Positions 1-61,556 of a stretch of DNA of 61,556 bases are shown in pieces. Source of the DNA: Marivita sp. (GTDB lineage: Bacteria > Pseudomonadota > Alphaproteobacteria > Rhodobacterales > Rhodobacteraceae); assembly GCF_022763305.1 (NCBI RefSeq), contig NZ_JALEGT010000053.1, positions 1 through 61,556 on the forward strand, written 5' to 3'. Both the position numbers and the translations under genes were made by a program. Numbering within the stretch: position 1 is the first letter of the stretch; each line of letters begins with the position of its first letter. Under the pieces are notes generated by a model. The model was given only the letters and a program-made list of their open reading frames with translations, ran no database searches and was not told where the DNA came from.

Positions 1-2
1 AT

Positions 3-704
3 CCCGATGGCTATACGCTAGGCACGTTCAACCTGCCTGCGGCATTGGCCCTGACGCATGACCGCGAGGCGGACTATGACGTGACCAGCTTCACTTACCT
101 TGCAAATTTTGTAGAGGACCCGAACACAATTACCGTCGCGGCCACGTCGCCATTCGACTCCTTGGGCGACCTGCTCGATGCTGCCAAGGCTGATCCCGGG
201 GCGATCACCGTAGGCCTGTCGTCACTGGGTGGGAACGATCACTTCTCGGCCAACATGATGGCGGCGGCCTCTGGCGCCGAGTTCACGCTGGTGCCGTTCA
301 AGGGGGCGTCGATGGCGCGCACGGCGATCATGGGCGGGCACGTGGCTGCAGGGACGATGACCCTTGGCCAGACCACGAATTTCCCCGACGAGCTGCGTGT
401 GCTAGCTGTGTTGAGTGACCAGCGTTCGCCCTTCCGACCTGATGTGCCGACGGCGAAAGAACTGGGCTTCGACGTGCAGATGTCGTCGCTGCGTGGCATC
501 GTGGCGCCAGCCGGTCTCGACGAAGCAACCACCGAGCAGTTGCGTGCAGCACTGACAGCCGTGAACGACAACCCCGAGTTCCAGGCGATGATGGCCGAAC
601 AGGGCAACCCGATCGCCTTCATGGTTGGTGAGGATTTCGCTGCCACGGCAGCAAAACAAGACGGCGTGGCCCGGACAATCTGGGAAGAAACCCCCTGGAA
701 ATAA
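3..704 (+). CDS. TctC/Bug-family solute-binding protein, 5' truncated by the window edge
   Basis: The reading frame is open from base 3 and encodes 233 residues beginning PDGYTLG, so the N-terminus and signal peptide lie outside the window. The PDGYTLG element, the later VPTAKELGFDV segment and the closing region are typical of TctC (Bug) periplasmic binding proteins of tripartite tricarboxylate transporters, which capture carboxylates for TctAB-type membrane proteins. No tctA or tctB follows; 54 bp downstream a TRAP-type binding protein starts instead. An internal TTG at 45 is unlikely to be the real start, because family-conserved residues precede it. The substrate cannot be read from the sequence. 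Confidence 0.85.
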   Translation, partial: PDGYTLGTFNLPAALALTHDREADYDVTSFTYLANFVEDPNTITVAATSPFDSLGDLLDAAKADPGAITVGLSSLGGNDHFSANMMAAASGAEFTLVPFKGASMARTAIMGGHVAAGTMTLGQTTNFPDELRVLAVLSDQRSPFRPDVPTAKELGFDVQMSSLRGIVAPAGLDEATTEQLRAALTAVNDNPEFQAMMAEQGNPIAFMVGEDFAATAAKQDGVARTIWEETPWK

Positions 705-758
705 CCCATGCGCCGGGCTGCACCGCTCGGCACAGCTTTTTGAACACTGGAGGAAACA

Positions 759-1733
759 ATGACGTTCAAAACTCTTGGCGCTGTCGCGCTGATCGCTGCA
801 TCCGGTACCGTCGCCTGCGCCGACGACTGGACTGCCTACACCTATTCATCCGTCTCCACGACATCCGCGGTCAAAGGCATGAATCGCATCGCCGAGCGCG
901 TTGCGGCTGAAACCGAAGGCGACCTGACCATCGACCTGCATTTGGGCAAGACTCTGCAGATCGCATCCGCCGACATCACGCAGGCCGTGGGTGACGGGAT
1001 CATCGACATGGCGGCTGACTTCTTCTTCTCGGGTTCGGTGCCGCTCGCGCGTGTCCTGAACCTGCCCATGCTGATCGAGAACGACGAGGAATGGGCGGCC
1101 GCATACGCTGCGATGGAGCCGACGCTGGTCGAGGCTTTTGCAGATCAGGGCGTGGTGCTGCTGGGGAGCTACCGCTATCCGGAACAGACCATCTTCACCA
1201 CGTTCGAGATCAATTCTCTCGCCGACCTTGAAGGCCACAAGATCCGTGTGACCTCGCCTGAGCAAGGCAAATTCATCGAGGAATTCGGCGGTGCACCGAT
1301 CACGCTCTCAGGCTCCGAAGTCCCCACCTCGCTGGAACGCGGCGTCATTGAGGGCGTTCTGACAGCGTCTGCCGGCGGTGCGAAGAACTGGCACGAATTC
1401 CTGCCTTTCAACTACCGCTTCGCCGTCAACTACGGCAACTCGATGATCATCGCAAATGCTGACAGTTTCGACGCGTTGTCCGAGGACACGCAGGCAGCAT
1501 TGCGTGCCATCGTCGCCGAAGAGGGCCCCAAGACGACCGAAGCTTTCCTCGAAGATGAAGACGTGCAGAAGAAGGCCCAGTCCGAAGCCGGCATGACCCT
1601 GGTCTCAATGGCCGATGGCGACGCGGCCGCGGCCAATGCGAAGCTCGCACCCTTCTGGGAAGCCTGGGCCAAGGAAAACGGCCCCGAATATGAAGCGGCA
1701 CTTGCCACCGTGCGCGAAGCCATCGGCAAGTAA
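759..1733 (+). CDS. TRAP transporter substrate-binding protein (DctP family)
   Basis: This 324-residue periplasmic binding protein carries a Sec-type signal peptide (residues 1-21, cleavage near ACA-DD). A DctP-fold body follows, including the conserved stretch around SLADLEGHKIRV, which marks TRAP extracytoplasmic receptors for carboxylate-containing solutes. The ATG is preceded by a strong GGAGG at 6-7 nt. The small and large TRAP permease genes follow directly, so it is the first gene of a complete three-part TRAP system. The ligand is unknown. The downstream gluconolactonase-like gene suggests a sugar acid or lactone, but this is inference. Confidence 0.9.
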   Translation: MTFKTLGAVALIAASGTVACADDWTAYTYSSVSTTSAVKGMNRIAERVAAETEGDLTIDLHLGKTLQIASADITQAVGDGIIDMAADFFFSGSVPLARVLNLPMLIENDEEWAAAYAAMEPTLVEAFADQGVVLLGSYRYPEQTIFTTFEINSLADLEGHKIRVTSPEQGKFIEEFGGAPITLSGSEVPTSLERGVIEGVLTASAGGAKNWHEFLPFNYRFAVNYGNSMIIANADSFDALSEDTQAALRAIVAEEGPKTTEAFLEDEDVQKKAQSEAGMTLVSMADGDAAAANAKLAPFWEAWAKENGPEYEAALATVREAIGK

Positions 1734-1734
1734 G

Positions 1735-2250
1735 ATGCACCTCGAAAGCAACAAGGGGCCGGTGTCCGCCGGCCCCCTCTTTGATGCGGTGGCCAAGGTC
1801 ACAGGCCTGATGACCGGGACGGTGCTGGTCGCTCTTGTCTCGCTTGTCTGCCTCGAAGCCTTCCTGCGCGGGGCCTTCAACCATTCGCTCGGCTTCGCGG
1901 AGGAACTGACCGGCTATGGCGTGGTCTTCGTGACCTTCTTCGGCGCCGCCCTGTCGCTGCGTGGCTCAAGCATGTTCCAGGTTCATTTCCTGCTGGATCA
2001 ATGGCCCGAGGGCACCCGTCGCTGGCTGATCCGCGCCTTCGTGCTGATCGCGCTGATCATCTGCGTCATCCTCGCGTGGAAGACCAAGGACTTGATGTTG
2101 TCCTCCTTGTCTCGCGGTAAGTTCGCGCCGACCGTGCTGCGCACGCCGCTCTGGATTCCGCAAATCATGCTGCCGCTCGGGTTCTCTGTGCTGGCCTTCT
2201 TCCTGGTCGAGAAGTTGCTTCTGACCTTTCGCAAATCCGAGGACACCTGA
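1735..2250 (+). CDS. TRAP transporter small permease (DctQ family)
   Basis: This 171-residue protein has about four hydrophobic segments, as expected for DctQ, the small membrane subunit that pairs with DctM. The ATG at 1735 lies 1 nt after the stop of the binding-protein gene. The frame is open further upstream to 1615, but that part overlaps the DctP coding sequence and is rejected as the start. The conserved EELTGYGVVFVTFFGAALSLR region (about residues 53-73) is typical of the family. Its stop codon is immediately followed by the start of the large permease, which indicates translational coupling. Confidence 0.88.
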   Translation: MHLESNKGPVSAGPLFDAVAKVTGLMTGTVLVALVSLVCLEAFLRGAFNHSLGFAEELTGYGVVFVTFFGAALSLRGSSMFQVHFLLDQWPEGTRRWLIRAFVLIALIICVILAWKTKDLMLSSLSRGKFAPTVLRTPLWIPQIMLPLGFSVLAFFLVEKLLLTFRKSEDT

Positions 2251-3543
2251 ATGGAAGCGATCCTCGCCTTCGGTCTGCTGATCGGGCTCATCCTTGGCGG
2301 AATGTGGGTTCAATTCGCCGTAGCAGGCGCTGGCCTGACCTATATCTGGCTGCTCAAGGGCTTTGCTGGCTGGAAGGCGCTCGGCCTTGTCAGTTGGGGC
2401 GCTGCGAACAGCTTTACTCTGGCCGCCATTCCACTCTTCGTATTAATGGCCGAGATCCTGCTGGGCTCGGGCCTTTCCACACGCCTCTACAACGGCGTGG
2501 CACCCTTCATGCGCCGCTTGCCGGGGGGTCTCCTGCACACGAATATCGCAGGCAGCGGCATCTTCGCGGCGATCTCGGGCGGCTCTGCGCCGACCGCGGC
2601 GGCGATGTCGACCGTCGCTCTGCCCGAACTCTCTGCGCGTGGCTACAACAAGCGGCTGGTCGCCGGATCGTTGGCCGCCGGTGGCACGCTCGGCATTCTG
2701 ATTCCGCCGTCGATCACCATGATCATATACGCCACCTTCACCGAGACCTCGATCGCGCGATTGTTCGCGGCCGGTCTTATCCCGGGGATTGCCCTCGCAT
2801 TGTGTTACATGGGCTTCATCATCTTGCGGGTAAAGCTCAACCCGGCTCTCGCCCCCAAGGTCGAAACCAAGGCCAATGCCGGTGACCTTGGGCGCGCTCT
2901 TCTCGATATCGTGCCCTTCCTCATGCTGATCGTCATCGTGCTGGGCAGCATCTATGGCGGGTTTGCGACCCCGACCGAGGCCGGAGCCGTGGGCACCGTT
3001 GGTGCGATCCTGATCGCGGGGCTGTATCGCAAGGTGTCCTGGACCCTTCTGAAAGATGCGCTTGCGCGCACGGCCTCCATGAGCGGGAACATCCTCTTTA
3101 TCGTCTTCACCTCGATGATCTTTGCCTATGCAACCGCGCTGTCCGGCATTGGCGAGGATTTGGTCGGTATGCTGGAAAGCGCCAATGTCTCGCGCCTCAC
3201 CTTCCTGCTGATCATCATGGTGGTCTTTGCGATCCTTGGCTGCTTCATGGAAGGTCTCGGAATGATCGCCATCATCGTGCCGGTGATCTTTCCGGCGCTG
3301 CTGGCGCTGGACGTCGATCCGATCTGGTTCGGTGTCTTTGTCGTGATCTTGGTGGAACTCGGTCAGTTGACACCGCCACTGGGAGTGATCCTGTTCGTGG
3401 TGGCATCCTCATCTGACGAGGTAAAGGTCGAGGATGTGATCATGGGTACCTTGCCCTTTTTCATCATCATCGTGTCCTTCATGCTGCTGCTCATCGCCGC
3501 GCCGCAAATCGCGCTTTTCCTGCCGGAGTTCACGTTCGGATGA
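2251..3543 (+). CDS. TRAP transporter large permease (DctM family)
   Basis: This 430-residue, very hydrophobic protein has the length and composition of DctM, the ion-coupled translocation subunit (about 12 membrane segments). Family-typical elements include AGSGIFAAISGGSAPTAAAM near residue 100, PPSITMIIYA near 152 and the C-terminal GQLTPPLG motif. The start is contiguous with the stop of dctQ, and its own stop overlaps the start of the SMP-30 gene (ATGA at 3540). The four genes from dctP to SMP-30 therefore read as one operon using Na+ or H+ driven uptake. Confidence 0.93.
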   Translation: MEAILAFGLLIGLILGGMWVQFAVAGAGLTYIWLLKGFAGWKALGLVSWGAANSFTLAAIPLFVLMAEILLGSGLSTRLYNGVAPFMRRLPGGLLHTNIAGSGIFAAISGGSAPTAAAMSTVALPELSARGYNKRLVAGSLAAGGTLGILIPPSITMIIYATFTETSIARLFAAGLIPGIALALCYMGFIILRVKLNPALAPKVETKANAGDLGRALLDIVPFLMLIVIVLGSIYGGFATPTEAGAVGTVGAILIAGLYRKVSWTLLKDALARTASMSGNILFIVFTSMIFAYATALSGIGEDLVGMLESANVSRLTFLLIIMVVFAILGCFMEGLGMIAIIVPVIFPALLALDVDPIWFGVFVVILVELGQLTPPLGVILFVVASSSDEVKVEDVIMGTLPFFIIIVSFMLLLIAAPQIALFLPEFTFG

Positions 3544-4490
3544 CCCATACCTATCCCTTCCCCGAACCGGTGATCATCGACGCAGAGGTGTTCACTGAGT
3601 TGCCCGACAGTTTGCGTCGCACCGGTCAGTCGTCCTACTGGGCGGAAAAGAACCGACGCGGTGCGCCTGCCGACAGCTTCCTTGAGGGGCCGTCCTTCGA
3701 CCGCGATGGCAACCTTTACTTCGTCGACATCCCCTTTGGGCGCGTGTTCAGGGCTGATCCGGCCGGTCAGATCACCCAGATCGCCGAATATGACGGCCAA
3801 CCAAATGGGTTGAAAATCCATCGCGACGGGCGGGTATTTCTTGCGGATTACCAGAACGGCATCATGGTGCTGGATCCTGACACGGGCACCGTAAGCAAGG
3901 CCCTTGGCGATGCCGACACCGAGAGCTTCAAGGGCTGCAATGATCTGCATTTCGACCGACATGGCGCGCTCTACTTCACGGATCAGGGCCAGACGGGGCT
4001 GCAAGACCCGACGGGCCGCGTATGGAAATGGGTCCCGGAGACGGACGCGCTGACTTGCCTGATCGACAAGGTGCCCAGCCCCAATGGCCTTGTGCTGGAT
4101 CTGGCAGAGCACGTGCTCCTCCTCGCGGTGACGCGGGCCAACGCGGTCTGGCGCCTGCCCATGTCGCCCAGCGGTCGGGTCAACAAGGCGGGGCTGTTCA
4201 TCCAGTTCTCCGGCGGGCGCGCGGGCCCCGATGGCCTTGCGCTGACGTCTCAGGGCGGCGTCGTCGTGTGCCAGACCGGCATGGGCCTGGTCTGGGTCCA
4301 TGACGTCCTGGGGCGGCCCATTGCCGTTGTGCGGAGCCCTCGCGGACTGGGCACCACCAACTGTGCCTTTGGCGGACCGGACGGGCGGACGCTGTTCATC
4401 ACCGAGTCGGACAGCGGCAGTATTCTGAAAGCCGAGTTCCCGGAAGATTTGAGCATCGCCGGAGCGCCGATGTTCTCGGGCGCGTTCTAG
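3540..4490 (+). CDS. SMP-30/gluconolactonase/LRE family protein
   Basis: This 316-residue protein belongs to the six-bladed beta-propeller SMP-30 family, metal-dependent lactonases that open sugar lactones. The usual metal ligands are visible: Glu49 in LEGPSF, Asn182 in SPNGLVLD and Asp231 in GPDGLAL. Asn134 in GCNDLHFD is a candidate substrate contact. There is no signal peptide, so it should act in the cytoplasm. It overlaps dctM by 4 nt, which suggests that it processes the solute imported by the TRAP system. The actual lactone is not deducible, and a drp35-like or lactone hydrolase role is equally possible. Confidence 0.87.
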   Translation: MTHTYPFPEPVIIDAEVFTELPDSLRRTGQSSYWAEKNRRGAPADSFLEGPSFDRDGNLYFVDIPFGRVFRADPAGQITQIAEYDGQPNGLKIHRDGRVFLADYQNGIMVLDPDTGTVSKALGDADTESFKGCNDLHFDRHGALYFTDQGQTGLQDPTGRVWKWVPETDALTCLIDKVPSPNGLVLDLAEHVLLLAVTRANAVWRLPMSPSGRVNKAGLFIQFSGGRAGPDGLALTSQGGVVVCQTGMGLVWVHDVLGRPIAVVRSPRGLGTTNCAFGGPDGRTLFITESDSGSILKAEFPEDLSIAGAPMFSGAF

Positions 4491-4887
4491 ACGCGATGCC
4501 GACCCGTGGGGCCGAGCTCTGACAGCTCCCGCGCGACCTGCACCGAAATGATCCGCGCCGGGCATGCAAAAAGCGCTCGCGAATTGCGGCATGCCTTGTC
4601 GTGGTGTTGACAGGAACGCCCCCAGCTTCGCGTGCTCGTGAATTCCCCGTAGAAACCGCACCAGAAGCTGGTTGGGAAAAATTCATCCGTAAGCCGTTCT
4701 GATTTGGAGGCCACGCTGTTCGGCGGCACGCCAACACAGCAGAACCGTTCCATCCGCCACCAAACACCTTTTCATCTCAAACGCTCTCGCAGCGAACAGC
4801 GCCAATGTAGGCGAAGCTGTCGTCTGCAGGGACATCATCAGTTGGCAGGTATGAGCCGACACCGTCTGCGTATTGAACTCTGAAAAA
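4491..4887. other. Gene-free interval between the SMP-30 gene and tRNA-Phe
   Basis: These 397 bp contain only short frames without recognisable protein features on either strand. I saw no convincing terminator, promoter or repeat. It lies on the 3' side of the minus-strand tRNA gene, the usual side for island insertion, but no integrase or duplicated tRNA end is present. Confidence 0.6.
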
Positions 4888-4962
4888 TGGTGCCCGGGGG
4901 CGGAATCGAACCACCGACACGAGGATTTTCAATCCACTGCTCTACCCCTGAGCTACCCGGGC
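4888..4962 (-). tRNA. tRNA-Phe (GAA)
   Basis: Read on the minus strand, this 75-nt sequence folds as a cloverleaf. The seven-base acceptor stem pairs GCCCGGG with CCCGGGC, the discriminator is A and the CCA end is genome-encoded. The D arm is GCTC/GAGC, and the anticodon loop TTGAAAA gives GAA (phenylalanine). The T loop is TTCGATT, closed by GGTGG/CCGCC. The anticodon stem contains one T-T opposition (positions 28-42). Confidence 0.97.
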
Positions 4963-5137
4963 ACGGGAGAACGATCAACGTTCGGGTGGCGGCGTTCTAT
5001 GTGAGGGTTCGGGGCGTGTCCAGTGGGTTTTCGTCGGAATTCGCAAAAAGCGTCAGGGTGCGGCTGAAGGGGCGGTGGTGGACGGAAATCGCGTGCCGGG
5101 GGCTTGTGTTCGGCAGGGGGATGTCCAAGCTGCGCGC

Positions 5138-5743
5138 ATGGAGCCGAACTTTGCATATGAAGAGTGTTTGCACGGGGCAGGGCAACTGCGCGTTGCCGGT
5201 GTGGACGAGGCTGGACGAGGGCCACTGGCGGGGCCCGTTGTTGCGGCGGCGGTTGTTCTCGATCCCGCGCGACTGCCAGATGGGCTGAATGATTCCAAGG
5301 CGTTGACCGTGTCGAAACGCACGGCGCTGTTGCCTCTGATCCTTGCGCAGGCCGAGGTCGGGATTGGTGAGGCGAGCGTTGCGGAAATCGACGAAATGAA
5401 CATCCTGCGTGCCAGCCATCTCGCGATGTGCCGCGCCATCGAGGCGCTGCCTTCGGCGGCGGATCATGTCCTGATCGATGGCAACCTGATCCCGCGTGAT
5501 CTGACCCTCCCGGCAACGGCCGTAGTCAAGGGAGACAGCCTCTCCTTGAGCATCGCAGCGGCCTCAATTGTGGCCAAAACAAGGCGTGATGCGATCATGT
5601 GGGATTTGGCGCAACAGTATCCCGGCTACGGTTGGGAGCGAAATCAGGGATACCCCACGAAGTGTCACAAAGAAGCCCTTCGAAATCTTGGTGTCACCCC
5701 ACACCATAGACGTTCCTTCAAGCCGGTGCACAATATCTTGTGA
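5138..5743 (+). CDS. rnhB: Ribonuclease HII
   Basis: This 201-residue RNase HII cleaves the RNA strand of RNA-DNA hybrids and removes single ribonucleotides misincorporated in DNA. The acidic catalytic set is visible: Asp23 and Glu24 in GVDEAGRGPL, Asp114 in LIDGN, and Asp133 in KGDSLS before the conserved AASIVAK. The frame is open upstream to 5075, but ATG 5138 gives the normal family length and N-terminus. It lies 115 bp upstream of ccrM on the same strand, a linkage common in alphaproteobacteria. The following gap contains GANTC sites, so ccrM may have its own promoter. Confidence 0.95.
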   Translation: MEPNFAYEECLHGAGQLRVAGVDEAGRGPLAGPVVAAAVVLDPARLPDGLNDSKALTVSKRTALLPLILAQAEVGIGEASVAEIDEMNILRASHLAMCRAIEALPSAADHVLIDGNLIPRDLTLPATAVVKGDSLSLSIAAASIVAKTRRDAIMWDLAQQYPGYGWERNQGYPTKCHKEALRNLGVTPHHRRSFKPVHNIL

Positions 5744-5765
5744 CAAGCTGAAAACATAACCGCTT

Positions 5766-5804
5766 GATTCAAAAAAGAAATTGACCGCGAATCGGCTTTG
5801 ACTC
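5766..5804 (+). promoter_or_regulatory. Cluster of three GANTC sites in the ccrM leader
   Basis: GATTC (5766-5770), GAATC (5789-5793) and GACTC (5800-5804) fall within 39 bp in the 115-bp gap before ccrM. GANTC is the target of the CcrM methylase encoded just downstream. In Caulobacter, methylation of leader sites contributes to shutting off ccrM. A weak -35-like TTGACC at 5781 overlaps the cluster. No clear TTAA-N7-TTAA CtrA box was found. A regulatory role is inference. Confidence 0.5.
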
Positions 5805-5813
5805 ATCTTTTGA

Positions 5814-6962
<1,149 letters not shown>

Positions 6963-7018
6963 GGCCATACGAACACCGCCGGTGCCTGCGGCCATGATCC
7001 CCGCGGCACTACACCTTG

Positions 7019-7045
7019 CCCCGCCGGTTTTCGGCGGGGTTTTTT
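7019..7045 (+). terminator. Rho-independent terminator after ccrM
   Basis: An 8-bp perfect GC stem (CCCCGCCG at 7019-7026, CGGCGGGG at 7032-7039) with a 5-nt GTTTT loop is followed by six T residues. It ends the rnhB-ccrM transcription unit. Confidence 0.93.
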
Positions 7046-7173
7046 GGTCTGCGATGCTGCAGACGTTCAGGTGCCACCGATTTCCGTGGCGGTGTGGCGC
7101 GCTCGGTCTATAACATCCTGCACTGCCAAAAACTGCCGATCAGGCACAGAACAAGACGACGGAGGGACACAGA

Positions 7174-7947
7174 ATGAAATGGGCCAGAGCACGTCTCGCG
7201 ACAGGCGAGACACAGTTCGGAGTGATCACGGGGGACATGTTCGAGCCACGCAGTGCTCTTGGTGCGGACGACGCAGCCGGAGATCCGATGTCGGTTGCGG
7301 ATGTCACGCTGCTGCCGCCCGTCGTGCCGGGCAAGTTCATCGGCCTCTGGAACAACTTCAAGGCGGCTGCCGAAAAGAACGGCAACGAACACCCGTCGCA
7401 TCCGCTCTATTTCTTCAAGGCGGATACCTCGCTCTCTGGTCCCGGTGCCCGTGTCGCGCTGCCCCAGTCTGCCGGCCGCGTGATCTTCGAAGGCGAACTT
7501 GGGATCGTCATCGGCAAGGCCTGCCGCAATGCCTCGCTCGAGGACGCGGCAGAGGCGATTTTCGGCTATACCTGCATCAACGATTTCACATCGCTCGATG
7601 TTCTCAATGCCGACCCGTCCTTTCCGCAATGGACCCGCTCCAAGAGCTTTGACGGGTTCGGCGTTGTGGGCCCGGTGATCGAAACGGACCTGGACTGGCG
7701 CGACCTGACCGTGACTGTGCTGGTCAATGGTCGCGAGCGGCAATCCTACCCGGCGTCAGACATGATCCTCACACCGGTGCAAATCGTGAGCCTGCTGTCG
7801 CAGGATATGACCCTGAATCCCGGTGATCTGATCGCCTGCGGAACCTCGCTTGGGGCGCGACCGGTCAAGGCCGGGATGGAGGTGGATGTCGTCATCGAAG
7901 GGATCGGCTCGCTGGGCGTCACCCTGGTGGAGCCGGGCGCTGCCTGA
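7174..7947 (+). CDS. Fumarylacetoacetate hydrolase family protein
   Basis: This 257-residue protein carries the FAH fold, used by C-C bond hydrolases, decarboxylases and isomerases acting on 2-oxo acids. Metal ligands fit Glu106 and Glu108 in FEGELGIVIGK and Asp137 in CINDFTSLD. A GGAGGG ribosome binding site precedes the ATG. It is flanked by the ccrM terminator and a 210-bp gap and so appears monocistronic. The family is functionally broad (2-hydroxyhepta-2,4-diene-1,7-dioate isomerase, acylpyruvase, oxaloacetate decarboxylase), and the sequence alone does not pick one. No aromatic catabolic genes are adjacent. Confidence 0.88.
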   Translation: MKWARARLATGETQFGVITGDMFEPRSALGADDAAGDPMSVADVTLLPPVVPGKFIGLWNNFKAAAEKNGNEHPSHPLYFFKADTSLSGPGARVALPQSAGRVIFEGELGIVIGKACRNASLEDAAEAIFGYTCINDFTSLDVLNADPSFPQWTRSKSFDGFGVVGPVIETDLDWRDLTVTVLVNGRERQSYPASDMILTPVQIVSLLSQDMTLNPGDLIACGTSLGARPVKAGMEVDVVIEGIGSLGVTLVEPGAA

Positions 7948-8157
7948 TTGCGACCCCGTGCACCGGCCGCAGATGTCACGATCTGGTGGCGGATGGCGCG
8001 GGAAAAGCTTGCTTGGATCACGCAGTTCACCACAAAACTGCGTGAAACCGGCATTACGGCATTGAACCAAATGGGCTTTTGGCAGTTTGAATAGACTCGA
8101 TAATGCTGTTTTCTGGTTCCGTTGAGTGATGGGGCCAATTCGACTGAAAGGCTGCCC

Positions 8158-8805
8158 ATGTTGAACCGTCGTCAAATGATTGCAACCACCCTGTCCACGC
8201 TTGCCGTGCCGGCGCTTGTTGGCCCTGCCATGGCCGCGCCCAGCGAATGGGACAAATGGGATGCGCAGGTCACACCTGCGAATTTCGATCTCGGTTCGAC
8301 CAACCCCTGGGGACTTCATCCCCGGTATCTTCCGCAGCGTGTGCAGGCGAATGCAGGTCTGCGCCCGGGCGACATTCATGTCGACGCCGTGGCCCGCTAT
8401 CTCTACCACATTCAAGAGGATGGTACGGCGATGCGCTACGGTGTGGCGATCGGTCGGGATGGGCTTTATGAGCCGGGCGTCTACACGATCCGCCGCAAGG
8501 CTAAATGGCCGGGCTGGACCCCGACGCCCGCCATGATCAAACGCGAGCCCGACAAGTACGCCCGTTGGGAAGACGGCATGCCTCCGGGGCCTGAAAACGC
8601 GTTGGGGTCGCGCGCGCTCTACCTCTATGTCGGCAATCGCGACACCTATCTGCGCATTCACGGAACGCCCGCGCCACGCTCCATCGGCACCCGCGCCAGC
8701 TCCGGTTGCGTGCGCATGGTTATGGCGCATATCAACACGCTCTACGATCAGGTCGATACCGGCGTGACGGCGTATCTCTATCCGACGGACGGCGGGCGGC
8801 TCTAG
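8158..8805 (+). CDS. L,D-transpeptidase (YkuD family), Tat-type signal
   Basis: This 215-residue exported protein has an N-terminal NRRQM twin-arginine-like motif, a hydrophobic stretch and an AMA-A cleavage site near residue 27. The YkuD catalytic centre is complete, with His168 in RIHGT and nucleophile Cys184 in SSGCVRM. These enzymes form 3-3 peptidoglycan cross-links or attach proteins to peptidoglycan in the periplasm. ATG 8158 is chosen because a GAAAGG site sits 6 nt upstream and it places the signal at the very N-terminus; the frame continues open to 8122. It converges with a small lipoprotein gene across a 13-bp gap. Confidence 0.92.
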   Translation: MLNRRQMIATTLSTLAVPALVGPAMAAPSEWDKWDAQVTPANFDLGSTNPWGLHPRYLPQRVQANAGLRPGDIHVDAVARYLYHIQEDGTAMRYGVAIGRDGLYEPGVYTIRRKAKWPGWTPTPAMIKREPDKYARWEDGMPPGPENALGSRALYLYVGNRDTYLRIHGTPAPRSIGTRASSGCVRMVMAHINTLYDQVDTGVTAYLYPTDGGRL

Positions 8806-8818
8806 GCCGCCCCGTCGC

Positions 8819-9097
8819 TCAGCTTTGCGGGCGAACGCAGATCGGGCTGCCGTTGGATGTCCGCAACGGCAGTTCCGTTGTCTCGACGGGCCCGCGATGC
8901 GTGTACCAGTAACAGCCGTCCTCGGCCCGGACACGCGCTGTCGTCAGGTCCTGATAGGGCGCGGCAATCGTTGCCACGGATTCGGGCACGGTGATGCGGG
9001 CAGAGCCTGACGTTCCCCCCGACGACGGTACAGGTTCACAGGCCGCCAGACCCAGCAGGGTCAGGGGGGCCACGAGGAAAGCCTTGGCTCTGGTCAT
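8819..9097 (-). CDS. Small predicted lipoprotein
   Basis: This 92-residue protein begins MTRAKAFLVAPLTLLGLAAC, a textbook lipoprotein signal with lipobox LAAC and lipidated Cys20. The mature part is about 72 residues and includes the segment GCYWYTHRGPVETTELPL, with two further cysteines (Cys62, Cys87) that could form a disulfide. The glutamate after the cysteine does not suggest inner-membrane retention, so outer-membrane placement is likely. I do not recognise a named family. Its position tail-to-tail with the L,D-transpeptidase gives a loose cell-envelope context only. The frame runs further upstream, but only this start gives a signal sequence. Confidence 0.82.
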   Translation of the reverse strand: MTRAKAFLVAPLTLLGLAACEPVPSSGGTSGSARITVPESVATIAAPYQDLTTARVRAEDGCYWYTHRGPVETTELPLRTSNGSPICVRPQS

Positions 9098-9347
9098 ATC
9101 GTACTCATTCCGCTGTGGTCTTGCGCCTGCGAAACTTGCACTAGTCCCCTGACGCCGCAAGACCATCCAGAAGCATGGTGCCTGAGGCATGGCAAGGATG
9201 CCGCATGTTTTCGATCCGGCCTCGCCCGCTACCCGAGCAGGTGATGGGCCGACGAGACATTGAAGTTTCCGTCGCCCGATGTGTAGATAGCCGCAGGCGT
9301 GACTAAGGCATCCAGCCGTTGCGTGATATCCCGGTTCGGAGGCCAGC

Positions 9348-10241
9348 TTGGACATACGCGCAATCCTGATGGGACTGGCTTTCGCGGCGATGTGGTCCTC
9401 GGCCTTTACCTCGGCGCGGATCATCGTGGCGGATGCGCCGCCTTTGATGGCGCTTGCCCTGCGCTTTGCCATTTCCGGGGCACTCGCGGTTCTGCTCGCC
9501 CGACTGATGGGCCAAAGCTGGCAGCTGACACGGAACCAGTGGAAAGCGACGATCATCTTCGGCATCTGCCAGAACGCGCTGTATCTGGGCCTCAACTTCG
9601 TGGCGATGCAGCGCATCGAAGCGTCCCTCGCCGCCATCATCGCCTCATCCATGCCCTTGCTCGTAGGCGTCGCCGGATGGGTCTTCGCAGGTCAGCGCAT
9701 TTCTCCGCTTGGGATCATCGGTCTCATCGCCGGATTCTGTGGCGTCGTCATCATCATGAGCGCGCGGCTGGGCGCCGGGGCGGATCTGCTGGGCGTCGGC
9801 CTGTGTATCCTCGGGGTGATCTCTCTGACCGTGGCGACCCTTTCGCTCAGGAACGCCAGTTCGGGCGGCAATTTCATGATGATCGTCGGCCTGCAAATGC
9901 TGATCGGCAGCGCGGTGCTCTGGCCCGTCGGTCTGGCGCTCGAAACCGCGACGGTCAACATGTCGCTCAAGCTCGTGCTGGCCTTCGCTTACACGACGCT
10001 GGTGCCCGGCCTTGCCGCGACGCTGGTCTGGTTCTGGCTGGTCAACCGCATCGGTGCGGTCAAGGCGGCGACATTTCACTTCCTCAACCCGTTCCTTGGC
10101 GTGGCGATTGCCGCCGTGATCCTGTCCGAGCAACTGGGCGCGATGGACATCCTTGGCGTGGTGATCATCACCTTCGGCATTCTGGCGGTTCAGATTGCGC
10201 GCCAGACGGGTGGGACTGAAACAAACGCCACAGCGAAGTGA
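9348..10241 (+). CDS. DMT superfamily transporter (EamA family)
   Basis: This 297-residue protein has ten hydrophobic segments arranged as two EamA repeats. The second repeat contains the typical TLVPGLAATLVWFWLVNRIGAVKAA stretch around residue 220. Members export amino acids, metabolites or drugs. The start is TTG at 9348, supported by GGAGG 5 nt upstream, and no ATG fits the family N-terminus. The 250 bp before it (9098-9347) show no gene. The next gene starts 59 bp downstream, so co-transcription with the CcdA-like gene is possible. The substrate is unknown. Confidence 0.88.
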   Translation: MDIRAILMGLAFAAMWSSAFTSARIIVADAPPLMALALRFAISGALAVLLARLMGQSWQLTRNQWKATIIFGICQNALYLGLNFVAMQRIEASLAAIIASSMPLLVGVAGWVFAGQRISPLGIIGLIAGFCGVVIIMSARLGAGADLLGVGLCILGVISLTVATLSLRNASSGGNFMMIVGLQMLIGSAVLWPVGLALETATVNMSLKLVLAFAYTTLVPGLAATLVWFWLVNRIGAVKAATFHFLNPFLGVAIAAVILSEQLGAMDILGVVIITFGILAVQIARQTGGTETNATAK

Positions 10242-10300
10242 AAACGCGTCAGCACTTGTTTGAGTGACACATCGACAGATTGCGGACTACGCATCATGTC

Positions 10301-11014
10301 ATGGAAATCGTGTTTGCGTATCTCGCGGGTCTGCTGACCCTGATCAACCCTTGCGTGATCCCCGTGCTGCCCATTGTCCTTGCGACGGCGGTACAGGCAG
10401 ATCGGCGCGGCCCTCTGGCCCTGGCGGCAGGCATGAGCCTGTCCTTTGTGGTCCTGGGTGTCAGCGTCACGGCCTTTGGCCACCTGATCGGCCTGACCGT
10501 CGACACCTTGGCGCAGATCGGTGCGTGGCTGATGGTGGCCTTCGGTCTGCTGCTGCTGGTGCCCAAAGGCTCAGCCGTCATGGTTGCTGCCACATCCAGT
10601 CTTTCGGCGCGGGCCGATGCCGGGATGAACGACCTCGACGGGCACTCCCTGCGGGGCCAATTCGCTGGTGGCGCTTTGCTCGGCGCAGTCTGGAGCCCCT
10701 GCATCGGCCCGACCCTCGGCGGCGCCATCGCGCTGGCCAGCCAGGGACAGAGCCTTGGTCATGTCACCCTCATCATGACCGCTTTCGCGCTGGGAGTGTC
10801 GAGCTTCATGCTCGCGCTGGCCTATGGCGCACGCGGCTCAATCGGCCGGCACACTGCGCGCCTCCGTCAAATCGCGATGGCCAGCCGCCCGGTGCTGGGT
10901 CTGGCCTTCCTGCTGGTCGGCACCGGCCTGCTTCTGCAATGGCACCATGCGATTGAAATCTGGCTGCTCGACAGCATGCCCGCGTGGCTCGTCGATCTGT
11001 CCGTTCGTTTTTGA
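10301..11014 (+). CDS. CcdA/DsbD-type transmembrane thiol-electron carrier
   Basis: This 237-residue membrane protein has six hydrophobic segments. It carries the paired redox cysteines of the CcdA/DsbD beta domain: Cys18 in INPCVIPVLP and Cys134 in WSPCIGPTLGG. These proteins pass reducing electrons from cytoplasmic thioredoxin to periplasmic thiol proteins, for cytochrome c maturation or disulfide reduction. ATG 10301 is chosen because it places the NPC motif at the normal distance from the N-terminus; a TTG at 10280 is possible. The thioredoxin-like gene 19 bp downstream is the obvious periplasmic electron acceptor. Confidence 0.87.
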   Translation: MEIVFAYLAGLLTLINPCVIPVLPIVLATAVQADRRGPLALAAGMSLSFVVLGVSVTAFGHLIGLTVDTLAQIGAWLMVAFGLLLLVPKGSAVMVAATSSLSARADAGMNDLDGHSLRGQFAGGALLGAVWSPCIGPTLGGAIALASQGQSLGHVTLIMTAFALGVSSFMLALAYGARGSIGRHTARLRQIAMASRPVLGLAFLLVGTGLLLQWHHAIEIWLLDSMPAWLVDLSVRF

Positions 11015-11033
11015 CCCAAAAGGAGACTGCTCA

Positions 11034-11444
11034 ATGGACCGCCGTACGTTTCTAACCCTCAGCGCCGCATCGCTGGTTGTGCCCTTCGCCGCTCAGGCCG
11101 AAGCCCTGTCCTACACACCCGGATTGGTGCAGGAAAGGCTGGCCAAAGGCGAAACCCTGTTTCTGGATTTCACCGCAAGCTGGTGCTCCACATGCCGGTC
11201 GCAGGGGCGCACTATCAACGCTCTGAAAGCGGAAAACCCCGCCTATGCGCAGGCCGTGACCTTCATCGACATCGACTGGGACACCTACGGCACATCCGAA
11301 CTGGCGCAGTCGCTCAAGATCCCGCGCCGGTCGACGCTTGTGGTCCTGAAAGGCGATCAGGAACTGGGTCGGATCGTCGCCCAGACCGGAACGGCGCAGA
11401 TCAAGGCGCTGATGGACACGGCGCTGGCCGCATCCACGTCCTGA
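11034..11444 (+). CDS. Exported thioredoxin-family protein with a twin-arginine signal
   Basis: This 136-residue protein begins MDRRTFLTLSAASLVVP, a good Tat-type signal ending near AQA (residue 22). A thioredoxin domain follows, with active site WCSTC at residues 50-54. Arg-Arg-Ser around residue 77 and the expected cis-Pro region near PRRSTLVV support the fold. AGGAG lies about 9 nt before the ATG. It forms a two-gene unit with the CcdA-like protein, so it should be kept reduced in the periplasm by that partner. The final target (an apocytochrome or other oxidised protein) cannot be read. Confidence 0.86.
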   Translation: MDRRTFLTLSAASLVVPFAAQAEALSYTPGLVQERLAKGETLFLDFTASWCSTCRSQGRTINALKAENPAYAQAVTFIDIDWDTYGTSELAQSLKIPRRSTLVVLKGDQELGRIVAQTGTAQIKALMDTALAASTS

Positions 11445-11449
11445 CCTGA

Positions 11450-12553
11450 TCAACCGATCTTGCCCCGGTTCTCGCCCACCTGCCCACGATGCAGAAGCAG
11501 GTGGTCGAGGATCACGCAGGCCATCATCGCCTCGCCCACGGGCACTGCACGAATGCCGACGCAGGGGTCGTGACGGCCCTTGGTGATGATTTCGGTCTCT
11601 TCACCCGACTTGGTGATCGTCTTGCGCGTCGACAGGATCGACGAGGTCGGCTTGACCGCAAAGCGCACAACGATGTCCTGACCGGTGGAAATTCCGCCCA
11701 GAATGCCGCCCGCGTGGTTGGACGAAAACTTCGGCATCCCGTCATTGCCCATGTAGATCTCGTCCGCATTCTGGGTCCCGGTCAGCATCGCCGACGCCAT
11801 GCCCTCACCGATCTCCACGCCCTTGACCGCGTTGATGCTCATCATCGCGGCCGCCAGATCGGTATCCAGCTTGCCATAGATGGGCGCGCCCAGCCCCGCA
11901 GGCACACCCCGCGCCACCACTTCGATGATCGCGCCGACGCTTTCGCCCGACTTGCGCAACCCGTCGAGGTAGTCGGCCCAATCTGCCGCCGCCTTGCCAT
12001 CGGGCACCCAGAACGGATTGTTCTCGATCTCGTCCCAGTCGAACCGGTCCCGGTCGATCCGGTTCGGACCCATCTGGGTCATGTATCCGGTGATCTGCAC
12101 GTCCGGCAGCAGCGCCTTGATCGCCTCGCGCGCCAGTCCACCCGCCGCCACCCGCGCCGCCGTTTCCCGCGCCGAGGACCGCCCGCCGCCGCGATAATCG
12201 CGGATACCGTATTTCTGCCAATAGGTGATGTCCGCATGACCGGGGCGGAATTTTTCCATGATGTCGGAATAATCCTTCGACCGCTGGTCGGTGTTCTCGA
12301 TCATCAACTGCACCGGCGTCCCGGTGGTCTGGCCTTCGAACACACCCGACAGGATTTTCACCTCGTCGGGTTCGCGCCGCTGCGTGGTGAACTTGTTCTG
12401 ACCCGGTTTGCGCCGGTCAAGCCAGTGCTGGATCATGCCCGCATCGATCGGCACACCCGGAGGGCACCCATCCACCGTCGCCCCAAGCGCAGGCCCGTGG
12501 CTTTCGCCCCATGTGGTGACACGGAAGAGATGTCCGAATGTGTTCAGGCTCAT
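11450..12553 (-). CDS. aroC: Chorismate synthase
   Basis: This 367-residue enzyme converts 5-enolpyruvylshikimate 3-phosphate to chorismate using reduced FMN, the last common step to aromatic amino acids. The N-terminal [15 protein letters not shown] signature is at residues 6-20, and the [18 protein letters not shown] flavin/substrate loop lies near residue 125. The ATG at 12553 gives the standard N-terminus ([10 protein letters not shown]); the longer open frame to 12721 is not supported. It converges with the thioredoxin gene (5-bp gap) and is divergent from the thiamine riboswitch operon. Confidence 0.97.
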
Positions 12554-12780
12554 TGCGCGGGTCTCCTTGGCTCTGACGTTCCTAGGGCAGGGCGGGGTTG
12601 GTCTCAAGGTGTTTCGAATGGGCTGCGCCCATCCGAGGGATGCGAGGGGCATCGTCCATTGTTCTTGAACCAATGGCGAACAATTCCCGATCCCTCGCGC
12701 TCCCCGGAGTTTATCCGGCAAGATGAAGGAGCGCAGTTTTCGGCTTGAAGACGTGGGCGCGCAGGTCTACGTCTTGCCCT

Positions 12781-12860
12781 ACCTCGGGGTGCCAGGAATT
12801 TGGCTGAGATGCGTGATGCGAACCCGTTGAACCTGAACCAGTTAACACTGGCGGAGGGAA
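12781..12860 (+). promoter_or_regulatory. TPP riboswitch (THI element)
   Basis: The conserved THI-box blocks are present in order: CTCGGGGTGCC at 12783-12793, CTGAGA at 12804-12809, an ACCCGTTGAACCTGA block ending near 12837, then the pairing GTTAACACTGGCGGAGGGA segment ending at 12859. These form the two-helix thiamine pyrophosphate aptamer. The ATG of thiB is 52 nt downstream, with an AGGAGG at 12901-12906 that the expression platform could sequester. High thiamine pyrophosphate should lower thiBPQ expression. Confidence 0.93.
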
Positions 12861-12911
12861 GGTCTGGATACGCTCCTGCTTTGCCCTCTCGCCGCAAAAC
12901 AGGAGGATGCC

Positions 12912-13901
12912 ATGAAACAGGCCCTTTCATTTGCAGCGGGACTTCTTGCGTCGACCACCTTGGTGGCTGCACAGGACACACCCGTTCTGACCGTTTATGC
13001 GGGCGATTACATCGTATCGGAATGGGGACCCGGCCCGAAGATCGAAGAGATGTTCGAGGCGCAATGCGCCTGCGACCTGCAGTTCAAGCCCGGCGATCTC
13101 TTGCCGCGGATCCTGCTCGAAGGTGCGCAGACCGATGCGGACATCGTCTTTGGCCTGAACACTGATGTCACCAAGCGCGCCCGCGAAAGCGATCTCTTTG
13201 CGCCGCATGGGCAGGACACCTCGAGCCTGACACTGCCGGTGGATTGGACCGATGACGTGTTCCTGCCCTACAATTACGGCCACACCGCCTTTATTTACAA
13301 TGAAGAGCGGATTTCGGATGTTCCAGAAAGCTTTGACGCGCTGCTGAATGCGCCCGATGACCTGAAGATCGTGATCCAGGACCCGCGCTCGTCGATCTCG
13401 GGACTGGCGCTGGTGCTCTGGGTCAAGGCCATCTACGGCGATGACGCCGAACAGGTCTGGGAAAAGCTCGCGCCGAAAATCCTCACCGTCACCAAAGGCT
13501 GGTCGGAAAGCTATGGTCTCTTCACCGATGGTGAGGCGGACATGGTGCTGAGCTACACCACCTCGCCCGCCTATCACATCATCGCCGAAGAGGACCGCAC
13601 CAAGAAGGCGGCGATCTTCCCGGAAGGACATTACTTCATGGTAGAACTGTCGGCCAAGGTGGCGGGCACGGACGTGCCGGAACTGGCGGATCAGTTTCTG
13701 GAATTCCAGCTTTCCGAAGAGTTCCAGACCATGATCGCCACCGGCAACTGGTCTTTCCCGGCCAAGCTCGATGCCTCGAAATGGCCCGAGGGGTTCAAGG
13801 AGCTGAACCTGCCGGAAAAGGTGCTCTTCTACTCCGAAGACGAAGCCGCCGCCCTGCGCGATGAAACGGTCGAGGAATGGCGTCGCGCCCTGTCTCAATA
13901 A
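12912..13901 (+). CDS. thiB: Thiamine ABC transporter, periplasmic binding protein
   Basis: This 329-residue binding protein has a signal peptide ending near VAAQ (residue 20). The mature body is typical of ThiB (VYAGDYIVSEWGPGPKIEEMFE onward), with the conserved SYTTSPAYHII segment near residue 215. It captures thiamine and its phosphates in the periplasm for ThiPQ. An AGGAGG ribosome binding site lies 5 nt before the ATG, and a TPP riboswitch precedes the gene, which strongly supports the specificity. It overlaps thiP by 25 nt. Confidence 0.95.
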   Translation: MKQALSFAAGLLASTTLVAAQDTPVLTVYAGDYIVSEWGPGPKIEEMFEAQCACDLQFKPGDLLPRILLEGAQTDADIVFGLNTDVTKRARESDLFAPHGQDTSSLTLPVDWTDDVFLPYNYGHTAFIYNEERISDVPESFDALLNAPDDLKIVIQDPRSSISGLALVLWVKAIYGDDAEQVWEKLAPKILTVTKGWSESYGLFTDGEADMVLSYTTSPAYHIIAEEDRTKKAAIFPEGHYFMVELSAKVAGTDVPELADQFLEFQLSEEFQTMIATGNWSFPAKLDASKWPEGFKELNLPEKVLFYSEDEAAALRDETVEEWRRALSQ

Positions 13902-15394
13902 TCGCCGCCTTGACCGTGGCCGGTCTGGTGACCGGCCCGGTCACGGCGGTGATCCTGCGGGCCGAGGCGTTCAGCGGGTTCCGCCCGGCAGACTGGCAGG
14001 CGCTGCGGTTCACGTTGGTGCAGGCCACGCTGTCGGCGGGGCTTAGCGTGCTTTTCGCCATCCCGGTGGCCCGCGCGCTGGCACGGAGGAGTTTCCCGGG
14101 ACGCGGGCTCCTCGCGGCGCTCCTGGGGGCGCCCTTCATCCTGCCGGTGATCGTGGCTGTGCTCGGCCTTCTGGCCGTGTTCGGCCAATCGGGGCTTCTC
14201 AATCGCCTGTTGGCCCCGTTGGGTCTGCCGGACCTGCAGATCTACGGGCTGCAGGGCGTTCTCTTGGCGCATGTGTTCTTCAACCTGCCTCTCGCGACAC
14301 GGCTGATCCTGCAAGGCTGGCTGGCCATCCCGGCCGAACATTTCCGTCTGGCGGCCACGCTGGGCATGGGACGCCGCGCCATGTGGCGATCCATCGAATA
14401 CCCGATGCTGCGCCGGATCGTGCCGGGGGCGTTTGCCGTGATCTTCGTGATCTGCCTCTCGTCCTTTGCCGTTGCACTCACGCTGGGGGGCGGGCCTCGG
14501 GCGACGACGCTGGAACTGGCGATCTACCAATCCATGCGGTTCGATTTCGACCTCGCCCGCGCCGCCGCTCTGGGCCTCCTCCAACTTGGTCTGGCATTGA
14601 CGGCCGGGTTGATTGCTCTGCGGATGACGCAGGTGCCCGTGGCGTCCAGAGGGCTGGACCGTCGCGTTCCGCGTTGGGACCGTACGAACCCGGGCGCCGT
14701 CTGTACGGATGTGCTCTGGATCGGCCTCGCGGCGCTCTTCCTGCTGACACCGCTCGCCATGGTCACTCTGAACGGTCTGGCCGGGATCACGACGCTGGGC
14801 GCATCGGTCTGGCAGGCGGCGGGGCATTCGATCCTCGTGGCGCTCGGTTCGACCGCGCTCTGCCTGCTCTGGGCGCTGCCACTGGCCACCCGCTGGGGCG
14901 AATGGCTTGGCCTTGCCGGGATCGCGCTGTCGCCATTGGTGCTGGGCATCGGGCTCTTCCTGATCGTGCGCCCCTTCGCCAACCCGTTCGACCTCGCGCT
15001 CTATGTCACAGCGACCGTGAACGCCTTTGTCAGCCTGCCCTTCGTTCTGCGCATCCTGCGCCCCGAAGCCGAGGCCATCCGCGCCGACTACACACGCTTG
15101 CGCGCCGCGCTGGGCCTGTCTGGTTGGGCATGGCTGCGATGGGTCTTTCTGCCCCGCCTGAAACGGCCCTTGGGTTTTGCGGCAGGGCTGACAGCGGCGC
15201 TCTCGATGGGGGATCTCGGTGTGATCGCGCTGTTTGCCGATCCAGACAATGCGACCCTGCCGTTGAAAGTGTACCAACTGATGGGGGCATATCGGATGGA
15301 TCAGGCGGCAGGCGGCGCGTTGTTGCTGCTCATGCTCAGCCTTGGTCTCTTCTGGGCTTTCGACAGAGGAGGGCGCGTTGGCTCTAGAACTTGA
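13877..15394 (+). CDS. thiP: Thiamine ABC transporter permease
   Basis: This 505-residue membrane protein has two fused permease halves, each with an EAA-type loop (AATLGMGRRAMWRSIEYP near residue 157 and RAALGLSGWAWLRWVFLP near 409), and about twelve membrane segments. This matches ThiP, which forms both halves of the channel in one chain. The ATG at 13877 lies inside the end of thiB (25-nt overlap), so translation is coupled. It is the second gene of the riboswitch-controlled thiBPQ operon. Confidence 0.94.
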   Translation: MASRPVSIIAALTVAGLVTGPVTAVILRAEAFSGFRPADWQALRFTLVQATLSAGLSVLFAIPVARALARRSFPGRGLLAALLGAPFILPVIVAVLGLLAVFGQSGLLNRLLAPLGLPDLQIYGLQGVLLAHVFFNLPLATRLILQGWLAIPAEHFRLAATLGMGRRAMWRSIEYPMLRRIVPGAFAVIFVICLSSFAVALTLGGGPRATTLELAIYQSMRFDFDLARAAALGLLQLGLALTAGLIALRMTQVPVASRGLDRRVPRWDRTNPGAVCTDVLWIGLAALFLLTPLAMVTLNGLAGITTLGASVWQAAGHSILVALGSTALCLLWALPLATRWGEWLGLAGIALSPLVLGIGLFLIVRPFANPFDLALYVTATVNAFVSLPFVLRILRPEAEAIRADYTRLRAALGLSGWAWLRWVFLPRLKRPLGFAAGLTAALSMGDLGVIALFADPDNATLPLKVYQLMGAYRMDQAAGGALLLLMLSLGLFWAFDRGGRVGSRT

Positions 15395-16082
15395 CCAGAT
15401 CGAGGCGCGGTCCGGCAGCTTCCGTCTCCGGGCCAACCTGACTGTCACCGAAGGGGAGCGGGTCGCCATTGTCGGCGCGTCAGGATCGGGCAAATCGACC
15501 CTGCTCGATGTGATTGCAGGCTTCCTGTCGATAACATCGGGCGCGTTGCGCTGGGCGGGTCGGGACATCAGCACCGTACCGCCGGGGCAGCGCCCGGTCA
15601 GCATCCTCTTCCAGGACACAAACCTTTTTCCGCACCTGACCGTGGGACAGAACCTGGCGCTGGCGTTGAACCCGGCTACCGGGCGGATGCGGGCAGAGGA
15701 TGCTGGGCGGATCGACGCCAGCCTTGACCGCGTGGGCCTTGCCGGCTTTGCGAGCCGCCGCCTGTCGGAAATGTCAGGTGGACAGCAGAGCCGCGCCGCG
15801 CTTGCGCGCGTGCTGTTGCAGGGACGGCCCGTGTTGCTGTTGGACGAGCCCTTTGCCGCGCTTGGGCCGGCGCTCAAGATCGAGATGCTGGATCTTGTCG
15901 CCGAGGTTGCAGCGGCCGAAGGGCTGACCGTGCTTCTTGTCTCGCACGATCCCCAGGATGCGCGTCGGTTTGCGTCAAAGACCATCGTGGTCGAGAACGG
16001 CGAGGTTGCACCGCCACAGGAAACCGGCCCCTTGCTCGACAATCCGCCGCCGGGGTTGCGGGCCTATCTTGGAGGAGAGTGA
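15378..16082 (+). CDS. thiQ: Thiamine ABC transporter ATP-binding protein
   Basis: This 234-residue ABC ATPase powers ThiBP. Walker A is GASGSGKST at residues 33-41, the signature is MSGGQ at 132-136, and Walker B is LLLDEP at 153-158. The chosen start is TTG 15378, because GGAGG lies 5 nt upstream and it gives the usual ThiQ N-terminus. The frame is open further upstream into thiP, but those residues are not family-like. It overlaps thiP by 17 nt and ends the operon before a bidirectional terminator. Confidence 0.93.
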   Translation: MALELDQIEARSGSFRLRANLTVTEGERVAIVGASGSGKSTLLDVIAGFLSITSGALRWAGRDISTVPPGQRPVSILFQDTNLFPHLTVGQNLALALNPATGRMRAEDAGRIDASLDRVGLAGFASRRLSEMSGGQQSRAALARVLLQGRPVLLLDEPFAALGPALKIEMLDLVAEVAAAEGLTVLLVSHDPQDARRFASKTIVVENGEVAPPQETGPLLDNPPPGLRAYLGGE

Positions 16083-16158
16083 CGCGTCTTAGATGATGCG
16101 CGAACCGCAGGTTTCACAGCGCATCGCCCGATCAGTGACAAACGTCATGTCTCAACGA

Positions 16159-16187
16159 AAAAGCCCCGCCGGATCGGCGGGGCTTTT
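16159..16187. terminator. Bidirectional intrinsic terminator between thiQ and petC
   Basis: A 13-bp perfect stem (AAAAGCCCCGCCG at 16159-16171, pairing with CGGCGGGGCTTTT at 16175-16187) has a 3-nt loop. A-runs and T-runs on both flanks let it stop the thi operon on the plus strand and the pet operon on the minus strand. Confidence 0.92.
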
Positions 16188-16207
16188 CCTGTTTCGAACC
16201 CGAAGGA

Positions 16208-16996
16208 TCAGTCCTTCGCGCGAGCTTTCACCGGCGCCCAGAGACGCTTGTTGGTGAGGTACAGAAGAACCGACAGAACCGTCAGGAACAGCACGCCGAC
16301 AAAACCGGCCTGCTTGCGGGCCATCAGCTTGGGTTCCGCGGCCCACATCAGGAAGGCTGCAACGTCCTGCGCCTGCTGCTCGATGGTCGCTTCAGTGCCG
16401 TCGGAGTATTCGACATCGTCACCGTAAAGCGGCGGGGCCATCGAAATCCAGCCACCGGGGAAGGCGGTGTTTTCATAGAGAATCGCACCCGCTTCTTCTT
16501 TTTCTTCGCCGGTGTAGCCGTGCAGCAGCGACGCAATGTACTCGGGTCCGCCCATGCCCTTGAAGAACTGGTTGATGCCCAGTCCGTAGGGGCCATGGAA
16601 GCCTGCGCGGGCCTTGGCCATCAGGCTCAGGTCGGGTGCGCCAGCCGCGTTGTTCTCGGGGAAGTGATCCGTCGGACGTGCCGGACGGAAGTCTTCGATT
16701 TCGTCGTCATAGACTTCAAAGAACTGGGCCGCATAGGCGCGGACCTGATCTTCCGGCATGCCGGGGCCATCTTCAGCGGACAGCGTGCGCAGCGGCACGT
16801 ACTTCATGCCGTGACAGGCCGAACAGACCTGGGTGTAGACCTGAAGACCGCGCTGCAGTTGGGCCTGATCGAAGGTCCCGAACGGGCCTTCGAACGAGAA
16901 GTCGAAGTTTTCGACATGGCCCGATGCTCCGGCGGCATATGCGCCGGAGACGGGTGCCAGGGCCAGAGTGGCCGCGAGGGCAAGTTTCTTGAGCAT
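16208..16996 (-). CDS. petC: Cytochrome c1 of the bc1 complex
   Basis: This 262-residue protein has a signal peptide (residues 1-21, AYA-A) and haem c site CSACH (Cys58, Cys61, His62). A C-terminal membrane anchor ([19 protein letters not shown]) follows RKQ near residue 230. It carries electrons from the Rieske protein to soluble or membrane-bound cytochrome c in the periplasm. The [11 protein letters not shown] region is where the axial methionine is expected. It is the last gene of petABC, 17 bp after petB, and is followed by the shared terminator at 16159-16187. Confidence 0.96.
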
Positions 16997-17013
16997 TGTT
17001 CGCGTGTCCTTTC

Positions 17014-18360
17014 TTACTCGGCCGGGGTCGCTGCAGCAGCGCCGTCGTTGGTCGAGGACTTGCCGTAATGCGCCTTGAAGTCATCCTCGATGGTGTCCGG
17101 CTGCGGCAGCGGCTTTTCAAGCACGCCCAGCAGCGGCAGGATCACGAGGAAATAGGCGAACCAGTAGGTGGAGCCGATCAGGGCGATATAGGGGTAGATG
17201 CCTTCTGCCGGCATGGCGCCAACCCACATCAGAACGAAGAAGTTCACGACGAAGAGCCAGAACCACCACTTGAACATCGGGCGGTAGCGGCCGGAGCGCA
17301 CCGACGATGTGTCAAGCCACGGCACCAGCGCCATCACGACAATCGCGCCGAACATCGCCAGAACACCGAAGAACTTGGCGTCGACGATACCACCGGTCAG
17401 GAAGTTTGCCGCGATCACGACCCAGACGTCGCCGTCAAAGGCGCGAAGGATGGCGTAGAAGGGCAAGAAGTACCATTCCGGAACGATATGCGCCGGTGTC
17501 GCCAGCGGGTTCGCTTCGATGTAGTTGTCCGGGTGGCCCAGGTAATTCGGCATGAAGCCGACAACCGCGAAGAACACGACCAGAACAATCGCCAGCGCGA
17601 ACAGGTCCTTGATCACGAAATAGGGCCAGAAGGGCAGGGTGTCTTTCTCGGCATCCGCCTTCGAGGTGCGACGCACTTCTACACCGGTCGGGTTGTTGTT
17701 GCCCGTGGTGTGGAAGGCCCAGATGTGCACGATCACGAGACCGGCAATCACGAAGGGCAGCAGATAGTGCAGCGAGAAGAAGCGGTTCAGCGTGGCGTTG
17801 TCCACGGCCGGTCCGCCCAGCAGCCAGGTCTGGATCGATTCACCGATGAACGGGATCGCACCAAAGAGGCCGGTGATCACGGTCGCACCCCAGAAGGACA
17901 TCTGTCCCCACGGAAGCACGTAACCCATGAACGCGGTGCCCATCATCAAGAGGTAGATCAGCATGCCGATGATCCACGTGATCTCGCGCGGCGCCTTGTA
18001 GGAGCCGTAGTAGAGACCGCGGAAGATATGCGCATATACGGCGACAAAGAACAGCGATGCGCCGTTCATGTGCAGGTAGCGCAGCATCGCGCCGCCATTC
18101 ACGTTGCGCATGATGTGTTCGATCGAGCCGAAAGCGAGATCGACATGCGGCGTGTAGTGCATCACCAGAACGATGCCGGTGATGATCTGCAGCGCCAGAC
18201 AGAACGCAAGAACGATGCCCCAGATCCACATCCAGTTCAGGTTCTTGGGTGTGGGGATCATCAGGGTGTCATAGAGCAAGCCAACGATCGGCAGCCGCGA
18301 GTGCAGCCACTTTTCTCCGCCGGTCGACGGCTCGTAATGGTCGTGTGGAATTCCAGACAT
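17014..18360 (-). CDS. petB: Cytochrome b of the bc1 complex
   Basis: This 448-residue integral membrane protein carries hemes bL and bH and the quinol oxidation and reduction sites. Characteristic elements are [19 protein letters not shown] near residue 68, [18 protein letters not shown] near 145 and the quinol-site PEWYF motif near 300. The C-terminal tail is the longer form seen in Rhodobacter-type cytochrome b rather than a split b6/subunit IV. It sits between petA (12-bp gap) and petC (17-bp gap) in one operon. Confidence 0.97.
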
Positions 18361-18372
18361 TCGCGCGTCTCC

Positions 18373-18951
18373 TTATCCCAGCAGGATTGTTGTTTCGTCG
18401 ACGAATTCCGCCGGTGGCACTGGCAGGTTCTGCGGTGCCGGCCCTTTGCGGATGCGACCGGATGTGTCGTAGTGCGAGCCGTGGCACGGGCAGAACCAGC
18501 CACCGACGCCACCGTCCAGTGCATAATCGCCGGCATTGCCCAGCGGAACGCAGCCAAGGTGTGTACACACACCCATCTGAACCAGCCATTCGCCGGCTTC
18601 ATCCATGGCGCGGTTTTCGTCGGTTGCTTCGGCCGAACCATCAAGGTTTGCGTTGCGTGCGACCGGATCGACCAGATCACCCAGATCGACGCTGCGTGCT
18701 GCCTCGATCTCTTCGGCGGTGCGGCGGCGGATGAAGACCGGCTTGCCGAGCCATTTTACAGTGATCTGAGAGCCTTCTGCTACGCCCGACACGTCCACTC
18801 GAATCGAGGACAGGGCCAAAACGTCAGCCGACGGGTTCATCTGGTTGACCAGAGGCCAAACCGCGGCACCGGTGGCAACCGCGCCTGCGCCGGCTGTGGC
18901 GTAGTACAGGAAGTCCCTCCGGGTGCCTTCGTGGTGTTCTGCGTTGGACAC
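18373..18951 (-). CDS. petA: Rieske iron-sulfur subunit of the bc1 complex
   Basis: This 192-residue protein has a Tat-type N-terminus ([17 protein letters not shown], residues 10-26) that stays as a membrane anchor, followed by the Rieske domain. Cluster ligands are Cys129 and His131 in CTHLGC and Cys154 and His157 in CPCHGSH; Cys134 and Cys156 form the usual disulfide. The start is GTG at 18951, which gives the normal [16 protein letters not shown]-terminus with GGAGA upstream; the open frame to 18990 is not family-like. It is first in petABC. Confidence 0.95.
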
Positions 18952-19170
18952 GAGGTTATCTCCATTTAACGGCCGATCATCTGGCCACAATACGGGTTGG
19001 GCCGACCCTGGGGGCGGCGCTCCGAGGCGCTATTTAGCGGGCTACCCCCTAGCCGTCCACCTCCAGAAGACCTAGGTTAGGGATAAGCGCCGAAGTGTCG
19101 CGGTAAATGGCACTGACCTTGCAGGATTGGCGTGGTAGTGACGCGACAAACACGAAACGGACGGCCCACC

Positions 19171-19839
19171 ATGCGGAAAACGATTCTGTCAGGTATACTT
19201 GCGATCGCCACGGCTGGCTTTGCCGCGCCGGCGATGGCCGAGATGGAGCTGTCCGTCTACACCGGTTGGCAGACCGCGCCGCACAGCCGTCTCTACGGCG
19301 ACTACCCCGGCACGGGCGCTGATATCGATGCGTTGATCGGCTGGGAAGGCCGATCATTCGAGATGCCACCCTATTACGGCGTGCGCGGCACATGGTGGAA
19401 GAATGAAAAGCTGGGCTTCGGGCTCGAGTTCACACATGCCAAGGTCTACGCGCCGGATGACGAAAAAGCCGCCATCGGGTTTTCCGATCTCGAGTTCACC
19501 GACGGCCTCAACATCGTGACCGTGAATGCCTATCACCGCTGGCCGGGACTGTGGGCGCAGGGCGCCATCACACCCTATGTTGGCGGGGGTGTCGGTATCG
19601 CGGTGCCGCATGTCGATGTGGACACGACCACCGGGATCGACACCTACGAGCTTCAGATCACCGGACCGGCGGCGCGTCTGACTGCGGGGATGAGCTATGA
19701 CATCAATGATCGCTTCGCGGTCTTTGGCGAGTACCAGTTCACCTATTCGAGCAACAACGTCGATCTGCCCGAGGGGGGATCGCTCGAAACCGACATCAAG
19801 ACCAATGCGCTCAATGTCGGTCTGACGCTCAAGTTCTGA
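19171..19839 (+). CDS. Predicted outer-membrane beta-barrel protein
   Basis: This 222-residue exported protein has a clear signal peptide (residues 1-23, AMA-E) and a mature part of alternating polar and hydrophobic residues. It has aromatic girdle residues, repeated YVGGGVGIA and [16 protein letters not shown] strand patterns, and a C-terminal phenylalanine (GLTLKF). This is the pattern of a small OmpA-type or OmpW-like eight-strand barrel. The first strand region ([12 protein letters not shown]) resembles proteins annotated as outer-membrane beta-barrel in related genomes. No enzymatic motif is visible. It converges with the kinase gene, overlapping it by 11 nt. Confidence 0.8.
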
Positions 19840-20332
19840 TCTGATCCACAACCCGGATGTCGTCAAAGCCTTCCTCTGAGGATGGCGGGACGTAATGCTC
19901 TGAAAAGCGCCGGAACAGCGACTCGCTTGCGGCGAAGGCGTGCGTGCCCGAAGCGTTCCTGGCTCTGAGCCGCGCAAGACACACCTCGTCTGGCACGTCG
20001 AGCACATGAACGACGCACCGGGCCTCACCCTCTGATGCAACTTCGCGCATCCAGTCCCTGAACGCAACGGTATTTGCCGGGAAGTCGAGCACCACGGACA
20101 AACCCTCGCGCAGCAGAGCCGCCACATGCGGTCCCATCGCAGTCTTCAGCTTGGCAGAGAGCCGAAGATAGTCCTGTCCGGTGGTGATCTCGTCCTTGAA
20201 CAACGCTGCCAGCCAGTCATCCTCCGCGATGACCAGCGTATTGGCCGCCGTCCCCAAATGTGCCGCGAGGGTCGATTTCCCGGCGGCGATCTTGCCGCAG
20301 ATCACGTGCAGACAGGGCCGTCGGTCCGACAT
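19829..20332 (-). CDS. P-loop ATP-binding protein, zeta/chloramphenicol-phosphotransferase-like kinase
   Basis: This 167-residue protein has Walker [10 protein letters not shown] at residues 13-21. An acidic EDDW follows near residue 36 and an [11 protein letters not shown] segment near 87, as in small P-loop kinases annotated as AAA-family or zeta-toxin-like. The lid region [15 protein letters not shown] carries the arginines expected for phosphate transfer. ATG 20332 is preferred over GTG 20338, because GAGG lies 8 nt upstream. It follows pssA by 16 bp on the same strand. No antitoxin partner is seen, so a stand-alone kinase is more likely than a toxin. The substrate is unknown. Confidence 0.75.
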
Positions 20333-20348
20333 GATCACGCCTCTTGGT

Positions 20349-21128
20349 CTAGGCCTTGTCGCTGTTGCGCGCCTCGTCGTCCGTCTTTGCCTGTGCCAGC
20401 GCCCTGCGCGAGGATGGCAGCATCCAGACCACCGCGCCGATGTAGATCAGGCTCAGCACGACCAGTGCAATCCAGGTATAGATGGCCACAGCCGCTCCGA
20501 TTGCGGCAAAGCCGACAAGAAACACTTTGACCCGGCGCTGGCTGATCTTGGTGGTCTTGAAAGACCAGACCGGAAACCGCCCGATCATCAGCATGCCGAT
20601 CAGCGCAATATACATCGCCAAAAGCACATCGGGGATGATCTGTGTGCTGTCAAAGGCAAACGACGCATACATGGGCAGCATCACCAGAATCGCCCCGGCG
20701 GGGGACGGAATCCCGATGAAATAGGCGTTCTCGGCTGATCCGTTCTCGGCCTTACGGGCTACGTTGAACCGCGCAAGCCGCGTCACTGCACAGACCGCAT
20801 AGACCAGCACGGCCAGCCAGCCCAATTGCCGCGTGTCATCCAGCGCCCACACATAAAGCAGCAGCCCCGGCGCAACCCCGAAATTCAGGAAATCTGCCAG
20901 CGAGTCGAGCTCGGCGCCCATCTTGCTGTCGCTGCCAAGCGCACGGGCCAGACGCCCGTCCAGCCCGTCAAGGATGGCCGCAAGCAGGATCAACTGCACC
21001 GCCAACTCGTAGTTGCCCTGCAGCCCGAACCGGATCGCCGTCAGCCCCGCACAGATGGCCGTCACGGTCAGCATGTTCGGCAGAAGCTGAACCAGCGTCA
21101 GTTTCTGACCGTTCGTTTCCGTGGTCAT
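20349..21128 (-). CDS. pssA: CDP-diacylglycerol-serine O-phosphatidyltransferase
   Basis: This 259-residue membrane enzyme makes phosphatidylserine from CDP-diacylglycerol and serine. The CDP-alcohol phosphotransferase motif is complete: Asp54, Asp57-Gly58, Ala61-Arg62, Gly71, Asp75 and Asp79. About seven to eight hydrophobic segments follow. It overlaps the end of psd by 4 nt (21125-21128), so the two steps to phosphatidylethanolamine are made from one transcript, psd first. The C-terminal tail (residues after 240) is charged and cytoplasmic. Confidence 0.94.
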
Positions 21129-21787
21129 GTCGACAGGTCCGCAATCACGGTTTCACCGGCGATCATGGTCTGCCCGATCTTCACCGATGGCTCCACCCCT
21201 TCGGGCAGGTAGATGTCCAGACGCGACCCGAAGCGGATCAGCCCGAAGCGTTCACCCCGATCCAAGACCGCACCTTCCTGCGTGAAGCTCACGATCCGCC
21301 GCGCCACCAGACCGGCGATCTGTGTCACGGTGAGGATGCGGTCGTCCTCCATCCGGATGACCAGTGAATTGCGCTCATTGTCCTCGCTCGCCTTGTCGAG
21401 CGAAGCGTTCAGGAACTTGCCGGGCTTGTAGGCGATCTTCTCAACCTTGCCCGCCACCGGTGCGCGGTTCACATGGCAGTTGAACACCGACATGAACACG
21501 CTGACCCGTGTCAGCGCCTCTTCCGGCAGACCCAGCTCGCGCGGCGGTACCGCAGGTTCGATCAGCGAAACCACCCCATCCGCCGGGCTGATCACCAGCC
21601 CCGGTGCATCCGGCGTGACCCGCTCGGGATCGCGGAAGAAGTAATAGCACCAGACGGTCAACCCCACACCGATCCAGCCCAGCACATCCTCGACGGCAAA
21701 CAGCACCAGAGTGATGGCCGCAAAGATCGCGACGAATTTGCGCCCTTCCGGGTGCATCGGCTTGATGAATGTATCTGTCATCCGCAT
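21125..21787 (-). CDS. psd: Phosphatidylserine decarboxylase proenzyme
   Basis: This 220-residue enzyme decarboxylates phosphatidylserine to phosphatidylethanolamine. It is the short type: an N-terminal membrane segment at about residues 18-50, the conserved FNCHVNRAP at 102-110, and the self-cleavage site Gly187-Ser188 in RFGSRLD, where the pyruvoyl group is formed. The chosen ATG at 21787 has AAGGA upstream; an ATG two codons later is possible. It is coupled to pssA by a 4-nt overlap. Confidence 0.94.
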
Positions 21788-21875
21788 CGCGGCAGCATCC
21801 TTTCAAAACATTGCGCGTCGGTAAACCGGGGTTCTCCGACACGCAAGCTTTGCCGACATAACCTGACGTCGCGGA

Positions 21876-22481
21876 TCAGGCTTCGGGATGGGTCGCCACC
21901 ATGCTGTCGCGTGTCGAGAACGTGTCGAACCACGCCGCCAGCGCATCGCGCCCGGTGCGCCAGGCCCGCGCGTCATGGCGCAGGTCGAGATATCCCAGCG
22001 CGCAGGCCACCGCGATATGCCCCATGTCCAGACGCCCGTTGAGATGGCTCATCCAGCGAGTGTTGATCGCATCCAGCGCACGGGAAACCTTGCCCCACTG
22101 CCCCTCGACCCAATCCATCATGACCTTCTCCTCGGGGCGGAACCGGGTTTCATAGACCATCAGCACCGCCGCATCGAGAATGCCATCCGCCGTCGCCTCC
22201 AACGTCAGTGTGTCCCAGATCCGGTGTTCGGGATAAAGCCCGGCATTTGCCCGCGCATCGAGGAACCGGCAGATCACCCGGCTGTCATAGATCGCTGGCG
22301 CATCCGGACGGATCAGCGCCGGGATCTTGCCCATCGGATTCGCCGCGATCAGCTTGGAATCAGGCGACAGCGGTGTGCTGGTCACGTTCACATGTTCGAT
22401 GTCGTCATATTGCCCGGTTTCGTGCAGCGTCACGAGAACCTTGCGGACAAAGGGCGATGGCCCCGATCTGAGAAGTTGCAT
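21876..22481 (-). CDS. Glutathione S-transferase family protein
   Basis: This 201-residue protein has a thioredoxin-like N-terminal domain (MQLLRSGPSPFVRKVLVTLHE), the cis-Pro region NPMGKIPALI near residue 49, and the YDSRVICRFLD segment that binds glutathione. An all-helical C-terminal domain follows. SPFVRKV suggests a serine rather than a tyrosine near the thiol. Bacterial members detoxify electrophiles or act as dehalogenases or peroxidases; the reaction is not deducible. It is alone between psd and a twin-palindrome element. A glutathione synthetase gene occurs far away in the window. Confidence 0.88.
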   Translation of the reverse strand: MQLLRSGPSPFVRKVLVTLHETGQYDDIEHVNVTSTPLSPDSKLIAANPMGKIPALIRPDAPAIYDSRVICRFLDARANAGLYPEHRIWDTLTLEATADGILDAAVLMVYETRFRPEEKVMMDWVEGQWGKVSRALDAINTRWMSHLNGRLDMGHIAVACALGYLDLRHDARAWRTGRDALAAWFDTFSTRDSMVATHPEA

Positions 22482-22549
22482 CAGCCTGCTCCCTGTTTGG
22501 TCTGCTGCCAGCTAATCCCGTCGCGCTCCGATTGCCAAGCCGCGTGTCA

Positions 22550-22592
22550 CGATGCGTCGACGCATCGCCTCTTTCCGTCGACGGAAAGAGGC
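22550..22592. repeat. Twin GTCGAC palindrome, copy A
   Basis: Two perfect palindromes abut. The distal one is 18 bp (22550-22567, half-arm CGATGC then GTCGAC). The proximal one is 26 bp (22567-22592, half-arm GCCTCTTTCC then GTCGAC). Cores start 21 bp apart. The pair begins 3 nt after the stop of the PaiB-like gene (minus strand) and has no T-tract. Confidence 0.9.
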
Positions 22593-22595
22593 CGC

Positions 22596-23216
22596 TCACA
22601 ACACCGGCGGATCCGCCATCAACGCAGCCAGCGCCTCAAGCTCGCTGCCCATCCCGCCAGGCACCTGAACCGCCGCGCGCTGCCGAACCGCGTCGTCCTT
22701 GTTCTGGCCAAGCTTCCACGTCGCTGCGATCTCCTCCACCACCATCCGGCAGGGCACGATCATCCGCATCATCCGCTCCAGAACCTCTGGCGTCATCTTG
22801 CCGGTGGTCCACGGCGTCTTTCCCGCCAGCCGGTTCTCGTAGAAGGCGGACTGCACATCCAGCACCTCGCGCATTTTACCATGTGGTAAAAGTTCCAGAA
22901 CCCCGGTCAGGTGTACCGCCACATAGTTCCACGTTGGCACCTGATCCACGACCCCGTACCAATCCGGCGAGATATAGGCATCCGGCCCCGTCACCGCGAT
23001 CCGAGCAGGGCGCGGCCCGCTCAACGCCCGCGCAATCGGGTTGGACCGCACCAGATGGATCAGCACCTCGCGCCCATCCTCGGACAGCAGAACCGGCACA
23101 TGCGCCACCATCGGCACAGGATCGCCATTCATCACCAGAGTGCCAAACCCCCGCTCGCGGACAAAGGCGATGTCCTTGGCGTGGTCGTGACTGTGAAAGC
23201 TCGGGTTGGGGTGCAT
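22596..23216 (-). CDS. FMN-binding negative transcriptional regulator (PaiB family)
   Basis: This 206-residue protein has the PaiB/FMN-binding split-barrel fold. Features include MHPNPSFHSHD at the N-terminus, GFGTLVMNGDPVPMVAHVPVLL, and the highly conserved VPTWNYVAVHLTG block near residues 101-113. A helix containing KMTPEVLERMMRMIVPCRMVVEEI follows. PaiB was described as a regulator in Bacillus, but the fold suggests a flavin- or heme-dependent oxidoreductase-like role, so the true function is open. No PaiA acetyltransferase is next to it. A twin palindrome follows its stop by 3 nt. Confidence 0.88.
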   Translation of the reverse strand: MHPNPSFHSHDHAKDIAFVRERGFGTLVMNGDPVPMVAHVPVLLSEDGREVLIHLVRSNPIARALSGPRPARIAVTGPDAYISPDWYGVVDQVPTWNYVAVHLTGVLELLPHGKMREVLDVQSAFYENRLAGKTPWTTGKMTPEVLERMMRMIVPCRMVVEEIAATWKLGQNKDDAVRQRAAVQVPGGMGSELEALAALMADPPVL

Positions 23217-23297
23217 GGCATTGGCTCAGGACTGGAAACGCCCCCGATCTGGCACAACCGAAACCAAAAATCCCGCCCTGAATTGTACCCGAAACAA

Positions 23298-24224
23298 TCA
23301 TCCCGCCTTGGGATGCGTCGCCTCGTAGACCTTCATCAGATGCACCGTATCGACCGAGGTATAGGCCTGCGTTGTCGACAGGGACGCATGGCCCAGCAAT
23401 TCCTGAATCGCCCGCAGATCACCGCCCGCCGACAGCAGATGCGTCGCAAAGCTGTGCCGCATCGCATGTGGCGTCGCGGTGGCGGGCAGACCCAACTGCA
23501 TCCGCGCCTGTTCCGTCACTTTCTGCACCAGCCTAGGGTTCAACGCCCCGCCACGCGCGCCGCGAAACACCGGCGCATCCGGCTCCATGTCGAACGGGCA
23601 CAGCGTCACATAGGTCGCCACCGCCTGCCGCGCGACGGGCAGAACCGGGACCACCCGTTCCTTGCCACCCTTGCCGATGATCCGCACCGCCTCGCCCAAA
23701 GGCAGGTCACGCCCCGTCAGCCCCAACGCTTCGGAAATCCGCAGGCCACAGCCATAGAGCAGCGTCACCACCGCCATGTCCCGAGCGCCGACCCAGTCTT
23801 TCTGCGCCTGCTGACCCACCGTGTCGATCATCTCGCGCGCGGCATCCTCGCTCAGCGGACGGGGCAGCTTTTTCTGGAACTTGGGCGCACGGGTCGACAG
23901 CACGGCTGTCGGCTCGAACCCCTCCCGCTCCGCCAGCCAGCGATAGAAGGATTTGACCGCCGAAAGCTTGCGCGCAAGCGATCGCGGACTGGCCCCACCG
24001 CTGCGCGTGTGCGCCATCCACGCCCGCATGTCAGGCACGGTGATCCGCGCCAGGGGCGCCAGCCCCTGCGCCTCGCCCTTGTAGTCTGTCAGGAACGCGA
24101 TGAAATCCACTACGTCGCCGCGATAGGCGATCAGCGTGTTCTCGGCTGTCCCGTTCAGTGCCCGGCTCGAAGCGAGCCACCCCTCCAGCGCGTCCCGCGC
24201 CGCCGGAGAGATCATCAGGCTCAT
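23298..24224 (-). CDS. xerC: Tyrosine recombinase XerC
   Basis: This 308-residue tyrosine recombinase resolves chromosome dimers at dif together with XerD. The catalytic residues are all visible: Arg162 in GCGLRISEA, the lysine of GKGGKER near 185-188, His253 and Arg256 in HAMRHSF, His279 in LLGHAS and nucleophile Tyr288 in TTQAYTSV. The N-terminal SAM-like domain spans about residues 10-110. It overlaps the DUF484 gene by 4 nt, the linkage seen for chromosomal xerC in many proteobacteria, which argues against a phage or island integrase. Confidence 0.95.
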   Translation of the reverse strand: MSLMISPAARDALEGWLASSRALNGTAENTLIAYRGDVVDFIAFLTDYKGEAQGLAPLARITVPDMRAWMAHTRSGGASPRSLARKLSAVKSFYRWLAEREGFEPTAVLSTRAPKFQKKLPRPLSEDAAREMIDTVGQQAQKDWVGARDMAVVTLLYGCGLRISEALGLTGRDLPLGEAVRIIGKGGKERVVPVLPVARQAVATYVTLCPFDMEPDAPVFRGARGGALNPRLVQKVTEQARMQLGLPATATPHAMRHSFATHLLSAGGDLRAIQELLGHASLSTTQAYTSVDTVHLMKVYEATHPKAG

Positions 24225-24925
24225 GACAGCCAGCGCCGCATCTGGCGCTCGAACACACCGGTGAAAAAGGTCAGAAGGTCCGTGCCCTGCTGCGGTGTGA
24301 ACTGATGCGGGTCTTCCGCCCCCATCACCAGCAACCCCGGCAGACGCCCTGGCCCGAAATCCAGTTTTAGACAGGCTTCCGAGCGGATCCAGTCCGCCTT
24401 GTCGCCGTAGATCTCGCGTGCGCCAGTCTCGACCTGCCGCAGCGTGACCTGCCGGGGTGGCGCATTACGCCCGGTGCTGACATACGCGTCGATGAAGCCG
24501 GGGGCCGCCACAGACAGCACTGATCCCAGCCGTTTGATCGCCGGGTCTTCGTCGTTCTGCACCGATTCCAGCACAAGCTTGATGACATCGACCCGCAGAA
24601 TCTCGGCCACGTCGCCGCCCAGATCGCGCAGGAAGGATTCGAACTCCACCGGGTCGAGCATCCGCAGGATCGCGCGATGCACCTGATTGGTGCCCGCAAG
24701 GTTCTCGTAGGCGGCTGCAATCACCGACCGGTGGGTGTCTTCCAACCGGTCCAGACGGGCCTCGAGTCGGTCCATCGCGATGCCGCGCAGGTCGACGATA
24801 TTGCCGCCCATCGCACGTTCATTCGCGGCGATCAGGGCGCGCATCAGGTCCTGATCCTCGAGAATCACGTCAGGGCGCGTCATGATCGTTTCGCGCAGGT
24901 CGTCGTCGATACGGGGGCTGCTCAT
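24221..24925 (-). CDS. DUF484 family protein
   Basis: This 234-residue protein of the DUF484 family starts with a helical segment containing RPDVILEDQDLMRALIAANERAMGGNIVDLR. A GAF-like domain follows, ending in GLLVMGAEDPHQFTPQQGTDLLTFFTGVFERQMRRWL. The family is nearly always just upstream of xerC, as here with a 4-nt overlap, but its role is unknown. Cytoplasmic location is expected, as there is no signal or membrane segment. An inverted repeat (24979-25006) lies in the region before its start. Confidence 0.9.
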   Translation of the reverse strand: MSSPRIDDDLRETIMTRPDVILEDQDLMRALIAANERAMGGNIVDLRGIAMDRLEARLDRLEDTHRSVIAAAYENLAGTNQVHRAILRMLDPVEFESFLRDLGGDVAEILRVDVIKLVLESVQNDEDPAIKRLGSVLSVAAPGFIDAYVSTGRNAPPRQVTLRQVETGAREIYGDKADWIRSEACLKLDFGPGRLPGLLVMGAEDPHQFTPQQGTDLLTFFTGVFERQMRRWLS

Positions 24926-24978
24926 GCCATCCTCAGGGTCTTTTGTTTGCGGGACAGTATCAGGGGTGGCACAGAGAT

Positions 24979-25006
24979 GCCCGCATTTTTTCGATCAAAT
25001 GCGGGC
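24979..25006. repeat. Inverted repeat upstream of the DUF484-xerC genes
   Basis: The 10-bp perfect arms GCCCGCATTT (24979-24988) and AAATGCGGGC (24997-25006) enclose an 8-nt spacer. It lies 53 bp before the DUF484 start and downstream of tal. It could be an operator for DUF484-xerC or a second stem-loop ending the tal transcript; no T-tract favours the latter. Confidence 0.6.
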
Positions 25007-25035
25007 AACTCGAAAAACTGTGGCAGAAGCGCAGG

Positions 25036-25079
25036 AACGCCCGTCGACGGGCGTTGAAAGCCGCGTCGACGCGGCTTTC
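25036..25079. repeat. Twin GTCGAC palindrome, copy B
   Basis: Two exactly abutting perfect palindromes are present. The distal one is 20 bp (25036-25055, half-arm AACGCCC then GTCGAC). The proximal one is 24 bp (25056-25079, half-arm GAAAGCCGC then GTCGAC). Cores start 22 bp apart. The pair begins 7 nt after the tal stop (minus strand) and is not followed by a T-tract. Confidence 0.9.
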
Positions 25080-25086
25080 TCCCGGC

Positions 25087-25740
25087 TCAGAGGATCTTGA
25101 TATTGGCCGCTGCCGCGTCCTTGACGAACTGGTCAAGACCCTTGTCCGTCAGCACGTGGCTCGCCATCGCCTTGATCACGGCGGGCGGGGCGGTGGCAAC
25201 ATCGGCCCCGATCTTGGCGCATTCGCTCATGTGATTGGCGCTGCGGATCGACGCGGCAAGGATGTTGGTCTCGAACCCGTAATTGTCATAGATTTCACGG
25301 ATGTCCGCGATCAGGTCCAGACCGTCCATGTTCAGATCGTCCAGACGCCCGATGAACGGAGAAATGAACGTCGCGCCCGCCTTGGCCGCCAAAAGAGCCT
25401 GATTGGCCGAGAAGCAAAGCGTCACGTTGACCATCTTGCCCTCGTCGGTCAGCACCTTGCAGGCCTTCAGACCGTCCCAGGTCAGCGGTACCTTCACCGC
25501 GATGTTCTCGGCGATCTCGGCCAGCTTGCGTCCTTCCGCGATCATGTCCTCGGCCTTGAGCGCCACCACTTCGGCAGAGACCGGGCCCGAGACCAGATCG
25601 CAGATCTCCTTGGTCACTTCGAGGATGTCGCGACCGGATTTCTTGATCAGCGACGGATTGGTGGTCACGCCATCGACCATGCCCAGATCGTTGAGTTCCG
25701 CGATCGCGTCGATTTCGGCTGTGTCGACAAAGAATTTCAT
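25087..25740 (-). CDS. tal: Transaldolase (small TalC/FSA-type)
   Basis: This 217-residue enzyme belongs to the short transaldolase/fructose-6-phosphate aldolase family of the non-oxidative pentose phosphate pathway. The Schiff-base lysine is Lys83 in [11 protein letters not shown], and [11 protein letters not shown] near residue 24 is the family signature. ATG 25740, with AGGAGCG upstream, gives the standard [10 protein letters not shown] start; the longer frame to 25797 is rejected. Whether it acts as a transaldolase or as an F6P aldolase cannot be settled from these motifs. It is divergent from priA. Confidence 0.93.
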
Positions 25741-25819
25741 GGCTCTCGCTCCTGTGATGGGTTGGCCTTTCCTACCGTGGGCTTTACCCCAAGACAATGC
25801 AGACGGAAACCCTCAACTG

Positions 25820-28018
25820 ATGGCGCTAACATCCAGCTATTTCGATGAAGGCGCGCTGATCGGCGTGCTGACCACCCAGCCGTTGGACCGGGTGCTGGAT
25901 TACCGCGCGCCCGAGGGGGGCTGCCATCCGGGGGCCTTTGTCGAGGTGCCGCTTGGTCCGCGCAAGGTGCTTGGCGTCGTCTGGGGGCCGGGGCAGGGCG
26001 ATTACGACATCTCCAAGGTGCGCTCGGTGATCCGCGTGCTCGATGCCGCGCCCATGCGCGAGGAACTGATGGCGTTTCTGACCCGCGCGGGCGACTACAC
26101 GCTGACCCCGATGCCCGCGATGCTGCGGCTTGCCACCCGCGCACCGGGCCTCGGTGATCCCCCGTCGATGCGCAAGATTTACCGTCTGGGCGACAGCACC
26201 CCCGACCGCATGACCGACACGCGCACCCGCGTGCTCGACGTACTGCGCGAGATGGGGGGCCTGTCTCTGACGCTCAAGGAACTGGCCGAGGCAGCGGGCG
26301 TGACCACCTCTGTCGTCAAAGGCCTCGTAAAACAGGGGGCCGTGCGCGAGGAAGACAGCCCGCGCGACACACCCTTCCCGACGCTCGATCCGGCATATGG
26401 CGGCAAAACCCTGACCGAGGATCAAACCACCGCCGCCGCCACACTCCGAGCCTCGGTCGCCACGCGATCCTATGGCACAACCCTGCTGAAAGGCGTCACA
26501 GGGTCCGGCAAGACCGAAGTCTATCTCGAAGCGGTGGCCGAATGTCTGGCCCAAGGCCGTCAGGCATTGGTCCTGTTGCCGGAAATCGCGCTGACTGCTG
26601 AATTCCTCACCCGCGTCGATGCCCGTTTCGGCGCGAAACCCGCCGAATGGCATTCCGGCGTCACCATGACAGACCGCCGCCGCGTCTGGAAAATGACCGC
26701 CCAAGGCGGGGCGCAACTGGTCGTCGGCGCACGCTCCGCGCTGTTCCTGCCGTTCCGCGATCTGGGTCTGATTGTCGTCGATGAAGAACACGACACGTCG
26801 TACAAGCAGGAAGATGGCGTTCTTTACAACGCCCGCGACATGGCCGTGCTGCGCGCGTCGATCTGCGGCGCACAGGTGATCCTGGCCTCTGCGACGCCAA
26901 GTCTGGAAAGCTGGGCGAATGCCGACGCAGGCAAATACCGCAAACTCGAACTCACCTCCCGTTTCGGCGCGGCGGTCATGCCCAAGATGCGGGCCATCGA
27001 CATGCGCAGCGAACAACTGCCCGGGTCAAGCTGGATCTCGCCGACGTTGCAACGCGCGGTGCAACAAAGGCTCGACAACAAGGAACAGGCGCTGCTCTTC
27101 ATCAACCGGCGCGGCTATGCCCCCGTCACCATCTGCCGCGCCTGTGGGCACCAGATCGGCTGCGACCATTGCGATGCGCGGATGGTCGAACACCGATTTC
27201 TCAAACGTCTCGTCTGCCACCAATGTGGCGAGACCAAACCGATGCCCAACACCTGCCCCTCCTGCGGGGCCGAAGACAAACTTGCTGCCGTTGGCCCCGG
27301 TGTCGAACGCCTTGCCGAAGAGGCGCAGACGCTCTTTCCCGATGCCCGGCTGGCGGTGTTGTCGTCGGACATGTTCGGCTCAGCCCGCGCCCTCAAGGCC
27401 GAGATCGAGACCATCGCCAGCGGTGGCGCAGACCTGATCATCGGCACACAGTTGGTCGCCAAGGGCCACAACTTCCCGCTGCTGACGCTTGTGGGCGTGA
27501 TTGACGCCGACCTTGGTCTGCAAGGCTCGGACCTGCGCGCGGCTGAACGCACGTTTCAACTGATGCGGCAGGTGGCGGGTCGGGCCGGGCGCGCTGACAA
27601 ACCCGGTCAGGCGTTGATGCAGACCTATCAGCCGGAACATCCCGTGATCCGCGCGATCCTGTCCGGGGACGAGCAGGATTTCTGGACCGCCGAAGCCGGT
27701 GAGCGCCGCAATGCGGGCGTGCCGCCCTATGGACGCCTTGCCGGGATCATCCTGTCCTCGACGGACGTGCAGGAGGTGTTCGACCTCGGCAACGCGCTGG
27801 CCCGCAACGACGCACCGCTGCGCCGTGTGGGGGCTCAGGTCTTCGGTCCGGCCCCGGCGCCTATCGCGCGGGTGCGTGGCCGCCACCGGGTGCGCCTTCT
27901 GGTCAAGGCTCCCAAGGGCACCGCGCTGCAGCCGGCGCTGGCGGAATGGGTCAAACCCTTCCGCCTCAAGGGAGAGCTGCGCATGGCGATCGACATCGAC
28001 CCGCAGAGCTTTTACTAA
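25820..28018 (+). CDS. priA: Primosomal replication restart helicase PriA
   Basis: This 732-residue superfamily 2 helicase restarts stalled replication forks. The N-terminal 3'-DNA-binding domain (residues 1-100) is followed by Walker A GVTGSGKTEVYLE near residue 225 and the DEEH box at 321-324. The zinc-binding cysteines (CRAC, CDHC, CHQC, CPSC) lie between about residues 438 and 483, and helicase motif GRAGRADKPG lies near 590. ATG 25820 gives the standard length; a far longer frame upstream to 25403 is an overlap with tal and is rejected. A twin palindrome follows the stop. Confidence 0.96.
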   Translation: MALTSSYFDEGALIGVLTTQPLDRVLDYRAPEGGCHPGAFVEVPLGPRKVLGVVWGPGQGDYDISKVRSVIRVLDAAPMREELMAFLTRAGDYTLTPMPAMLRLATRAPGLGDPPSMRKIYRLGDSTPDRMTDTRTRVLDVLREMGGLSLTLKELAEAAGVTTSVVKGLVKQGAVREEDSPRDTPFPTLDPAYGGKTLTEDQTTAAATLRASVATRSYGTTLLKGVTGSGKTEVYLEAVAECLAQGRQALVLLPEIALTAEFLTRVDARFGAKPAEWHSGVTMTDRRRVWKMTAQGGAQLVVGARSALFLPFRDLGLIVVDEEHDTSYKQEDGVLYNARDMAVLRASICGAQVILASATPSLESWANADAGKYRKLELTSRFGAAVMPKMRAIDMRSEQLPGSSWISPTLQRAVQQRLDNKEQALLFINRRGYAPVTICRACGHQIGCDHCDARMVEHRFLKRLVCHQCGETKPMPNTCPSCGAEDKLAAVGPGVERLAEEAQTLFPDARLAVLSSDMFGSARALKAEIETIASGGADLIIGTQLVAKGHNFPLLTLVGVIDADLGLQGSDLRAAERTFQLMRQVAGRAGRADKPGQALMQTYQPEHPVIRAILSGDEQDFWTAEAGERRNAGVPPYGRLAGIILSSTDVQEVFDLGNALARNDAPLRRVGAQVFGPAPAPIARVRGRHRVRLLVKAPKGTALQPALAEWVKPFRLKGELRMAIDIDPQSFY

Positions 28019-28028
28019 GGTCAGCGCC

Positions 28029-28070
28029 GGTTTTCAGTCGACTGAAAACCCGGACGCGTCGACGCGTCCG
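28029..28070. repeat. Twin GTCGAC palindrome, copy C
   Basis: Two exactly abutting perfect palindromes are present. The proximal one is 22 bp (28029-28050, half-arm GGTTTTCA then GTCGAC). The distal one is 20 bp (28051-28070, half-arm CGGACGC then GTCGAC). Cores start 21 bp apart. The pair begins 10 nt after the priA stop on the plus strand, with no T-tract. Confidence 0.9.
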
Positions 28071-28275
28071 CGCCCCCGGCATGGCGGACCGAGGCGCCGC
28101 ATGATCGCGCACATCCTGTCAAAGGGTTAATTGGTCCGATCCGGTTCCAATGTTTCGCGCGTGAAACAATAGGTCAGGTTTGGTTCCGATCCGTGTTGCG
28201 GCTCCGGGTCAACAGGGCACCCATATTTCCGGCCATGCCTTGTATGCCCTTCACCTGCATTCTACATGGGCCATC

Positions 28276-29073
28276 ATGAAGCGCTTTATCCCATTTGTTA
28301 AATCCGACCCCACAGTCGCTGTTGTTCGGATGCAAGGCACGATTGCGGCGGGGTCACGTGGGACTCTGAGCGATGCCAGCCTTCGCTCTCTGCTTGAAAA
28401 GGCGTTCCGCAAGGGCAAGCCCGCTGCCGTTGCGCTCGAGGTCAATTCCCCTGGTGGATCGCCTGTGCAAAGTTCGCTGATCGGCGCCCGCATCCGCCGT
28501 CTTGCGGATGAAACCGAAACCCCCGTCTACGCCTTTGTGGAAGACGTCGCCGCGTCGGGTGGCTACTGGATCGCCTCCGCGGCAGATGAGATTTACGCCG
28601 ACCCGGCGTCCATTCTTGGCTCCATCGGTGTCATCTCTGCCGGGTTCGGCGCGCATGTGTTCCTGCAACGGCAGGGTATTGAGCGCCGGGTCTACACGGC
28701 GGGCAAATCCAAATCCATGCTCGACCCGTTCCGTCCCGAAAGCGAAGAGGATGTCGCACGCCTGAACAGGTTGCTGGGACAGTTGCACGAGACATTCATC
28801 CATCAGGTGAAAAGCCGCCGTGGGGCCAAGCTTGCCGACAATCCCGATCTCTTCACAGGAGAGATCTGGGTTGGTCAGGGCGCGGTCGATGTCGGGCTGG
28901 CAGATCATGTCGGACACCTTGTTCCCGCGATGAAGGATCGGTTCGGTGACAAGGTCAAATTCCGCCGCTACGAACAGCGCCGCCCGTTCCTGAGCCGTTT
29001 CGGAGCGAAACTTACCGAAGACGCCCTTGGCGTCATCGAAGAACGCGCCGAGTTCGCGCGCTACGGGCTCTGA
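28276..29073 (+). CDS. S49 family serine peptidase (SohB/SppA-like)
   Basis: This 265-residue peptidase has the ClpP-like S49 fold used to degrade signal peptides or membrane-protein fragments. The nucleophile fits Ser94 in DVAASGGYWIA, and the general base fits Lys144 or Lys146 in TAGKSKSML. ATG 28276 starts MKRFIPFVKSDP. There is no obvious strong signal peptide, so membrane association is uncertain. The upstream frame to 28180 has no family-like residues. It is followed 1 nt later by a small Cys-rich protein gene and then a Ca/Na antiporter, which suggests one operon. Confidence 0.92.
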   Translation: MKRFIPFVKSDPTVAVVRMQGTIAAGSRGTLSDASLRSLLEKAFRKGKPAAVALEVNSPGGSPVQSSLIGARIRRLADETETPVYAFVEDVAASGGYWIASAADEIYADPASILGSIGVISAGFGAHVFLQRQGIERRVYTAGKSKSMLDPFRPESEEDVARLNRLLGQLHETFIHQVKSRRGAKLADNPDLFTGEIWVGQGAVDVGLADHVGHLVPAMKDRFGDKVKFRRYEQRRPFLSRFGAKLTEDALGVIEERAEFARYGL

Positions 29074-29074
29074 C

Positions 29075-29242
29075 GTGATTTCCAAGATCGTCCTTCTCTT
29101 CCTCGTCTTCATCGCCGTGCTTGCCATGTTCGGGAAACTGCGCGTGCCGGGTGCAAAGCGTCTGGCCAGTGCTAAGTGCCGCAACTGCGGGCGCTATCGT
29201 ATCGGCAAGGGGCCATGCCCCTGCAGCGGAAAGGCAAGCTGA
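29075..29242 (+). CDS. 55-residue membrane microprotein with a Cys4 zinc-ribbon-like tail
   Basis: A GTG at 29075, 1 nt after the S49 gene, opens a 55-residue frame. It begins with a hydrophobic helix (residues 4-19, KIVLLFLVFIAVLAMFG) followed by a basic linker. The short tail contains CRNCG and GPCPCSG, four cysteines that could bind one zinc. Its stop is 1 nt before the ATG of the antiporter gene, so it is translated between two real genes with almost no gaps, which argues strongly that it is coding. I do not recognise a named family; a small membrane adaptor is plausible but unproven. Confidence 0.75.
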   Translation: MISKIVLLFLVFIAVLAMFGKLRVPGAKRLASAKCRNCGRYRIGKGPCPCSGKAS

Positions 29243-29243
29243 C

Positions 29244-30197
29244 ATGCTGATGATCTGGGGCGGTGTCGTCATCGGGCTCGTGATCCTGCTGCTGGCCGGC
29301 GATGCGCTGGTCAAGGGTGCGGTCAACCTGTCGCTGCGGATCGGTATTCCGGCGCTGATCGTCAGCCTGACGGTGGTCGCCTTCGGCACTTCTGCACCAG
29401 AGCTGCTCATCTCGATCAAGGCGGCGATGGAGAATGTCCCCGGCATCGCGCTGGGCAATGTCGTCGGCTCCAACACCGCAAACATTCTTCTCGTTCTGGG
29501 CATCCCCGCGCTGCTGGCTGTCATGCATACCAGCGAATGCGACACGCGGAAAAGCTATGTCATCATGCTGGGCGCGTCGGTGCTTTTCATCGCGCTGGCC
29601 TTTCGCGGTGTGTTTGACTGGATCGCCGGGATCGGACTGCTGGTCGCATTGGCCGTCATCCTTGGCGACTCCATCCGGGAAGCTCTGGCGCACCGCCGGG
29701 CGGGCAAGGAGGCAGAGGCTGAGGAAGAACCCGAAGGCGCCGATCCCGACATGCCGTGGTGGAAGATCCTCGTCTATCTGGCGCTCGGTCTGGTCGGGTT
29801 GCCGCTGGGCGCAGACCTCCTGATCGACAGCTCGGTCCAGATTGCCACGATGTTCGGCGTCAGCGACACCGTGATCGGCCTGACACTTGTTGCACTGGGC
29901 ACGTCGCTGCCGGAACTGGCGACCACGGTCATGGCTGCACTGCGCCGTCAGGCGGATGTTGCGCTGGGCAACGTGATCGGGTCGAACATGTTCAACCTGT
30001 TGGCCATCATCGGCGTCGCGTCCCTGATTGCGCCGATCCCGGTTGCCCCAGAATTCCTGAGCTTCGATCTCTGGGTCATGCTGGGCGCGTCGCTTCTGAT
30101 CTTCCCGCTGGTTTTCCTCGCCAAGGATCTGACCCGCCTGTGGGGCGTGGTCTTGTCGGCGCTTTATGTGGGCTACATTGCGCTTGTCATCATGTAA
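29244..30197 (+). CDS. Calcium/sodium antiporter (CaCA family, YrbG-like)
   Basis: This 317-residue membrane protein has the two inverted NCX repeats that form the ion-binding site: FGTSAPELLISIKA with GNVVGSNTAN in the first half, and LGTSLPELATTVMA with GNVIGSNMFN in the second. About ten membrane segments flank a charged loop (EAEAEEEPEGADPD near residue 155). It should exchange Ca2+ or Na+ (possibly K+-dependent) across the inner membrane. The start ATG 29244 is 1 nt after the preceding stop; the frame to 29121 is rejected as it overlaps the microprotein. Confidence 0.93.
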   Translation: MLMIWGGVVIGLVILLLAGDALVKGAVNLSLRIGIPALIVSLTVVAFGTSAPELLISIKAAMENVPGIALGNVVGSNTANILLVLGIPALLAVMHTSECDTRKSYVIMLGASVLFIALAFRGVFDWIAGIGLLVALAVILGDSIREALAHRRAGKEAEAEEEPEGADPDMPWWKILVYLALGLVGLPLGADLLIDSSVQIATMFGVSDTVIGLTLVALGTSLPELATTVMAALRRQADVALGNVIGSNMFNLLAIIGVASLIAPIPVAPEFLSFDLWVMLGASLLIFPLVFLAKDLTRLWGVVLSALYVGYIALVIM

Positions 30198-30212
30198 GCG
30201 CGAGGCAGACCA

Positions 30213-30992
30213 ATGAGCAAAGCACTGATCACAGGCGCAGGCAAACGGCTGGGGCGCGCGATGGCGCTGTACCTGGCCGATCGCGGGTTCGACATTGCAG
30301 TGCATTATGCGTCATCCGGCGATGCGGCCGAGGAAGTCGCAGAAATGATCCGCGCCAAAGGGCGGCGCGCCTGCACCGTGCAGGCGGACCTGTTGAACGA
30401 AGACGAAACACAAGCGCTGGTCGGAGCTGCGATTGACGGCATCGGCGGCCCGCTGGAGGTGCTCATCAACAACGCCTCGATCTTCGAATACGACAACATC
30501 GGAACGGCGACGCGCGAGAGCTGGGACCGGCATCTGGAAAGCAATCTGCGCGCCCCCTTCGTGCTCACCCAGCATTTCGCGGCGCAACTGCCGGAGCCCG
30601 AAATCGACGACATGAACGAACCGGTGGCACCGGGTCTGGTCGTCAACATGATCGATCAGCGGGTGCGCAAGCTGACACCGGAGTTCATGACCTATACGAT
30701 TGCGAAGATGGGGCTGTGGGCCTTCACACAGACGGCGGCACAGGCGCTGGCCCCCGCCTGTCGCGTGAATGCGATCGGTCCCGGGCCGACATTGCGCGGG
30801 GGGCGCCAGAGCGAGGCGCATTTCGCCAAGCAGCGTGCGGCGACCGTTCTGAAACGCGGATCGAATACCTCCGACATCACCGGCGCGCTGGGCTATTTTC
30901 TCGATGCGCCGGGGGTCACAGGGCAGCTGCTCTGCGTGGACGGCGGACAGCATCTGGGATGGCAGACACCAGACGTGATCGGGGTCGAATGA
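30213..30992 (+). CDS. SDR-family reductase, PTR1/FolM-like pteridine reductase
   Basis: This 259-residue short-chain dehydrogenase has the nucleotide-binding TGAGKRLGR at residues 7-15, HYASS at 31-35 and NNAS at 86-89. The usual catalytic serine position is aspartate (Asp148 in NMIDQR), followed by Tyr161 and Lys165. The Asp-Tyr-Lys arrangement with 13-residue spacing and the GxxKRLGR motif match pteridine reductase PTR1/FolM, which reduces dihydrobiopterin or dihydrofolate with NADPH. The functional assignment is inference; family membership is secure. It starts 15 nt after the antiporter stop and may share its transcript. Confidence 0.85.
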   Translation: MSKALITGAGKRLGRAMALYLADRGFDIAVHYASSGDAAEEVAEMIRAKGRRACTVQADLLNEDETQALVGAAIDGIGGPLEVLINNASIFEYDNIGTATRESWDRHLESNLRAPFVLTQHFAAQLPEPEIDDMNEPVAPGLVVNMIDQRVRKLTPEFMTYTIAKMGLWAFTQTAAQALAPACRVNAIGPGPTLRGGRQSEAHFAKQRAATVLKRGSNTSDITGALGYFLDAPGVTGQLLCVDGGQHLGWQTPDVIGVE

Positions 30993-31304
30993 TGCCCCGC
31001 AAAAGCAAGTTTTGCACCGCTCACATTGACGTTACGAAAGCGTTACGAAAGTGTTAATGTTTTCAGTAACTTGTTGCGGGCCTGAGAAAATTTTGCATTA
31101 AATCAAAGGCTTATAATTATGCCTAAAAATTGTGCAAATCAGAGAGGGTGCCGAAATACAAAGGAAAATCCCTGACGTCCAAAACTTCTCCGCAGACTTA
31201 TCCACAGAAACCGTGGATGTCTTAACAGTTGCATCGGTGGGGGCGATGGGGCAGCGAGAGGGGAGAATCGCGGAAACCGAAAAAGGTTGTCAACTTGGGC
31301 TGAC
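30993..31304. other. AT-rich gene-free gap upstream of uvrC with iteron-like repeats
   Basis: These 312 bp hold no gene. A small hairpin (GCAAAA 30999-31004, TTTTGC 31010-31015) follows the SDR stop. GTTACGAAAG occurs at 31031 and 31042, and a third GTTA at 31053, an 11-bp periodic direct repeat. An AT-rich tract with a TATAAT (31112-31117) follows, then a DnaA-box match at 31198. It is probably the uvrC control region; a replication role is not shown. Confidence 0.65.
31198..31206 (+). promoter_or_regulatory. Consensus DnaA box
   Basis: TTATCCACA matches the consensus DnaA box exactly. An inverted partner sharing only the GTGGAT core (31213-31218) lies 7 nt downstream of ATCCAC, making a 6-bp inverted repeat. 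The match is exact but binding is untested. Confidence 0.5.
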
Positions 31305-33173
31305 ATGACGGGCGAAACTGACACGAAAACCGTAACTGGATACCCGTGTATCCAGAGGTACCTGAAGACACTGGACTCGAGTCCCGGCGTGTACCGGATG
31401 CTCGATGCGCAGGCGCGGGTGCTCTATGTCGGCAAGGCTCGGAACCTGCGGGCGCGGGTGTCGAACTACTCGCGACCGTCACCCCAGCATTCGGGCCGGA
31501 TCTCGCGGATGATCTCGGAAACCGCGTCGATGATGTTCCTGACGACGCGCACCGAGACCGAGGCGCTGCTGCTCGAACAGAATCTCATCAAACAGCTCAA
31601 GCCGCGGTACAACGTGCTCCTGCGGGACGACAAGTCGTTCCCCAACATTCAGGTGACGGACCACCCGTTCCCGATGATCCGCAAGCATCGCGGGGCAAAG
31701 AAGGACAAGGGTGCGTATTACGGACCCTTCGCCAGCGCGGGTGCGGTCAATCGGACGCTGAACCAGTTGCAGCGCGCATTCCTGCTGCGCAACTGTTCGG
31801 ATGCGATGTTCGACAGCCGGACACGACCCTGTCTGCAGTACCAGATCAAACGCTGTTCCGCGCCCTGTGTGGGCAAGATCAGCGAGGCCGAGTATGCCGC
31901 CAGCGTGAAGGATGCCGAACGGTTCCTGTCGGGCAAATCCACCAACGTGCAGGAGACCTTGGCCAAGGAGATGGCCGAGGCGTCCGAGGCGATGGAGTTC
32001 GAACGCGCTGCCGCTTTGCGCGACCGCATCCGCGCGCTGACGCAAGTGCAGACGGCGCAGGGGATCAATCCGCGCGGTGTCACCGAGGCGGATGTGATCG
32101 CGCTGCATCTGGAAAAGGGACAGGCCTGCGTTCAGGTCTTCTTCATCCGGGCGAACCAGAACTGGGGCAACCGCGATTTCTATCCGCGTGTCGGCCCGGA
32201 TGTAGAAGAGGCCGAAGTGCTGGAGGCGTTCCTTGGCCAGTTCTATGACACCAAGGAGCCACCCAAGCTGATCCTGCTGTCACATCCGATCGAGAACGAA
32301 GACCTGATGACCGAAGCCCTGTCAGACAAGTTGGGCCGCAAGGTCGAGATCGCGGTGCCGCGCCGGGGGGAAAAGTCCGAGCTTGTGGATGGCGCCTTGC
32401 GCAACGCGCGGGAGTCTCTGGCGCGGCGGATGGCGGAAACGGCGACACAGGGCAAGCTGTTGCGCGGCCTGGCCGAAGCCTTTGGGCTGGACGCGCCGCC
32501 GGAGCGGATCGAAGTCTATGACAACTCGCACATCCAGGGCACGGATGCAGTCGGCGCGATGATCGTCGCCGGGCCGGATGGCTTTATCAAGAACCAGTAC
32601 CGCAAGTTCAACATCAAGGGCGATGAACTCACGCCGGGCGATGACTTCGGCATGATGAAGGAGGTGCTGACCCGGCGGTTCAAGCGGTTGCTCAAGGATG
32701 ACCCGGACCGCGACAAGGGGCTGTGGCCTGATCTGCTCCTGATCGACGGTGGCGCAGGGCAGGTGTCTGCTGTGCGAGAGATCATGGTGGAATACGGCGT
32801 CGAGGACGTGCCCATGGTCGGTGTGGCCAAAGGTGTGGATCGCGATGCGGGCAAGGAGGAATTCCACCGCTCCGGAACCCGCCCCTTTGCGCTCCGTCAC
32901 AATGATCCTGTGCTCTACTTCATCCAGCGGCTGCGGGACGAGGCGCACCGTTTTGCCATCGGTACACACCGGGCGAAGCGGTCAAAGTCCCAGATGGCCA
33001 ATCCTCTTGACGAGGTGCCGGGTGTCGGAGCGGCCCGCAAACGCGCACTGCTGGCGCATTTCGGATCGGCCAAGGCGGTCAGCCGGGCGAACCTGGCTGA
33101 CCTGAAGGCGGTTGAAGGCGTCAGCGAGGCTTTGGCTGAACGGATCTACGGGTTCTTCCACGAGGCCGGCTGA
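31305..33173 (+). CDS. uvrC: UvrABC excinuclease subunit C
   Basis: This 622-residue nuclease makes both incisions in nucleotide excision repair. The N-terminal GIY-YIG domain shows [27 protein letters not shown] at residues 27-53. A UVR motif ([24 protein letters not shown]) follows, then the RNase H-like endonuclease domain with [10 protein letters not shown], and C-terminal HhH motifs ([21 protein letters not shown]). The start is uncertain: ATG 31305 is preferred, but TTG 31287 in frame is possible and neither has an ideal ribosome binding site. The stop codon lies in a hairpin loop (33161-33182). Confidence 0.94.
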
Positions 33174-33182
33174 CCGGCCTCG
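33161..33182. terminator. Stem-loop enclosing the uvrC stop codon
   Basis: A 9-bp perfect stem (CGAGGCCGG 33161-33169, CCGGCCTCG 33174-33182) has the loop CTGA. The TGA at 33171-33173 is the uvrC stop. It also lies 7 bp past the stop of the converging gene at 33189, so it may serve both. No strong T-tract follows, so efficiency as an intrinsic terminator is doubtful. Confidence 0.6.
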
Positions 33183-33188
33183 GGGCGA

Positions 33189-33605
33189 TCACTGGATCGA
33201 CAGGTCGATGTTGAAACCGCTGGTCTTGCCTGTGTCCTCGTCGCTGCCCATGTGGTAGACGCGGATCGCGTATGTGCCCTTGGACGGCAGGTCAACGGTC
33301 GTCGAATTTCCGTTCATCGAGCTGTTGTAGATCGCAACGCCATCGCTGCCCGGCGGCAGGATGTTGAAATAGACCGTCCCGTTGCCATTGCTGTCGGTCA
33401 CGGTGAGATCGACAAACATTTTCTGACCGGCATTCGCGCCGAGAAGGTAGTCGATATATTCGTCACCGATGATGGTGCCGGACACCATCGCGCCGAAATT
33501 TCCGGGGGCGAATTTCACCTCGGATTTGGTCTGGGCGGACAGGCCTGTGGCAAGGGTCAGTGCCAAAGCGGTCGCAAGAAAGCGCATAGGATTGAGAAGG
33601 GCCAT
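33189..33605 (-). CDS. Small secreted protein, PliG/PPC-like fold
   Basis: This 138-residue protein has a signal peptide (MALLNPMRFLATALALTLATGLSAQ, cleavage near residue 25). A short beta-rich domain follows, with DYLLGANAGQKMFVDLTV, VYFNILPPGSDGVAIYNSS and GTYAIRVYHM. This pattern resembles bacterial pre-peptidase C-terminal-like domains and the periplasmic inhibitors of g-type lysozyme (PliG). The assignment is by pattern recall, not alignment, and is tentative. AGGAG precedes ATG 33605 by about 9 nt. It converges with uvrC. Confidence 0.7.
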   Translation of the reverse strand: MALLNPMRFLATALALTLATGLSAQTKSEVKFAPGNFGAMVSGTIIGDEYIDYLLGANAGQKMFVDLTVTDSNGNGTVYFNILPPGSDGVAIYNSSMNGNSTTVDLPSKGTYAIRVYHMGSDEDTGKTSGFNIDLSIQ

Positions 33606-33674
33606 GAGTGAGTCTCCTGATCGGTCCACGCGAAGAGTAACCCGAGGAATCTTCCCGACAAAATTGAATCTCTC

Positions 33675-34106
33675 CTAGATCTTCAGCCCTGACAGGATCT
33701 TCCGGACCGTCTCTGCCAGAGGGGCGGGACGGTTCCGGTCATCAACGTGTACCTGAGTGAAGAACCCTTCGGCGCCGGCGGTCTCATTGTCATTGGCAAA
33801 CAGCGCGATGTCGTACCGGAAGGACGAGGTGCCGATATGGGCGATCCGGATGCCAGCCGTCAGGATGTCTGGAAAGCCCATTTCGGCATGGTAGCGGCAG
33901 CCGCTTTCGACCACGAGAAAGCGCGTTGCGTTGGGGCCTCGGATCTCGATGCCCTGATCCATTTGCCAGAGGCTGACAGCGGTATCGAAAAGCGCGTAAT
34001 ACGTGGCGTTGTTCAGATGTCCGTATTCGTCATTGTCCTGCCATCGCGTCGGCAGGGTGCGGAAAGCGCGGTACTCCGCGCGGGTTCCGGGCGGCGTTCG
34101 GGCCAT
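33675..34106 (-). CDS. Acyl-CoA thioesterase (4-hydroxybenzoyl-CoA thioesterase type)
   Basis: This 143-residue hotdog-fold protein has the motif RWQDNDEYGHLNNATYYALFD near residue 21, where the aspartate is the catalytic residue of the 4HBT class. It should hydrolyse short or aromatic acyl-CoA in the cytoplasm; the substrate is unknown. The ATG at 34106 overlaps the stop of the TIGR02186 gene by 1 nt (TGATG), so it is translationally coupled at the end of the TSUP cluster. The longer upstream frame to 34550 is rejected. Confidence 0.88.
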   Translation of the reverse strand: MARTPPGTRAEYRAFRTLPTRWQDNDEYGHLNNATYYALFDTAVSLWQMDQGIEIRGPNATRFLVVESGCRYHAEMGFPDILTAGIRIAHIGTSSFRYDIALFANDNETAGAEGFFTQVHVDDRNRPAPLAETVRKILSGLKI

Positions 34107-34867
34107 CAGCCGGATCGCATCAGGCGGAAGGCGGCGGACGCGCCCCATCCTGCCGCGATGGCGATGGCTAAGGACAGAAGCCCGTAAACCAGCGGCTGCT
34201 GTCGCGACAGGTTGTAGAGCCAGCGCTCGAGTCCGACCTTGCGGACGTCGATGCTGGTTTCGTATTTCGACACGACCTTGCCCCCGCGCGTCAGGAAGAC
34301 ACGTGTCGCGTATTCCCCTTCTGTCAGGTTCGCGGGCATCTGAATTGCCGTATTGAACAGGGTCGACTCCCGCAAATCCACCGCGCCTTCGGCCAGCACA
34401 TAGAGACCGTTTTTCATGCGGATGCGGACCAGCGCGTCGATGAATTCCTGCGGATTGGCCACCTGCGACCAGGCCCCGATCGACCGGATGCGGCGCGGGA
34501 TCGATACGTTGTGGCGCAGGTCGTCGGCTTCGTTGATGACATCGCCCCATGGTGCAGAGGTGGCGATGGCATAAAAGCTGGGGGCGGCCGAGACATCCAT
34601 CGCCGCGGCGTTGACCCAGATGCCCAGCACGCGGTCCTTGCGTCGGACGGTGATCGGTTCCTGTGGGCCTGCAATGGTCACGATGACCTGCAAAGGCTGA
34701 TCGAGCGGGATGGGGGTTTCCCGCTTGATGGCGCCATAGATGATGATTTCCGATCCGTCGAAATTGGTCGAGATCGACACCTGGTCCTGGCTCAGGCCCA
34801 AAACGACCTCTTCTGCCCGCAAGGGGGCTGCCAGGGCAATCAGAAGCAGGAGAAGCCGGATCAACAT
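34106..34867 (-). CDS. TIGR02186 family membrane-anchored protein
   Basis: This 253-residue protein has a signal peptide (residues 1-18, LRA-E), a periplasmic domain starting EEVVLGLSQDQVSISTNFDG, and one C-terminal membrane segment (PLVYGLLSLAIAIAAGWGAS). It matches the alphaproteobacterial family TIGR02186/Alph_Pro_TM, which is regularly encoded next to TauE/SafE permeases. Here it overlaps the TSUP stop by one base. A role as a periplasmic partner of the permease in sulfur-compound export is inferred from this linkage only. Confidence 0.9.
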   Translation of the reverse strand: MLIRLLLLLIALAAPLRAEEVVLGLSQDQVSISTNFDGSEIIIYGAIKRETPIPLDQPLQVIVTIAGPQEPITVRRKDRVLGIWVNAAAMDVSAAPSFYAIATSAPWGDVINEADDLRHNVSIPRRIRSIGAWSQVANPQEFIDALVRIRMKNGLYVLAEGAVDLRESTLFNTAIQMPANLTEGEYATRVFLTRGGKVVSKYETSIDVRKVGLERWLYNLSRQQPLVYGLLSLAIAIAAGWGASAAFRLMRSG

Positions 34868-35781
34868 CAGTGACCTCCCGCCGTGCCGATGGTGAACAGT
34901 TCCGAAGGCTGGATCAGCAGATCGAGCGCCAGCTTGCCACAGACCGCGAGCACCATGATCGCGAGCAGGATGCGCAACTGTTCGGCCTTGAGCTTTGCCC
35001 CGATCACCGTGCCGATCTGGGCCCCGACCACGCCACCGATCAGCAGCAGAACGGCCAGCACCATGTCCACGGTATAGTTCGTGGTGGCGTGCAGCAGCGT
35101 CGTGAAGCCAGTGACGAAAATGATCTGGAACAGCGATGTGCCCACAACCACCTTGGTGGGCATTCCCAGAAGGTAGATCATCGCCGGCACCATGATGAAC
35201 CCACCGCCGACACCCATGATCGCGGCCAGAATACCCACCGCAATGCCCACGATCACCGGCGGGATCACCGAGATGTAGAGACCGGAGGTGCGGAAGCGCA
35301 TCTTGAAGGGCAGACCGTGAATCCAGTTGTGCTTCTTACGCTTTGGCGCGGCACCCGAGCGCGTCTTGCGGATCGCGTTCAGGCTTTCGACGAACATCAG
35401 CGATCCGATGACGCCAAGAAAGACGACGTAGCAAAGCTTGACCAGCAGATCGACCTGACCGAGGCTTTTCAGGTAGTTGAAGACCCAGACACCAAGGCCC
35501 GCGCCGATCAGACCTCCGACCAGCAGCACCGTTCCCATCTTGAGGTCGACCGTCTTGCGCCTGAGATGCGCCAGAACGCCGGAAAACGAGGACGCGACGA
35601 TCTGGTTCGCTTCGGTCGCCACCGCCACCGCCGGCGGGATACCGATGAAGAACAGCAGCGGGGTCATCAGAAAGCCCCCGCCGACCCCGAACATGCCCGA
35701 CAGAACACCGACGATCCCGCCAAGGCCCAGCAGCAGGAAGGCATTGACCGAAATCTCGGCGATGGGGAGGTAGATCTGCAT
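34867..35781 (-). CDS. TSUP family (TauE/SafE) permease, copy 1
   Basis: This 304-residue membrane protein has about eight to nine hydrophobic segments. It carries the two repeated TSUP glycine motifs, GMFGVGGGFLMTPLLFFIGIPP near residue 30 and IMGVGGGFIMVPAMIYLLGMP near 195. TSUP proteins export sulfite or organosulfonates. The ATG at 35781 gives MQIYLPIAEISVN; the frame to 36873 beyond it is spurious. It is translationally coupled to TIGR02186. A very similar paralogue of identical length lies 149 bp upstream. Confidence 0.92.
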   Translation of the reverse strand: MQIYLPIAEISVNAFLLLGLGGIVGVLSGMFGVGGGFLMTPLLFFIGIPPAVAVATEANQIVASSFSGVLAHLRRKTVDLKMGTVLLVGGLIGAGLGVWVFNYLKSLGQVDLLVKLCYVVFLGVIGSLMFVESLNAIRKTRSGAAPKRKKHNWIHGLPFKMRFRTSGLYISVIPPVIVGIAVGILAAIMGVGGGFIMVPAMIYLLGMPTKVVVGTSLFQIIFVTGFTTLLHATTNYTVDMVLAVLLLIGGVVGAQIGTVIGAKLKAEQLRILLAIMVLAVCGKLALDLLIQPSELFTIGTAGGH

Positions 35782-35930
35782 GTTATTCTGTAGCCTCAAG
35801 GACTTTGCGGTTTCAAGCGTCGAAGGCGCCCATGCCCAGTGACCCAGCGGCGCAGTCCGGTTCGTGTCGTCATGGGCTGGCCCGCGACTGAACGGGTGGT
35901 CCGCCCGCATGGCGACAGGAACCGCCGCCA

Positions 35931-36845
35931 TCACGACGCCACCCCATCCGTCAGCGAATAGAGGTCGGAGGGCTGGAGCTTGAGGTCGATCGCCAGCTTG
36001 ACGCAGACAAGAAGCACCAGCCCGGCCAGAAGGATGCGCAACTGTTCGGCCCTGAGCTTGGCGCCGACAATCGCACCGAATTGCGCGCCGACTACGCCGC
36101 CGATCAGCAAGAGCAGAGCAAGCAGGATATCGACGGTATAGTTCGTCGTCGCATGCAGAAGGGTCGTGAAGGCGGTGACGAAGATGATCTGGTAGAGCGA
36201 TGTGCCGACGACGACCTTTGTGGGAATGCTCAGCAGGTAGATCATCGCGGGAACCATGATGAAACCACCGCCGACCCCCATGATCGCCGACAACACACCG
36301 ACCAGCAGCCCCACGAGCAGCGGGGGAATGACCGAGATGTAAATCCCCGACACCCGGAACCGCACCTTGAACGGCATGCCGTGGACCCAATTGTGTTTGC
36401 GCCGCTTCGGCGCGACGCCGCGGTTGGACCTGCGCAGCGCGTTCAGGCTTTCGATGAACATCAGGCTGCCGACCACGCCAAGGAAGATGACGTAGCAGAG
36501 GTTGACCATCAGATCGACCTGTCCGAGCGACTTGAGGAAGTTGAAGACATACACCCCCAGCGCGGACCCCATGAGACCCCCGGCCAAAAGCACGCTGCCC
36601 ATGCGGAAATCCACGTTGCGTCTTCGGATATGCGGCAGCAGGGCCGAGACAGAAGAGCCGACGATCTGGTTGGCCGAAGTCGCGACCGCGACGGCGGGCG
36701 GGATGCCGACGAGAAACAGAAGCGGGGTGATCAGAAAACCACCGCCCACGCCGAACATGCCGGACAGCATCCCCACAAGACCGCCCAACCCCAACAGCAG
36801 GAAGATGTTTACGGAGACTTCTGCAATGGGAAGGTAGATCTGCAT
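35931..36845 (-). CDS. TSUP family (TauE/SafE) permease, copy 2
   Basis: This 304-residue paralogue of the neighbouring permease has the same architecture: MQIYLPIAEVSVN start, GMFGVGGGFLITPLLFLVGIPP, the KKHNWIHG-like motif as RKHNWVHGMPFKVRF, and IMGVGGGFIMVPAMIYLLSIP. The C-terminal tails differ most. ATG 36845 is chosen because it matches the partner's start. The pair looks like a tandem duplication in which only copy 1 kept the overlap with TIGR02186. Whether the two form a heteromeric or divergent exporter is unknown. Confidence 0.92.
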   Translation of the reverse strand: MQIYLPIAEVSVNIFLLLGLGGLVGMLSGMFGVGGGFLITPLLFLVGIPPAVAVATSANQIVGSSVSALLPHIRRRNVDFRMGSVLLAGGLMGSALGVYVFNFLKSLGQVDLMVNLCYVIFLGVVGSLMFIESLNALRRSNRGVAPKRRKHNWVHGMPFKVRFRVSGIYISVIPPLLVGLLVGVLSAIMGVGGGFIMVPAMIYLLSIPTKVVVGTSLYQIIFVTAFTTLLHATTNYTVDILLALLLLIGGVVGAQFGAIVGAKLRAEQLRILLAGLVLLVCVKLAIDLKLQPSDLYSLTDGVAS

Positions 36846-36946
36846 ATTCGTGCTTAGTCGCATCCGGACACACGTTTCAAGCGAAGCGGTGCCGCAGGTG
36901 CGAAAAGGACCTAACGGTGGCGGTCAACTGGACTTAGCAAAGGGCG

Positions 36947-36990
36947 CGGGTGATGCGTCGACGCATCACCCGTTTCCGTTGACGGAAACG
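36947..36990. repeat. Twin GTCGAC palindrome, copy D
   Basis: The distal palindrome is 26 bp (36947-36972, half-arm CGGGTGATGC then GTCGAC). The proximal one is 20 bp (36971-36990, half-arm CGTTTCC then GTTGAC), overlapping by 2 bp. Cores start 21 bp apart. An outer pairing GGGCG (36942-36946) with CGCCC (36989-36993) could close both stems into a three-way junction. It lies 17 nt after the stop of the gene at 37008. Confidence 0.9.
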
Positions 36991-37007
36991 CCCGCTTAAC
37001 CCGGCTG

Positions 37008-37973
37008 TCAGCGTTCCTTGACGTAGGGCTCGCCCCCGGCGCGCGGCGGAATCGCCTTGCCGACAAAGCCCGCAAGGATCACCACGGTGAGGATGTAGGG
37101 CAGTGCGTCCATGACCTGAACCGGCACGACAAACGCGCCAAGGTCGATGTTCTGATATCTCAGCGCCACCGCCTGCAGGAGGCCGAAGAGCAGGCAAGCA
37201 TAAAGCGCATACCATGGCCGCCACTTGGCGAAGATCAGGGCGGCCAGCGCGATGAACCCGCGTCCTGCGGTCATGTCCTTGACAAACCCTGCCTGCAGGG
37301 CGGTGGCAAGGTAGGCTCCGGCGATGCCGCAGAGCACGCCGCAGATCCCGACGGCGACAAAGCGCAGCCCGACAACCGAGATGCCCGCGGTATCCACGGC
37401 TTCGGGCGCCTCGCCGACGGCGCGCAGGCGCAGGCCGAAGCGGGTGCGATAGAGCAGCCACCAGGTCAGCGGCACCATGGCAAAGGCCACATAGACAAGA
37501 ATCGAATGCCCCGAGATCAGCTCGCCATAGATCGGGCCAATGAGCGGGATGCCCGCGATGGCCTCCACGCCCGGCAGGGTGATGCCCTCGAACCGGCCTT
37601 CACCGATCAGCGACGGGGTGCGCCCGCCCTGGCTGAACCAGTCCTGAGCGATCAGGACCGTCAGGCCGGCGGCAAGAAAATTGATGGCGACGCCCGAGAT
37701 CAGCTGGTTGCCGCGGAAGGTGATCGAGGCCAGCCCGTGCAGCAGTGAGAGCGCAAGCGACGCGAGCACACCGGCCCCAAGCCCGAGCCAGACATCGCCG
37801 GTGATCGCGGCAACGGCGGCAGAAAAGAAGGCGGCGGCCAGCATCTTGCCTTCGAGGCCGATGTCGAAGATGCCTGCGCGTTCGCTGAAGAGGCCGGCGA
37901 GACAGGCCAGAAGAAGCGGCGTTGCCAGACGAACAGTGCTGTCGAGCACCTGAAGCAGGGTGACGAAATCCAT
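37008..37973 (-). CDS. Nucleoside-type ABC transporter permease (NupQ-like)
   Basis: This 321-residue membrane protein of the BPD_transp_2 family has about eight to nine hydrophobic segments. It has the FSERAGIFDIGLEGKMLAAAF motif near residue 28 and RAVGEAPEAVDTAGI near 183, the coupling region. Its partners (second permease, double ATPase, BMP-type binding protein) match purine nucleoside importers. It overlaps the other permease by 1 nt. It is the last gene of the operon, and twin-palindrome copy D follows 17 nt after its stop. Confidence 0.9.
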   Translation of the reverse strand: MDFVTLLQVLDSTVRLATPLLLACLAGLFSERAGIFDIGLEGKMLAAAFFSAAVAAITGDVWLGLGAGVLASLALSLLHGLASITFRGNQLISGVAINFLAAGLTVLIAQDWFSQGGRTPSLIGEGRFEGITLPGVEAIAGIPLIGPIYGELISGHSILVYVAFAMVPLTWWLLYRTRFGLRLRAVGEAPEAVDTAGISVVGLRFVAVGICGVLCGIAGAYLATALQAGFVKDMTAGRGFIALAALIFAKWRPWYALYACLLFGLLQAVALRYQNIDLGAFVVPVQVMDALPYILTVVILAGFVGKAIPPRAGGEPYVKER

Positions 37974-39064
37974 CAGGCTTTCCTCCGGGAGGCGAGGAAG
38001 AGTTTTTCAAGCGGCATCCGCACCATGTTGTCGAGCGCGCCCGTGAAGAGGATGACCAGTGCCTGGATCACGACGATCAGTTCGCGCGGGATATTGGTCC
38101 AGAGGGCAAGCTCTGCGCCACCCTGGTAAAGGAAACCGAAGAGGAGCGCCGCCAGCAGAACCCCCAATGGATGTGACCGGCCCATCAGGGCGACGGCGAT
38201 GCCGATGAAGCCCGCGCCCTCGGTTGCGTTCATGACAAGGCGTTCCGCCTCGCCCATCGTGGTGTTGAGCGCCATCATCCCGGCAAGGCCGCCCGAGATG
38301 AGCATGGCCACGACGGTGATCTTGACCGGGCTGATGCCCGCATATTTCGCCGCCGATTCCGACTGGCCGAAGGCGCGGATTTCATAGCCCAGTTTAGTGC
38401 GCCAGATCAGCAGCCAGACCACAAGGCACATCGCGATGGCCAAGAAGAAGGTCACGTTTGCCGGTGCGCCCCGGAACATCGCGGTTTCAGCGGTCGAGAA
38501 CATATCCTGAAACGTGGGCAGTTGGGTGGCTTCGGGAAAGCGGGCGGTCGCCGGGTCCATCGCGCCTTGGGGGCGCAGCAGGTTCACGAGGACATAGTTC
38601 AGGAGGGCCGCGGCGATGAAGTTGAACATGATCGTCGTGATCACGATATGGCTGCCGCGCTTGGCCTGCAGATAGGCCGGGATGAGCGCCCAGAGCGCGC
38701 CGAAGATGGCGGCTGACACCGTTGCGCCGACCAGTGCGACATACCAGTTCGGCCACGGGATATAGAGGCAGGCGAGCGCCACACCCAGCCCGCCGATCAT
38801 CGCCTGGCCTTCGCCGCCGATGTTGAACAGGCGGGCATGGAAGGCGACGGCCACGGCAAGGCCGGTGAAAATGAAGTTGGTCGCGTAGTAAAGCGTGTAG
38901 CCCCAGCCGGAAGACCGCATCAGCGCGCCATCGACCATCAGCTTGAAAGCGGCAACCGGGTCTTCGCCGATACCGATGATCACCAGCGCCGACAGGATCG
39001 CGGCCAGCAGGAGCGAAATCAGAGGGACGAGGACCGCGTCGGTCCAACCGGGCATCTTATCCAT
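37973..39064 (-). CDS. Nucleoside-type ABC transporter permease (NupP-like)
   Basis: This 363-residue BPD_transp_2 permease has a long N-terminal segment, then FHARLFNIGGEGQAMIGGLGVALA near residue 77 and the coupling motif RAFGQSESAAKYAGI near 230. It pairs with the 321-residue permease to form the membrane pore. The start overlaps the end of the ATPase gene by 8 nt and the stop overlaps the next permease by 1 nt. This gives tight translational coupling in the order binding protein, ATPase, permease, permease. Confidence 0.92.
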   Translation of the reverse strand: MDKMPGWTDAVLVPLISLLLAAILSALVIIGIGEDPVAAFKLMVDGALMRSSGWGYTLYYATNFIFTGLAVAVAFHARLFNIGGEGQAMIGGLGVALACLYIPWPNWYVALVGATVSAAIFGALWALIPAYLQAKRGSHIVITTIMFNFIAAALLNYVLVNLLRPQGAMDPATARFPEATQLPTFQDMFSTAETAMFRGAPANVTFFLAIAMCLVVWLLIWRTKLGYEIRAFGQSESAAKYAGISPVKITVVAMLISGGLAGMMALNTTMGEAERLVMNATEGAGFIGIAVALMGRSHPLGVLLAALLFGFLYQGGAELALWTNIPRELIVVIQALVILFTGALDNMVRMPLEKLFLASRRKA

Positions 39065-41036
39065 TTTTGTCGCTCTCCTCGGGGTCTTTCTTGGTGTCCT
39101 CGACCTTTGGCCGCTCGGGGGCGGACTGGGCGATAGTCGCGCTCAGGCTGGCGAGGCTGATCGAGTCGGTCTTCGGTTCTGGTGCTTCGACAGGCACGGG
39201 ATCGGTGCTGAAGCTCGCCGTGTCGTCGGACTGTACGGGTGCCGCCTTGGGATCCTCGGCTGCGACATCCCTGACACTGTCCTCCTCGGACGGGGTGTGT
39301 TCCGGAGGCGCGGGCGGCGTCTCAGTGGTGTCCGGTGCGGCGTCGGGTGCCGTGTCCGCCTTGGCAACCTCGGTTTCGTCGGTTGCAGGCGCATCGACCG
39401 GGGCCTCGGCTGCCTCTTGCAGTTCTTCCTCGGTCATTGCCATGGGGGATGCGGGCATATGGGCGTGGGCCGTGTCGGTAATCCCGGCCATCAGCAGGCC
39501 CAGTTCCTGTTCGTTCGTTTCGGACGGGATGCGTTCGCCCATGATCTGGCCGTCGAACATCACCGCAATGCGGTCCGACAGCGAGAAGATCTCGTCAAGT
39601 TCGACCGACACCAGAAGGATCGCCTTGCCCTCGTCGCGCAGGCGGATGATCTGCTGGTGGATGAATTCGATGGCGCCGATATCGACGCCGCGTGTGGGTT
39701 GGCCCACCAGAAGGATATCCGGGTTGCGTTCGATCTCGCGGGCCAGAACGATCTTCTGCTGGTTGCCGCCCGAGAAATTGCGCGCGGCGAGTTTCGGATT
39801 CGGCGGGCGTACGTCGAAGCGCTCCATCTTTGCCGCCGCTTCGGCCTTGATCGCGGCGTTGTTCATCAGCGGGCCGGACTGGATCTTCGGATCGCGGTGG
39901 TAGCCGAAGACCGTGTTTTCCCAAGCCGTGAACGGCATGATGAGCCCTTCGCGGTGGCGGTCTTCGGGCACATGCGCAATGCCGCGCGCACGGCGTGACT
40001 GACCGTCGGAATGAGCGCCACTGAGGTCGATCTGTTGCCCGTTCACGCGGATCGTGCCCGTGGCGTTCGCATAGCCGCCCAGCACCTCGAGCAGTTCGGA
40101 CTGGCCGTTGCCTGCCACCCCGGCGATGCCAAGGATTTCCCCCGCCCGCACGTTGAGCGAAATGCCCTTGAGCCGTTCGACACCCTTGTCGTCGATCAGA
40201 CGCAGGTTTTCGACCTCGAGCACGGGCTTGCCCGGGACGGCCTGTTTCTTGTCGACCTGAAGCAAGACTTTACGGCCCACCATCATCTCGGCCAGCCGTT
40301 CGGGGCTGGTTTCCGAAGTCTTGACTGTCGCCGTCATCTCGCCGCGGCGCATCACCGACACGGTGTCGGTGGCTTCCATGATCTCGCGCAGCTTATGGGT
40401 GATCAGGATGATCGTCTTGCCCTCTTTGCGCAGGTTGTCGAGGATGCGGAACAGGTGATCGGCTTCCGCGGGCGTGAGAACGCCGGTGGGCTCATCCAGG
40501 ATCAGAATGTCGGCCTGACGGTAAAGCGCCTTGAGGATCTCAACGCGCTGCTGGTGTCCAACGCTCAGGTTTTCGATGATCGCGTCGGGATCGACGTTCA
40601 GTTCGTATTCCTCGGCCAATTGCTTCAACACGCCGCGCGCCTTGTTCAGCGAGGGGCGGAGCAGTGGGCCATCCTCGGCACCGAGGATCACGTTTTCAAG
40701 GACGGTGAAATTCTGCACCAGCTTGAAATGTTGGAAGACCATGCCGATGCCCGCCTTGATCGCGGCCTGGCTGTCGGGGATCTGGGTTTCCTTGCCATTG
40801 ATGAAAATCTGGCCGGAATCGGCTTTGTAAAAGCCATAGAGAATCGACATCAGGGTCGATTTGCCGGCGCCGTTTTCACCGATGATGCCGTGGATCGTAC
40901 CGGGTTTGACGCTGATCGAGATGTTCTTGTTGGCCTGAACCGGGCCGAACGCCTTGGAAATGCCCTTGAGCTGGATTGCAGATGGCACCTGCGCAAGAAG
41001 GGCGTCCGTTTCGGGGGCGGCAACAGCTGTATTCAT
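39057..41036 (-). CDS. Nucleoside-type ABC transporter double ATPase with an acidic C-terminal tail
   Basis: This 659-residue protein contains two ABC domains in the order seen in sugar/nucleoside importers. The first has Walker A GENGAGKSTLMS near residue 55 and signature LSVGHQQRVEIL. The second has a degenerate Walker A (GVAGNGQSEL near 306), signature FSGGNQQKIVLARE and Walker B-like NPDILLVGQPTRG. After the second domain ends near residue 515, a further 145 residues rich in Ala, Pro, Glu, Asp and Thr follow, which standard members lack and which looks disordered. The function of the tail is unknown. Confidence 0.92.
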   Translation of the reverse strand: MNTAVAAPETDALLAQVPSAIQLKGISKAFGPVQANKNISISVKPGTIHGIIGENGAGKSTLMSILYGFYKADSGQIFINGKETQIPDSQAAIKAGIGMVFQHFKLVQNFTVLENVILGAEDGPLLRPSLNKARGVLKQLAEEYELNVDPDAIIENLSVGHQQRVEILKALYRQADILILDEPTGVLTPAEADHLFRILDNLRKEGKTIILITHKLREIMEATDTVSVMRRGEMTATVKTSETSPERLAEMMVGRKVLLQVDKKQAVPGKPVLEVENLRLIDDKGVERLKGISLNVRAGEILGIAGVAGNGQSELLEVLGGYANATGTIRVNGQQIDLSGAHSDGQSRRARGIAHVPEDRHREGLIMPFTAWENTVFGYHRDPKIQSGPLMNNAAIKAEAAAKMERFDVRPPNPKLAARNFSGGNQQKIVLAREIERNPDILLVGQPTRGVDIGAIEFIHQQIIRLRDEGKAILLVSVELDEIFSLSDRIAVMFDGQIMGERIPSETNEQELGLLMAGITDTAHAHMPASPMAMTEEELQEAAEAPVDAPATDETEVAKADTAPDAAPDTTETPPAPPEHTPSEEDSVRDVAAEDPKAAPVQSDDTASFSTDPVPVEAPEPKTDSISLASLSATIAQSAPERPKVEDTKKDPEESDKNG

Positions 41037-41081
41037 GACCTATCCCTGCGTCAGTCTTCGGGTCTGGTGCCCGATACATGG

Positions 41082-41107
41082 CGGAGCGGCCGTGACCGGC
41101 CGCTCCG
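41082..41107. repeat. Strong inverted repeat between the binding-protein and ATPase genes
   Basis: An 11-bp stem (CGGAGCGGCCG 41082-41092, CGGCCGCTCCG 41097-41107) has the 4-nt loop TGAC. It lies in the 96-bp gap between the BMP-type gene stop and the ATPase start. There is no T-tract, so it more likely stabilises the upstream mRNA or attenuates than fully terminates. Confidence 0.75.
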
Positions 41108-41132
41108 TACATTTACGCGTTATCTGATCGGA

Positions 41133-42128
41133 TCAGAAGCTCAGTGCCGGGCAGCTGTCGTCCGACATGTAGTCATGCACGGCCAGTTCGCCGCTGGCGA
41201 TCTTTGCGGCGGCATCATCGACAGCCGTTTTCATCTCGGCGCTGACGAGCGACTCGTTGTGCTCATCCAAGGCGTAGCCGACGCCGCCATTGGCGATGCC
41301 CATGACGTTGATGCCGGTTTCCAGATCGGTGCCCGCCTTCATCGCGTCATAAACGGCATTGTCGACGCGTTTCATCATCGAGGTCAGAACCTGACCGGGG
41401 TGCAGGTAGTTCTGGTTGCTGTCCACACCGATGGACAGGATGTTTTCGTCAGCTGCGGTCTGGAGAACGCCCACACCGGTGCCGCCAGCAGCGGCATAAA
41501 CCACATCAGCGCCCTGGCTGATCTGCGCCTTGGTCAGCTCGGACCCCTTAACCGGGTCGTTCCATGCGGCCGGAGTGGTGCCGGTCATGTTGGCGACAAC
41601 CGTGGCATCCGGGTTCACGGCCTTGACACCTTGGGCATAGCCGCAGGCAAACTTGCGGATCAGCGGGATGTCCATGCCGCCGATAAAGCCGACAGTGCCG
41701 GAGTCCGACGCCATCGCGGCCATCATGCCGACAAGGTAGCTGCCTTCATGCTCGTTAAAGACGACCGAACGCACGTTGGGCTGATCGACGACCATGTCGA
41801 TGATGGCGAACTTGGTGTCGGGGTAATCGGGGGCCACTTCGGACAGGACGTTGCCGAAGGCAAAGCCCGTCATCACGATCGGGTTGTTGCCGTTCTCGGC
41901 AAAGCGGCGGAGCGCCTGTTCGCGCTGCGCTTCGGACTGAAGCTCGATCTCGCGGAAGGTCTCGCCGGTTTCCTCGGCCCAGCGGACAGCGCCGTTGAAG
42001 GCCGCTTCGTTGAAGGATTTGTCAAACTTGCCGCCCAGATCGAAGATCAGGGCCGGCTCGGCAACAGCCGCGCCTGCGGTGAGCGCCAAAGCAGCGGCGG
42101 CACCGTAAAGTTTGGTCATGAGGGTCAT
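41133..42128 (-). CDS. BMP family ABC transporter substrate-binding protein
   Basis: This 331-residue protein has a signal peptide ending near AVA-E (residue 23). A BMP/Med-type periplasmic binding domain follows, starting PALIFDLGGKFDKSFNEAAFNGA, with DVVYAAAGGTGVGVLQTA near residue 200. There is no lipobox cysteine, so it is soluble. The family binds purine nucleosides. GGGAG precedes the ATG by 6 nt. The gene is first in the operon and is separated from the ATPase by a strong stem-loop, consistent with excess production of the binding protein. The specific ligand is inferred from the family only. Confidence 0.9.
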   Translation of the reverse strand: MTLMTKLYGAAAALALTAGAAVAEPALIFDLGGKFDKSFNEAAFNGAVRWAEETGETFREIELQSEAQREQALRRFAENGNNPIVMTGFAFGNVLSEVAPDYPDTKFAIIDMVVDQPNVRSVVFNEHEGSYLVGMMAAMASDSGTVGFIGGMDIPLIRKFACGYAQGVKAVNPDATVVANMTGTTPAAWNDPVKGSELTKAQISQGADVVYAAAGGTGVGVLQTAADENILSIGVDSNQNYLHPGQVLTSMMKRVDNAVYDAMKAGTDLETGINVMGIANGGVGYALDEHNESLVSAEMKTAVDDAAAKIASGELAVHDYMSDDSCPALSF

Positions 42129-42223
42129 GTGCAGCTCCCAGATGTTGGACTGCGACGGCTTGATTGCGTCGCTTGGTTAGATCGGGTGATCGGATGCAAT
42201 TAAGGCTGGCTGCGAACGATAGT

Positions 42224-42691
42224 TCAACCGCTTTTTGTGTCAGAGCCATGTGACGTTGGCGCACGATGGCCCTGATCTTGGTCAATGGCCAGAGAAAGCA
42301 GCAAGGCATCGTCTTTTGTGCCGTCACGCAGGGTGTAGTAGCCGCGCCGCGTGCCGACCGCCGCGAATCCCTTCGCAGAGTAAAACGCCTTGGCCGGTTC
42401 GTTCCGTCGTGCCACTTCCAGAAAGATCCGGGTGACACGGTTTTTTGCAGCTCTGGCGACGAGATCTGACAAAAGCGCGGACGCCACGCCCCTACGCTGC
42501 GCGTCCGGGTCCGTAGCCAACGCCAGTACTTCACATTCGTCAGCAACCATTTGGGCGATCAGAAATCCGTGGTCGCGGGTGAGGATCAGATTGTGACTGG
42601 CAGACAGTGTGTCGGCGATGTCCCTGGCGGACCAGGGCCGCATCTGGACATAGGCGCGGTCCATCAGGGCTGCCAATCTGTCAGGTGTCAC
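42224..42691 (-). CDS. rimI: Ribosomal-protein-alanine N-acetyltransferase
   Basis: This 155-residue GNAT-fold protein has the acetyl-CoA binding motif ATDPDAQRRGVASALLSDLV near residue 58 and the RimI-type LEVARRNEPAKAFYSAKGFAAVGTRRGYY segment. It should acetylate the N-terminus of S18. The GTG start at 42691 overlaps the tsaB stop (GTGA), and the longer frame to 42796 lies entirely within tsaB and is rejected. The tsaB-rimI arrangement is conserved in bacteria, which supports the call over a generic acetyltransferase. Confidence 0.87.
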   Translation of the reverse strand: MTPDRLAALMDRAYVQMRPWSARDIADTLSASHNLILTRDHGFLIAQMVADECEVLALATDPDAQRRGVASALLSDLVARAAKNRVTRIFLEVARRNEPAKAFYSAKGFAAVGTRRGYYTLRDGTKDDALLLSLAIDQDQGHRAPTSHGSDTKSG

Positions 42692-43263
42692 GACAGCATC
42701 ACCGGGGGCGCATCGCGTGACGGGGCCGCGTCCGCCGGTTTGATGTAAAGCGGCTTGGGCCGAGACGCCTGATCGGCATCTGCCAGAGCTGCACATTCGG
42801 CCATCGCGGCGATCAGCTTGTGAGGATCGTCCGACTGGATCGCGCCGGGAGCATCTGCCGGAGCAACCAGTTGCGGCGCTGCACCGGGGCGTTGGGCGTA
42901 AATCATGTCGCGGGGTGCGGGCACGGCGGTGATCGCGCCGGGATGCACGTGCTGGAGCGCGTCAAGGGTCGATACCCCGATGGCGGGTATTCCAAGCCCC
43001 AGAGCCAATCCACGTGCGGCCGCAACGGAGATGCGGATACCGGTGAAATTGCCGGGGCCAACACCGACGCCGATGCGGGTCAGATCGGCCCAAACCCGGC
43101 CATGTTCGGTTAGAAGGTCTTCGAGCATGGGCATCAGGTGTTCTGCCTGACCGCGCGCCATGTCATCGACGCGGGTCGCCACGATCCGCCCGTCGCAAAA
43201 CAAAGCGGCTGCGCAATGCGCAGCCGATGTGTCGAACGCCAGAAGGGTCGTGTCAGACAGCAA
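42688..43263 (-). CDS. tsaB: tRNA threonylcarbamoyladenosine biosynthesis protein TsaB
   Basis: This 191-residue protein of the ASKHA fold begins MLSDTTLLAFDTSAAHCAAALF and includes GVGVGPGNFTGIRISVAAARGLALGL near residue 70, the TsaB signature. TsaB scaffolds TsaD and TsaE to form t6A at position 37 of ANN-decoding tRNAs. It overlaps the NifU-like gene upstream by 11 nt and the rimI start downstream by 4 nt, so all three genes are coupled on the minus strand. Confidence 0.92.
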   Translation of the reverse strand: MLSDTTLLAFDTSAAHCAAALFCDGRIVATRVDDMARGQAEHLMPMLEDLLTEHGRVWADLTRIGVGVGPGNFTGIRISVAAARGLALGLGIPAIGVSTLDALQHVHPGAITAVPAPRDMIYAQRPGAAPQLVAPADAPGAIQSDDPHKLIAAMAECAALADADQASRPKPLYIKPADAAPSRDAPPVMLS

Positions 43264-43816
43264 CCGGGCGCACCTCGGTCACTTCGGGGATGTAATGCCG
43301 CAGCAGATTCTCGATCCCCATCTTCAGAGTCAGGGTCGAGGACGGGCATCCTGCGCAGGCGCCCTGCATGTGCAGGTAAACCACGCCGCGGTCGAAGCCG
43401 TGGAACGTGATGTCACCGCCATCCTGCGCCACTGCCGGACGCACGCGGCTGTCCAGCAATTCCTTGATCTGGCCAACGATCTCACCATCTTCGCCGTCGT
43501 GCTCTGCATGTCCCGACGGGGCCTGCGCGTCGCCGGCCATGACGGGATCGCCAGACTGGAAATGTTCCATGATGGCACCCAGAAGCGCGGGCTTCAGGTG
43601 ATCCCAATCCGTGCCGTCATCCTTTGTCACGGTGACGAAGTCGTGCCCGAAGAACACGCCTTTCACACCGGAAACGGCAAAAAGACGCGAGGCCAGCGGC
43701 GAAGCCGACGCGCCTTCTGCGTTCGGGAAATCGGCCGTTCCCATGTCCAGCACGGTTTGGCCGGGCAGAAACTTGAGCGTGGCGGGGTTGGGCGTGGATT
43801 CGGTTTGGATAAACAT
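43253..43816 (-). CDS. NifU-like iron-sulfur cluster scaffold protein
   Basis: This 187-residue protein has an N-terminal Nfu domain (MFIQTESTPNPATLKFLPG) and a C-terminal NifU domain with the cluster-binding CxxC as Cys154 and Cys157 in GACAGCPSS. Such proteins carry and deliver 4Fe-4S clusters to target enzymes. The start ATG 43816 is fixed by GGAGGTG upstream and the conserved N-terminus; the frame to 43843 adds only MTQPPGGVA. It overlaps tsaB by 11 nt. A His/Asp-rich linker (SGHAEHDGEDGE) separates the domains. Confidence 0.93.
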   Translation of the reverse strand: MFIQTESTPNPATLKFLPGQTVLDMGTADFPNAEGASASPLASRLFAVSGVKGVFFGHDFVTVTKDDGTDWDHLKPALLGAIMEHFQSGDPVMAGDAQAPSGHAEHDGEDGEIVGQIKELLDSRVRPAVAQDGGDITFHGFDRGVVYLHMQGACAGCPSSTLTLKMGIENLLRHYIPEVTEVRPVAV

Positions 43817-43890
43817 GGCAACACCTCCTGGTGGTTGGGTCATATATGCGGTGCGCGGCTTGCAGCGTCAAGGATTAGAACCATTCTAAG

Positions 43891-44445
43891 TCATGGATCG
43901 GACGTTTGGCGCGACCTCGCAATCGGCATCAGCGTGACCTCGAATGTGCCGGACACGGGCATTGGCGTGGAAATGTCGATCGTCTGGCCAAAATCCCGGC
44001 TTCTCCCCAGGGTGCCGGCGAATTTGCCTCGGATATGCAGCAGGTCCCCGTTGCGCGCCTGATCGCTTACGGTGACCGACAGTCCACCGCGATCCGCTCG
44101 CCCGTACCACCGTTCGAATGCGGCATCTCCGGTCCTGCGCAGCAGCGACATTTCGGGCATCTGCGCGCGGTTGCGCAGCAGATCGAAAGCCAGCCTGAGG
44201 GATTGGAACCGTTGCCAGGTGTCGAGGTCGTCCGGTCGGGTCAGGATACTGACCTGCACGAAACCCTGTGAACTGGTCCAATCGCTGTGGCCCGCACTGA
44301 GCGGCAGGTTCAGTTCCTCATCCGGAAGACGCAGCGTGATATGCCCGTCTTCCCGCGCAGTCGCGTGCGATGCCAGAAGAAGCAGGACGCCGATACACAT
44401 CGACCGCACGATCCGCAAAGCGCCTGTCTCGGGAAAAGCCGTCAT
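43891..44445 (-). CDS. Hypothetical secreted protein
   Basis: This 184-residue frame starts MTAFPETGALRIVRSMCIGVLLLLASHATA, a plausible signal peptide with cleavage near residue 30. The mature part is rich in Arg and beta-type segments (HITLRLPDEELNLPL, GFVQVSILTRPDDLD, GGLSVTVSDQARNGD). GGAG lies 8 nt before the ATG, which favours it over the ATG at 44463. I do not recognise the family and see no metal-binding or catalytic motif. It sits between the NifU-like gene and a UspA gene without clear operon linkage to either. Confidence 0.72.
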   Translation of the reverse strand: MTAFPETGALRIVRSMCIGVLLLLASHATAREDGHITLRLPDEELNLPLSAGHSDWTSSQGFVQVSILTRPDDLDTWQRFQSLRLAFDLLRNRAQMPEMSLLRRTGDAAFERWYGRADRGGLSVTVSDQARNGDLLHIRGKFAGTLGRSRDFGQTIDISTPMPVSGTFEVTLMPIARSRQTSDP

Positions 44446-44510
44446 CTGTCGCTCCTTCGTCATGGCATCGGCACCCGTCCGGGTCCTGTCACCTGACGCG
44501 AAGGGCCGTG

Positions 44511-44966
44511 TCAGGTGATGGCTTCGAGCCGTTCCTTGGACAGCTCTCCCGGCACGATCGTGATCGGAATGGGAAGGCTGCCCGCATTCTTGGTCAGTTG
44601 CGTCACAAGCGGGCCGGGGCCTTTCTTGCCCGAATTGGCGCCCAGCACGAGAACGCCGATTTCCGGGTCGTCCTGGACCTGTGCGATGATTTCGGCCACG
44701 GCTTCGCCTTCGCGGATCACCAGTTCAGGATTGACTCCCTGCTTGTCGCGCATCCATTTGGCGAAGACTTCGAAATGCGCATGGATCCGCTCGCGCGCTT
44801 CCTCGCGCATGACTTCGCCCACGCCGATCCAGTGATTGAACTCATCCGCGGGGATGATCGACAGAATTTCCACCCCGCCGCCGGTATGGGCTGCGCGCAT
44901 CGCCGCAAAGCGCATCGCGTTCAGGCATTCGCGGCTGTCATCCAGCACGACAAGAAACTTACGCAT
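44511..44966 (-). CDS. Universal stress protein (UspA family)
   Basis: This 151-residue cytoplasmic protein has the Rossmann-like UspA fold. MRKFLVVLDDSRECLNAMRFAAMRA opens the first strand and helix. The C-terminal nucleotide-binding pattern is LVLGANSGKKGPGPLVTQL, the G-2x-G-9x-G(S/T)-type loop in a variant form. Members act in stress and growth-arrest survival. The ATG at 44966 fits the family start; the longer frame beyond belongs to shadow sequence over ilvE. It lies 77 bp downstream of ilvE on the same strand. Confidence 0.9.
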   Translation of the reverse strand: MRKFLVVLDDSRECLNAMRFAAMRAAHTGGGVEILSIIPADEFNHWIGVGEVMREEARERIHAHFEVFAKWMRDKQGVNPELVIREGEAVAEIIAQVQDDPEIGVLVLGANSGKKGPGPLVTQLTKNAGSLPIPITIVPGELSKERLEAIT

Positions 44967-45043
44967 AAAGGTTCTCCCGCCAAGATCATGACGCAGGACA
45001 CAGGCGCACGCAATAGAGCTTGGGTCCTGCAGGCAGACAGAGG

Positions 45044-45907
45044 TCAGGCGGCGGAATGCGCCCAATCCCAGTACATCTCGCGAACCCGGCGGGTCACAGG
45101 CCCGACCTGGTAGCTGATGTCCTCGAACCCGACGACCGGTGTGACCTTGTTCATGTTGCCGGACAGAAAGACTTCGTCGGCATCCATGAAATCGTCGAAC
45201 GTGAGCACGGTCTCGTGCACCGGTGTGCCGTCGGCGCGCAGGTTGGTCATGTGCCGTGCTCGTGTGATGCCGGCAAGGAAGGTGCCATTGGCGATGGGGG
45301 TGAAAACCTCGCCGTCCTTGACCATGAAGACATTGGCCGTGGCGCTTTCGGCGACATTGCCCATTGCATCGGTCACAAGCGCGTTCTGGAAACCGCGCGC
45401 GCGGACTTCGGCCAGCATCCGCGCATTGTTGGGATACAGGCAACCGGCCTTGGCATTGACCACCGCGCTTTCGAGAACCGGGCGGCGGAACCGGGTCTTG
45501 CCCAGCGACACGCTGGCGGTTTCCGGTGCCATCGGGATCTCTTCGAGGCAGATGGCGAACCCAGTCTTGCCCGGCTGCGGGACAATCGCGGTCTGGTCGC
45601 CGTCGATTCCCCAGTACATCGGGCGGATATAGACGGCTGTGTCCTTGGAATAGGCGCGAAGACCGTCCCAGACGATCTGCACCATGTCTTCGGCACTGAC
45701 GGTGGGCGTGATCATCAGCGCCTCTGCCGAGCGGTTCACGCGTTCGCAATGGGCCAGAAGGTCAGGCGCGACGCCATTCACAAAACGGGCACCGTCAAAC
45801 ACGCCGCTGCCCAGCCACGCGCCGTGATCGGCGGCGTTCATGACGGCCACGTCACCATTGTGCCATGTGCCATTGAAATAGGTGTGGATGTTCGTGCCGG
45901 TTGCCAT
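45044..45907 (-). CDS. ilvE: Branched-chain amino acid aminotransferase
   Basis: This 287-residue fold-type IV PLP enzyme transfers the amino group between glutamate and leucine, isoleucine or valine. The PLP lysine fits Lys153 in VVNAKAGCLYPNN, and the phosphate-binding region is LVTDAMGNVAESATANVFMV near residue 177. The GVFDGARFVNG segment near 35 is also typical. D-amino-acid aminotransferases share the fold, but the length and motifs favour IlvE. A stem-loop separates it from trpS upstream. Confidence 0.9.
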   Translation of the reverse strand: MATGTNIHTYFNGTWHNGDVAVMNAADHGAWLGSGVFDGARFVNGVAPDLLAHCERVNRSAEALMITPTVSAEDMVQIVWDGLRAYSKDTAVYIRPMYWGIDGDQTAIVPQPGKTGFAICLEEIPMAPETASVSLGKTRFRRPVLESAVVNAKAGCLYPNNARMLAEVRARGFQNALVTDAMGNVAESATANVFMVKDGEVFTPIANGTFLAGITRARHMTNLRADGTPVHETVLTFDDFMDADEVFLSGNMNKVTPVVGFEDISYQVGPVTRRVREMYWDWAHSAA

Positions 45908-46016
45908 GGCGACCTCCCTTTTTGCGCGCGAGGTTAGGGGGATGGTTGAGGAAGGTCCAGAGCGTGCCGGGGGCCAAGATGTCTCAAGGCACCTCGGTCT
46001 CTTCGAAGGAAGAACT

Positions 46017-46045
46017 GCGGGATGCCATTCAGTACGGCATCCCGC
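46017..46045 (-). terminator. Stem-loop between trpS and ilvE
   Basis: Perfect 10-bp arms GCGGGATGCC (46017-46026) and GGCATCCCGC (46036-46045) flank a 9-nt loop, 15 nt after the trpS stop on the minus strand. The downstream minus-strand sequence is only weakly T-rich, so it is probably a terminator or attenuator of modest strength. Confidence 0.7.
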
Positions 46046-46060
46046 GTGTCCGACTGCAGA

Positions 46061-47095
46061 TCAGGACACCATCCCGACGATTTCGTAAGTCTTTTTGAGG
46101 ATTGGAGATGCGATTTCGCGTGCGCGGTCCGACCCTTTTTTCAGGATTGCATCGATCTCGTCAGGTTCCTGCATCAGCCGCGCCATCTCGGTCGAGATCG
46201 GGGCGAGCTTGGCGACCGCCAGGTCCGACAGCATCGGTTTGAATTCCGAGAACGGCTTGCCGCTAACATCGCGCAGCACGGCCTCGACCGACGTCTCGGC
46301 CAGAGCGGCGTAGATGTTGACAAGGTTGCGCGCTTCGGGCCGGCCTTCGAGGCCCTCGACCTCGGAGGGCAGGGCATCGGGGTCAGTCTTGGCCTTGCGG
46401 ATCTTCTGCGCAATCGCATCGGCATCGTCAGTCAGATTGATGCGGCTGGCATCCGACGGGTCGGATTTCGACATTTTCTTCGATCCGTCGCGCAGGCTCA
46501 TGACGCGCGTCGCGGCGCCTTCGATGACTGGTTCGGTCACCGGGAAGAACTCCACGCCGTAATCGTGATTGAACTTGATCGCGATGTCGCGGGTCAGTTC
46601 CAGATGCTGTTTCTGGTCCTCGCCCACAGGCACATGGGTCGCGTGATAAACGAGAATATCCGCCGCCATCAGTGCCGGATAGGCCAGCAGACCGAGGGAT
46701 GCGTTCTGCTGGTTCTTGCCCGCCTTGTCCTTCCACTGGGTCATGCGCTGCATCCAGCCCATTCGGGCGACGCAGTTGAAAATCCACGCCAATTGCGCAT
46801 GTTCGGCAACCTGGCTCTGGTTGAAGAGGATGGACTTCGCAGGGTCGAGACCCGAGGCGATGTAGCCCGCTGTCAATTCACGGGTCTGACGGCGCAGCGC
46901 GTCCGGTTCGAACAGTGTGGCGGTGATCGCGTGCAGATCGACGATGCAATAGATCGTCTCGTAATCCTCGTCCTGCTTTTCGACAAAGCGCTTGATCGCG
47001 CCAAGGTAGTTGCCCAGCGTCAGCCCTCCGGAAGGCTGGATCCCCGAAAAAACCCGGGGTGTGAACGCGGGAGAGGTTTGGACCCCCTCGGACAT
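46061..47095 (-). CDS. trpS: Tryptophan-tRNA ligase
   Basis: This 344-residue class I aminoacyl-tRNA synthetase charges tRNA-Trp. The HIGH-equivalent is [13 protein letters not shown] near residue 20, and the KMSKS loop is [11 protein letters not shown] near 206. Signature [22 protein letters not shown] lies near 150. GGAG precedes the ATG. It is divergent from the rhomboid gene (77-bp gap) and upstream of ilvE on the minus strand, with a stem-loop between them. Confidence 0.96.
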
Positions 47096-47172
47096 GGCAA
47101 AACTCCATCTGGCAAATCTGGTGCTGGTGCCTTACCCATGACCCAAAGTGCCGTCAAGCAAGGGCCCGCGCC

Positions 47173-47862
47173 GTGAGCCATCCGCACAACGAACCCCCTC
47201 TGAACCCATTGCCGCCCGTGGTGATCGCGCTGTTCCTCGTCATCATTGGGATCGAGCTTGTCCTGACCCTCGGATCGCGTGGGATCGTTGGCGGACCTGG
47301 CGCTGTCGGATGGCGGCTTGCCACGCTGGAACGCTATGCCTTCTCGCCCGAGATCTTCGACTGGATGCGCAGCACCGGACGCTGGCCGGTGGAGCATGTG
47401 CTGCGCTTTTTCTCCTATCCCTTTGTCCACGCGAGCTTTACCCACGCGCTGTTCGCGGGTGTGATGCTCCTTGCCCTTGGCAAGATGGTGGGAGAGGCGA
47501 TGGGCAGCATCGCTGTCGTGCTGATCTTCTTCGTCTCGGCTGCAGGCGGCGCGTTGGTTTACGCGCTGTTCGTCGGCAGCCCGGCGCCTCTGATCGGGGC
47601 TTTTCCGGCGGTCTATGGTCTGATCGGCGGGTTTACTTACCTGCTCTGGCTGCGTCTCGGTCAGTTGGGCGAAAAGCAGCTTCGGGCGTTCACCTTGATC
47701 GGGTTCCTCTTGGCGATCCAGTTGATTTTCGGGCTGCTTTTCGGATCGAACTCCGAATGGGTGTCTGATCTCGGGGGCTTTGCCATTGGCTTTGCCCTGA
47801 GCACCGTGCTTGTCCCCGGCGGCTGGGCCAAACTCGTCGCCCGACTGCGTCAGCGCAACTGA
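47173..47862 (+). CDS. Rhomboid-family membrane protein lacking the catalytic dyad (predicted pseudoprotease)
   Basis: This 229-residue protein has the rhomboid layout of about six membrane segments, including the HASFTHALFAGVMLLALGKMVGE segment after the first helix. The active-site serine motif GxSG is replaced by GAFPAVYG near residue 142. The catalytic histidine position reads SDLGGFAIG instead of H-x-x-G, and the oxyanion asparagine after HxxxH is alanine. The fold is kept but proteolysis is not expected, as in iRhoms and derlins. The start is GTG 47173. It converges with murJ, overlapping it by 13 nt. A role in membrane-protein quality control is speculation. Confidence 0.82.
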   Translation: MSHPHNEPPLNPLPPVVIALFLVIIGIELVLTLGSRGIVGGPGAVGWRLATLERYAFSPEIFDWMRSTGRWPVEHVLRFFSYPFVHASFTHALFAGVMLLALGKMVGEAMGSIAVVLIFFVSAAGGALVYALFVGSPAPLIGAFPAVYGLIGGFTYLLWLRLGQLGEKQLRAFTLIGFLLAIQLIFGLLFGSNSEWVSDLGGFAIGFALSTVLVPGGWAKLVARLRQRN

Positions 47863-49400
47863 CGGCGTCGGAACGCGTCCCGGAATTCGCGCAGCGCGAA
47901 CGCCCCGACGGCCTGTCCGATCAGGGCATAGCTGACCATCCCGATCAGGATCAGCGCAGCAAGAGCAATGAAGCGAATGCCAGCCATGGCGAGGACCGGA
48001 CCCAACAGGACGGTGCAGCCCCATAGAACGACACCCATGGCGGCCGAGGCCAGACACACCCGCCAAATCCGCCTGCGGAACCGCGCATCGAACCGTGCGA
48101 CATCCCCCATCCGGCGTCCGCCCTGTGCGAGCATTCCGACCATCACCCAACCCGCGAGCGTGGTGGCGATGGCTGGGGCAATCCACCCGATCACGGGCGC
48201 CAGACCGACGGCCACCGCCGCGTTCACGACCATCGCCCAGACCGCGTATCGAAAAGGGGATTTCGTGTCCTCGCGCGCAAAGAACAGCGGCTGCAAAACC
48301 TTCTGCAGAACGAAGGCGGGCAGGCCCAGACCGTAGATCGCAACAGCCATTGCGATGGCCGCGGAATCATCCGCTCCGGTTGCGCCGCGTTCGAAAAGCA
48401 CCGACACCAGAGGCAGGGGGATGACGACCAGCGCAACCGCTGCTGGGACGGTCAGCGCCAGCGACAGCTCTCCGGCGCGGGAGAACGCATGTTTGGCGCC
48501 GGCATCGTCCTGCGCACCGAGGCGTCGGGACAGGTCGGGCAGCAGCACGATCCCAACGGCGATGCCTACCACCCCAAGCGGCAGCTGGTAGAGCCGGTCC
48601 GCGGCATAGAGCCAGCCCACCGCCTTGTCGAAATGCGACGCCACCTGCTGCCCCACCAGAAGGTTGATCTGCATGACCCCTCCGGCCAGCGCAGCCGGGA
48701 CCGCGACCACGACCAGCCGTTTCATCTCGGGTGTCCAGCGGGGCCGTGACGGGCGCAGCCTGATGCCGGCGCGGTCCGCCGCAACCCAGACGAGCGCCAG
48801 CTGTGCAAGACCCGCCACAGGCACGGTCCAGATCAGCCAGCGAATGACCTCTCCACCCGAATAGGCCGCCCAAGCCATTGCAAAACATACGAAAATATTC
48901 AGAAAGACAGGGGCCGCCGCCGCCGCGGCAAAGCGGCCTGTGGCGTTCAGAACGCCTGAGAAAAGCGCTGTCAGCGACATCAGGAGGATGTAGGGAAAGA
49001 CGATGCGACCGTATTCGACGGTCAAGTCGAAACGCACGTCTCCGGCAAATCCTCCGGCGGTCAGCCAGACCAGACCCGGCATGAAGACCATGGCGACGGC
49101 GCTCAGGATCAGCAGCACGAAAGTCAGTCCCGACAGGGCCTGTGTGGCAAAACCGACAGGGTCATCCCCGGTTTCCAACCGTTTGGAAAACATGGGAACG
49201 AAGGAGGCGTTGAAGGCGCCTTCGGCAAAGAAGCGGCGGAACATGTTCGGCAGACGGAAGGCTGCGACGAAGGCGTCCATGACGGGGCCGGGGCCGATCA
49301 GGGCAAGGATCATGACCTCGCGCAGCACGCCCAGAATGCGGCTCATCAGGGTCCAGAAGCCGACGGTCAGAACACCGGAAATGAGGCGGATCGGTTTCAT
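47850..49400 (-). CDS. murJ: Lipid II flippase MurJ
   Basis: This 516-residue MviN/MurJ family protein has about fourteen membrane segments and moves lipid II across the inner membrane for peptidoglycan synthesis. Recognisable elements are SRILGVLREVMILALIGPGPVMDAFVAAFRLPNMFRRFFAEGAFNASFVPMF at residues 21-72 and the PLGVVGIAVGIVLLPDLSRRLG segment near 275. The ATG at 49400 starts MKPIRLISGV. In several proteobacteria it lies near glnD, and here glnD is 2.6 kb away on the same strand, with unrelated genes between. Confidence 0.94.
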   Translation of the reverse strand: MKPIRLISGVLTVGFWTLMSRILGVLREVMILALIGPGPVMDAFVAAFRLPNMFRRFFAEGAFNASFVPMFSKRLETGDDPVGFATQALSGLTFVLLILSAVAMVFMPGLVWLTAGGFAGDVRFDLTVEYGRIVFPYILLMSLTALFSGVLNATGRFAAAAAAPVFLNIFVCFAMAWAAYSGGEVIRWLIWTVPVAGLAQLALVWVAADRAGIRLRPSRPRWTPEMKRLVVVAVPAALAGGVMQINLLVGQQVASHFDKAVGWLYAADRLYQLPLGVVGIAVGIVLLPDLSRRLGAQDDAGAKHAFSRAGELSLALTVPAAVALVVIPLPLVSVLFERGATGADDSAAIAMAVAIYGLGLPAFVLQKVLQPLFFAREDTKSPFRYAVWAMVVNAAVAVGLAPVIGWIAPAIATTLAGWVMVGMLAQGGRRMGDVARFDARFRRRIWRVCLASAAMGVVLWGCTVLLGPVLAMAGIRFIALAALILIGMVSYALIGQAVGAFALREFRDAFRRRQLR

Positions 49401-49482
49401 GCTGGCTCCTTGCGCGTGACGTCCGGCGTAGAGCAGAAATCGACCGGCGAAAAGTACCTCTTGTCCGGTTCGGGGCAGTCTG

Positions 49483-49597
49483 CCGTACGGTTCAGGGCCT
49501 TTTCCCGGCCGATTTCAAGGGCGTTTGCGGGTTTTCCCTCTTGGGTGGGTGCAACCGTACGGCAGACACCCGCGAACCGTAAGGTTCGTCCGTACGG
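49483..49597. repeat. Array of CCGTACGG palindromic sites
   Basis: CCGTACGG occurs at 49483-49490, 49555-49562 and 49590-49597, each flanked on one side by GGTT (or AACC). A fourth, imperfect AACCGTAAGGTT lies at 49575-49586. Sites 1 and 2 are inverted copies sharing the 15-mer GTCTGCCGTACGGTT. All fit variants of one palindrome, AACCGTACGGTT. The array fills the 299-bp gap (49401-49699) between murJ and the antitoxin-like gene and is probably an operator cluster; no other gene is seen in that gap. Confidence 0.75.
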
Positions 49598-49699
49598 TTG
49601 ACGAAATCCGGCCCAGCGGACGCTTGCGCACGGCGCGCTTACCTTTTGTCAACGCTTGCGAGTCACAGTGGCACGATCTGCCATGCTCGGGATTCGAAC

Positions 49700-49999
49700 G
49701 TGTATTCCTACAACCTGTCACCTATCGAGGACATCCATACCGATTGGCTGCGCAGCCATCTGCGGTTTGTCCTGAACGAGGTCAATCACGGGGCACGCTA
49801 CGCGATCCTGCGCCGGGGCAAGCCGATTGCGGGGCTTGTCCCCATCACCGAGGCACGCGCGCTGTTCGAGGCGACGCGCGCCGACCGGAAGTACCGCGAC
49901 ATGCACGCCGACCTGAAGCGGCGCGACGAAGACCGCCTGCGGCAAGCGGTTGCCGAACAGGGGCTGGCCGAACAGGCACAGGCAGGATGGCTGCGGTGA
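49700..49999 (+). CDS. Phd/YefM-type antitoxin-like protein, no toxin partner seen
   Basis: This 99-residue frame contains the Phd/YefM pattern: FVLNEVNHGARYAILRRGKPIAGLVPITEARALFEA at about residues 20-55, where the strand-loop RRGKPIAGLVP is diagnostic. A charged helical tail (RADRKYRDMHADLKRRDEDRLRQ) follows. Phd proteins bind DNA at their own promoter and neutralise a toxin. The start GTG 49700 is a choice: TTG 49646 and 49598 are also in frame, and no strong ribosome binding site is visible. No Doc, RelE or PIN gene is adjacent; the next gene converges on it. It could be an orphan regulator. Confidence 0.72.
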   Translation: MYSYNLSPIEDIHTDWLRSHLRFVLNEVNHGARYAILRRGKPIAGLVPITEARALFEATRADRKYRDMHADLKRRDEDRLRQAVAEQGLAEQAQAGWLR

Positions 50000-50088
50000 T
50001 CTGCACGGAAAAAACCGTGCAGGCGATGCCCGGTCTTGTGGCGCTGCAGTGCCTCTGGGCGTGGCTCGTGGCGCGGTTTCGGCAGGTG

Positions 50089-51978
50089 TCAGGCGATCGC
50101 CGCAAACGGATTGTCGATGACACCGATCACCGGCATCAAAAGGTCGGTGCTGCCACTCTGGGCATCGGCAAGAGCCGCATCCGACAGCGATCGCGCGGTC
50201 GCCAGGCTTTCGGCGCTGCCATCGAAAGCATCCATGACATCATTGGCCGCAGTCAGGTCGTTCTGTCCCTGGATGACGGCGAAATAGAGCCCCAGATCGG
50301 TCTTGGCTTCGATGAAGGCGACATCGGCCGCAGAACCTGTAGCGGCCCGCGCACCGTCAAGCAGGTCGAGGATGAAGCCGCTCTCGGTGACAGTCCCTGC
50401 ACCCAGCTGCTCGGTCCAGAAATCGAACCCGGCCTGATCCGGAGCGCGCCCGAGAACATTGTTGTAAACGGCTGTGACGAAGTCGCCATCGCTCACCCCG
50501 GAATAGAGGGCGACGGTCTCTGGCTGGGTGAAGAAAAGATCCGCGATGGCATCAAAGGTAAAGCCGTTCTTCGAAAAGGCTGTGGCCCAGAACGAGAGGC
50601 CAAGCGCGTCTGCCGCGCGATCGAAATACGCGATGTAAAGCTCGGTCAGCGTGGTCAGATCGTCTGCGGAAATCTGGCCGATGCCATCATGTTTGTCGAG
50701 CTCGAGCTGTACGCCGCCCTCCGTTTCAAGGGTCTCCACGCTCAGCAGTGTCGCACGTCCAGCCGGGTCCGAGCGATCCGTGACCGTGGTCAAGGTTCCC
50801 TCAAAGCTCAGGGTCATCTCGCCCTGCGCGATGGTGTCGAAACGCACCGTATCATCGCCGTTTCCACCATCGATGCTGTCGTCGCCGGACAGGTCGGAAA
50901 GAAAGAGATCATCGCCGTTGTAAAGCCGGACCAACTGGTCGCCCGGTCCATCGCTGACCCGGTCATTGAGGTCGGTGGCAAAAAGGACGGCCAGCTCGGG
51001 CAGCGTGGTAAAGGTGAAGACTTCGGAATTTCCAAAGCCATCATTGGAAATCAAACCACTTGCAAAATCCAGTTCGAGTCCGGCCGTGGCATCCGAGAAC
51101 AGGAAATCGAGGATCGGCAGGCCTGCGCCGGGATCGACGGTATAGACGTCGGCGCCGGGCCCCCCGATCATCGAGGCGACCTGACCGGTCGAGAGGCGAA
51201 TGTCATAGGTATCGGCACCCGCGGTGCCTTCCATGCCAAGATACTCGGACAGCGCGTTGCCCACGTTCAGCAGGGTGTCCGTAAAGGTTGCGGAGCTGAC
51301 CGTCGCAGTCTCTGTCACGCCATCGACAGCGAAGGTGACCGGCGTGTCGATCCCATCGTAATCAAGGACATAGCCCGGCCCGTTGCTACCCTTGGGCGCG
51401 CTGAACGCGATCGTGTCACTGCCGAAGCTGCCGACAATGGTGTCGCCATCTTGCGATCCTGTGCCCGTGTCGATGTAATCATCGCCGCCGCTGCCGGCGA
51501 CGATCTCGTCAAAGCGCGACCCGGTGAGCAGGATCGGACGTGTGATCAACGGCAGGAAACCGGCCCAGGCCGTTTCCTGATCGAACCCGCCAAGTCCGTT
51601 ACTGGCATCGACCGAGATCTGCGGCGAGCTGTTGAACAGCTGGGCCAGACCGGAAAAGTCGGATCGCTCGGCAATGTCGACCAGCGCGTCCTGAAATGCC
51701 TCAGCGGACCAATTGATGTCGGTGACGCGGGCCTGCTCGATTTCGAGACCGTTGAATTCGAGTTCCGTGATCACACCCGACCGGAAATTGCCGGCAGCGT
51801 CCAGATCGAAACCGAGTCCTCGCAGGACGACGAATACATTGGCCTGGGTGTACAGGGTGTGGGTGATCACAGCTTCGAGCGGCGACACGAGAGAGATGTC
51901 CACCGCCAGCGCGCCATTGGGGTCGAAGAACGACTGTTCGAGAAAGCGCGTGTTGTTGCCGGTATAGGTAAATTGCAT
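50089..51978 (-). CDS. RTX-repeat and DUF4214-domain protein
   Basis: This 629-residue acidic protein has no Sec signal. The N-terminal 130 residues are a beta-type region. Two RTX-like segments bear glycine-aspartate nonapeptides: AGSGGDDYIDTGTGSQDGDTIVGSFGSDTI near residue 160 and SGDDSIDGGNGDDTVRF near 370. A DUF4214 domain spans about 440-560 (LYIAYFDRAADALGLSFWA and VYNNVLGRAPDQAGFDFWTEQL). Such proteins are calcium-binding and usually leave by a type I system; no such secretion genes are nearby. It follows the glnD stop by 30 bp. Its role is unknown, possibly surface or matrix-associated. Confidence 0.85.
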   Translation of the reverse strand: MQFTYTGNNTRFLEQSFFDPNGALAVDISLVSPLEAVITHTLYTQANVFVVLRGLGFDLDAAGNFRSGVITELEFNGLEIEQARVTDINWSAEAFQDALVDIAERSDFSGLAQLFNSSPQISVDASNGLGGFDQETAWAGFLPLITRPILLTGSRFDEIVAGSGGDDYIDTGTGSQDGDTIVGSFGSDTIAFSAPKGSNGPGYVLDYDGIDTPVTFAVDGVTETATVSSATFTDTLLNVGNALSEYLGMEGTAGADTYDIRLSTGQVASMIGGPGADVYTVDPGAGLPILDFLFSDATAGLELDFASGLISNDGFGNSEVFTFTTLPELAVLFATDLNDRVSDGPGDQLVRLYNGDDLFLSDLSGDDSIDGGNGDDTVRFDTIAQGEMTLSFEGTLTTVTDRSDPAGRATLLSVETLETEGGVQLELDKHDGIGQISADDLTTLTELYIAYFDRAADALGLSFWATAFSKNGFTFDAIADLFFTQPETVALYSGVSDGDFVTAVYNNVLGRAPDQAGFDFWTEQLGAGTVTESGFILDLLDGARAATGSAADVAFIEAKTDLGLYFAVIQGQNDLTAANDVMDAFDGSAESLATARSLSDAALADAQSGSTDLLMPVIGVIDNPFAAIA

Positions 51979-52008
51979 GGGTCTGTCCTGACTGCCTCTT
52001 CGCGGAGG

Positions 52009-54768
52009 TCATTCTTTGGCGCGCGCAGCACCTTCGGAAATGGCGGTGCGCAGTTTCGCCTCGAGCGATTTCTGTTTGCTTTCGGAGTGGAATTTCAGGC
52101 CGAACATGTCCTTGACATAGAAGGTGTCGACCACCTGTTCGCCATAGGTCGCGATGACAGCCGAGGCGATATAGACATTGGCATTTGCCAGTGTCCGGGT
52201 CAGATCGAAAAGCAGGCCGGGGCGGTCGCGGGTGTCGACCTCGATGATCGTGTAGATTTCCGATCCTTCGTTGTCGAAGGTGATCGAGGTCGGAACGTTG
52301 AAGGCCCGTTCCCGTTTCTTGATCTTGTCGCGCGGCTTGATTGCCTCACGCGGGACGATGTCCCCGCGCAATGTCTTGGAGATCATGTCGCGCAGGCGCG
52401 GGATGCGCACGTCTTCATAGGGCGAACCGTCACCATCCTGAATCCAGAAGGCTGCCGTGGCGAATCCATCCTTGGACGTGAAGGTGCGCGCATCGACGAC
52501 ATTCGCCCCCACCAGCGCCAACGCGCCGGCCAGCCGGGAAAAGATGCCGGGATGGTCGGACAGGGCAAAGCAGACGCGGGTGGCATCCCGGTCTTCGTCG
52601 GGATGGATGTCGATGCGGATCTCGTTGTCGCCGATGTCGCGCAGCAGCTCGGCAAACACCTTGTGCGCGGTGACATGCAGGCCCTGCCAGTAAGGCGGGT
52701 AGTGTCGCGCCGTTTCGATGCGGAGGTCCTTGGCGTCCCACCCGGCGAGCGCATCCCGCAACGCCTTCTTGGCCTCGGCCCCGCGGTTTTCGCGGTTGAG
52801 TGCCTCCATCCCGTCTTCCAGCGCACGGCGGGTCTGACGGTAGAGCGCGCGGATCAGCACGGCTTTCCAGTTGTTCCACGTGCCGGGCCCGACCCCGCGA
52901 ATGTCGCAGACGGTGAGCACGCAGAGCAGGTCAAGCCGTTCGCGCGTCTGCACCGCCTTGGCGAAATCGCGCACGGTCCGGGGATCGGCGATGTCGCGTT
53001 TCTGAGCCATGTCGGACATCAGCAGGTGATAGCGTACCAGCCATTCGACGGTGGCGCATTCCTGTTTGTTCAGGCCCAGACAGGGCGCGACCTTGCGGGC
53101 GATCTTGGCGCCCAGAACGGAGTGGTCTTCGTCCCGTCCCTTGCCGATGTCATGCAGCAGAAGGGCAATGTAGAGTACCTTTCGGTTGACGCCGTCCTTG
53201 AGGATGGAACTGGCGACGGGCAGGTCTTCTTCAAGATGGCCGTTCTCGATCTCGCTCAGGTGCCAGATGCATTGGATCGTGTGTTCGTCCACCGTGTAAT
53301 GGTGATACATGTTGAACTGCATCATCGCCACGATGGGTTCAAACTCGGGGATGAAGGCAGAGAGCACGCCCAGTTCGTTCATTCGGCGCAGGGCGCGTTC
53401 GGGGTTGCCGTGTTTGAGCAGCAGATCAAGGAAGATGCGCTGGGCTTCCTTGTCGTTGCGCATGTCGCGGTCGATGAGATGCAGGTTGGCGCTGATCAGG
53501 CGCATCGCGTTGGCGTGGATCAGAAGCCCGGTGCGCAGCGCTTCTTCGAAGATGCGCAGCAGGTTCATCTTGTCGGCCAGAAAAGCGGCATCATCGATGA
53601 TGGCGAGGCGATTGTTCACCACCTCGTAGCCGTCCCGCGTCTTGGGCTGACGCTTGAAGAGCCGCATCAGAAGCGGCGGTTCCTTTTGCTGCGACGCCTC
53701 GAGCGAGGTCAGGAAGATGCGGGTCAGATCGCCGACGGAGGTGGCGTGGCGGAAGAAATCCTGCATGAAGATCTCGACCCCGCGGCGGCCGCCCTTGTCG
53801 ACATAGCCCATGCGGTCGGCGACCTCGACCTGCATGTCGAAGGTAAGCTGTTCGGTGGCGCGCCCCGAGGCGAGGTGCAGGTGGCAGCGCACGGCCCAGA
53901 GGAAATTCTCAGCCTTGACGAAGGTCTGAAACTCTTCAGGTCGGAAGACGCCGGCCCGCACGAGTTTGCCCAGATCATCGGTATGGTGGATGTACTTGGC
54001 GATCCAGAACAGCGATTGAAGGTCGCGCAGGCCGCCTTTGCCCTCTTTCACGTTGGGTTCGACCATGTAGCGCTGGCCCTGCTTGACGTGCCGGGCGTCG
54101 CGTTCGGCCAGCTTGGCCTCGACAAACTCGACCTCGGTGCCTTTGAAGAGGGTGTTCCAGAGCTTTGTGTCGAGCTCGTCGGCCAAGGCTTCGTAGCCGA
54201 CAAGAAAGCGGTGTTCGAGCATCGCGGTGCGGATGGTGAAATCGTCGGCGCCCAGACGCAGACAGTCTTTGACGGTGCGCGAGGAATGCCCGACCTTCAG
54301 CTTCAGATCCCACAGGATGTAGAGCATGGACTCGATCACGCTCTCGGCCCAGGCGGTGATCTTGTAGGGGGTGAGAAACAGCAGGTCGACATCGGAGAAG
54401 GGAGCCATCTCGCCGCGCCCGTAGCCGCCGACGGCCAGCACGGTAAGACGTTCGCCCTCGGTCGGGTTCGGGTTGCGGTGCACACGGCCCGTGACCGCCT
54501 CGAACGTCAGGGTGATCAATTGGTCGGTGAGCCATGTATACCCGGTCGTCACGGGCAAGGCATTGCGGGGTTGCGCGTCAAGGCGGGCCGCAACGGCCGC
54601 GCGACCGGATTTCTGCGCGTCCTTGAGGACGCTGACCACCGCGCTGCGGACTGCGCGTTCATCGGAGGCGTCACCGATGGCGGCCCACATCCTGTCTTGC
54701 AGGGCAGGCACATCGAGGATGTCGGAAAAATCATCCGAGGCCGGTGTGGCCTCGGATGGATTGGTCAT
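52009..54768 (-). CDS. glnD: Bifunctional [protein-PII] uridylyltransferase/uridylyl-removing enzyme
   Basis: This 919-residue nitrogen sensor uridylylates and deuridylylates PII. The nucleotidyltransferase motif is GGYGRGE at residues 114-120, with catalytic Asp126 and Asp128 in SDVDLLFL. The HD domain shows VDEHTIQCIWHL and LLHDIGKGRDEDHSVLGA. Two ACT domains at the C-terminus (from about HPGIFSRLAGALALVGANVVDART and RPGLLFDLTRTLANANVYIASAVIATYGEQVVDTFYVKD) sense glutamine. The start at 54768 is 11 nt after the stop of the lipoprotein gene; an alternative at 54819 would overlap it. Confidence 0.95.
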   Translation of the reverse strand: MTNPSEATPASDDFSDILDVPALQDRMWAAIGDASDERAVRSAVVSVLKDAQKSGRAAVAARLDAQPRNALPVTTGYTWLTDQLITLTFEAVTGRVHRNPNPTEGERLTVLAVGGYGRGEMAPFSDVDLLFLTPYKITAWAESVIESMLYILWDLKLKVGHSSRTVKDCLRLGADDFTIRTAMLEHRFLVGYEALADELDTKLWNTLFKGTEVEFVEAKLAERDARHVKQGQRYMVEPNVKEGKGGLRDLQSLFWIAKYIHHTDDLGKLVRAGVFRPEEFQTFVKAENFLWAVRCHLHLASGRATEQLTFDMQVEVADRMGYVDKGGRRGVEIFMQDFFRHATSVGDLTRIFLTSLEASQQKEPPLLMRLFKRQPKTRDGYEVVNNRLAIIDDAAFLADKMNLLRIFEEALRTGLLIHANAMRLISANLHLIDRDMRNDKEAQRIFLDLLLKHGNPERALRRMNELGVLSAFIPEFEPIVAMMQFNMYHHYTVDEHTIQCIWHLSEIENGHLEEDLPVASSILKDGVNRKVLYIALLLHDIGKGRDEDHSVLGAKIARKVAPCLGLNKQECATVEWLVRYHLLMSDMAQKRDIADPRTVRDFAKAVQTRERLDLLCVLTVCDIRGVGPGTWNNWKAVLIRALYRQTRRALEDGMEALNRENRGAEAKKALRDALAGWDAKDLRIETARHYPPYWQGLHVTAHKVFAELLRDIGDNEIRIDIHPDEDRDATRVCFALSDHPGIFSRLAGALALVGANVVDARTFTSKDGFATAAFWIQDGDGSPYEDVRIPRLRDMISKTLRGDIVPREAIKPRDKIKKRERAFNVPTSITFDNEGSEIYTIIEVDTRDRPGLLFDLTRTLANANVYIASAVIATYGEQVVDTFYVKDMFGLKFHSESKQKSLEAKLRTAISEGAARAKE

Positions 54769-54778
54769 GCTCAGGGAT

Positions 54779-55960
54779 TTAGAAGCCTGCGCCGCCGAAG
54801 CCGGATGGGGCTGGGTCAAGAATTGTCACCTGATTGTTGCGCACGGTCGCCACCGCGAGGCCGCGCTCGTTTGTACCATCCGGGCGGATGCGGAAGACAC
54901 CATTGGCCCCCTGAAAGCCCGAATTCTGTGTCAGCGCCCGCGCGCTGAGCGCATCCGACCGGCCCTGGCGCACAAGGGCACCGACGGCCGCGATCCCGTC
55001 GAAGGCCAGTCCGGCAAGCGGATGCGGGTCCTGACCGAACTGGGCGCGGTAGCGGCTGTCAAAGGCATTCTTCGCGGCCGTGTCGGGCAGGGTGAAATAC
55101 CCACCCTGGGCGCCGGGCATCGACAGGATTTGTGTCGGCACGTCCCATCGCGCAAGGCCCATGTACTGGGTTGTCGACGGGCTGATCCCGGCTTCGGGAA
55201 GCAGTTGCAGCAGCATCGGCAGGGCGCCTGCCGCGTTCGACGTCAGAAAGACCGAGTCCGCGCCGGTCGCGTCAATGCTGCTTCGAATGCGGGGCACGGC
55301 AGAGGTGACGCCTTCCTGCGAGAAGGGGAAGGATTCAATCGCAGCCACACGCACGCCGTTCTGGCTCGCTGCGACCTGGATCGCGGCCTTGCCGAACTCG
55401 CCTTCAACGTTCTGCGGGTGCACGATGACCACGGAGTTGCGGCCCTGGCGCGCGGCATAGCCGAGCAGGCGGTTGGCCGTGTTGCGGAATGTGGGCCCGA
55501 GAACAAAAACGTTGCCGCCCGCAATCGACGGATTGTTTGAGAAGCTGAGCACGTTGACGCCATTGTCGGCCACGGCGACACCGGCCGCGTTGGCGGCTTC
55601 TCCAAAGAGTGGGCCGAGAATGATCTGCGCGCCCTCTGCAACAGCGGTTTCGGCCTGAAGCGCGGCGCGTTGGGCGTCACCGGCCGTGTCGTAGACGCGC
55701 AGGTCAATCTGAACACCGTCGAGCGAGGCAATGGCAAGACGCGCTGCGTTCTCGAGGCTGGCCGCCACGGCGCCCGCACCGCTGTCGCTGCGCGGAACCA
55801 GCAGCGCCACCGGCACTGGGGCGTTGGTGTTGACGCTGGGGCCGGACCCCACGCTGGGCGCCGACATCATCGCGGGGTCGCAGGCGGCCAGACCGAGAAA
55901 GGCCGAGACCGCAACAACCTTGCGCAACAGCTTGCGGGGGGTGGACAAAACAGCCAACAT
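54779..55960 (-). CDS. Penicillin-binding protein activator (LpoA/LppC-like lipoprotein)
   Basis: This 393-residue lipoprotein has a signal with lipobox LAAC (SAFLGLAACDP, Cys near residue 27). A periplasmic-binding-protein-type domain follows (VPVALLVPRSDSGAGAVAASLENAARLAI, and LGPLFGEAANAAGVAVADNGVNVLSFSNN). Alphaproteobacterial LppC/LpoA-type proteins in this position are annotated as activators of class A penicillin-binding proteins. The gene is divergent from rsmI, which matches the conserved lpoA-rsmI-yraN grouping. GGGAG precedes ATG 55960; the longer frame to 56101 overlaps rsmI and is rejected. Confidence 0.87.
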   Translation of the reverse strand: MLAVLSTPRKLLRKVVAVSAFLGLAACDPAMMSAPSVGSGPSVNTNAPVPVALLVPRSDSGAGAVAASLENAARLAIASLDGVQIDLRVYDTAGDAQRAALQAETAVAEGAQIILGPLFGEAANAAGVAVADNGVNVLSFSNNPSIAGGNVFVLGPTFRNTANRLLGYAARQGRNSVVIVHPQNVEGEFGKAAIQVAASQNGVRVAAIESFPFSQEGVTSAVPRIRSSIDATGADSVFLTSNAAGALPMLLQLLPEAGISPSTTQYMGLARWDVPTQILSMPGAQGGYFTLPDTAAKNAFDSRYRAQFGQDPHPLAGLAFDGIAAVGALVRQGRSDALSARALTQNSGFQGANGVFRIRPDGTNERGLAVATVRNNQVTILDPAPSGFGGAGF

Positions 55961-56049
55961 GAAACGCACTCCCTTTGCGCGCGGAAAGGTCTTCGGCGCG
56001 CGACATTGATTGGGGCCGATAATAGACAACGACAAAGGCGGGTCCAGAC

Positions 56050-56907
56050 ATGAATTGGCAGACACGCGAGATCGCGCCGGGGCTTTACCTTGTCGCGACA
56101 CCTCTGGGCAATGCGCGCGACATCACTTTGCGCGCGCTTGATCTGCTTGCCGGGGCGGATGTGCTTGCAGCCGAGGACACCCGCTCCTTGCGGCGGCTGA
56201 TGGACATTCACGGGGTGCCGCTGGGCGAGCGTCCGCTGATCGCCTATCACGACCATAATGGCGCCCGCGCCCGGCCCCGGTTGATGGCCGCGCTCGAGGC
56301 CGGTCAGTCCGTTGTCTACGCGTCCGAAGCGGGCACGCCGCTGATATCGGACCCGGGATTCGACCTGATGCGCGCCGCGTTGCAGGCCGGCGTGCCCTGC
56401 ACGACGGCGCCTGGACCGACGGCAGCGGTGGCCGCTCTGACCCTGTCCGGGCTGCCATCGGACCGGTTCCTGTTTGCAGGATTCCTGCCGACCAGTGCCG
56501 GCAAGCGAAAGTCCGCCCTGTCGGAACTGGTCGGGGTTCCGGCCACGCTGATCTTTTACGAATCCCCGAAACGGCTGGGGGCGATGTTGCGCGACGCGGT
56601 GGAGGTGTTTGGCCCGGATCGTGCGGCCGTCGTGTGCAGGGAACTCACCAAGAAATTCGAGGAACGGAGTGCCGGAGGGCTGGACGAGCTGGCCCGGAAA
56701 TATGCCGACGAGAGCCCGAAGGGCGAAATCGTGGTGCTGATCGACCGAGGCGCAGGGCCCGTCACGGACGCAACGACCGTCGAGGCCGCGCTGCAGGAGG
56801 CCCTGACACGGCTGTCCGTCAAGGACGCGGCGTCCGAAGTGTCTGCCATTTTTGGAATTTCGCGTCGGGACGCCTATCAAATGGCGATGGCGTTAGGAAA
56901 AAATTAG
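56050..56907 (+). CDS. rsmI: 16S rRNA 2'-O-methyltransferase RsmI (C1402)
   Basis: This 285-residue SAM-dependent enzyme of the tetrapyrrole-methylase fold methylates the ribose of C1402 in 16S rRNA. GLYLVATPLGNARDITLRALDLLAGADVLAAEDTRS at residues 13-48 is diagnostic. SEAGTPLISDPGFDLM near 93 and PTSAGKRKSAL near 147 follow. The ATG at 56050 is 89 bp from the divergent lipoprotein start. yraN follows 39 bp later on the same strand. This is the standard rsmI-lpoA-yraN neighbourhood. Confidence 0.95.
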   Translation: MNWQTREIAPGLYLVATPLGNARDITLRALDLLAGADVLAAEDTRSLRRLMDIHGVPLGERPLIAYHDHNGARARPRLMAALEAGQSVVYASEAGTPLISDPGFDLMRAALQAGVPCTTAPGPTAAVAALTLSGLPSDRFLFAGFLPTSAGKRKSALSELVGVPATLIFYESPKRLGAMLRDAVEVFGPDRAAVVCRELTKKFEERSAGGLDELARKYADESPKGEIVVLIDRGAGPVTDATTVEAALQEALTRLSVKDAASEVSAIFGISRRDAYQMAMALGKN

Positions 56908-56946
56908 ACGACATGGGTGTAGAACAGCCTGAAAAGGAGATGTGAC

Positions 56947-57414
56947 ATGCCATTGGATTTTTCAGGAGAGCGCGGGAGCGGCTTGGGTGCGGACATGCAG
57001 TTTGTGCCGGTGGGGAACGGCGCCGGGCGGACGGGACCGTCCATGCGCCCCGGGTTCAGGAAGCAGGTGTCCAATTACCACGCCGGTCTGAGCGCCGAGC
57101 AGGCGGTGGCGCGCGATTACGTCGATCGCGGGGCGAGGTTGTGCGAAACCCGATGGCGCGGTCGTTGCGGGGAGATCGACCTGATCCTGACCGAGGGGGA
57201 GCGGGTGGTCTTTGTCGAGGTCAAGAAGAGCCGGACACATGCTGCTGCGGTGCAGCGGATTTCGGCGCGACAGCTTGGACGGTTCCTGAAAAGTGCCGAG
57301 GATTACCTCGGCCAGTGCCCGAATGGAACGTTGACGGACGCCCGGCTTGACGTGGCGCTTGTGGATGCGATGGGGGTGATCGAGATCATTCCGAATGTCA
57401 GCGTGGGACTGTGA
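56947..57414 (+). CDS. yraN: YraN/UPF0102 family protein with N-terminal extension
   Basis: This 155-residue protein has the UPF0102 nuclease-like core: GLSAEQAVARDYVDRGARLCETRWRGRCGEIDLILTEGERVVFVEVKKSR. Glu75-Ile-Asp-Leu-Ile and Val-Glu-Val-Lys fit the PD-(D/E)XK-like catalytic pattern. A 46-residue N-terminal extension (MPLDFSGERGSGLGADMQFV...) precedes the core. The AAGGAG site 8 nt before ATG 56947 argues that the extension is really translated. The family's substrate is unknown. It probably shares a transcript with rsmI. Confidence 0.88.
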   Translation: MPLDFSGERGSGLGADMQFVPVGNGAGRTGPSMRPGFRKQVSNYHAGLSAEQAVARDYVDRGARLCETRWRGRCGEIDLILTEGERVVFVEVKKSRTHAAAVQRISARQLGRFLKSAEDYLGQCPNGTLTDARLDVALVDAMGVIEIIPNVSVGL

Positions 57415-57431
57415 CGCTGCGATCTTGCATG

Positions 57432-57458
57432 CCCCTAATGCTTGCGCCATTAGAGGGG
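57432..57458 (+). repeat. Stem-loop between yraN and gshB
   Basis: CCCCTAATG (57432-57440) pairs with CATTAGAGGGG (57448-57458) across a 7-nt loop, with one bulged A. It lies 18 nt after the yraN stop and 22 nt before the gshB start. No T-tract follows, so read-through into gshB is likely. Confidence 0.5.
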
Positions 57459-57479
57459 GGCTAACGCAGGGGGCAGTCC

Positions 57480-58412
57480 ATGAAGATCGCGTTTCAGATG
57501 GATCCGATCCAGTCGGTCAACATCAATGCCGACAGTTCTTTCCGTCTCGCCGAGGAGGCGCAGGCACGGGGACATGAGCTGTTCTTCTACAGCCCGGACA
57601 AGCTTGCCTATGACGAGGGGCGCATTCTTGCGGTCGGGCAGTGGTTCACCGTCCGGAGGGTGCAGGGCGATCATGTGACGCTTGGGCCGGAAGTGCAGGT
57701 CGACCTCGCGGAGATGGACGTGGTGTGGCTGCGGCAGGATCCGCCGTTCGACATGCATTACATCACGTCGACCCATCTTCTTGACCGGTTGCGCGGGACG
57801 ACGCTGGTTGTAAACGATCCATTCTGGGTGCGCAATTATCCCGAAAAGCTGTTGGTGCTGGATTTTCCGGACCTGACGCCGCCGACCATGATCGCGCGTG
57901 ATCTGGCCACGATCAAGGCATTCAAAGTGCGCCATGGGGATGTCATCCTGAAACCGCTTTACGGGAATGGCGGGGCCGGGGTTTTCCGGCTGGATGCCAA
58001 TGACCGGAACCTGACCTCGTTGCACGAACTGTTCACCGGCTTCTCGCGCGAGCCGCTGATCGTGCAGAAATTCCTTCCCGATGTGTCCGCGGGCGACAAG
58101 CGCGTCATCCTTGTGGATGGCGAGGCGGTGGGGGCGATCAATCGCGTGCCGGCTGAGGGGGAGACACGGTCGAACATGCATGTCGGCGGGCGGCCGGAGA
58201 AGATCGGGCTGACCGAGCATGACCTTGAGATTTGCGCACGGATCGGACCTCTTTTACGGGAGAAAGGGCAGGTCTTTGTGGGGATCGACGTGATCGGTTC
58301 GTACCTGACCGAAATCAACGTCACCTCGCCGACCGGCATGCAGGAATTGGAACGGTTCGATGGGATCAACGTCGCCGAAAAGATTTGGCAGGCCATCGAG
58401 GCCAAGCTTTAG
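57480..58412 (+). CDS. gshB: Glutathione synthetase
   Basis: This 310-residue ATP-grasp enzyme joins gamma-glutamylcysteine and glycine. [33 protein letters not shown] at residues 5-37 is the GshB signature. [14 protein letters not shown] near 82, the ATP-grasp loop [14 protein letters not shown] near 158, and [22 protein letters not shown] near 263 (metal ligands Asp and Glu/Asn) complete the active site. It is preceded by a GGGGG-type ribosome binding site. It is followed by a 660-bp gene-free stretch. Confidence 0.95.
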
Positions 58413-59072
58413 GGCCAAGTGACTGGCCCCAGGGCCGGGGGACGGCTGTGCTGTATCGGCTTACGCCTTATGCGACGCAGGGCATGACTGCCGACATGGC
58501 GATGCCACCTTGAGTGCGGCAGCTGGTGACCCCGTATTCTGCCGTAAGAGGACGTGCGGCTGTAATCACCGCGCATTGTTTCGATGCTTGCAAAGGCCGT
58601 GTGGGTGTGTGGCTGCTGCGTTGGTTGGGGGCGGCTTTGGTGCGTGGCCTTCGAGCTTGTTGACGTCACACGGTGTGTTCACGGTGTGTTGATGTCACAT
58701 GGTGTGTTCATCGGGCCTGACGGCCCTCTTCACCGAAGCATCTTGCAAGGTCCCTGCGGGGGTTATTGACACGCGGCATACTGGGGCGGAGTTGACTGGT
58801 CGCCGATGCCATTCTCCAGAGTTTCGAGGCGTTCGGCTTGGTTTTGCCGGCACGGGGTGACATGTGACAGCGCAACTGTGCAGGGCGTCAAGCGACGCTG
58901 CACGCGGAGAGTGAAGCGGCTCCGCGCCTAGTCATGGTTATTTGTGCTGTTGCGCAACTCCAAAGCGCCACCGTGAGGGAGGGCGCTCTGCGCGGAGCGG
59001 CAGGCGCTGTACGCGGAGGTCCCCGTCGGTCCGACGCGGCGTGCTGCTGGTCATCAAACGGTTGCCCCTGAG
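58413..59072. other. Gene-free 660-bp interval between gshB and comM
   Basis: No frame here looks like a gene. It holds a near-perfect 25-bp tandem repeat (58658-58711) and a bulged hairpin (GTGCAG-GG-CGTC at 58878-58889 pairing with GACG-CTGCAC at 58894-58903). Scattered GCGCAAC/GTTGCGC segments lie near 58870 and 58950. It might encode a non-coding RNA or be a decayed gene; nothing here proves either. Confidence 0.6.
58658..58711. repeat. Two-copy 25-bp tandem repeat
   Basis: Copy 1 (58658-58682) and copy 2 (58687-58711) start TGTTGA and end GGTGTGTTCA plus one base. They differ at only three positions, all C to T, with a 29-bp period and a GGTG spacer. Each contains a TGAYGTCA near-palindrome and a CACAYGGTGTG inverted repeat, typical of operator half-sites. 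Confidence 0.8.
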
Positions 59073-60584
59073 TCAGGGCGCATTCTGCGGCAGGCGGTAG
59101 CTCAGCGCTTCGGCGAGATGATCACGGGTGATGCGCTCTGACCCGTCGAGATCGGCGATGCTGCGGGCGACGCGCAGAACGCGGTGATAGCCGCGCGCGG
59201 AGAGGCCGAAGCGATCTGCGGCGCTGGTTAGAAGGTCTCGGCTGCCGGGGTCGAGCTGCGTGACCTCTTCGAGAAGATCGCCCTGCAGATCGGCGTTCTG
59301 GCGCAGGTCGGGCCTGCTTTGGAAGCGGTCGGCCTGAACGGCGCGGGCGGTGGCGACGCGCCGGGCCAGATCGGCGCTTGTGCTGCCTGATGCCGGCAGG
59401 TCGAGATCGCGAAAGGCCACCGGGGGCACATCGACGCGCAGATCGAACCGGTCCATGAGCGGCCCGGAAATGCGGCCCATGTAGTCTTCGCCACAGCCGG
59501 GCGCGCGGGAACAGGCGCGGGCGGGGTCGCTGAGATAGCCGCATTTGCAGGGGTTCGCGGCGGCCACCAGCATGAAGCGGCAGGGGTACTTGATATGGGC
59601 ATTGGCCCGCGCGACCATCACCTCTCCGGTCTCGATGGGCTGGCGCAGGGTTTCGAGCACGGCGCGGGGAAATTCCGGGAACTCGTCCATGAAGAGCACG
59701 CCATTGTGGGCGAGGCTGATTTCGCCGGGTTTGGCGGTGCGGCCGCCGCCGACAATGGCGGCCATCGAAGCCGTGTGGTGCGGTTCGCGGAAGGGGCGGT
59801 GGCGGGAGATGCCCCCGGCTTCGATCAGGCCGGAGAGGGAATGCACCATTGATGTTTCCAGTGCTTCGGCAGGGGTCAGTGGCGGCAGGATGCCGGGCAG
59901 GCGGGCGGCCAGCATGGATTTGCCGGATCCCGGCGTGCCGACCATGAGCAGGTGGTGGCGCCCTGCAGCGGCGATTTCGAGCGCACGCTTGGCGCGCTCC
60001 TGACCTTTGACATCGCGCATGTCGCGGTTGTCGGGGCTGCGCGCGACCTCGCCGGGGTTGCAGGGGGCCAGAGGTGTGCGTCCGGTCACATGCTGGATCA
60101 CGTCCATGAGGCCCGCAGCGCCAATCACCTCGCACGCGCCGACCCAGGCCGCTTCGGCACCGGAGGCGGCGGGGCAGATCAGGGTGCGGTGTTCTTCGGC
60201 TGCGGCCATTGCGGCAGGCAATGCGCCGATCACCGGGATCAGCGCACCATCAAGGGACAGCTCTCCAAGGGCGACGGTCTCGCTGACCGCATCCTTGGGC
60301 AGGATGTCCAGTTCAGCCAGCAGGGCAAGGGCGATGGGCAGATCGAAATGCGAGCCTTCCTTGGGCAGGTCGGCCGGTGACAGGTTCACGGTGATGCGTT
60401 TTGACGGCAGCGCGATGTGCAGGGTGGAGAGTGCGCCGCGTACGCGGTCGCGGGATTCCGATACGGCCTTGTCGGGCAAGCCCACCACGGCGAAGGCGGG
60501 CACGCCGGGGGTGACAGCGCATTGGACCTCGACCATGCGGGCGTCCACGCCTTCGAAGGCGACAGTATAGGCATGCGCAACCAT
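59073..60584 (-). CDS. comM: YifB/ComM family Mg-chelatase-like AAA+ ATPase
   Basis: This 503-residue protein has an N-terminal Lon-protease-like domain (MVAHAYTVAFEGVDARMVEVQCAVTPGVPAFAVVGLPDKAVSESRDRVRGAL). An AAA+ module follows with Walker A GTPGSGKSMLAARLPGILPPL near residue 216 and Walker B-like VLFMDEFPEFPRAVLETLRQP near 293. The zinc-binding cysteines CNPGEV / NPCKCGYLSDPARACSRAPGCGEDY lie near 345. ComM is a helicase that promotes branch migration in natural transformation. YifB homologues occur widely in non-competent bacteria too, so competence is not implied. Confidence 0.93.
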   Translation of the reverse strand: MVAHAYTVAFEGVDARMVEVQCAVTPGVPAFAVVGLPDKAVSESRDRVRGALSTLHIALPSKRITVNLSPADLPKEGSHFDLPIALALLAELDILPKDAVSETVALGELSLDGALIPVIGALPAAMAAAEEHRTLICPAASGAEAAWVGACEVIGAAGLMDVIQHVTGRTPLAPCNPGEVARSPDNRDMRDVKGQERAKRALEIAAAGRHHLLMVGTPGSGKSMLAARLPGILPPLTPAEALETSMVHSLSGLIEAGGISRHRPFREPHHTASMAAIVGGGRTAKPGEISLAHNGVLFMDEFPEFPRAVLETLRQPIETGEVMVARANAHIKYPCRFMLVAAANPCKCGYLSDPARACSRAPGCGEDYMGRISGPLMDRFDLRVDVPPVAFRDLDLPASGSTSADLARRVATARAVQADRFQSRPDLRQNADLQGDLLEEVTQLDPGSRDLLTSAADRFGLSARGYHRVLRVARSIADLDGSERITRDHLAEALSYRLPQNAP

Positions 60585-60650
60585 GTGATCCTGTCCTCGT
60601 CTGCTGCGAGGTTTGGTCGATCATGGTTGCGAAATGGTTAACGCAGGTGC

Positions 60651-61337
60651 TCAGGCAGGACCGGGCCACGGTTTGGTGGCAAAGGGTTTGGCATAGCGTT
60701 GCAGCGTTTCGCCGATGTTCAGCCCCATCTCGCGCCATTCGCGGAACCAGGGATCGGCAAGATGCGCCGCGACATAAGCCTGCGCCACGTCCGACAGGGC
60801 CACGTCATACCCGGCAAAGCGTGCCGCGACAGGCGCAAAGGCGATGTCCGCGATGGAATAGCTGCCCAGAAGCCAGGGACCCTGATCGGCATGACGGCTG
60901 CGCGCATGGGCCCAGAGGGTTTCGATGCGGGCGATGTCGGCCCGTGTCGCCTCGGACAGGGGCACGTCCCGATAGGCGGTGCGCAGGTTCATCGGACATT
61001 CGCCGCGCAGTGCGGAAAAGCCCGAATGCATTTCCGCTGCGAGCGCGCGGCCTAGGGCGCGGGTGCCCGGATCTGTCGGCCAGAGAACGGCCTCTGGGTG
61101 GCGGCTGTGTAGTTCCTCGGCGAGGGCGAGGGAGTCCCAGACCACGGTGCCTTCGGGTGTGCGCATGGCCGGCACGGTGCGGGCCGGGGCGATATCGGTC
61201 AACTGATCGGCGACCTCGGCCTTGTGGAAATCGACGAAGTGAATCCGCGGGGTCAGACCGGCCTTGCGGAAAGGCAGCCAGCCGCGAAGCGACCAGCTGG
61301 AATAGGCGTAATCACCGATGAAAAGCTCGTAACTCAT
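60651..61337 (-). CDS. Glutathione S-transferase family protein, second copy
   Basis: This 228-residue protein begins MSYELFIGDYAYSSWSLRGWLPFRKAGL. It carries the glutathione-binding ARTVPAMRTPEGTVVWDSLALAEEL region near residue 52, where VPA holds the cis-proline and DS (69-70) contacts glutathione. An all-alpha C-terminal domain follows, with the WLLGSYSIADIAFAPV segment near 155. The SSWSLR motif places a serine at the active site. It is 66 bp downstream in map order from the comM start (both minus strand), so the two may be separate units. The reaction is unknown. Confidence 0.9.
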   Translation of the reverse strand: MSYELFIGDYAYSSWSLRGWLPFRKAGLTPRIHFVDFHKAEVADQLTDIAPARTVPAMRTPEGTVVWDSLALAEELHSRHPEAVLWPTDPGTRALGRALAAEMHSGFSALRGECPMNLRTAYRDVPLSEATRADIARIETLWAHARSRHADQGPWLLGSYSIADIAFAPVAARFAGYDVALSDVAQAYVAAHLADPWFREWREMGLNIGETLQRYAKPFATKPWPGPA

Positions 61338-61556
61338 GCAAGGCGTGTCCCTGTTGCCCGTGTTTCAAGCAAGTCTACCCCGGGGCGCTGGCCTTTCCCA
61401 ATTTCGAATTGTGCGCGACCCCATCACCGGAACGAATGAATCTGTCAGCACGTTAAGTGAATATACCCGTCCTCCTGAATTGACCTGACTTTTTGTTAGG
61501 CCGATTCACTCTGCCACATGTTGAACAGGGCAGCGGCTGGTACTGTTTGATTATGA

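Follow-up and report, generated by a model that had tools for sequence, protein, structure and literature searches.

REP-like repeats are common in bacteria and their role is disputed. REP/BIME elements of the GTAG-tagged, RAYT-associated kind are short dispersed hairpins, paired and sometimes arrayed, at the 3′ ends of genes. In E. coli, an earlier tally placed 260 of 496 REPs close to stop codons and RepRanger 446 of 4,072, according to PMC12306157, in which ribosome stalling by such copies is also cited. In PMC3733652, CGTC-tagged REPs are described as having stems of 8–9 bp, loops of 4–5 nt, common dimers, a location near gene 3′ ends and no link to a transposase; dimer partners mostly lie 20–100 bp apart, and abutting dimers (1–2 bp) are given for the Wolbachia CGTC-4 and O. 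terrae GTAG families. Bacterial stem-loops in general gather at the 3′ ends of genes (PMC1590033). Clusters of adjacent hairpins near stop codons, mostly two and requiring no poly-U, have been proposed as intrinsic terminators (PMC8355165), and template switching can make and maintain perfect Watson–Crick stems with paired changes (PMC8794818).

The elements described here, which we call twins, share traits with each of these. Their defining features are two abutting, unlike stems, 21–22 bp between the stem centres, and a site just past a stop codon. Being extragenic palindromes that are scattered in large numbers through each genome, downstream of genes and sometimes arrayed, they are REP/BIME-like in the broad sense, and the first-pass annotation chose its nearest general idea well. 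Unlike GTAG REPs, however, they pair two perfect stems at fixed spacing, have many arm sequences per genome, rare mismatches and no G-U preference, lack the GTAG tag (3 of 328 twin ends, 1 of 328 in reverse sense; GGAG, 16 of 328), and reside in a genome without a RAYT-type gene. The Y1/RAYT transposase family (PF01797) was absent from this genome and from 12 of the 15 other Marivita genomes searched; around the PF01797 genes of the remaining three (G005, G009 and G014), seven partly overlapping loci contained no twin. Mobilisation by RAYT is therefore not supported. Twins have stems and loops in the range of CGTC REPs (8–9 bp, loop 4–5) but abut and lack the terminal CGTC tag (6 of 328 ends, 26 of 328 in reverse sense; raw counts without a shuffled control). 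They differ from clustered-hairpin terminators in being a fixed-spacing repeat family that a separate terminator can follow, and from template-switched stems in that template switching is a way in which mutations arise and does not define a family of elements; its strongest mark, loop inversion, was not seen by eye in our alignments with the close relative G001. Among the open-access literature matches listed, we recognised no description of a twin-hairpin element of this kind.

Four twins in the Marivita window

The window, i.e. the whole stretch of 61,556 nt analysed from Marivita sp. (NZ_JALEGT010000053.1), contains four twins. Element 1 (22550–22592, minus strand; palindromes 22550–22567 and 22567–22592) lies 3 nt from the stop codon of a minus-strand gene (22596–23216) for a PaiB-like FMN_bind_2 protein (Pfam PF04299, E = 1e-39), the family that includes PaiB. 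Element 2 (25036–25079, minus strand; 25036–25055 and 25056–25079) is 7 nt from the stop of the transaldolase gene tal (25087–25797, minus strand; PF00923, E = 7.6e-61). Element 3 (28029–28070, plus strand; 28029–28050 and 28051–28070) is 10 nt from the stop of priA (25403–28018, plus strand; Pfam PriA_C, PriA_3primeBD and Zn_ribbon_PriA), an open reading frame listed from a TTG and probably with its true start inside it. Element 4 (36947–36990, minus strand; 36947–36972 and 36971–36990) is 17 nt from the stop of an ABC transporter permease gene (BPD_transp_2; 37008–37973, minus strand; PF02653, E = 1.3e-35).

From element 1 to 4, lengths are 43, 44, 42 and 44 bp, palindrome sizes 18+26, 20+24, 22+20 and 26+20 bp, overlaps 1, 0, 0 and 2 bp, and centre-to-centre spacings 21, 22, 21 and 21 bp. 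Re-measurement thus reproduced the dimensions reported in the first-pass annotation (42–44 bp in total, palindromes of 18–26 bp, overlaps of 0–2 bp) and the location 3–17 nt past stops. Its account of the cores was right in sequence, with GTCGAC in seven of the eight palindromes and GTTGAC in one, but the GTTGAC hairpin (element 4) falls short of a perfect palindrome: its stem pairs throughout, whereas its loop, TTGA, is asymmetric.

A twin-stem test on 200 shuffled windows returned three pairs in total, placing the four elements far above chance. The other perfect palindromes of at least 14 bp in the window number four, each of 14 bp, vs. 5.4 of 14 bp per shuffled window. RNA folding gave z-scores of −4.45, −4.25, −4.28 and −4.47 for elements 1–4. 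At or above gathering score, Rfam matched only TPP and tRNA in the whole window and no twin; a permissive search of 22300–37300 added one sub-threshold match (33989–34156) outside the twins.

Occupancy of the four loci varies among relatives. An ortholog of element 1 is present in G001 and further genomes, and the permease-gene twin in 15 of 17 Marivita genomes. The tal locus carries a twin in 10 of 16 Marivita, G001 being among those without, and priA in 10 of 16, plus one remnant. Since some orthologous genes lack the element, the twin is not essential to its host genes.

A repeat family of the genus

The elements belong to one repeat family, with matches in all 17 Marivita genomes searched. 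In the stretches of the window's genome that were read as hits, 79 twins were detected and 73 kept, vs. three in one shuffle of the same stretches, so that the pattern is far more frequent than in shuffled sequence. Stem centres lay 21 bp apart in 53 of the 73 twins and 22 bp apart in the other 20. Hairpins were modelled with 7–8 pairs, often more, and a loop of four, and pairing of hairpins is nearly obligatory (for one stem type, 49 were paired and 6 stood alone; for the other, 46 and 7). Arms GATGC/GACGC and TTTCC recur and may reflect a founder pair, in which, read from GATGC to TTTCC, a TTGA loop in the TTTCC hairpin marks a subfamily. Some twins form tandem arrays with repeated spacers.

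The idea that GTCGAC is the shared defining core had to be abandoned, as the loop differs between orthologous copies in which both stems are still paired. The central four bases of the 146 hairpins were TCGA in 72, TTGA in 30 and TCAA in 18, alongside 14 rarer forms; GTCGAC is the commonest of these loops together with its closing pair. The element was described by a covariance model (R2). In a set chosen by its cores, 99.6% of 285 stem cells were paired, with 64 double changes, and the covariation score was reached by none of 500 shuffles. A dyad for a DNA-binding protein was rejected as the main idea, given that very different arms are all perfectly palindromic and the centre varies. An outer helix around both hairpins, which elements 2 and 3 formed when folded, was likewise discarded: flank pairing of at least 5 bp occurred in 14 of 164 twins vs. 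23.2 (s.d. 4.4) when shuffled.

Twins are strongly biased to gene 3′ ends. A coding stop lies at most 60 nt upstream of 163 of 202 distinct Marivita twins, most commonly at 5–10 nt, vs. 1028 of 7389 random positions (13.9%); for strong twins the figure is 141 of 164. The 39 twins without a nearby coding stop include, by eye, many in tandem arrays and some chance detections. Genome G344 has 77 multi-hairpin clusters, only 34 of them with a stop nearby; the set is mixed, since just 40 of the 77 contain at least two TCGA hairpins.

Conservation and competing explanations

Of 77 twins compared with G001, 26 could be aligned, 8 were unplaceable, and for 43 the portions of that genome covered by the comparison offered no usable counterpart. 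The twin was kept at 24 of the 26 alignable sites. Substitutions affected 12 of 644 stem positions (1.9%), 9 of 184 loop positions and 149 of 1325 flank positions (11.2%), i.e. stems change about sixfold less than flanks between these sister species.

We favour, at a probability of about 0.5, a genus-wide, REP-like short repeat that would act on the transcript through two abutting stem-loops, a role suggested by its position, which bacterial stem-loops in general share. The twin would be transcribed as the start of the 3′ UTR and act on the mRNA of the upstream gene. Behind the stop codon, the tandem barrier might block 3′-to-5′ exonucleases that trim the transcript from an end further downstream, perhaps a Rho-dependent one; it might also, or instead, slow ribosome clearance as reported for stop-proximal REPs of E. 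coli. Copies of a founder pair may account for the first spread of the family, with present copies mostly inherited; new perfect arms could arise by rewriting of DNA, i.e. hairpin-templated switching in replication, after which mismatches of any kind in the arms would be selected against.

The foremost alternative, which we nevertheless consider rather unlikely, places the constraint on DNA: cruciforms or single-stranded hairpins that relieve supercoiling or serve some structure-specific enzyme or nucleoid protein, or upkeep by template switching, with the post-stop site merely tolerated. Constraint on RNA only would normally leave an excess of G-U over A-C mismatches on the transcript strand, and G-U was not clearly above A-C. 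Sense-oriented stems gave 8 G-U and 9 A-C, a further such set that includes some chance rows 17 and 13, and two ortholog comparisons 26 and 33, and 33 and 33; these sets overlap, the numbers are small, and part of them stems from decaying copies or chance rows. Terminator-like hairpins of the same genomes had G-U:A-C of 29:17 raw and 8:10 in shuffles, a noisy control (105 sites vs. 42). Compensated stem changes comprised 16 transitions to 30 transversions, and 40 to 105 in another set, close to the one-third share of transitions expected for random replacement of Watson–Crick pairs and thus unbiased to a G-U route. Because neither mismatches nor paired changes show that route, the data hint at strand-symmetric maintenance of the stems at the DNA level, e.g. 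by template switching, which is reported to produce and preserve perfect stems (PMC8794818). With respect to the gene, the two stem types also come in either order about equally often (10 to 9, by eye). A purely DNA-level account nonetheless leaves the strong stop-proximal placement unexplained, and G001 alignments lack loop inversion by eye; moreover, mutation alone is insufficient, since the stems are conserved in sequence.

Next in probability, and doubtful in our view, is that twins are non-canonical intrinsic terminators, two hairpins without a U-tract, bidirectional between convergent genes. Such a function would suit elements that sit just past stops, with a coding stop on both sides of 44 of 202, and resembles the hairpin clusters proposed as terminators in PMC8355165. 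Ordinary intrinsic terminators they are not, as already concluded in the first-pass annotation: none of elements 1–4 is followed by a T-run, and at least four T in the next eight bases were found for just 1 of 103 unidirectional twins. A terminator-like site follows 12 of these 103. In a separate count, 49 of 410 gene ends that lack a twin had such a site, as did 3 of the 32 that carry one; with no association in these counts, substitution of twins for terminators was rejected. At tal, a separate terminator-like hairpin (24978–25007, minus strand, read by eye) lies downstream of element 2; it is conserved in loci with and without a twin, and its T-tract, by eye, is weak here (ATCTCTG) and ATCTTTTT in several relatives. 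Nor would termination seem to call for a spacing anywhere near this uniform.

A selfish repeat without host role, tolerated after stop codons, is very improbable: patchiness among genera, tandem arrays with repeated spacers and the shared TTGA subfamily mark would suit it, but stems evolve some six times more slowly than flanks, orthologous sites are kept, and the search for a mobilising gene, which covered the Y1 transposase family, found none.

Marivita as a test system and related designs

With sharp paired stems and orthologous presence or absence between close species, the Marivita twins are a clean test system, and stem change without a visible G-U route is part of their value. So sharply defined a system makes two questions testable: the effect of post-stop hairpins on mRNA, and whether template switching upholds perfect hairpins in bacteria. 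As a tentative and broader reading, twins may belong to a class of self-perfecting palindromes, unlike perfect hairpins in pairs or phased arrays, with arms almost free in sequence, upheld by a strand-symmetric DNA-level process plus selection, the same design having emerged in, or spread to, scattered genera of Rhodobacteraceae; as part of this joint proposal, the cell would read structure, not sequence, at gene ends.

A scan for the GTCGAC pattern across the family is weak evidence in this respect, because many genomes had similar counts in the control. Other genera of Rhodobacteraceae carry, in a patchy manner, related arrays that differ in arms and spacing; on the broader reading above, these would be the same design with cores GTCGAC, TTCGAA and TCGCGA, spacings of 22–24 bp and up to six hairpins.

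Twin palindromes in the window and its genome

Re-examination of four elements in the window (22550–22592, 25036–25079, 28029–28070 and 36947–36990), described in the first-pass annotation as twin GTCGAC-centred palindromes after stop codons, bore out their positions, palindrome lengths, overlaps, core sequences and stop-codon distances. They follow genes for an FMN_bind_2 protein, transaldolase (tal), PriA and an ABC permease, respectively, and give stable RNA folds (z –4.25 to –4.47). The window holds four other perfect palindromes of at least 14 bp, each 14 bp long, about the level of shuffled sequence. An Rfam search for an already catalogued family returned none for the twins; it marked a TPP riboswitch (12775–12876, plus strand, 70.3 bits), a tRNA gene (4891–4962, minus strand) and a sub-threshold match to an IRES model (33989–34156, 35.3 of 60 bits), considered a chance hit.

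In the genome holding the window (4.43 Mb, 121 contigs), the pattern GTCGAC-N12..24-GTCGAC occurred at 26 places. Of these, 18 are twin palindromes whose centres lie 21 or 22 bp apart (one of the 18 having a broken arm), and eight are chance pairs without arms. Alignment of these 18 with the fourth window element revealed standard pairs in 99.6% of 285 pair cells, a perfection that is partly a selection effect because the set was picked by its cores. Both sides had changed in 64 cells, and a standard pair with a single-side change occurred in none. The covariation score was reached by 0 of 500 shuffles, and covariation was lost when the partner was shifted by 1–3 columns.

A covariance model gave 120 matches in this genome at E up to 1, counting both strands and overlapping places. 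Over 276 kb around matches, a plain detector ignoring the central four bases and allowing distances of 19–25 bp found 79 twins vs. three in one shuffle, and 200 shuffled windows yielded three twin stems in total. By the shuffling check named in the first-pass annotation, the pattern far exceeds shuffled sequence. Distances were 21 bp (n = 54), 22 bp (n = 23), 24 bp and 25 bp (n = 1 each). Removal of six rows (four TTCGAA-cored, two chance) left 73 twins (53 spaced 21 bp, 20 spaced 22 bp), whose 146 hairpins carry the central tetranucleotides TCGA (72), TTGA (30), TCAA (18) or others (26). The GTCGAC core is the commonest loop with its closing pair and not the defining feature. Some twins form tandem arrays with repeated spacers and a period of 67 or 103 bp that resemble BIMEs (contigs C100:28530–28779, C100:20711–20965 and C113:78780–79028); another array (C44:108255–108700) has other cores, e.g. 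ATCGAC and CTCGAG. A second twin type, with TTCGAA cores spaced 22–24 bp, lies at C87:104064 and 104133 and at C112:25516 and 25561.

Placement at gene ends

Placement was surveyed over 187 Marivita stretches with partial overlaps (1.49 Mb summed), many picked for containing elements, with coding frames called by a codon-use script instead of annotation. The suspected 3′-end bias was evident: a coding-frame stop lay at most 60 nt upstream of 163 of 202 distinct twins (on both sides in 44 of those) vs. 1028 of 7389 random positions in the same stretches, and 141 of 164 strong twins were near a stop. Measured to the nominal 10-bp arm, stop distances (n = 207) peaked at 5–10 nt, with 168 at 0–20 nt. 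Hairpins of either common stem type seldom stood alone (6/55 and 7/53), and by eye only about one per type looked real. Stem-type order relative to the gene was roughly even (10 vs. 9 by eye, the gene at convergent sites being chosen by the analyst). Loops of the TTTCC hairpin other than TCGA were mostly TTGA, read GATGC-to-TTTCC, regardless of gene direction in Marivita twins, which may mark a subfamily descended from one ancestor.

At orthologous 3′ ends, twins followed the permease gene in 15/17 Marivita genomes, priA in 10/16, with a remnant in one more (L199), and tal in 10/16; these counts omit four loci (L173, L206, L207, L208) that passed by score but were not twins by eye. A covariance search of 41 genomes matched all 17 of the genus (13–125 matches each); among the 24 others, only G018 had a strong match (three matches), and three more had one or two marginal ones. 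Of 394 genomes of the tool-defined family, eight matched at E 1e-6, six from other genera. Scanning named genomes for the pattern gave 23 stretches, every one with a stated genus being Marivita, placed by NCBI in Roseobacteraceae, Rhodobacterales.

Stem conservation and the level of constraint

Elements behind the permease gene have nearly identical stems and many differing loops. When 77 twins were compared with the close relative G001, 26 sites aligned, eight were unplaceable and 43 lacked a usable match in the G001 stretches compared; the twin was kept at 24 of the 26. Differences at 23 of the 26 sites (excluding one in an array, the one at tal and the one at priA, which has an expansion) amounted to 12/644 in stems, 9/184 in loops and 149/1325 in flanks, which include coding sequence; three stem pairs had changed on both sides and six on one. 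Over 270 nearest orthologous hairpin comparisons, divergence was 12.4% in stems, 18.8% in loops and 27.7% at third codon positions of the upstream gene. Hence, stems are selected, or actively corrected, more strongly than the loop. At the priA 3′ end of G001 (L194), the second hairpin carries an 8-bp internal expansion, itself palindromic, and the longer arm is still paired.

In unidirectional twins, mismatches read on the transcript strand were about as often G-U as A-C (8 and 9 in 1666 cells). Additional copies, partly decayed and including a few likely chance rows, had 17 and 13 in 826 cells, and two overlapping sets of ortholog comparisons had 26 vs. 33 and 33 vs. 33. The counts for terminator-like hairpins from part of the Marivita stretches were 29 G-U and 17 A-C (shuffled control, 8 and 10). 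Compensated changes were not mainly the transitions permitted by a G-U step: transitions vs. transversions numbered 16 vs. 30 and 40 vs. 105 in overlapping ortholog sets, the larger taking in hairpins that differ at many pairs. Flank substitutions comprised 71 transitions and 78 transversions. Within these small numbers, the pattern fits either an arm being rewritten from its partner in a single step, akin to template switching as described in PMC8794818, or a function needing perfect DNA foldback; it is also compatible with an RNA function.

A REP-like reading and related designs

Plain terminators are rejected, in agreement with the first-pass annotation: a T-rich tail was present on 1/103 unidirectional twins, and separate terminator-like sites after them (12/103) were no commoner than at other gene ends (49/410). 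At tal, a separate hairpin, GCCCGCA...TGCGGGCATC, lies further downstream in at least 11/16 genomes, at least eight with a twin and at least three without; the compared sequence of the other five stops short or has diverged. Tagged or RAYT-linked REPs are likewise rejected, as the window's genome has no Pfam Y1_Tnp (present in 3/16 genus genomes searched), no twin occurred at seven partly overlapping ~3-kb loci around Y1_Tnp genes, and GTAG and CGTC tags do not mark the twin ends.

REPs or BIMEs had been named as the closest idea, and the best reading of the Marivita element is still a REP-like, mostly inherited 3′-UTR twin hairpin, sharing with REPs the stop-proximal hairpin repeats but not the GTAG/CGTC tags or RAYT link. 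Stable hairpins stop 3′ exonucleases. We infer that Marivita twins might block such exonucleases, stall ribosomes or do both; stop-proximal REPs of E. coli have been reported to stall ribosomes (as cited in PMC12306157). That stem-loops favour 3′ ends is already known in bacteria (PMC1590033); strict pairing, spacing and sequence-free perfection set the Marivita twins apart.

Related designs with their own arms are present in other genera. TTCGAA pairs are abundant in a few genera (genomes G344, G223, G100 and G240) and absent from most; any match was found in 87/394 genomes, many being single and probably chance. In 470 kb of G344, 40 clusters contain at least two TCGA hairpins, with steps of 24 bp (38), 22 bp (23) and 23 bp (14), and 6/20 runs of at least three hairpins keep exactly 24 bp throughout. 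Its loci L239–L242 and L267–L286 hold as many as six unlike palindromes in a row, with many 24-bp steps, as well as TTCGAA twins recurring about every 105 bp (L274, L267) and TCGCGA-cored twins (L268:1771).
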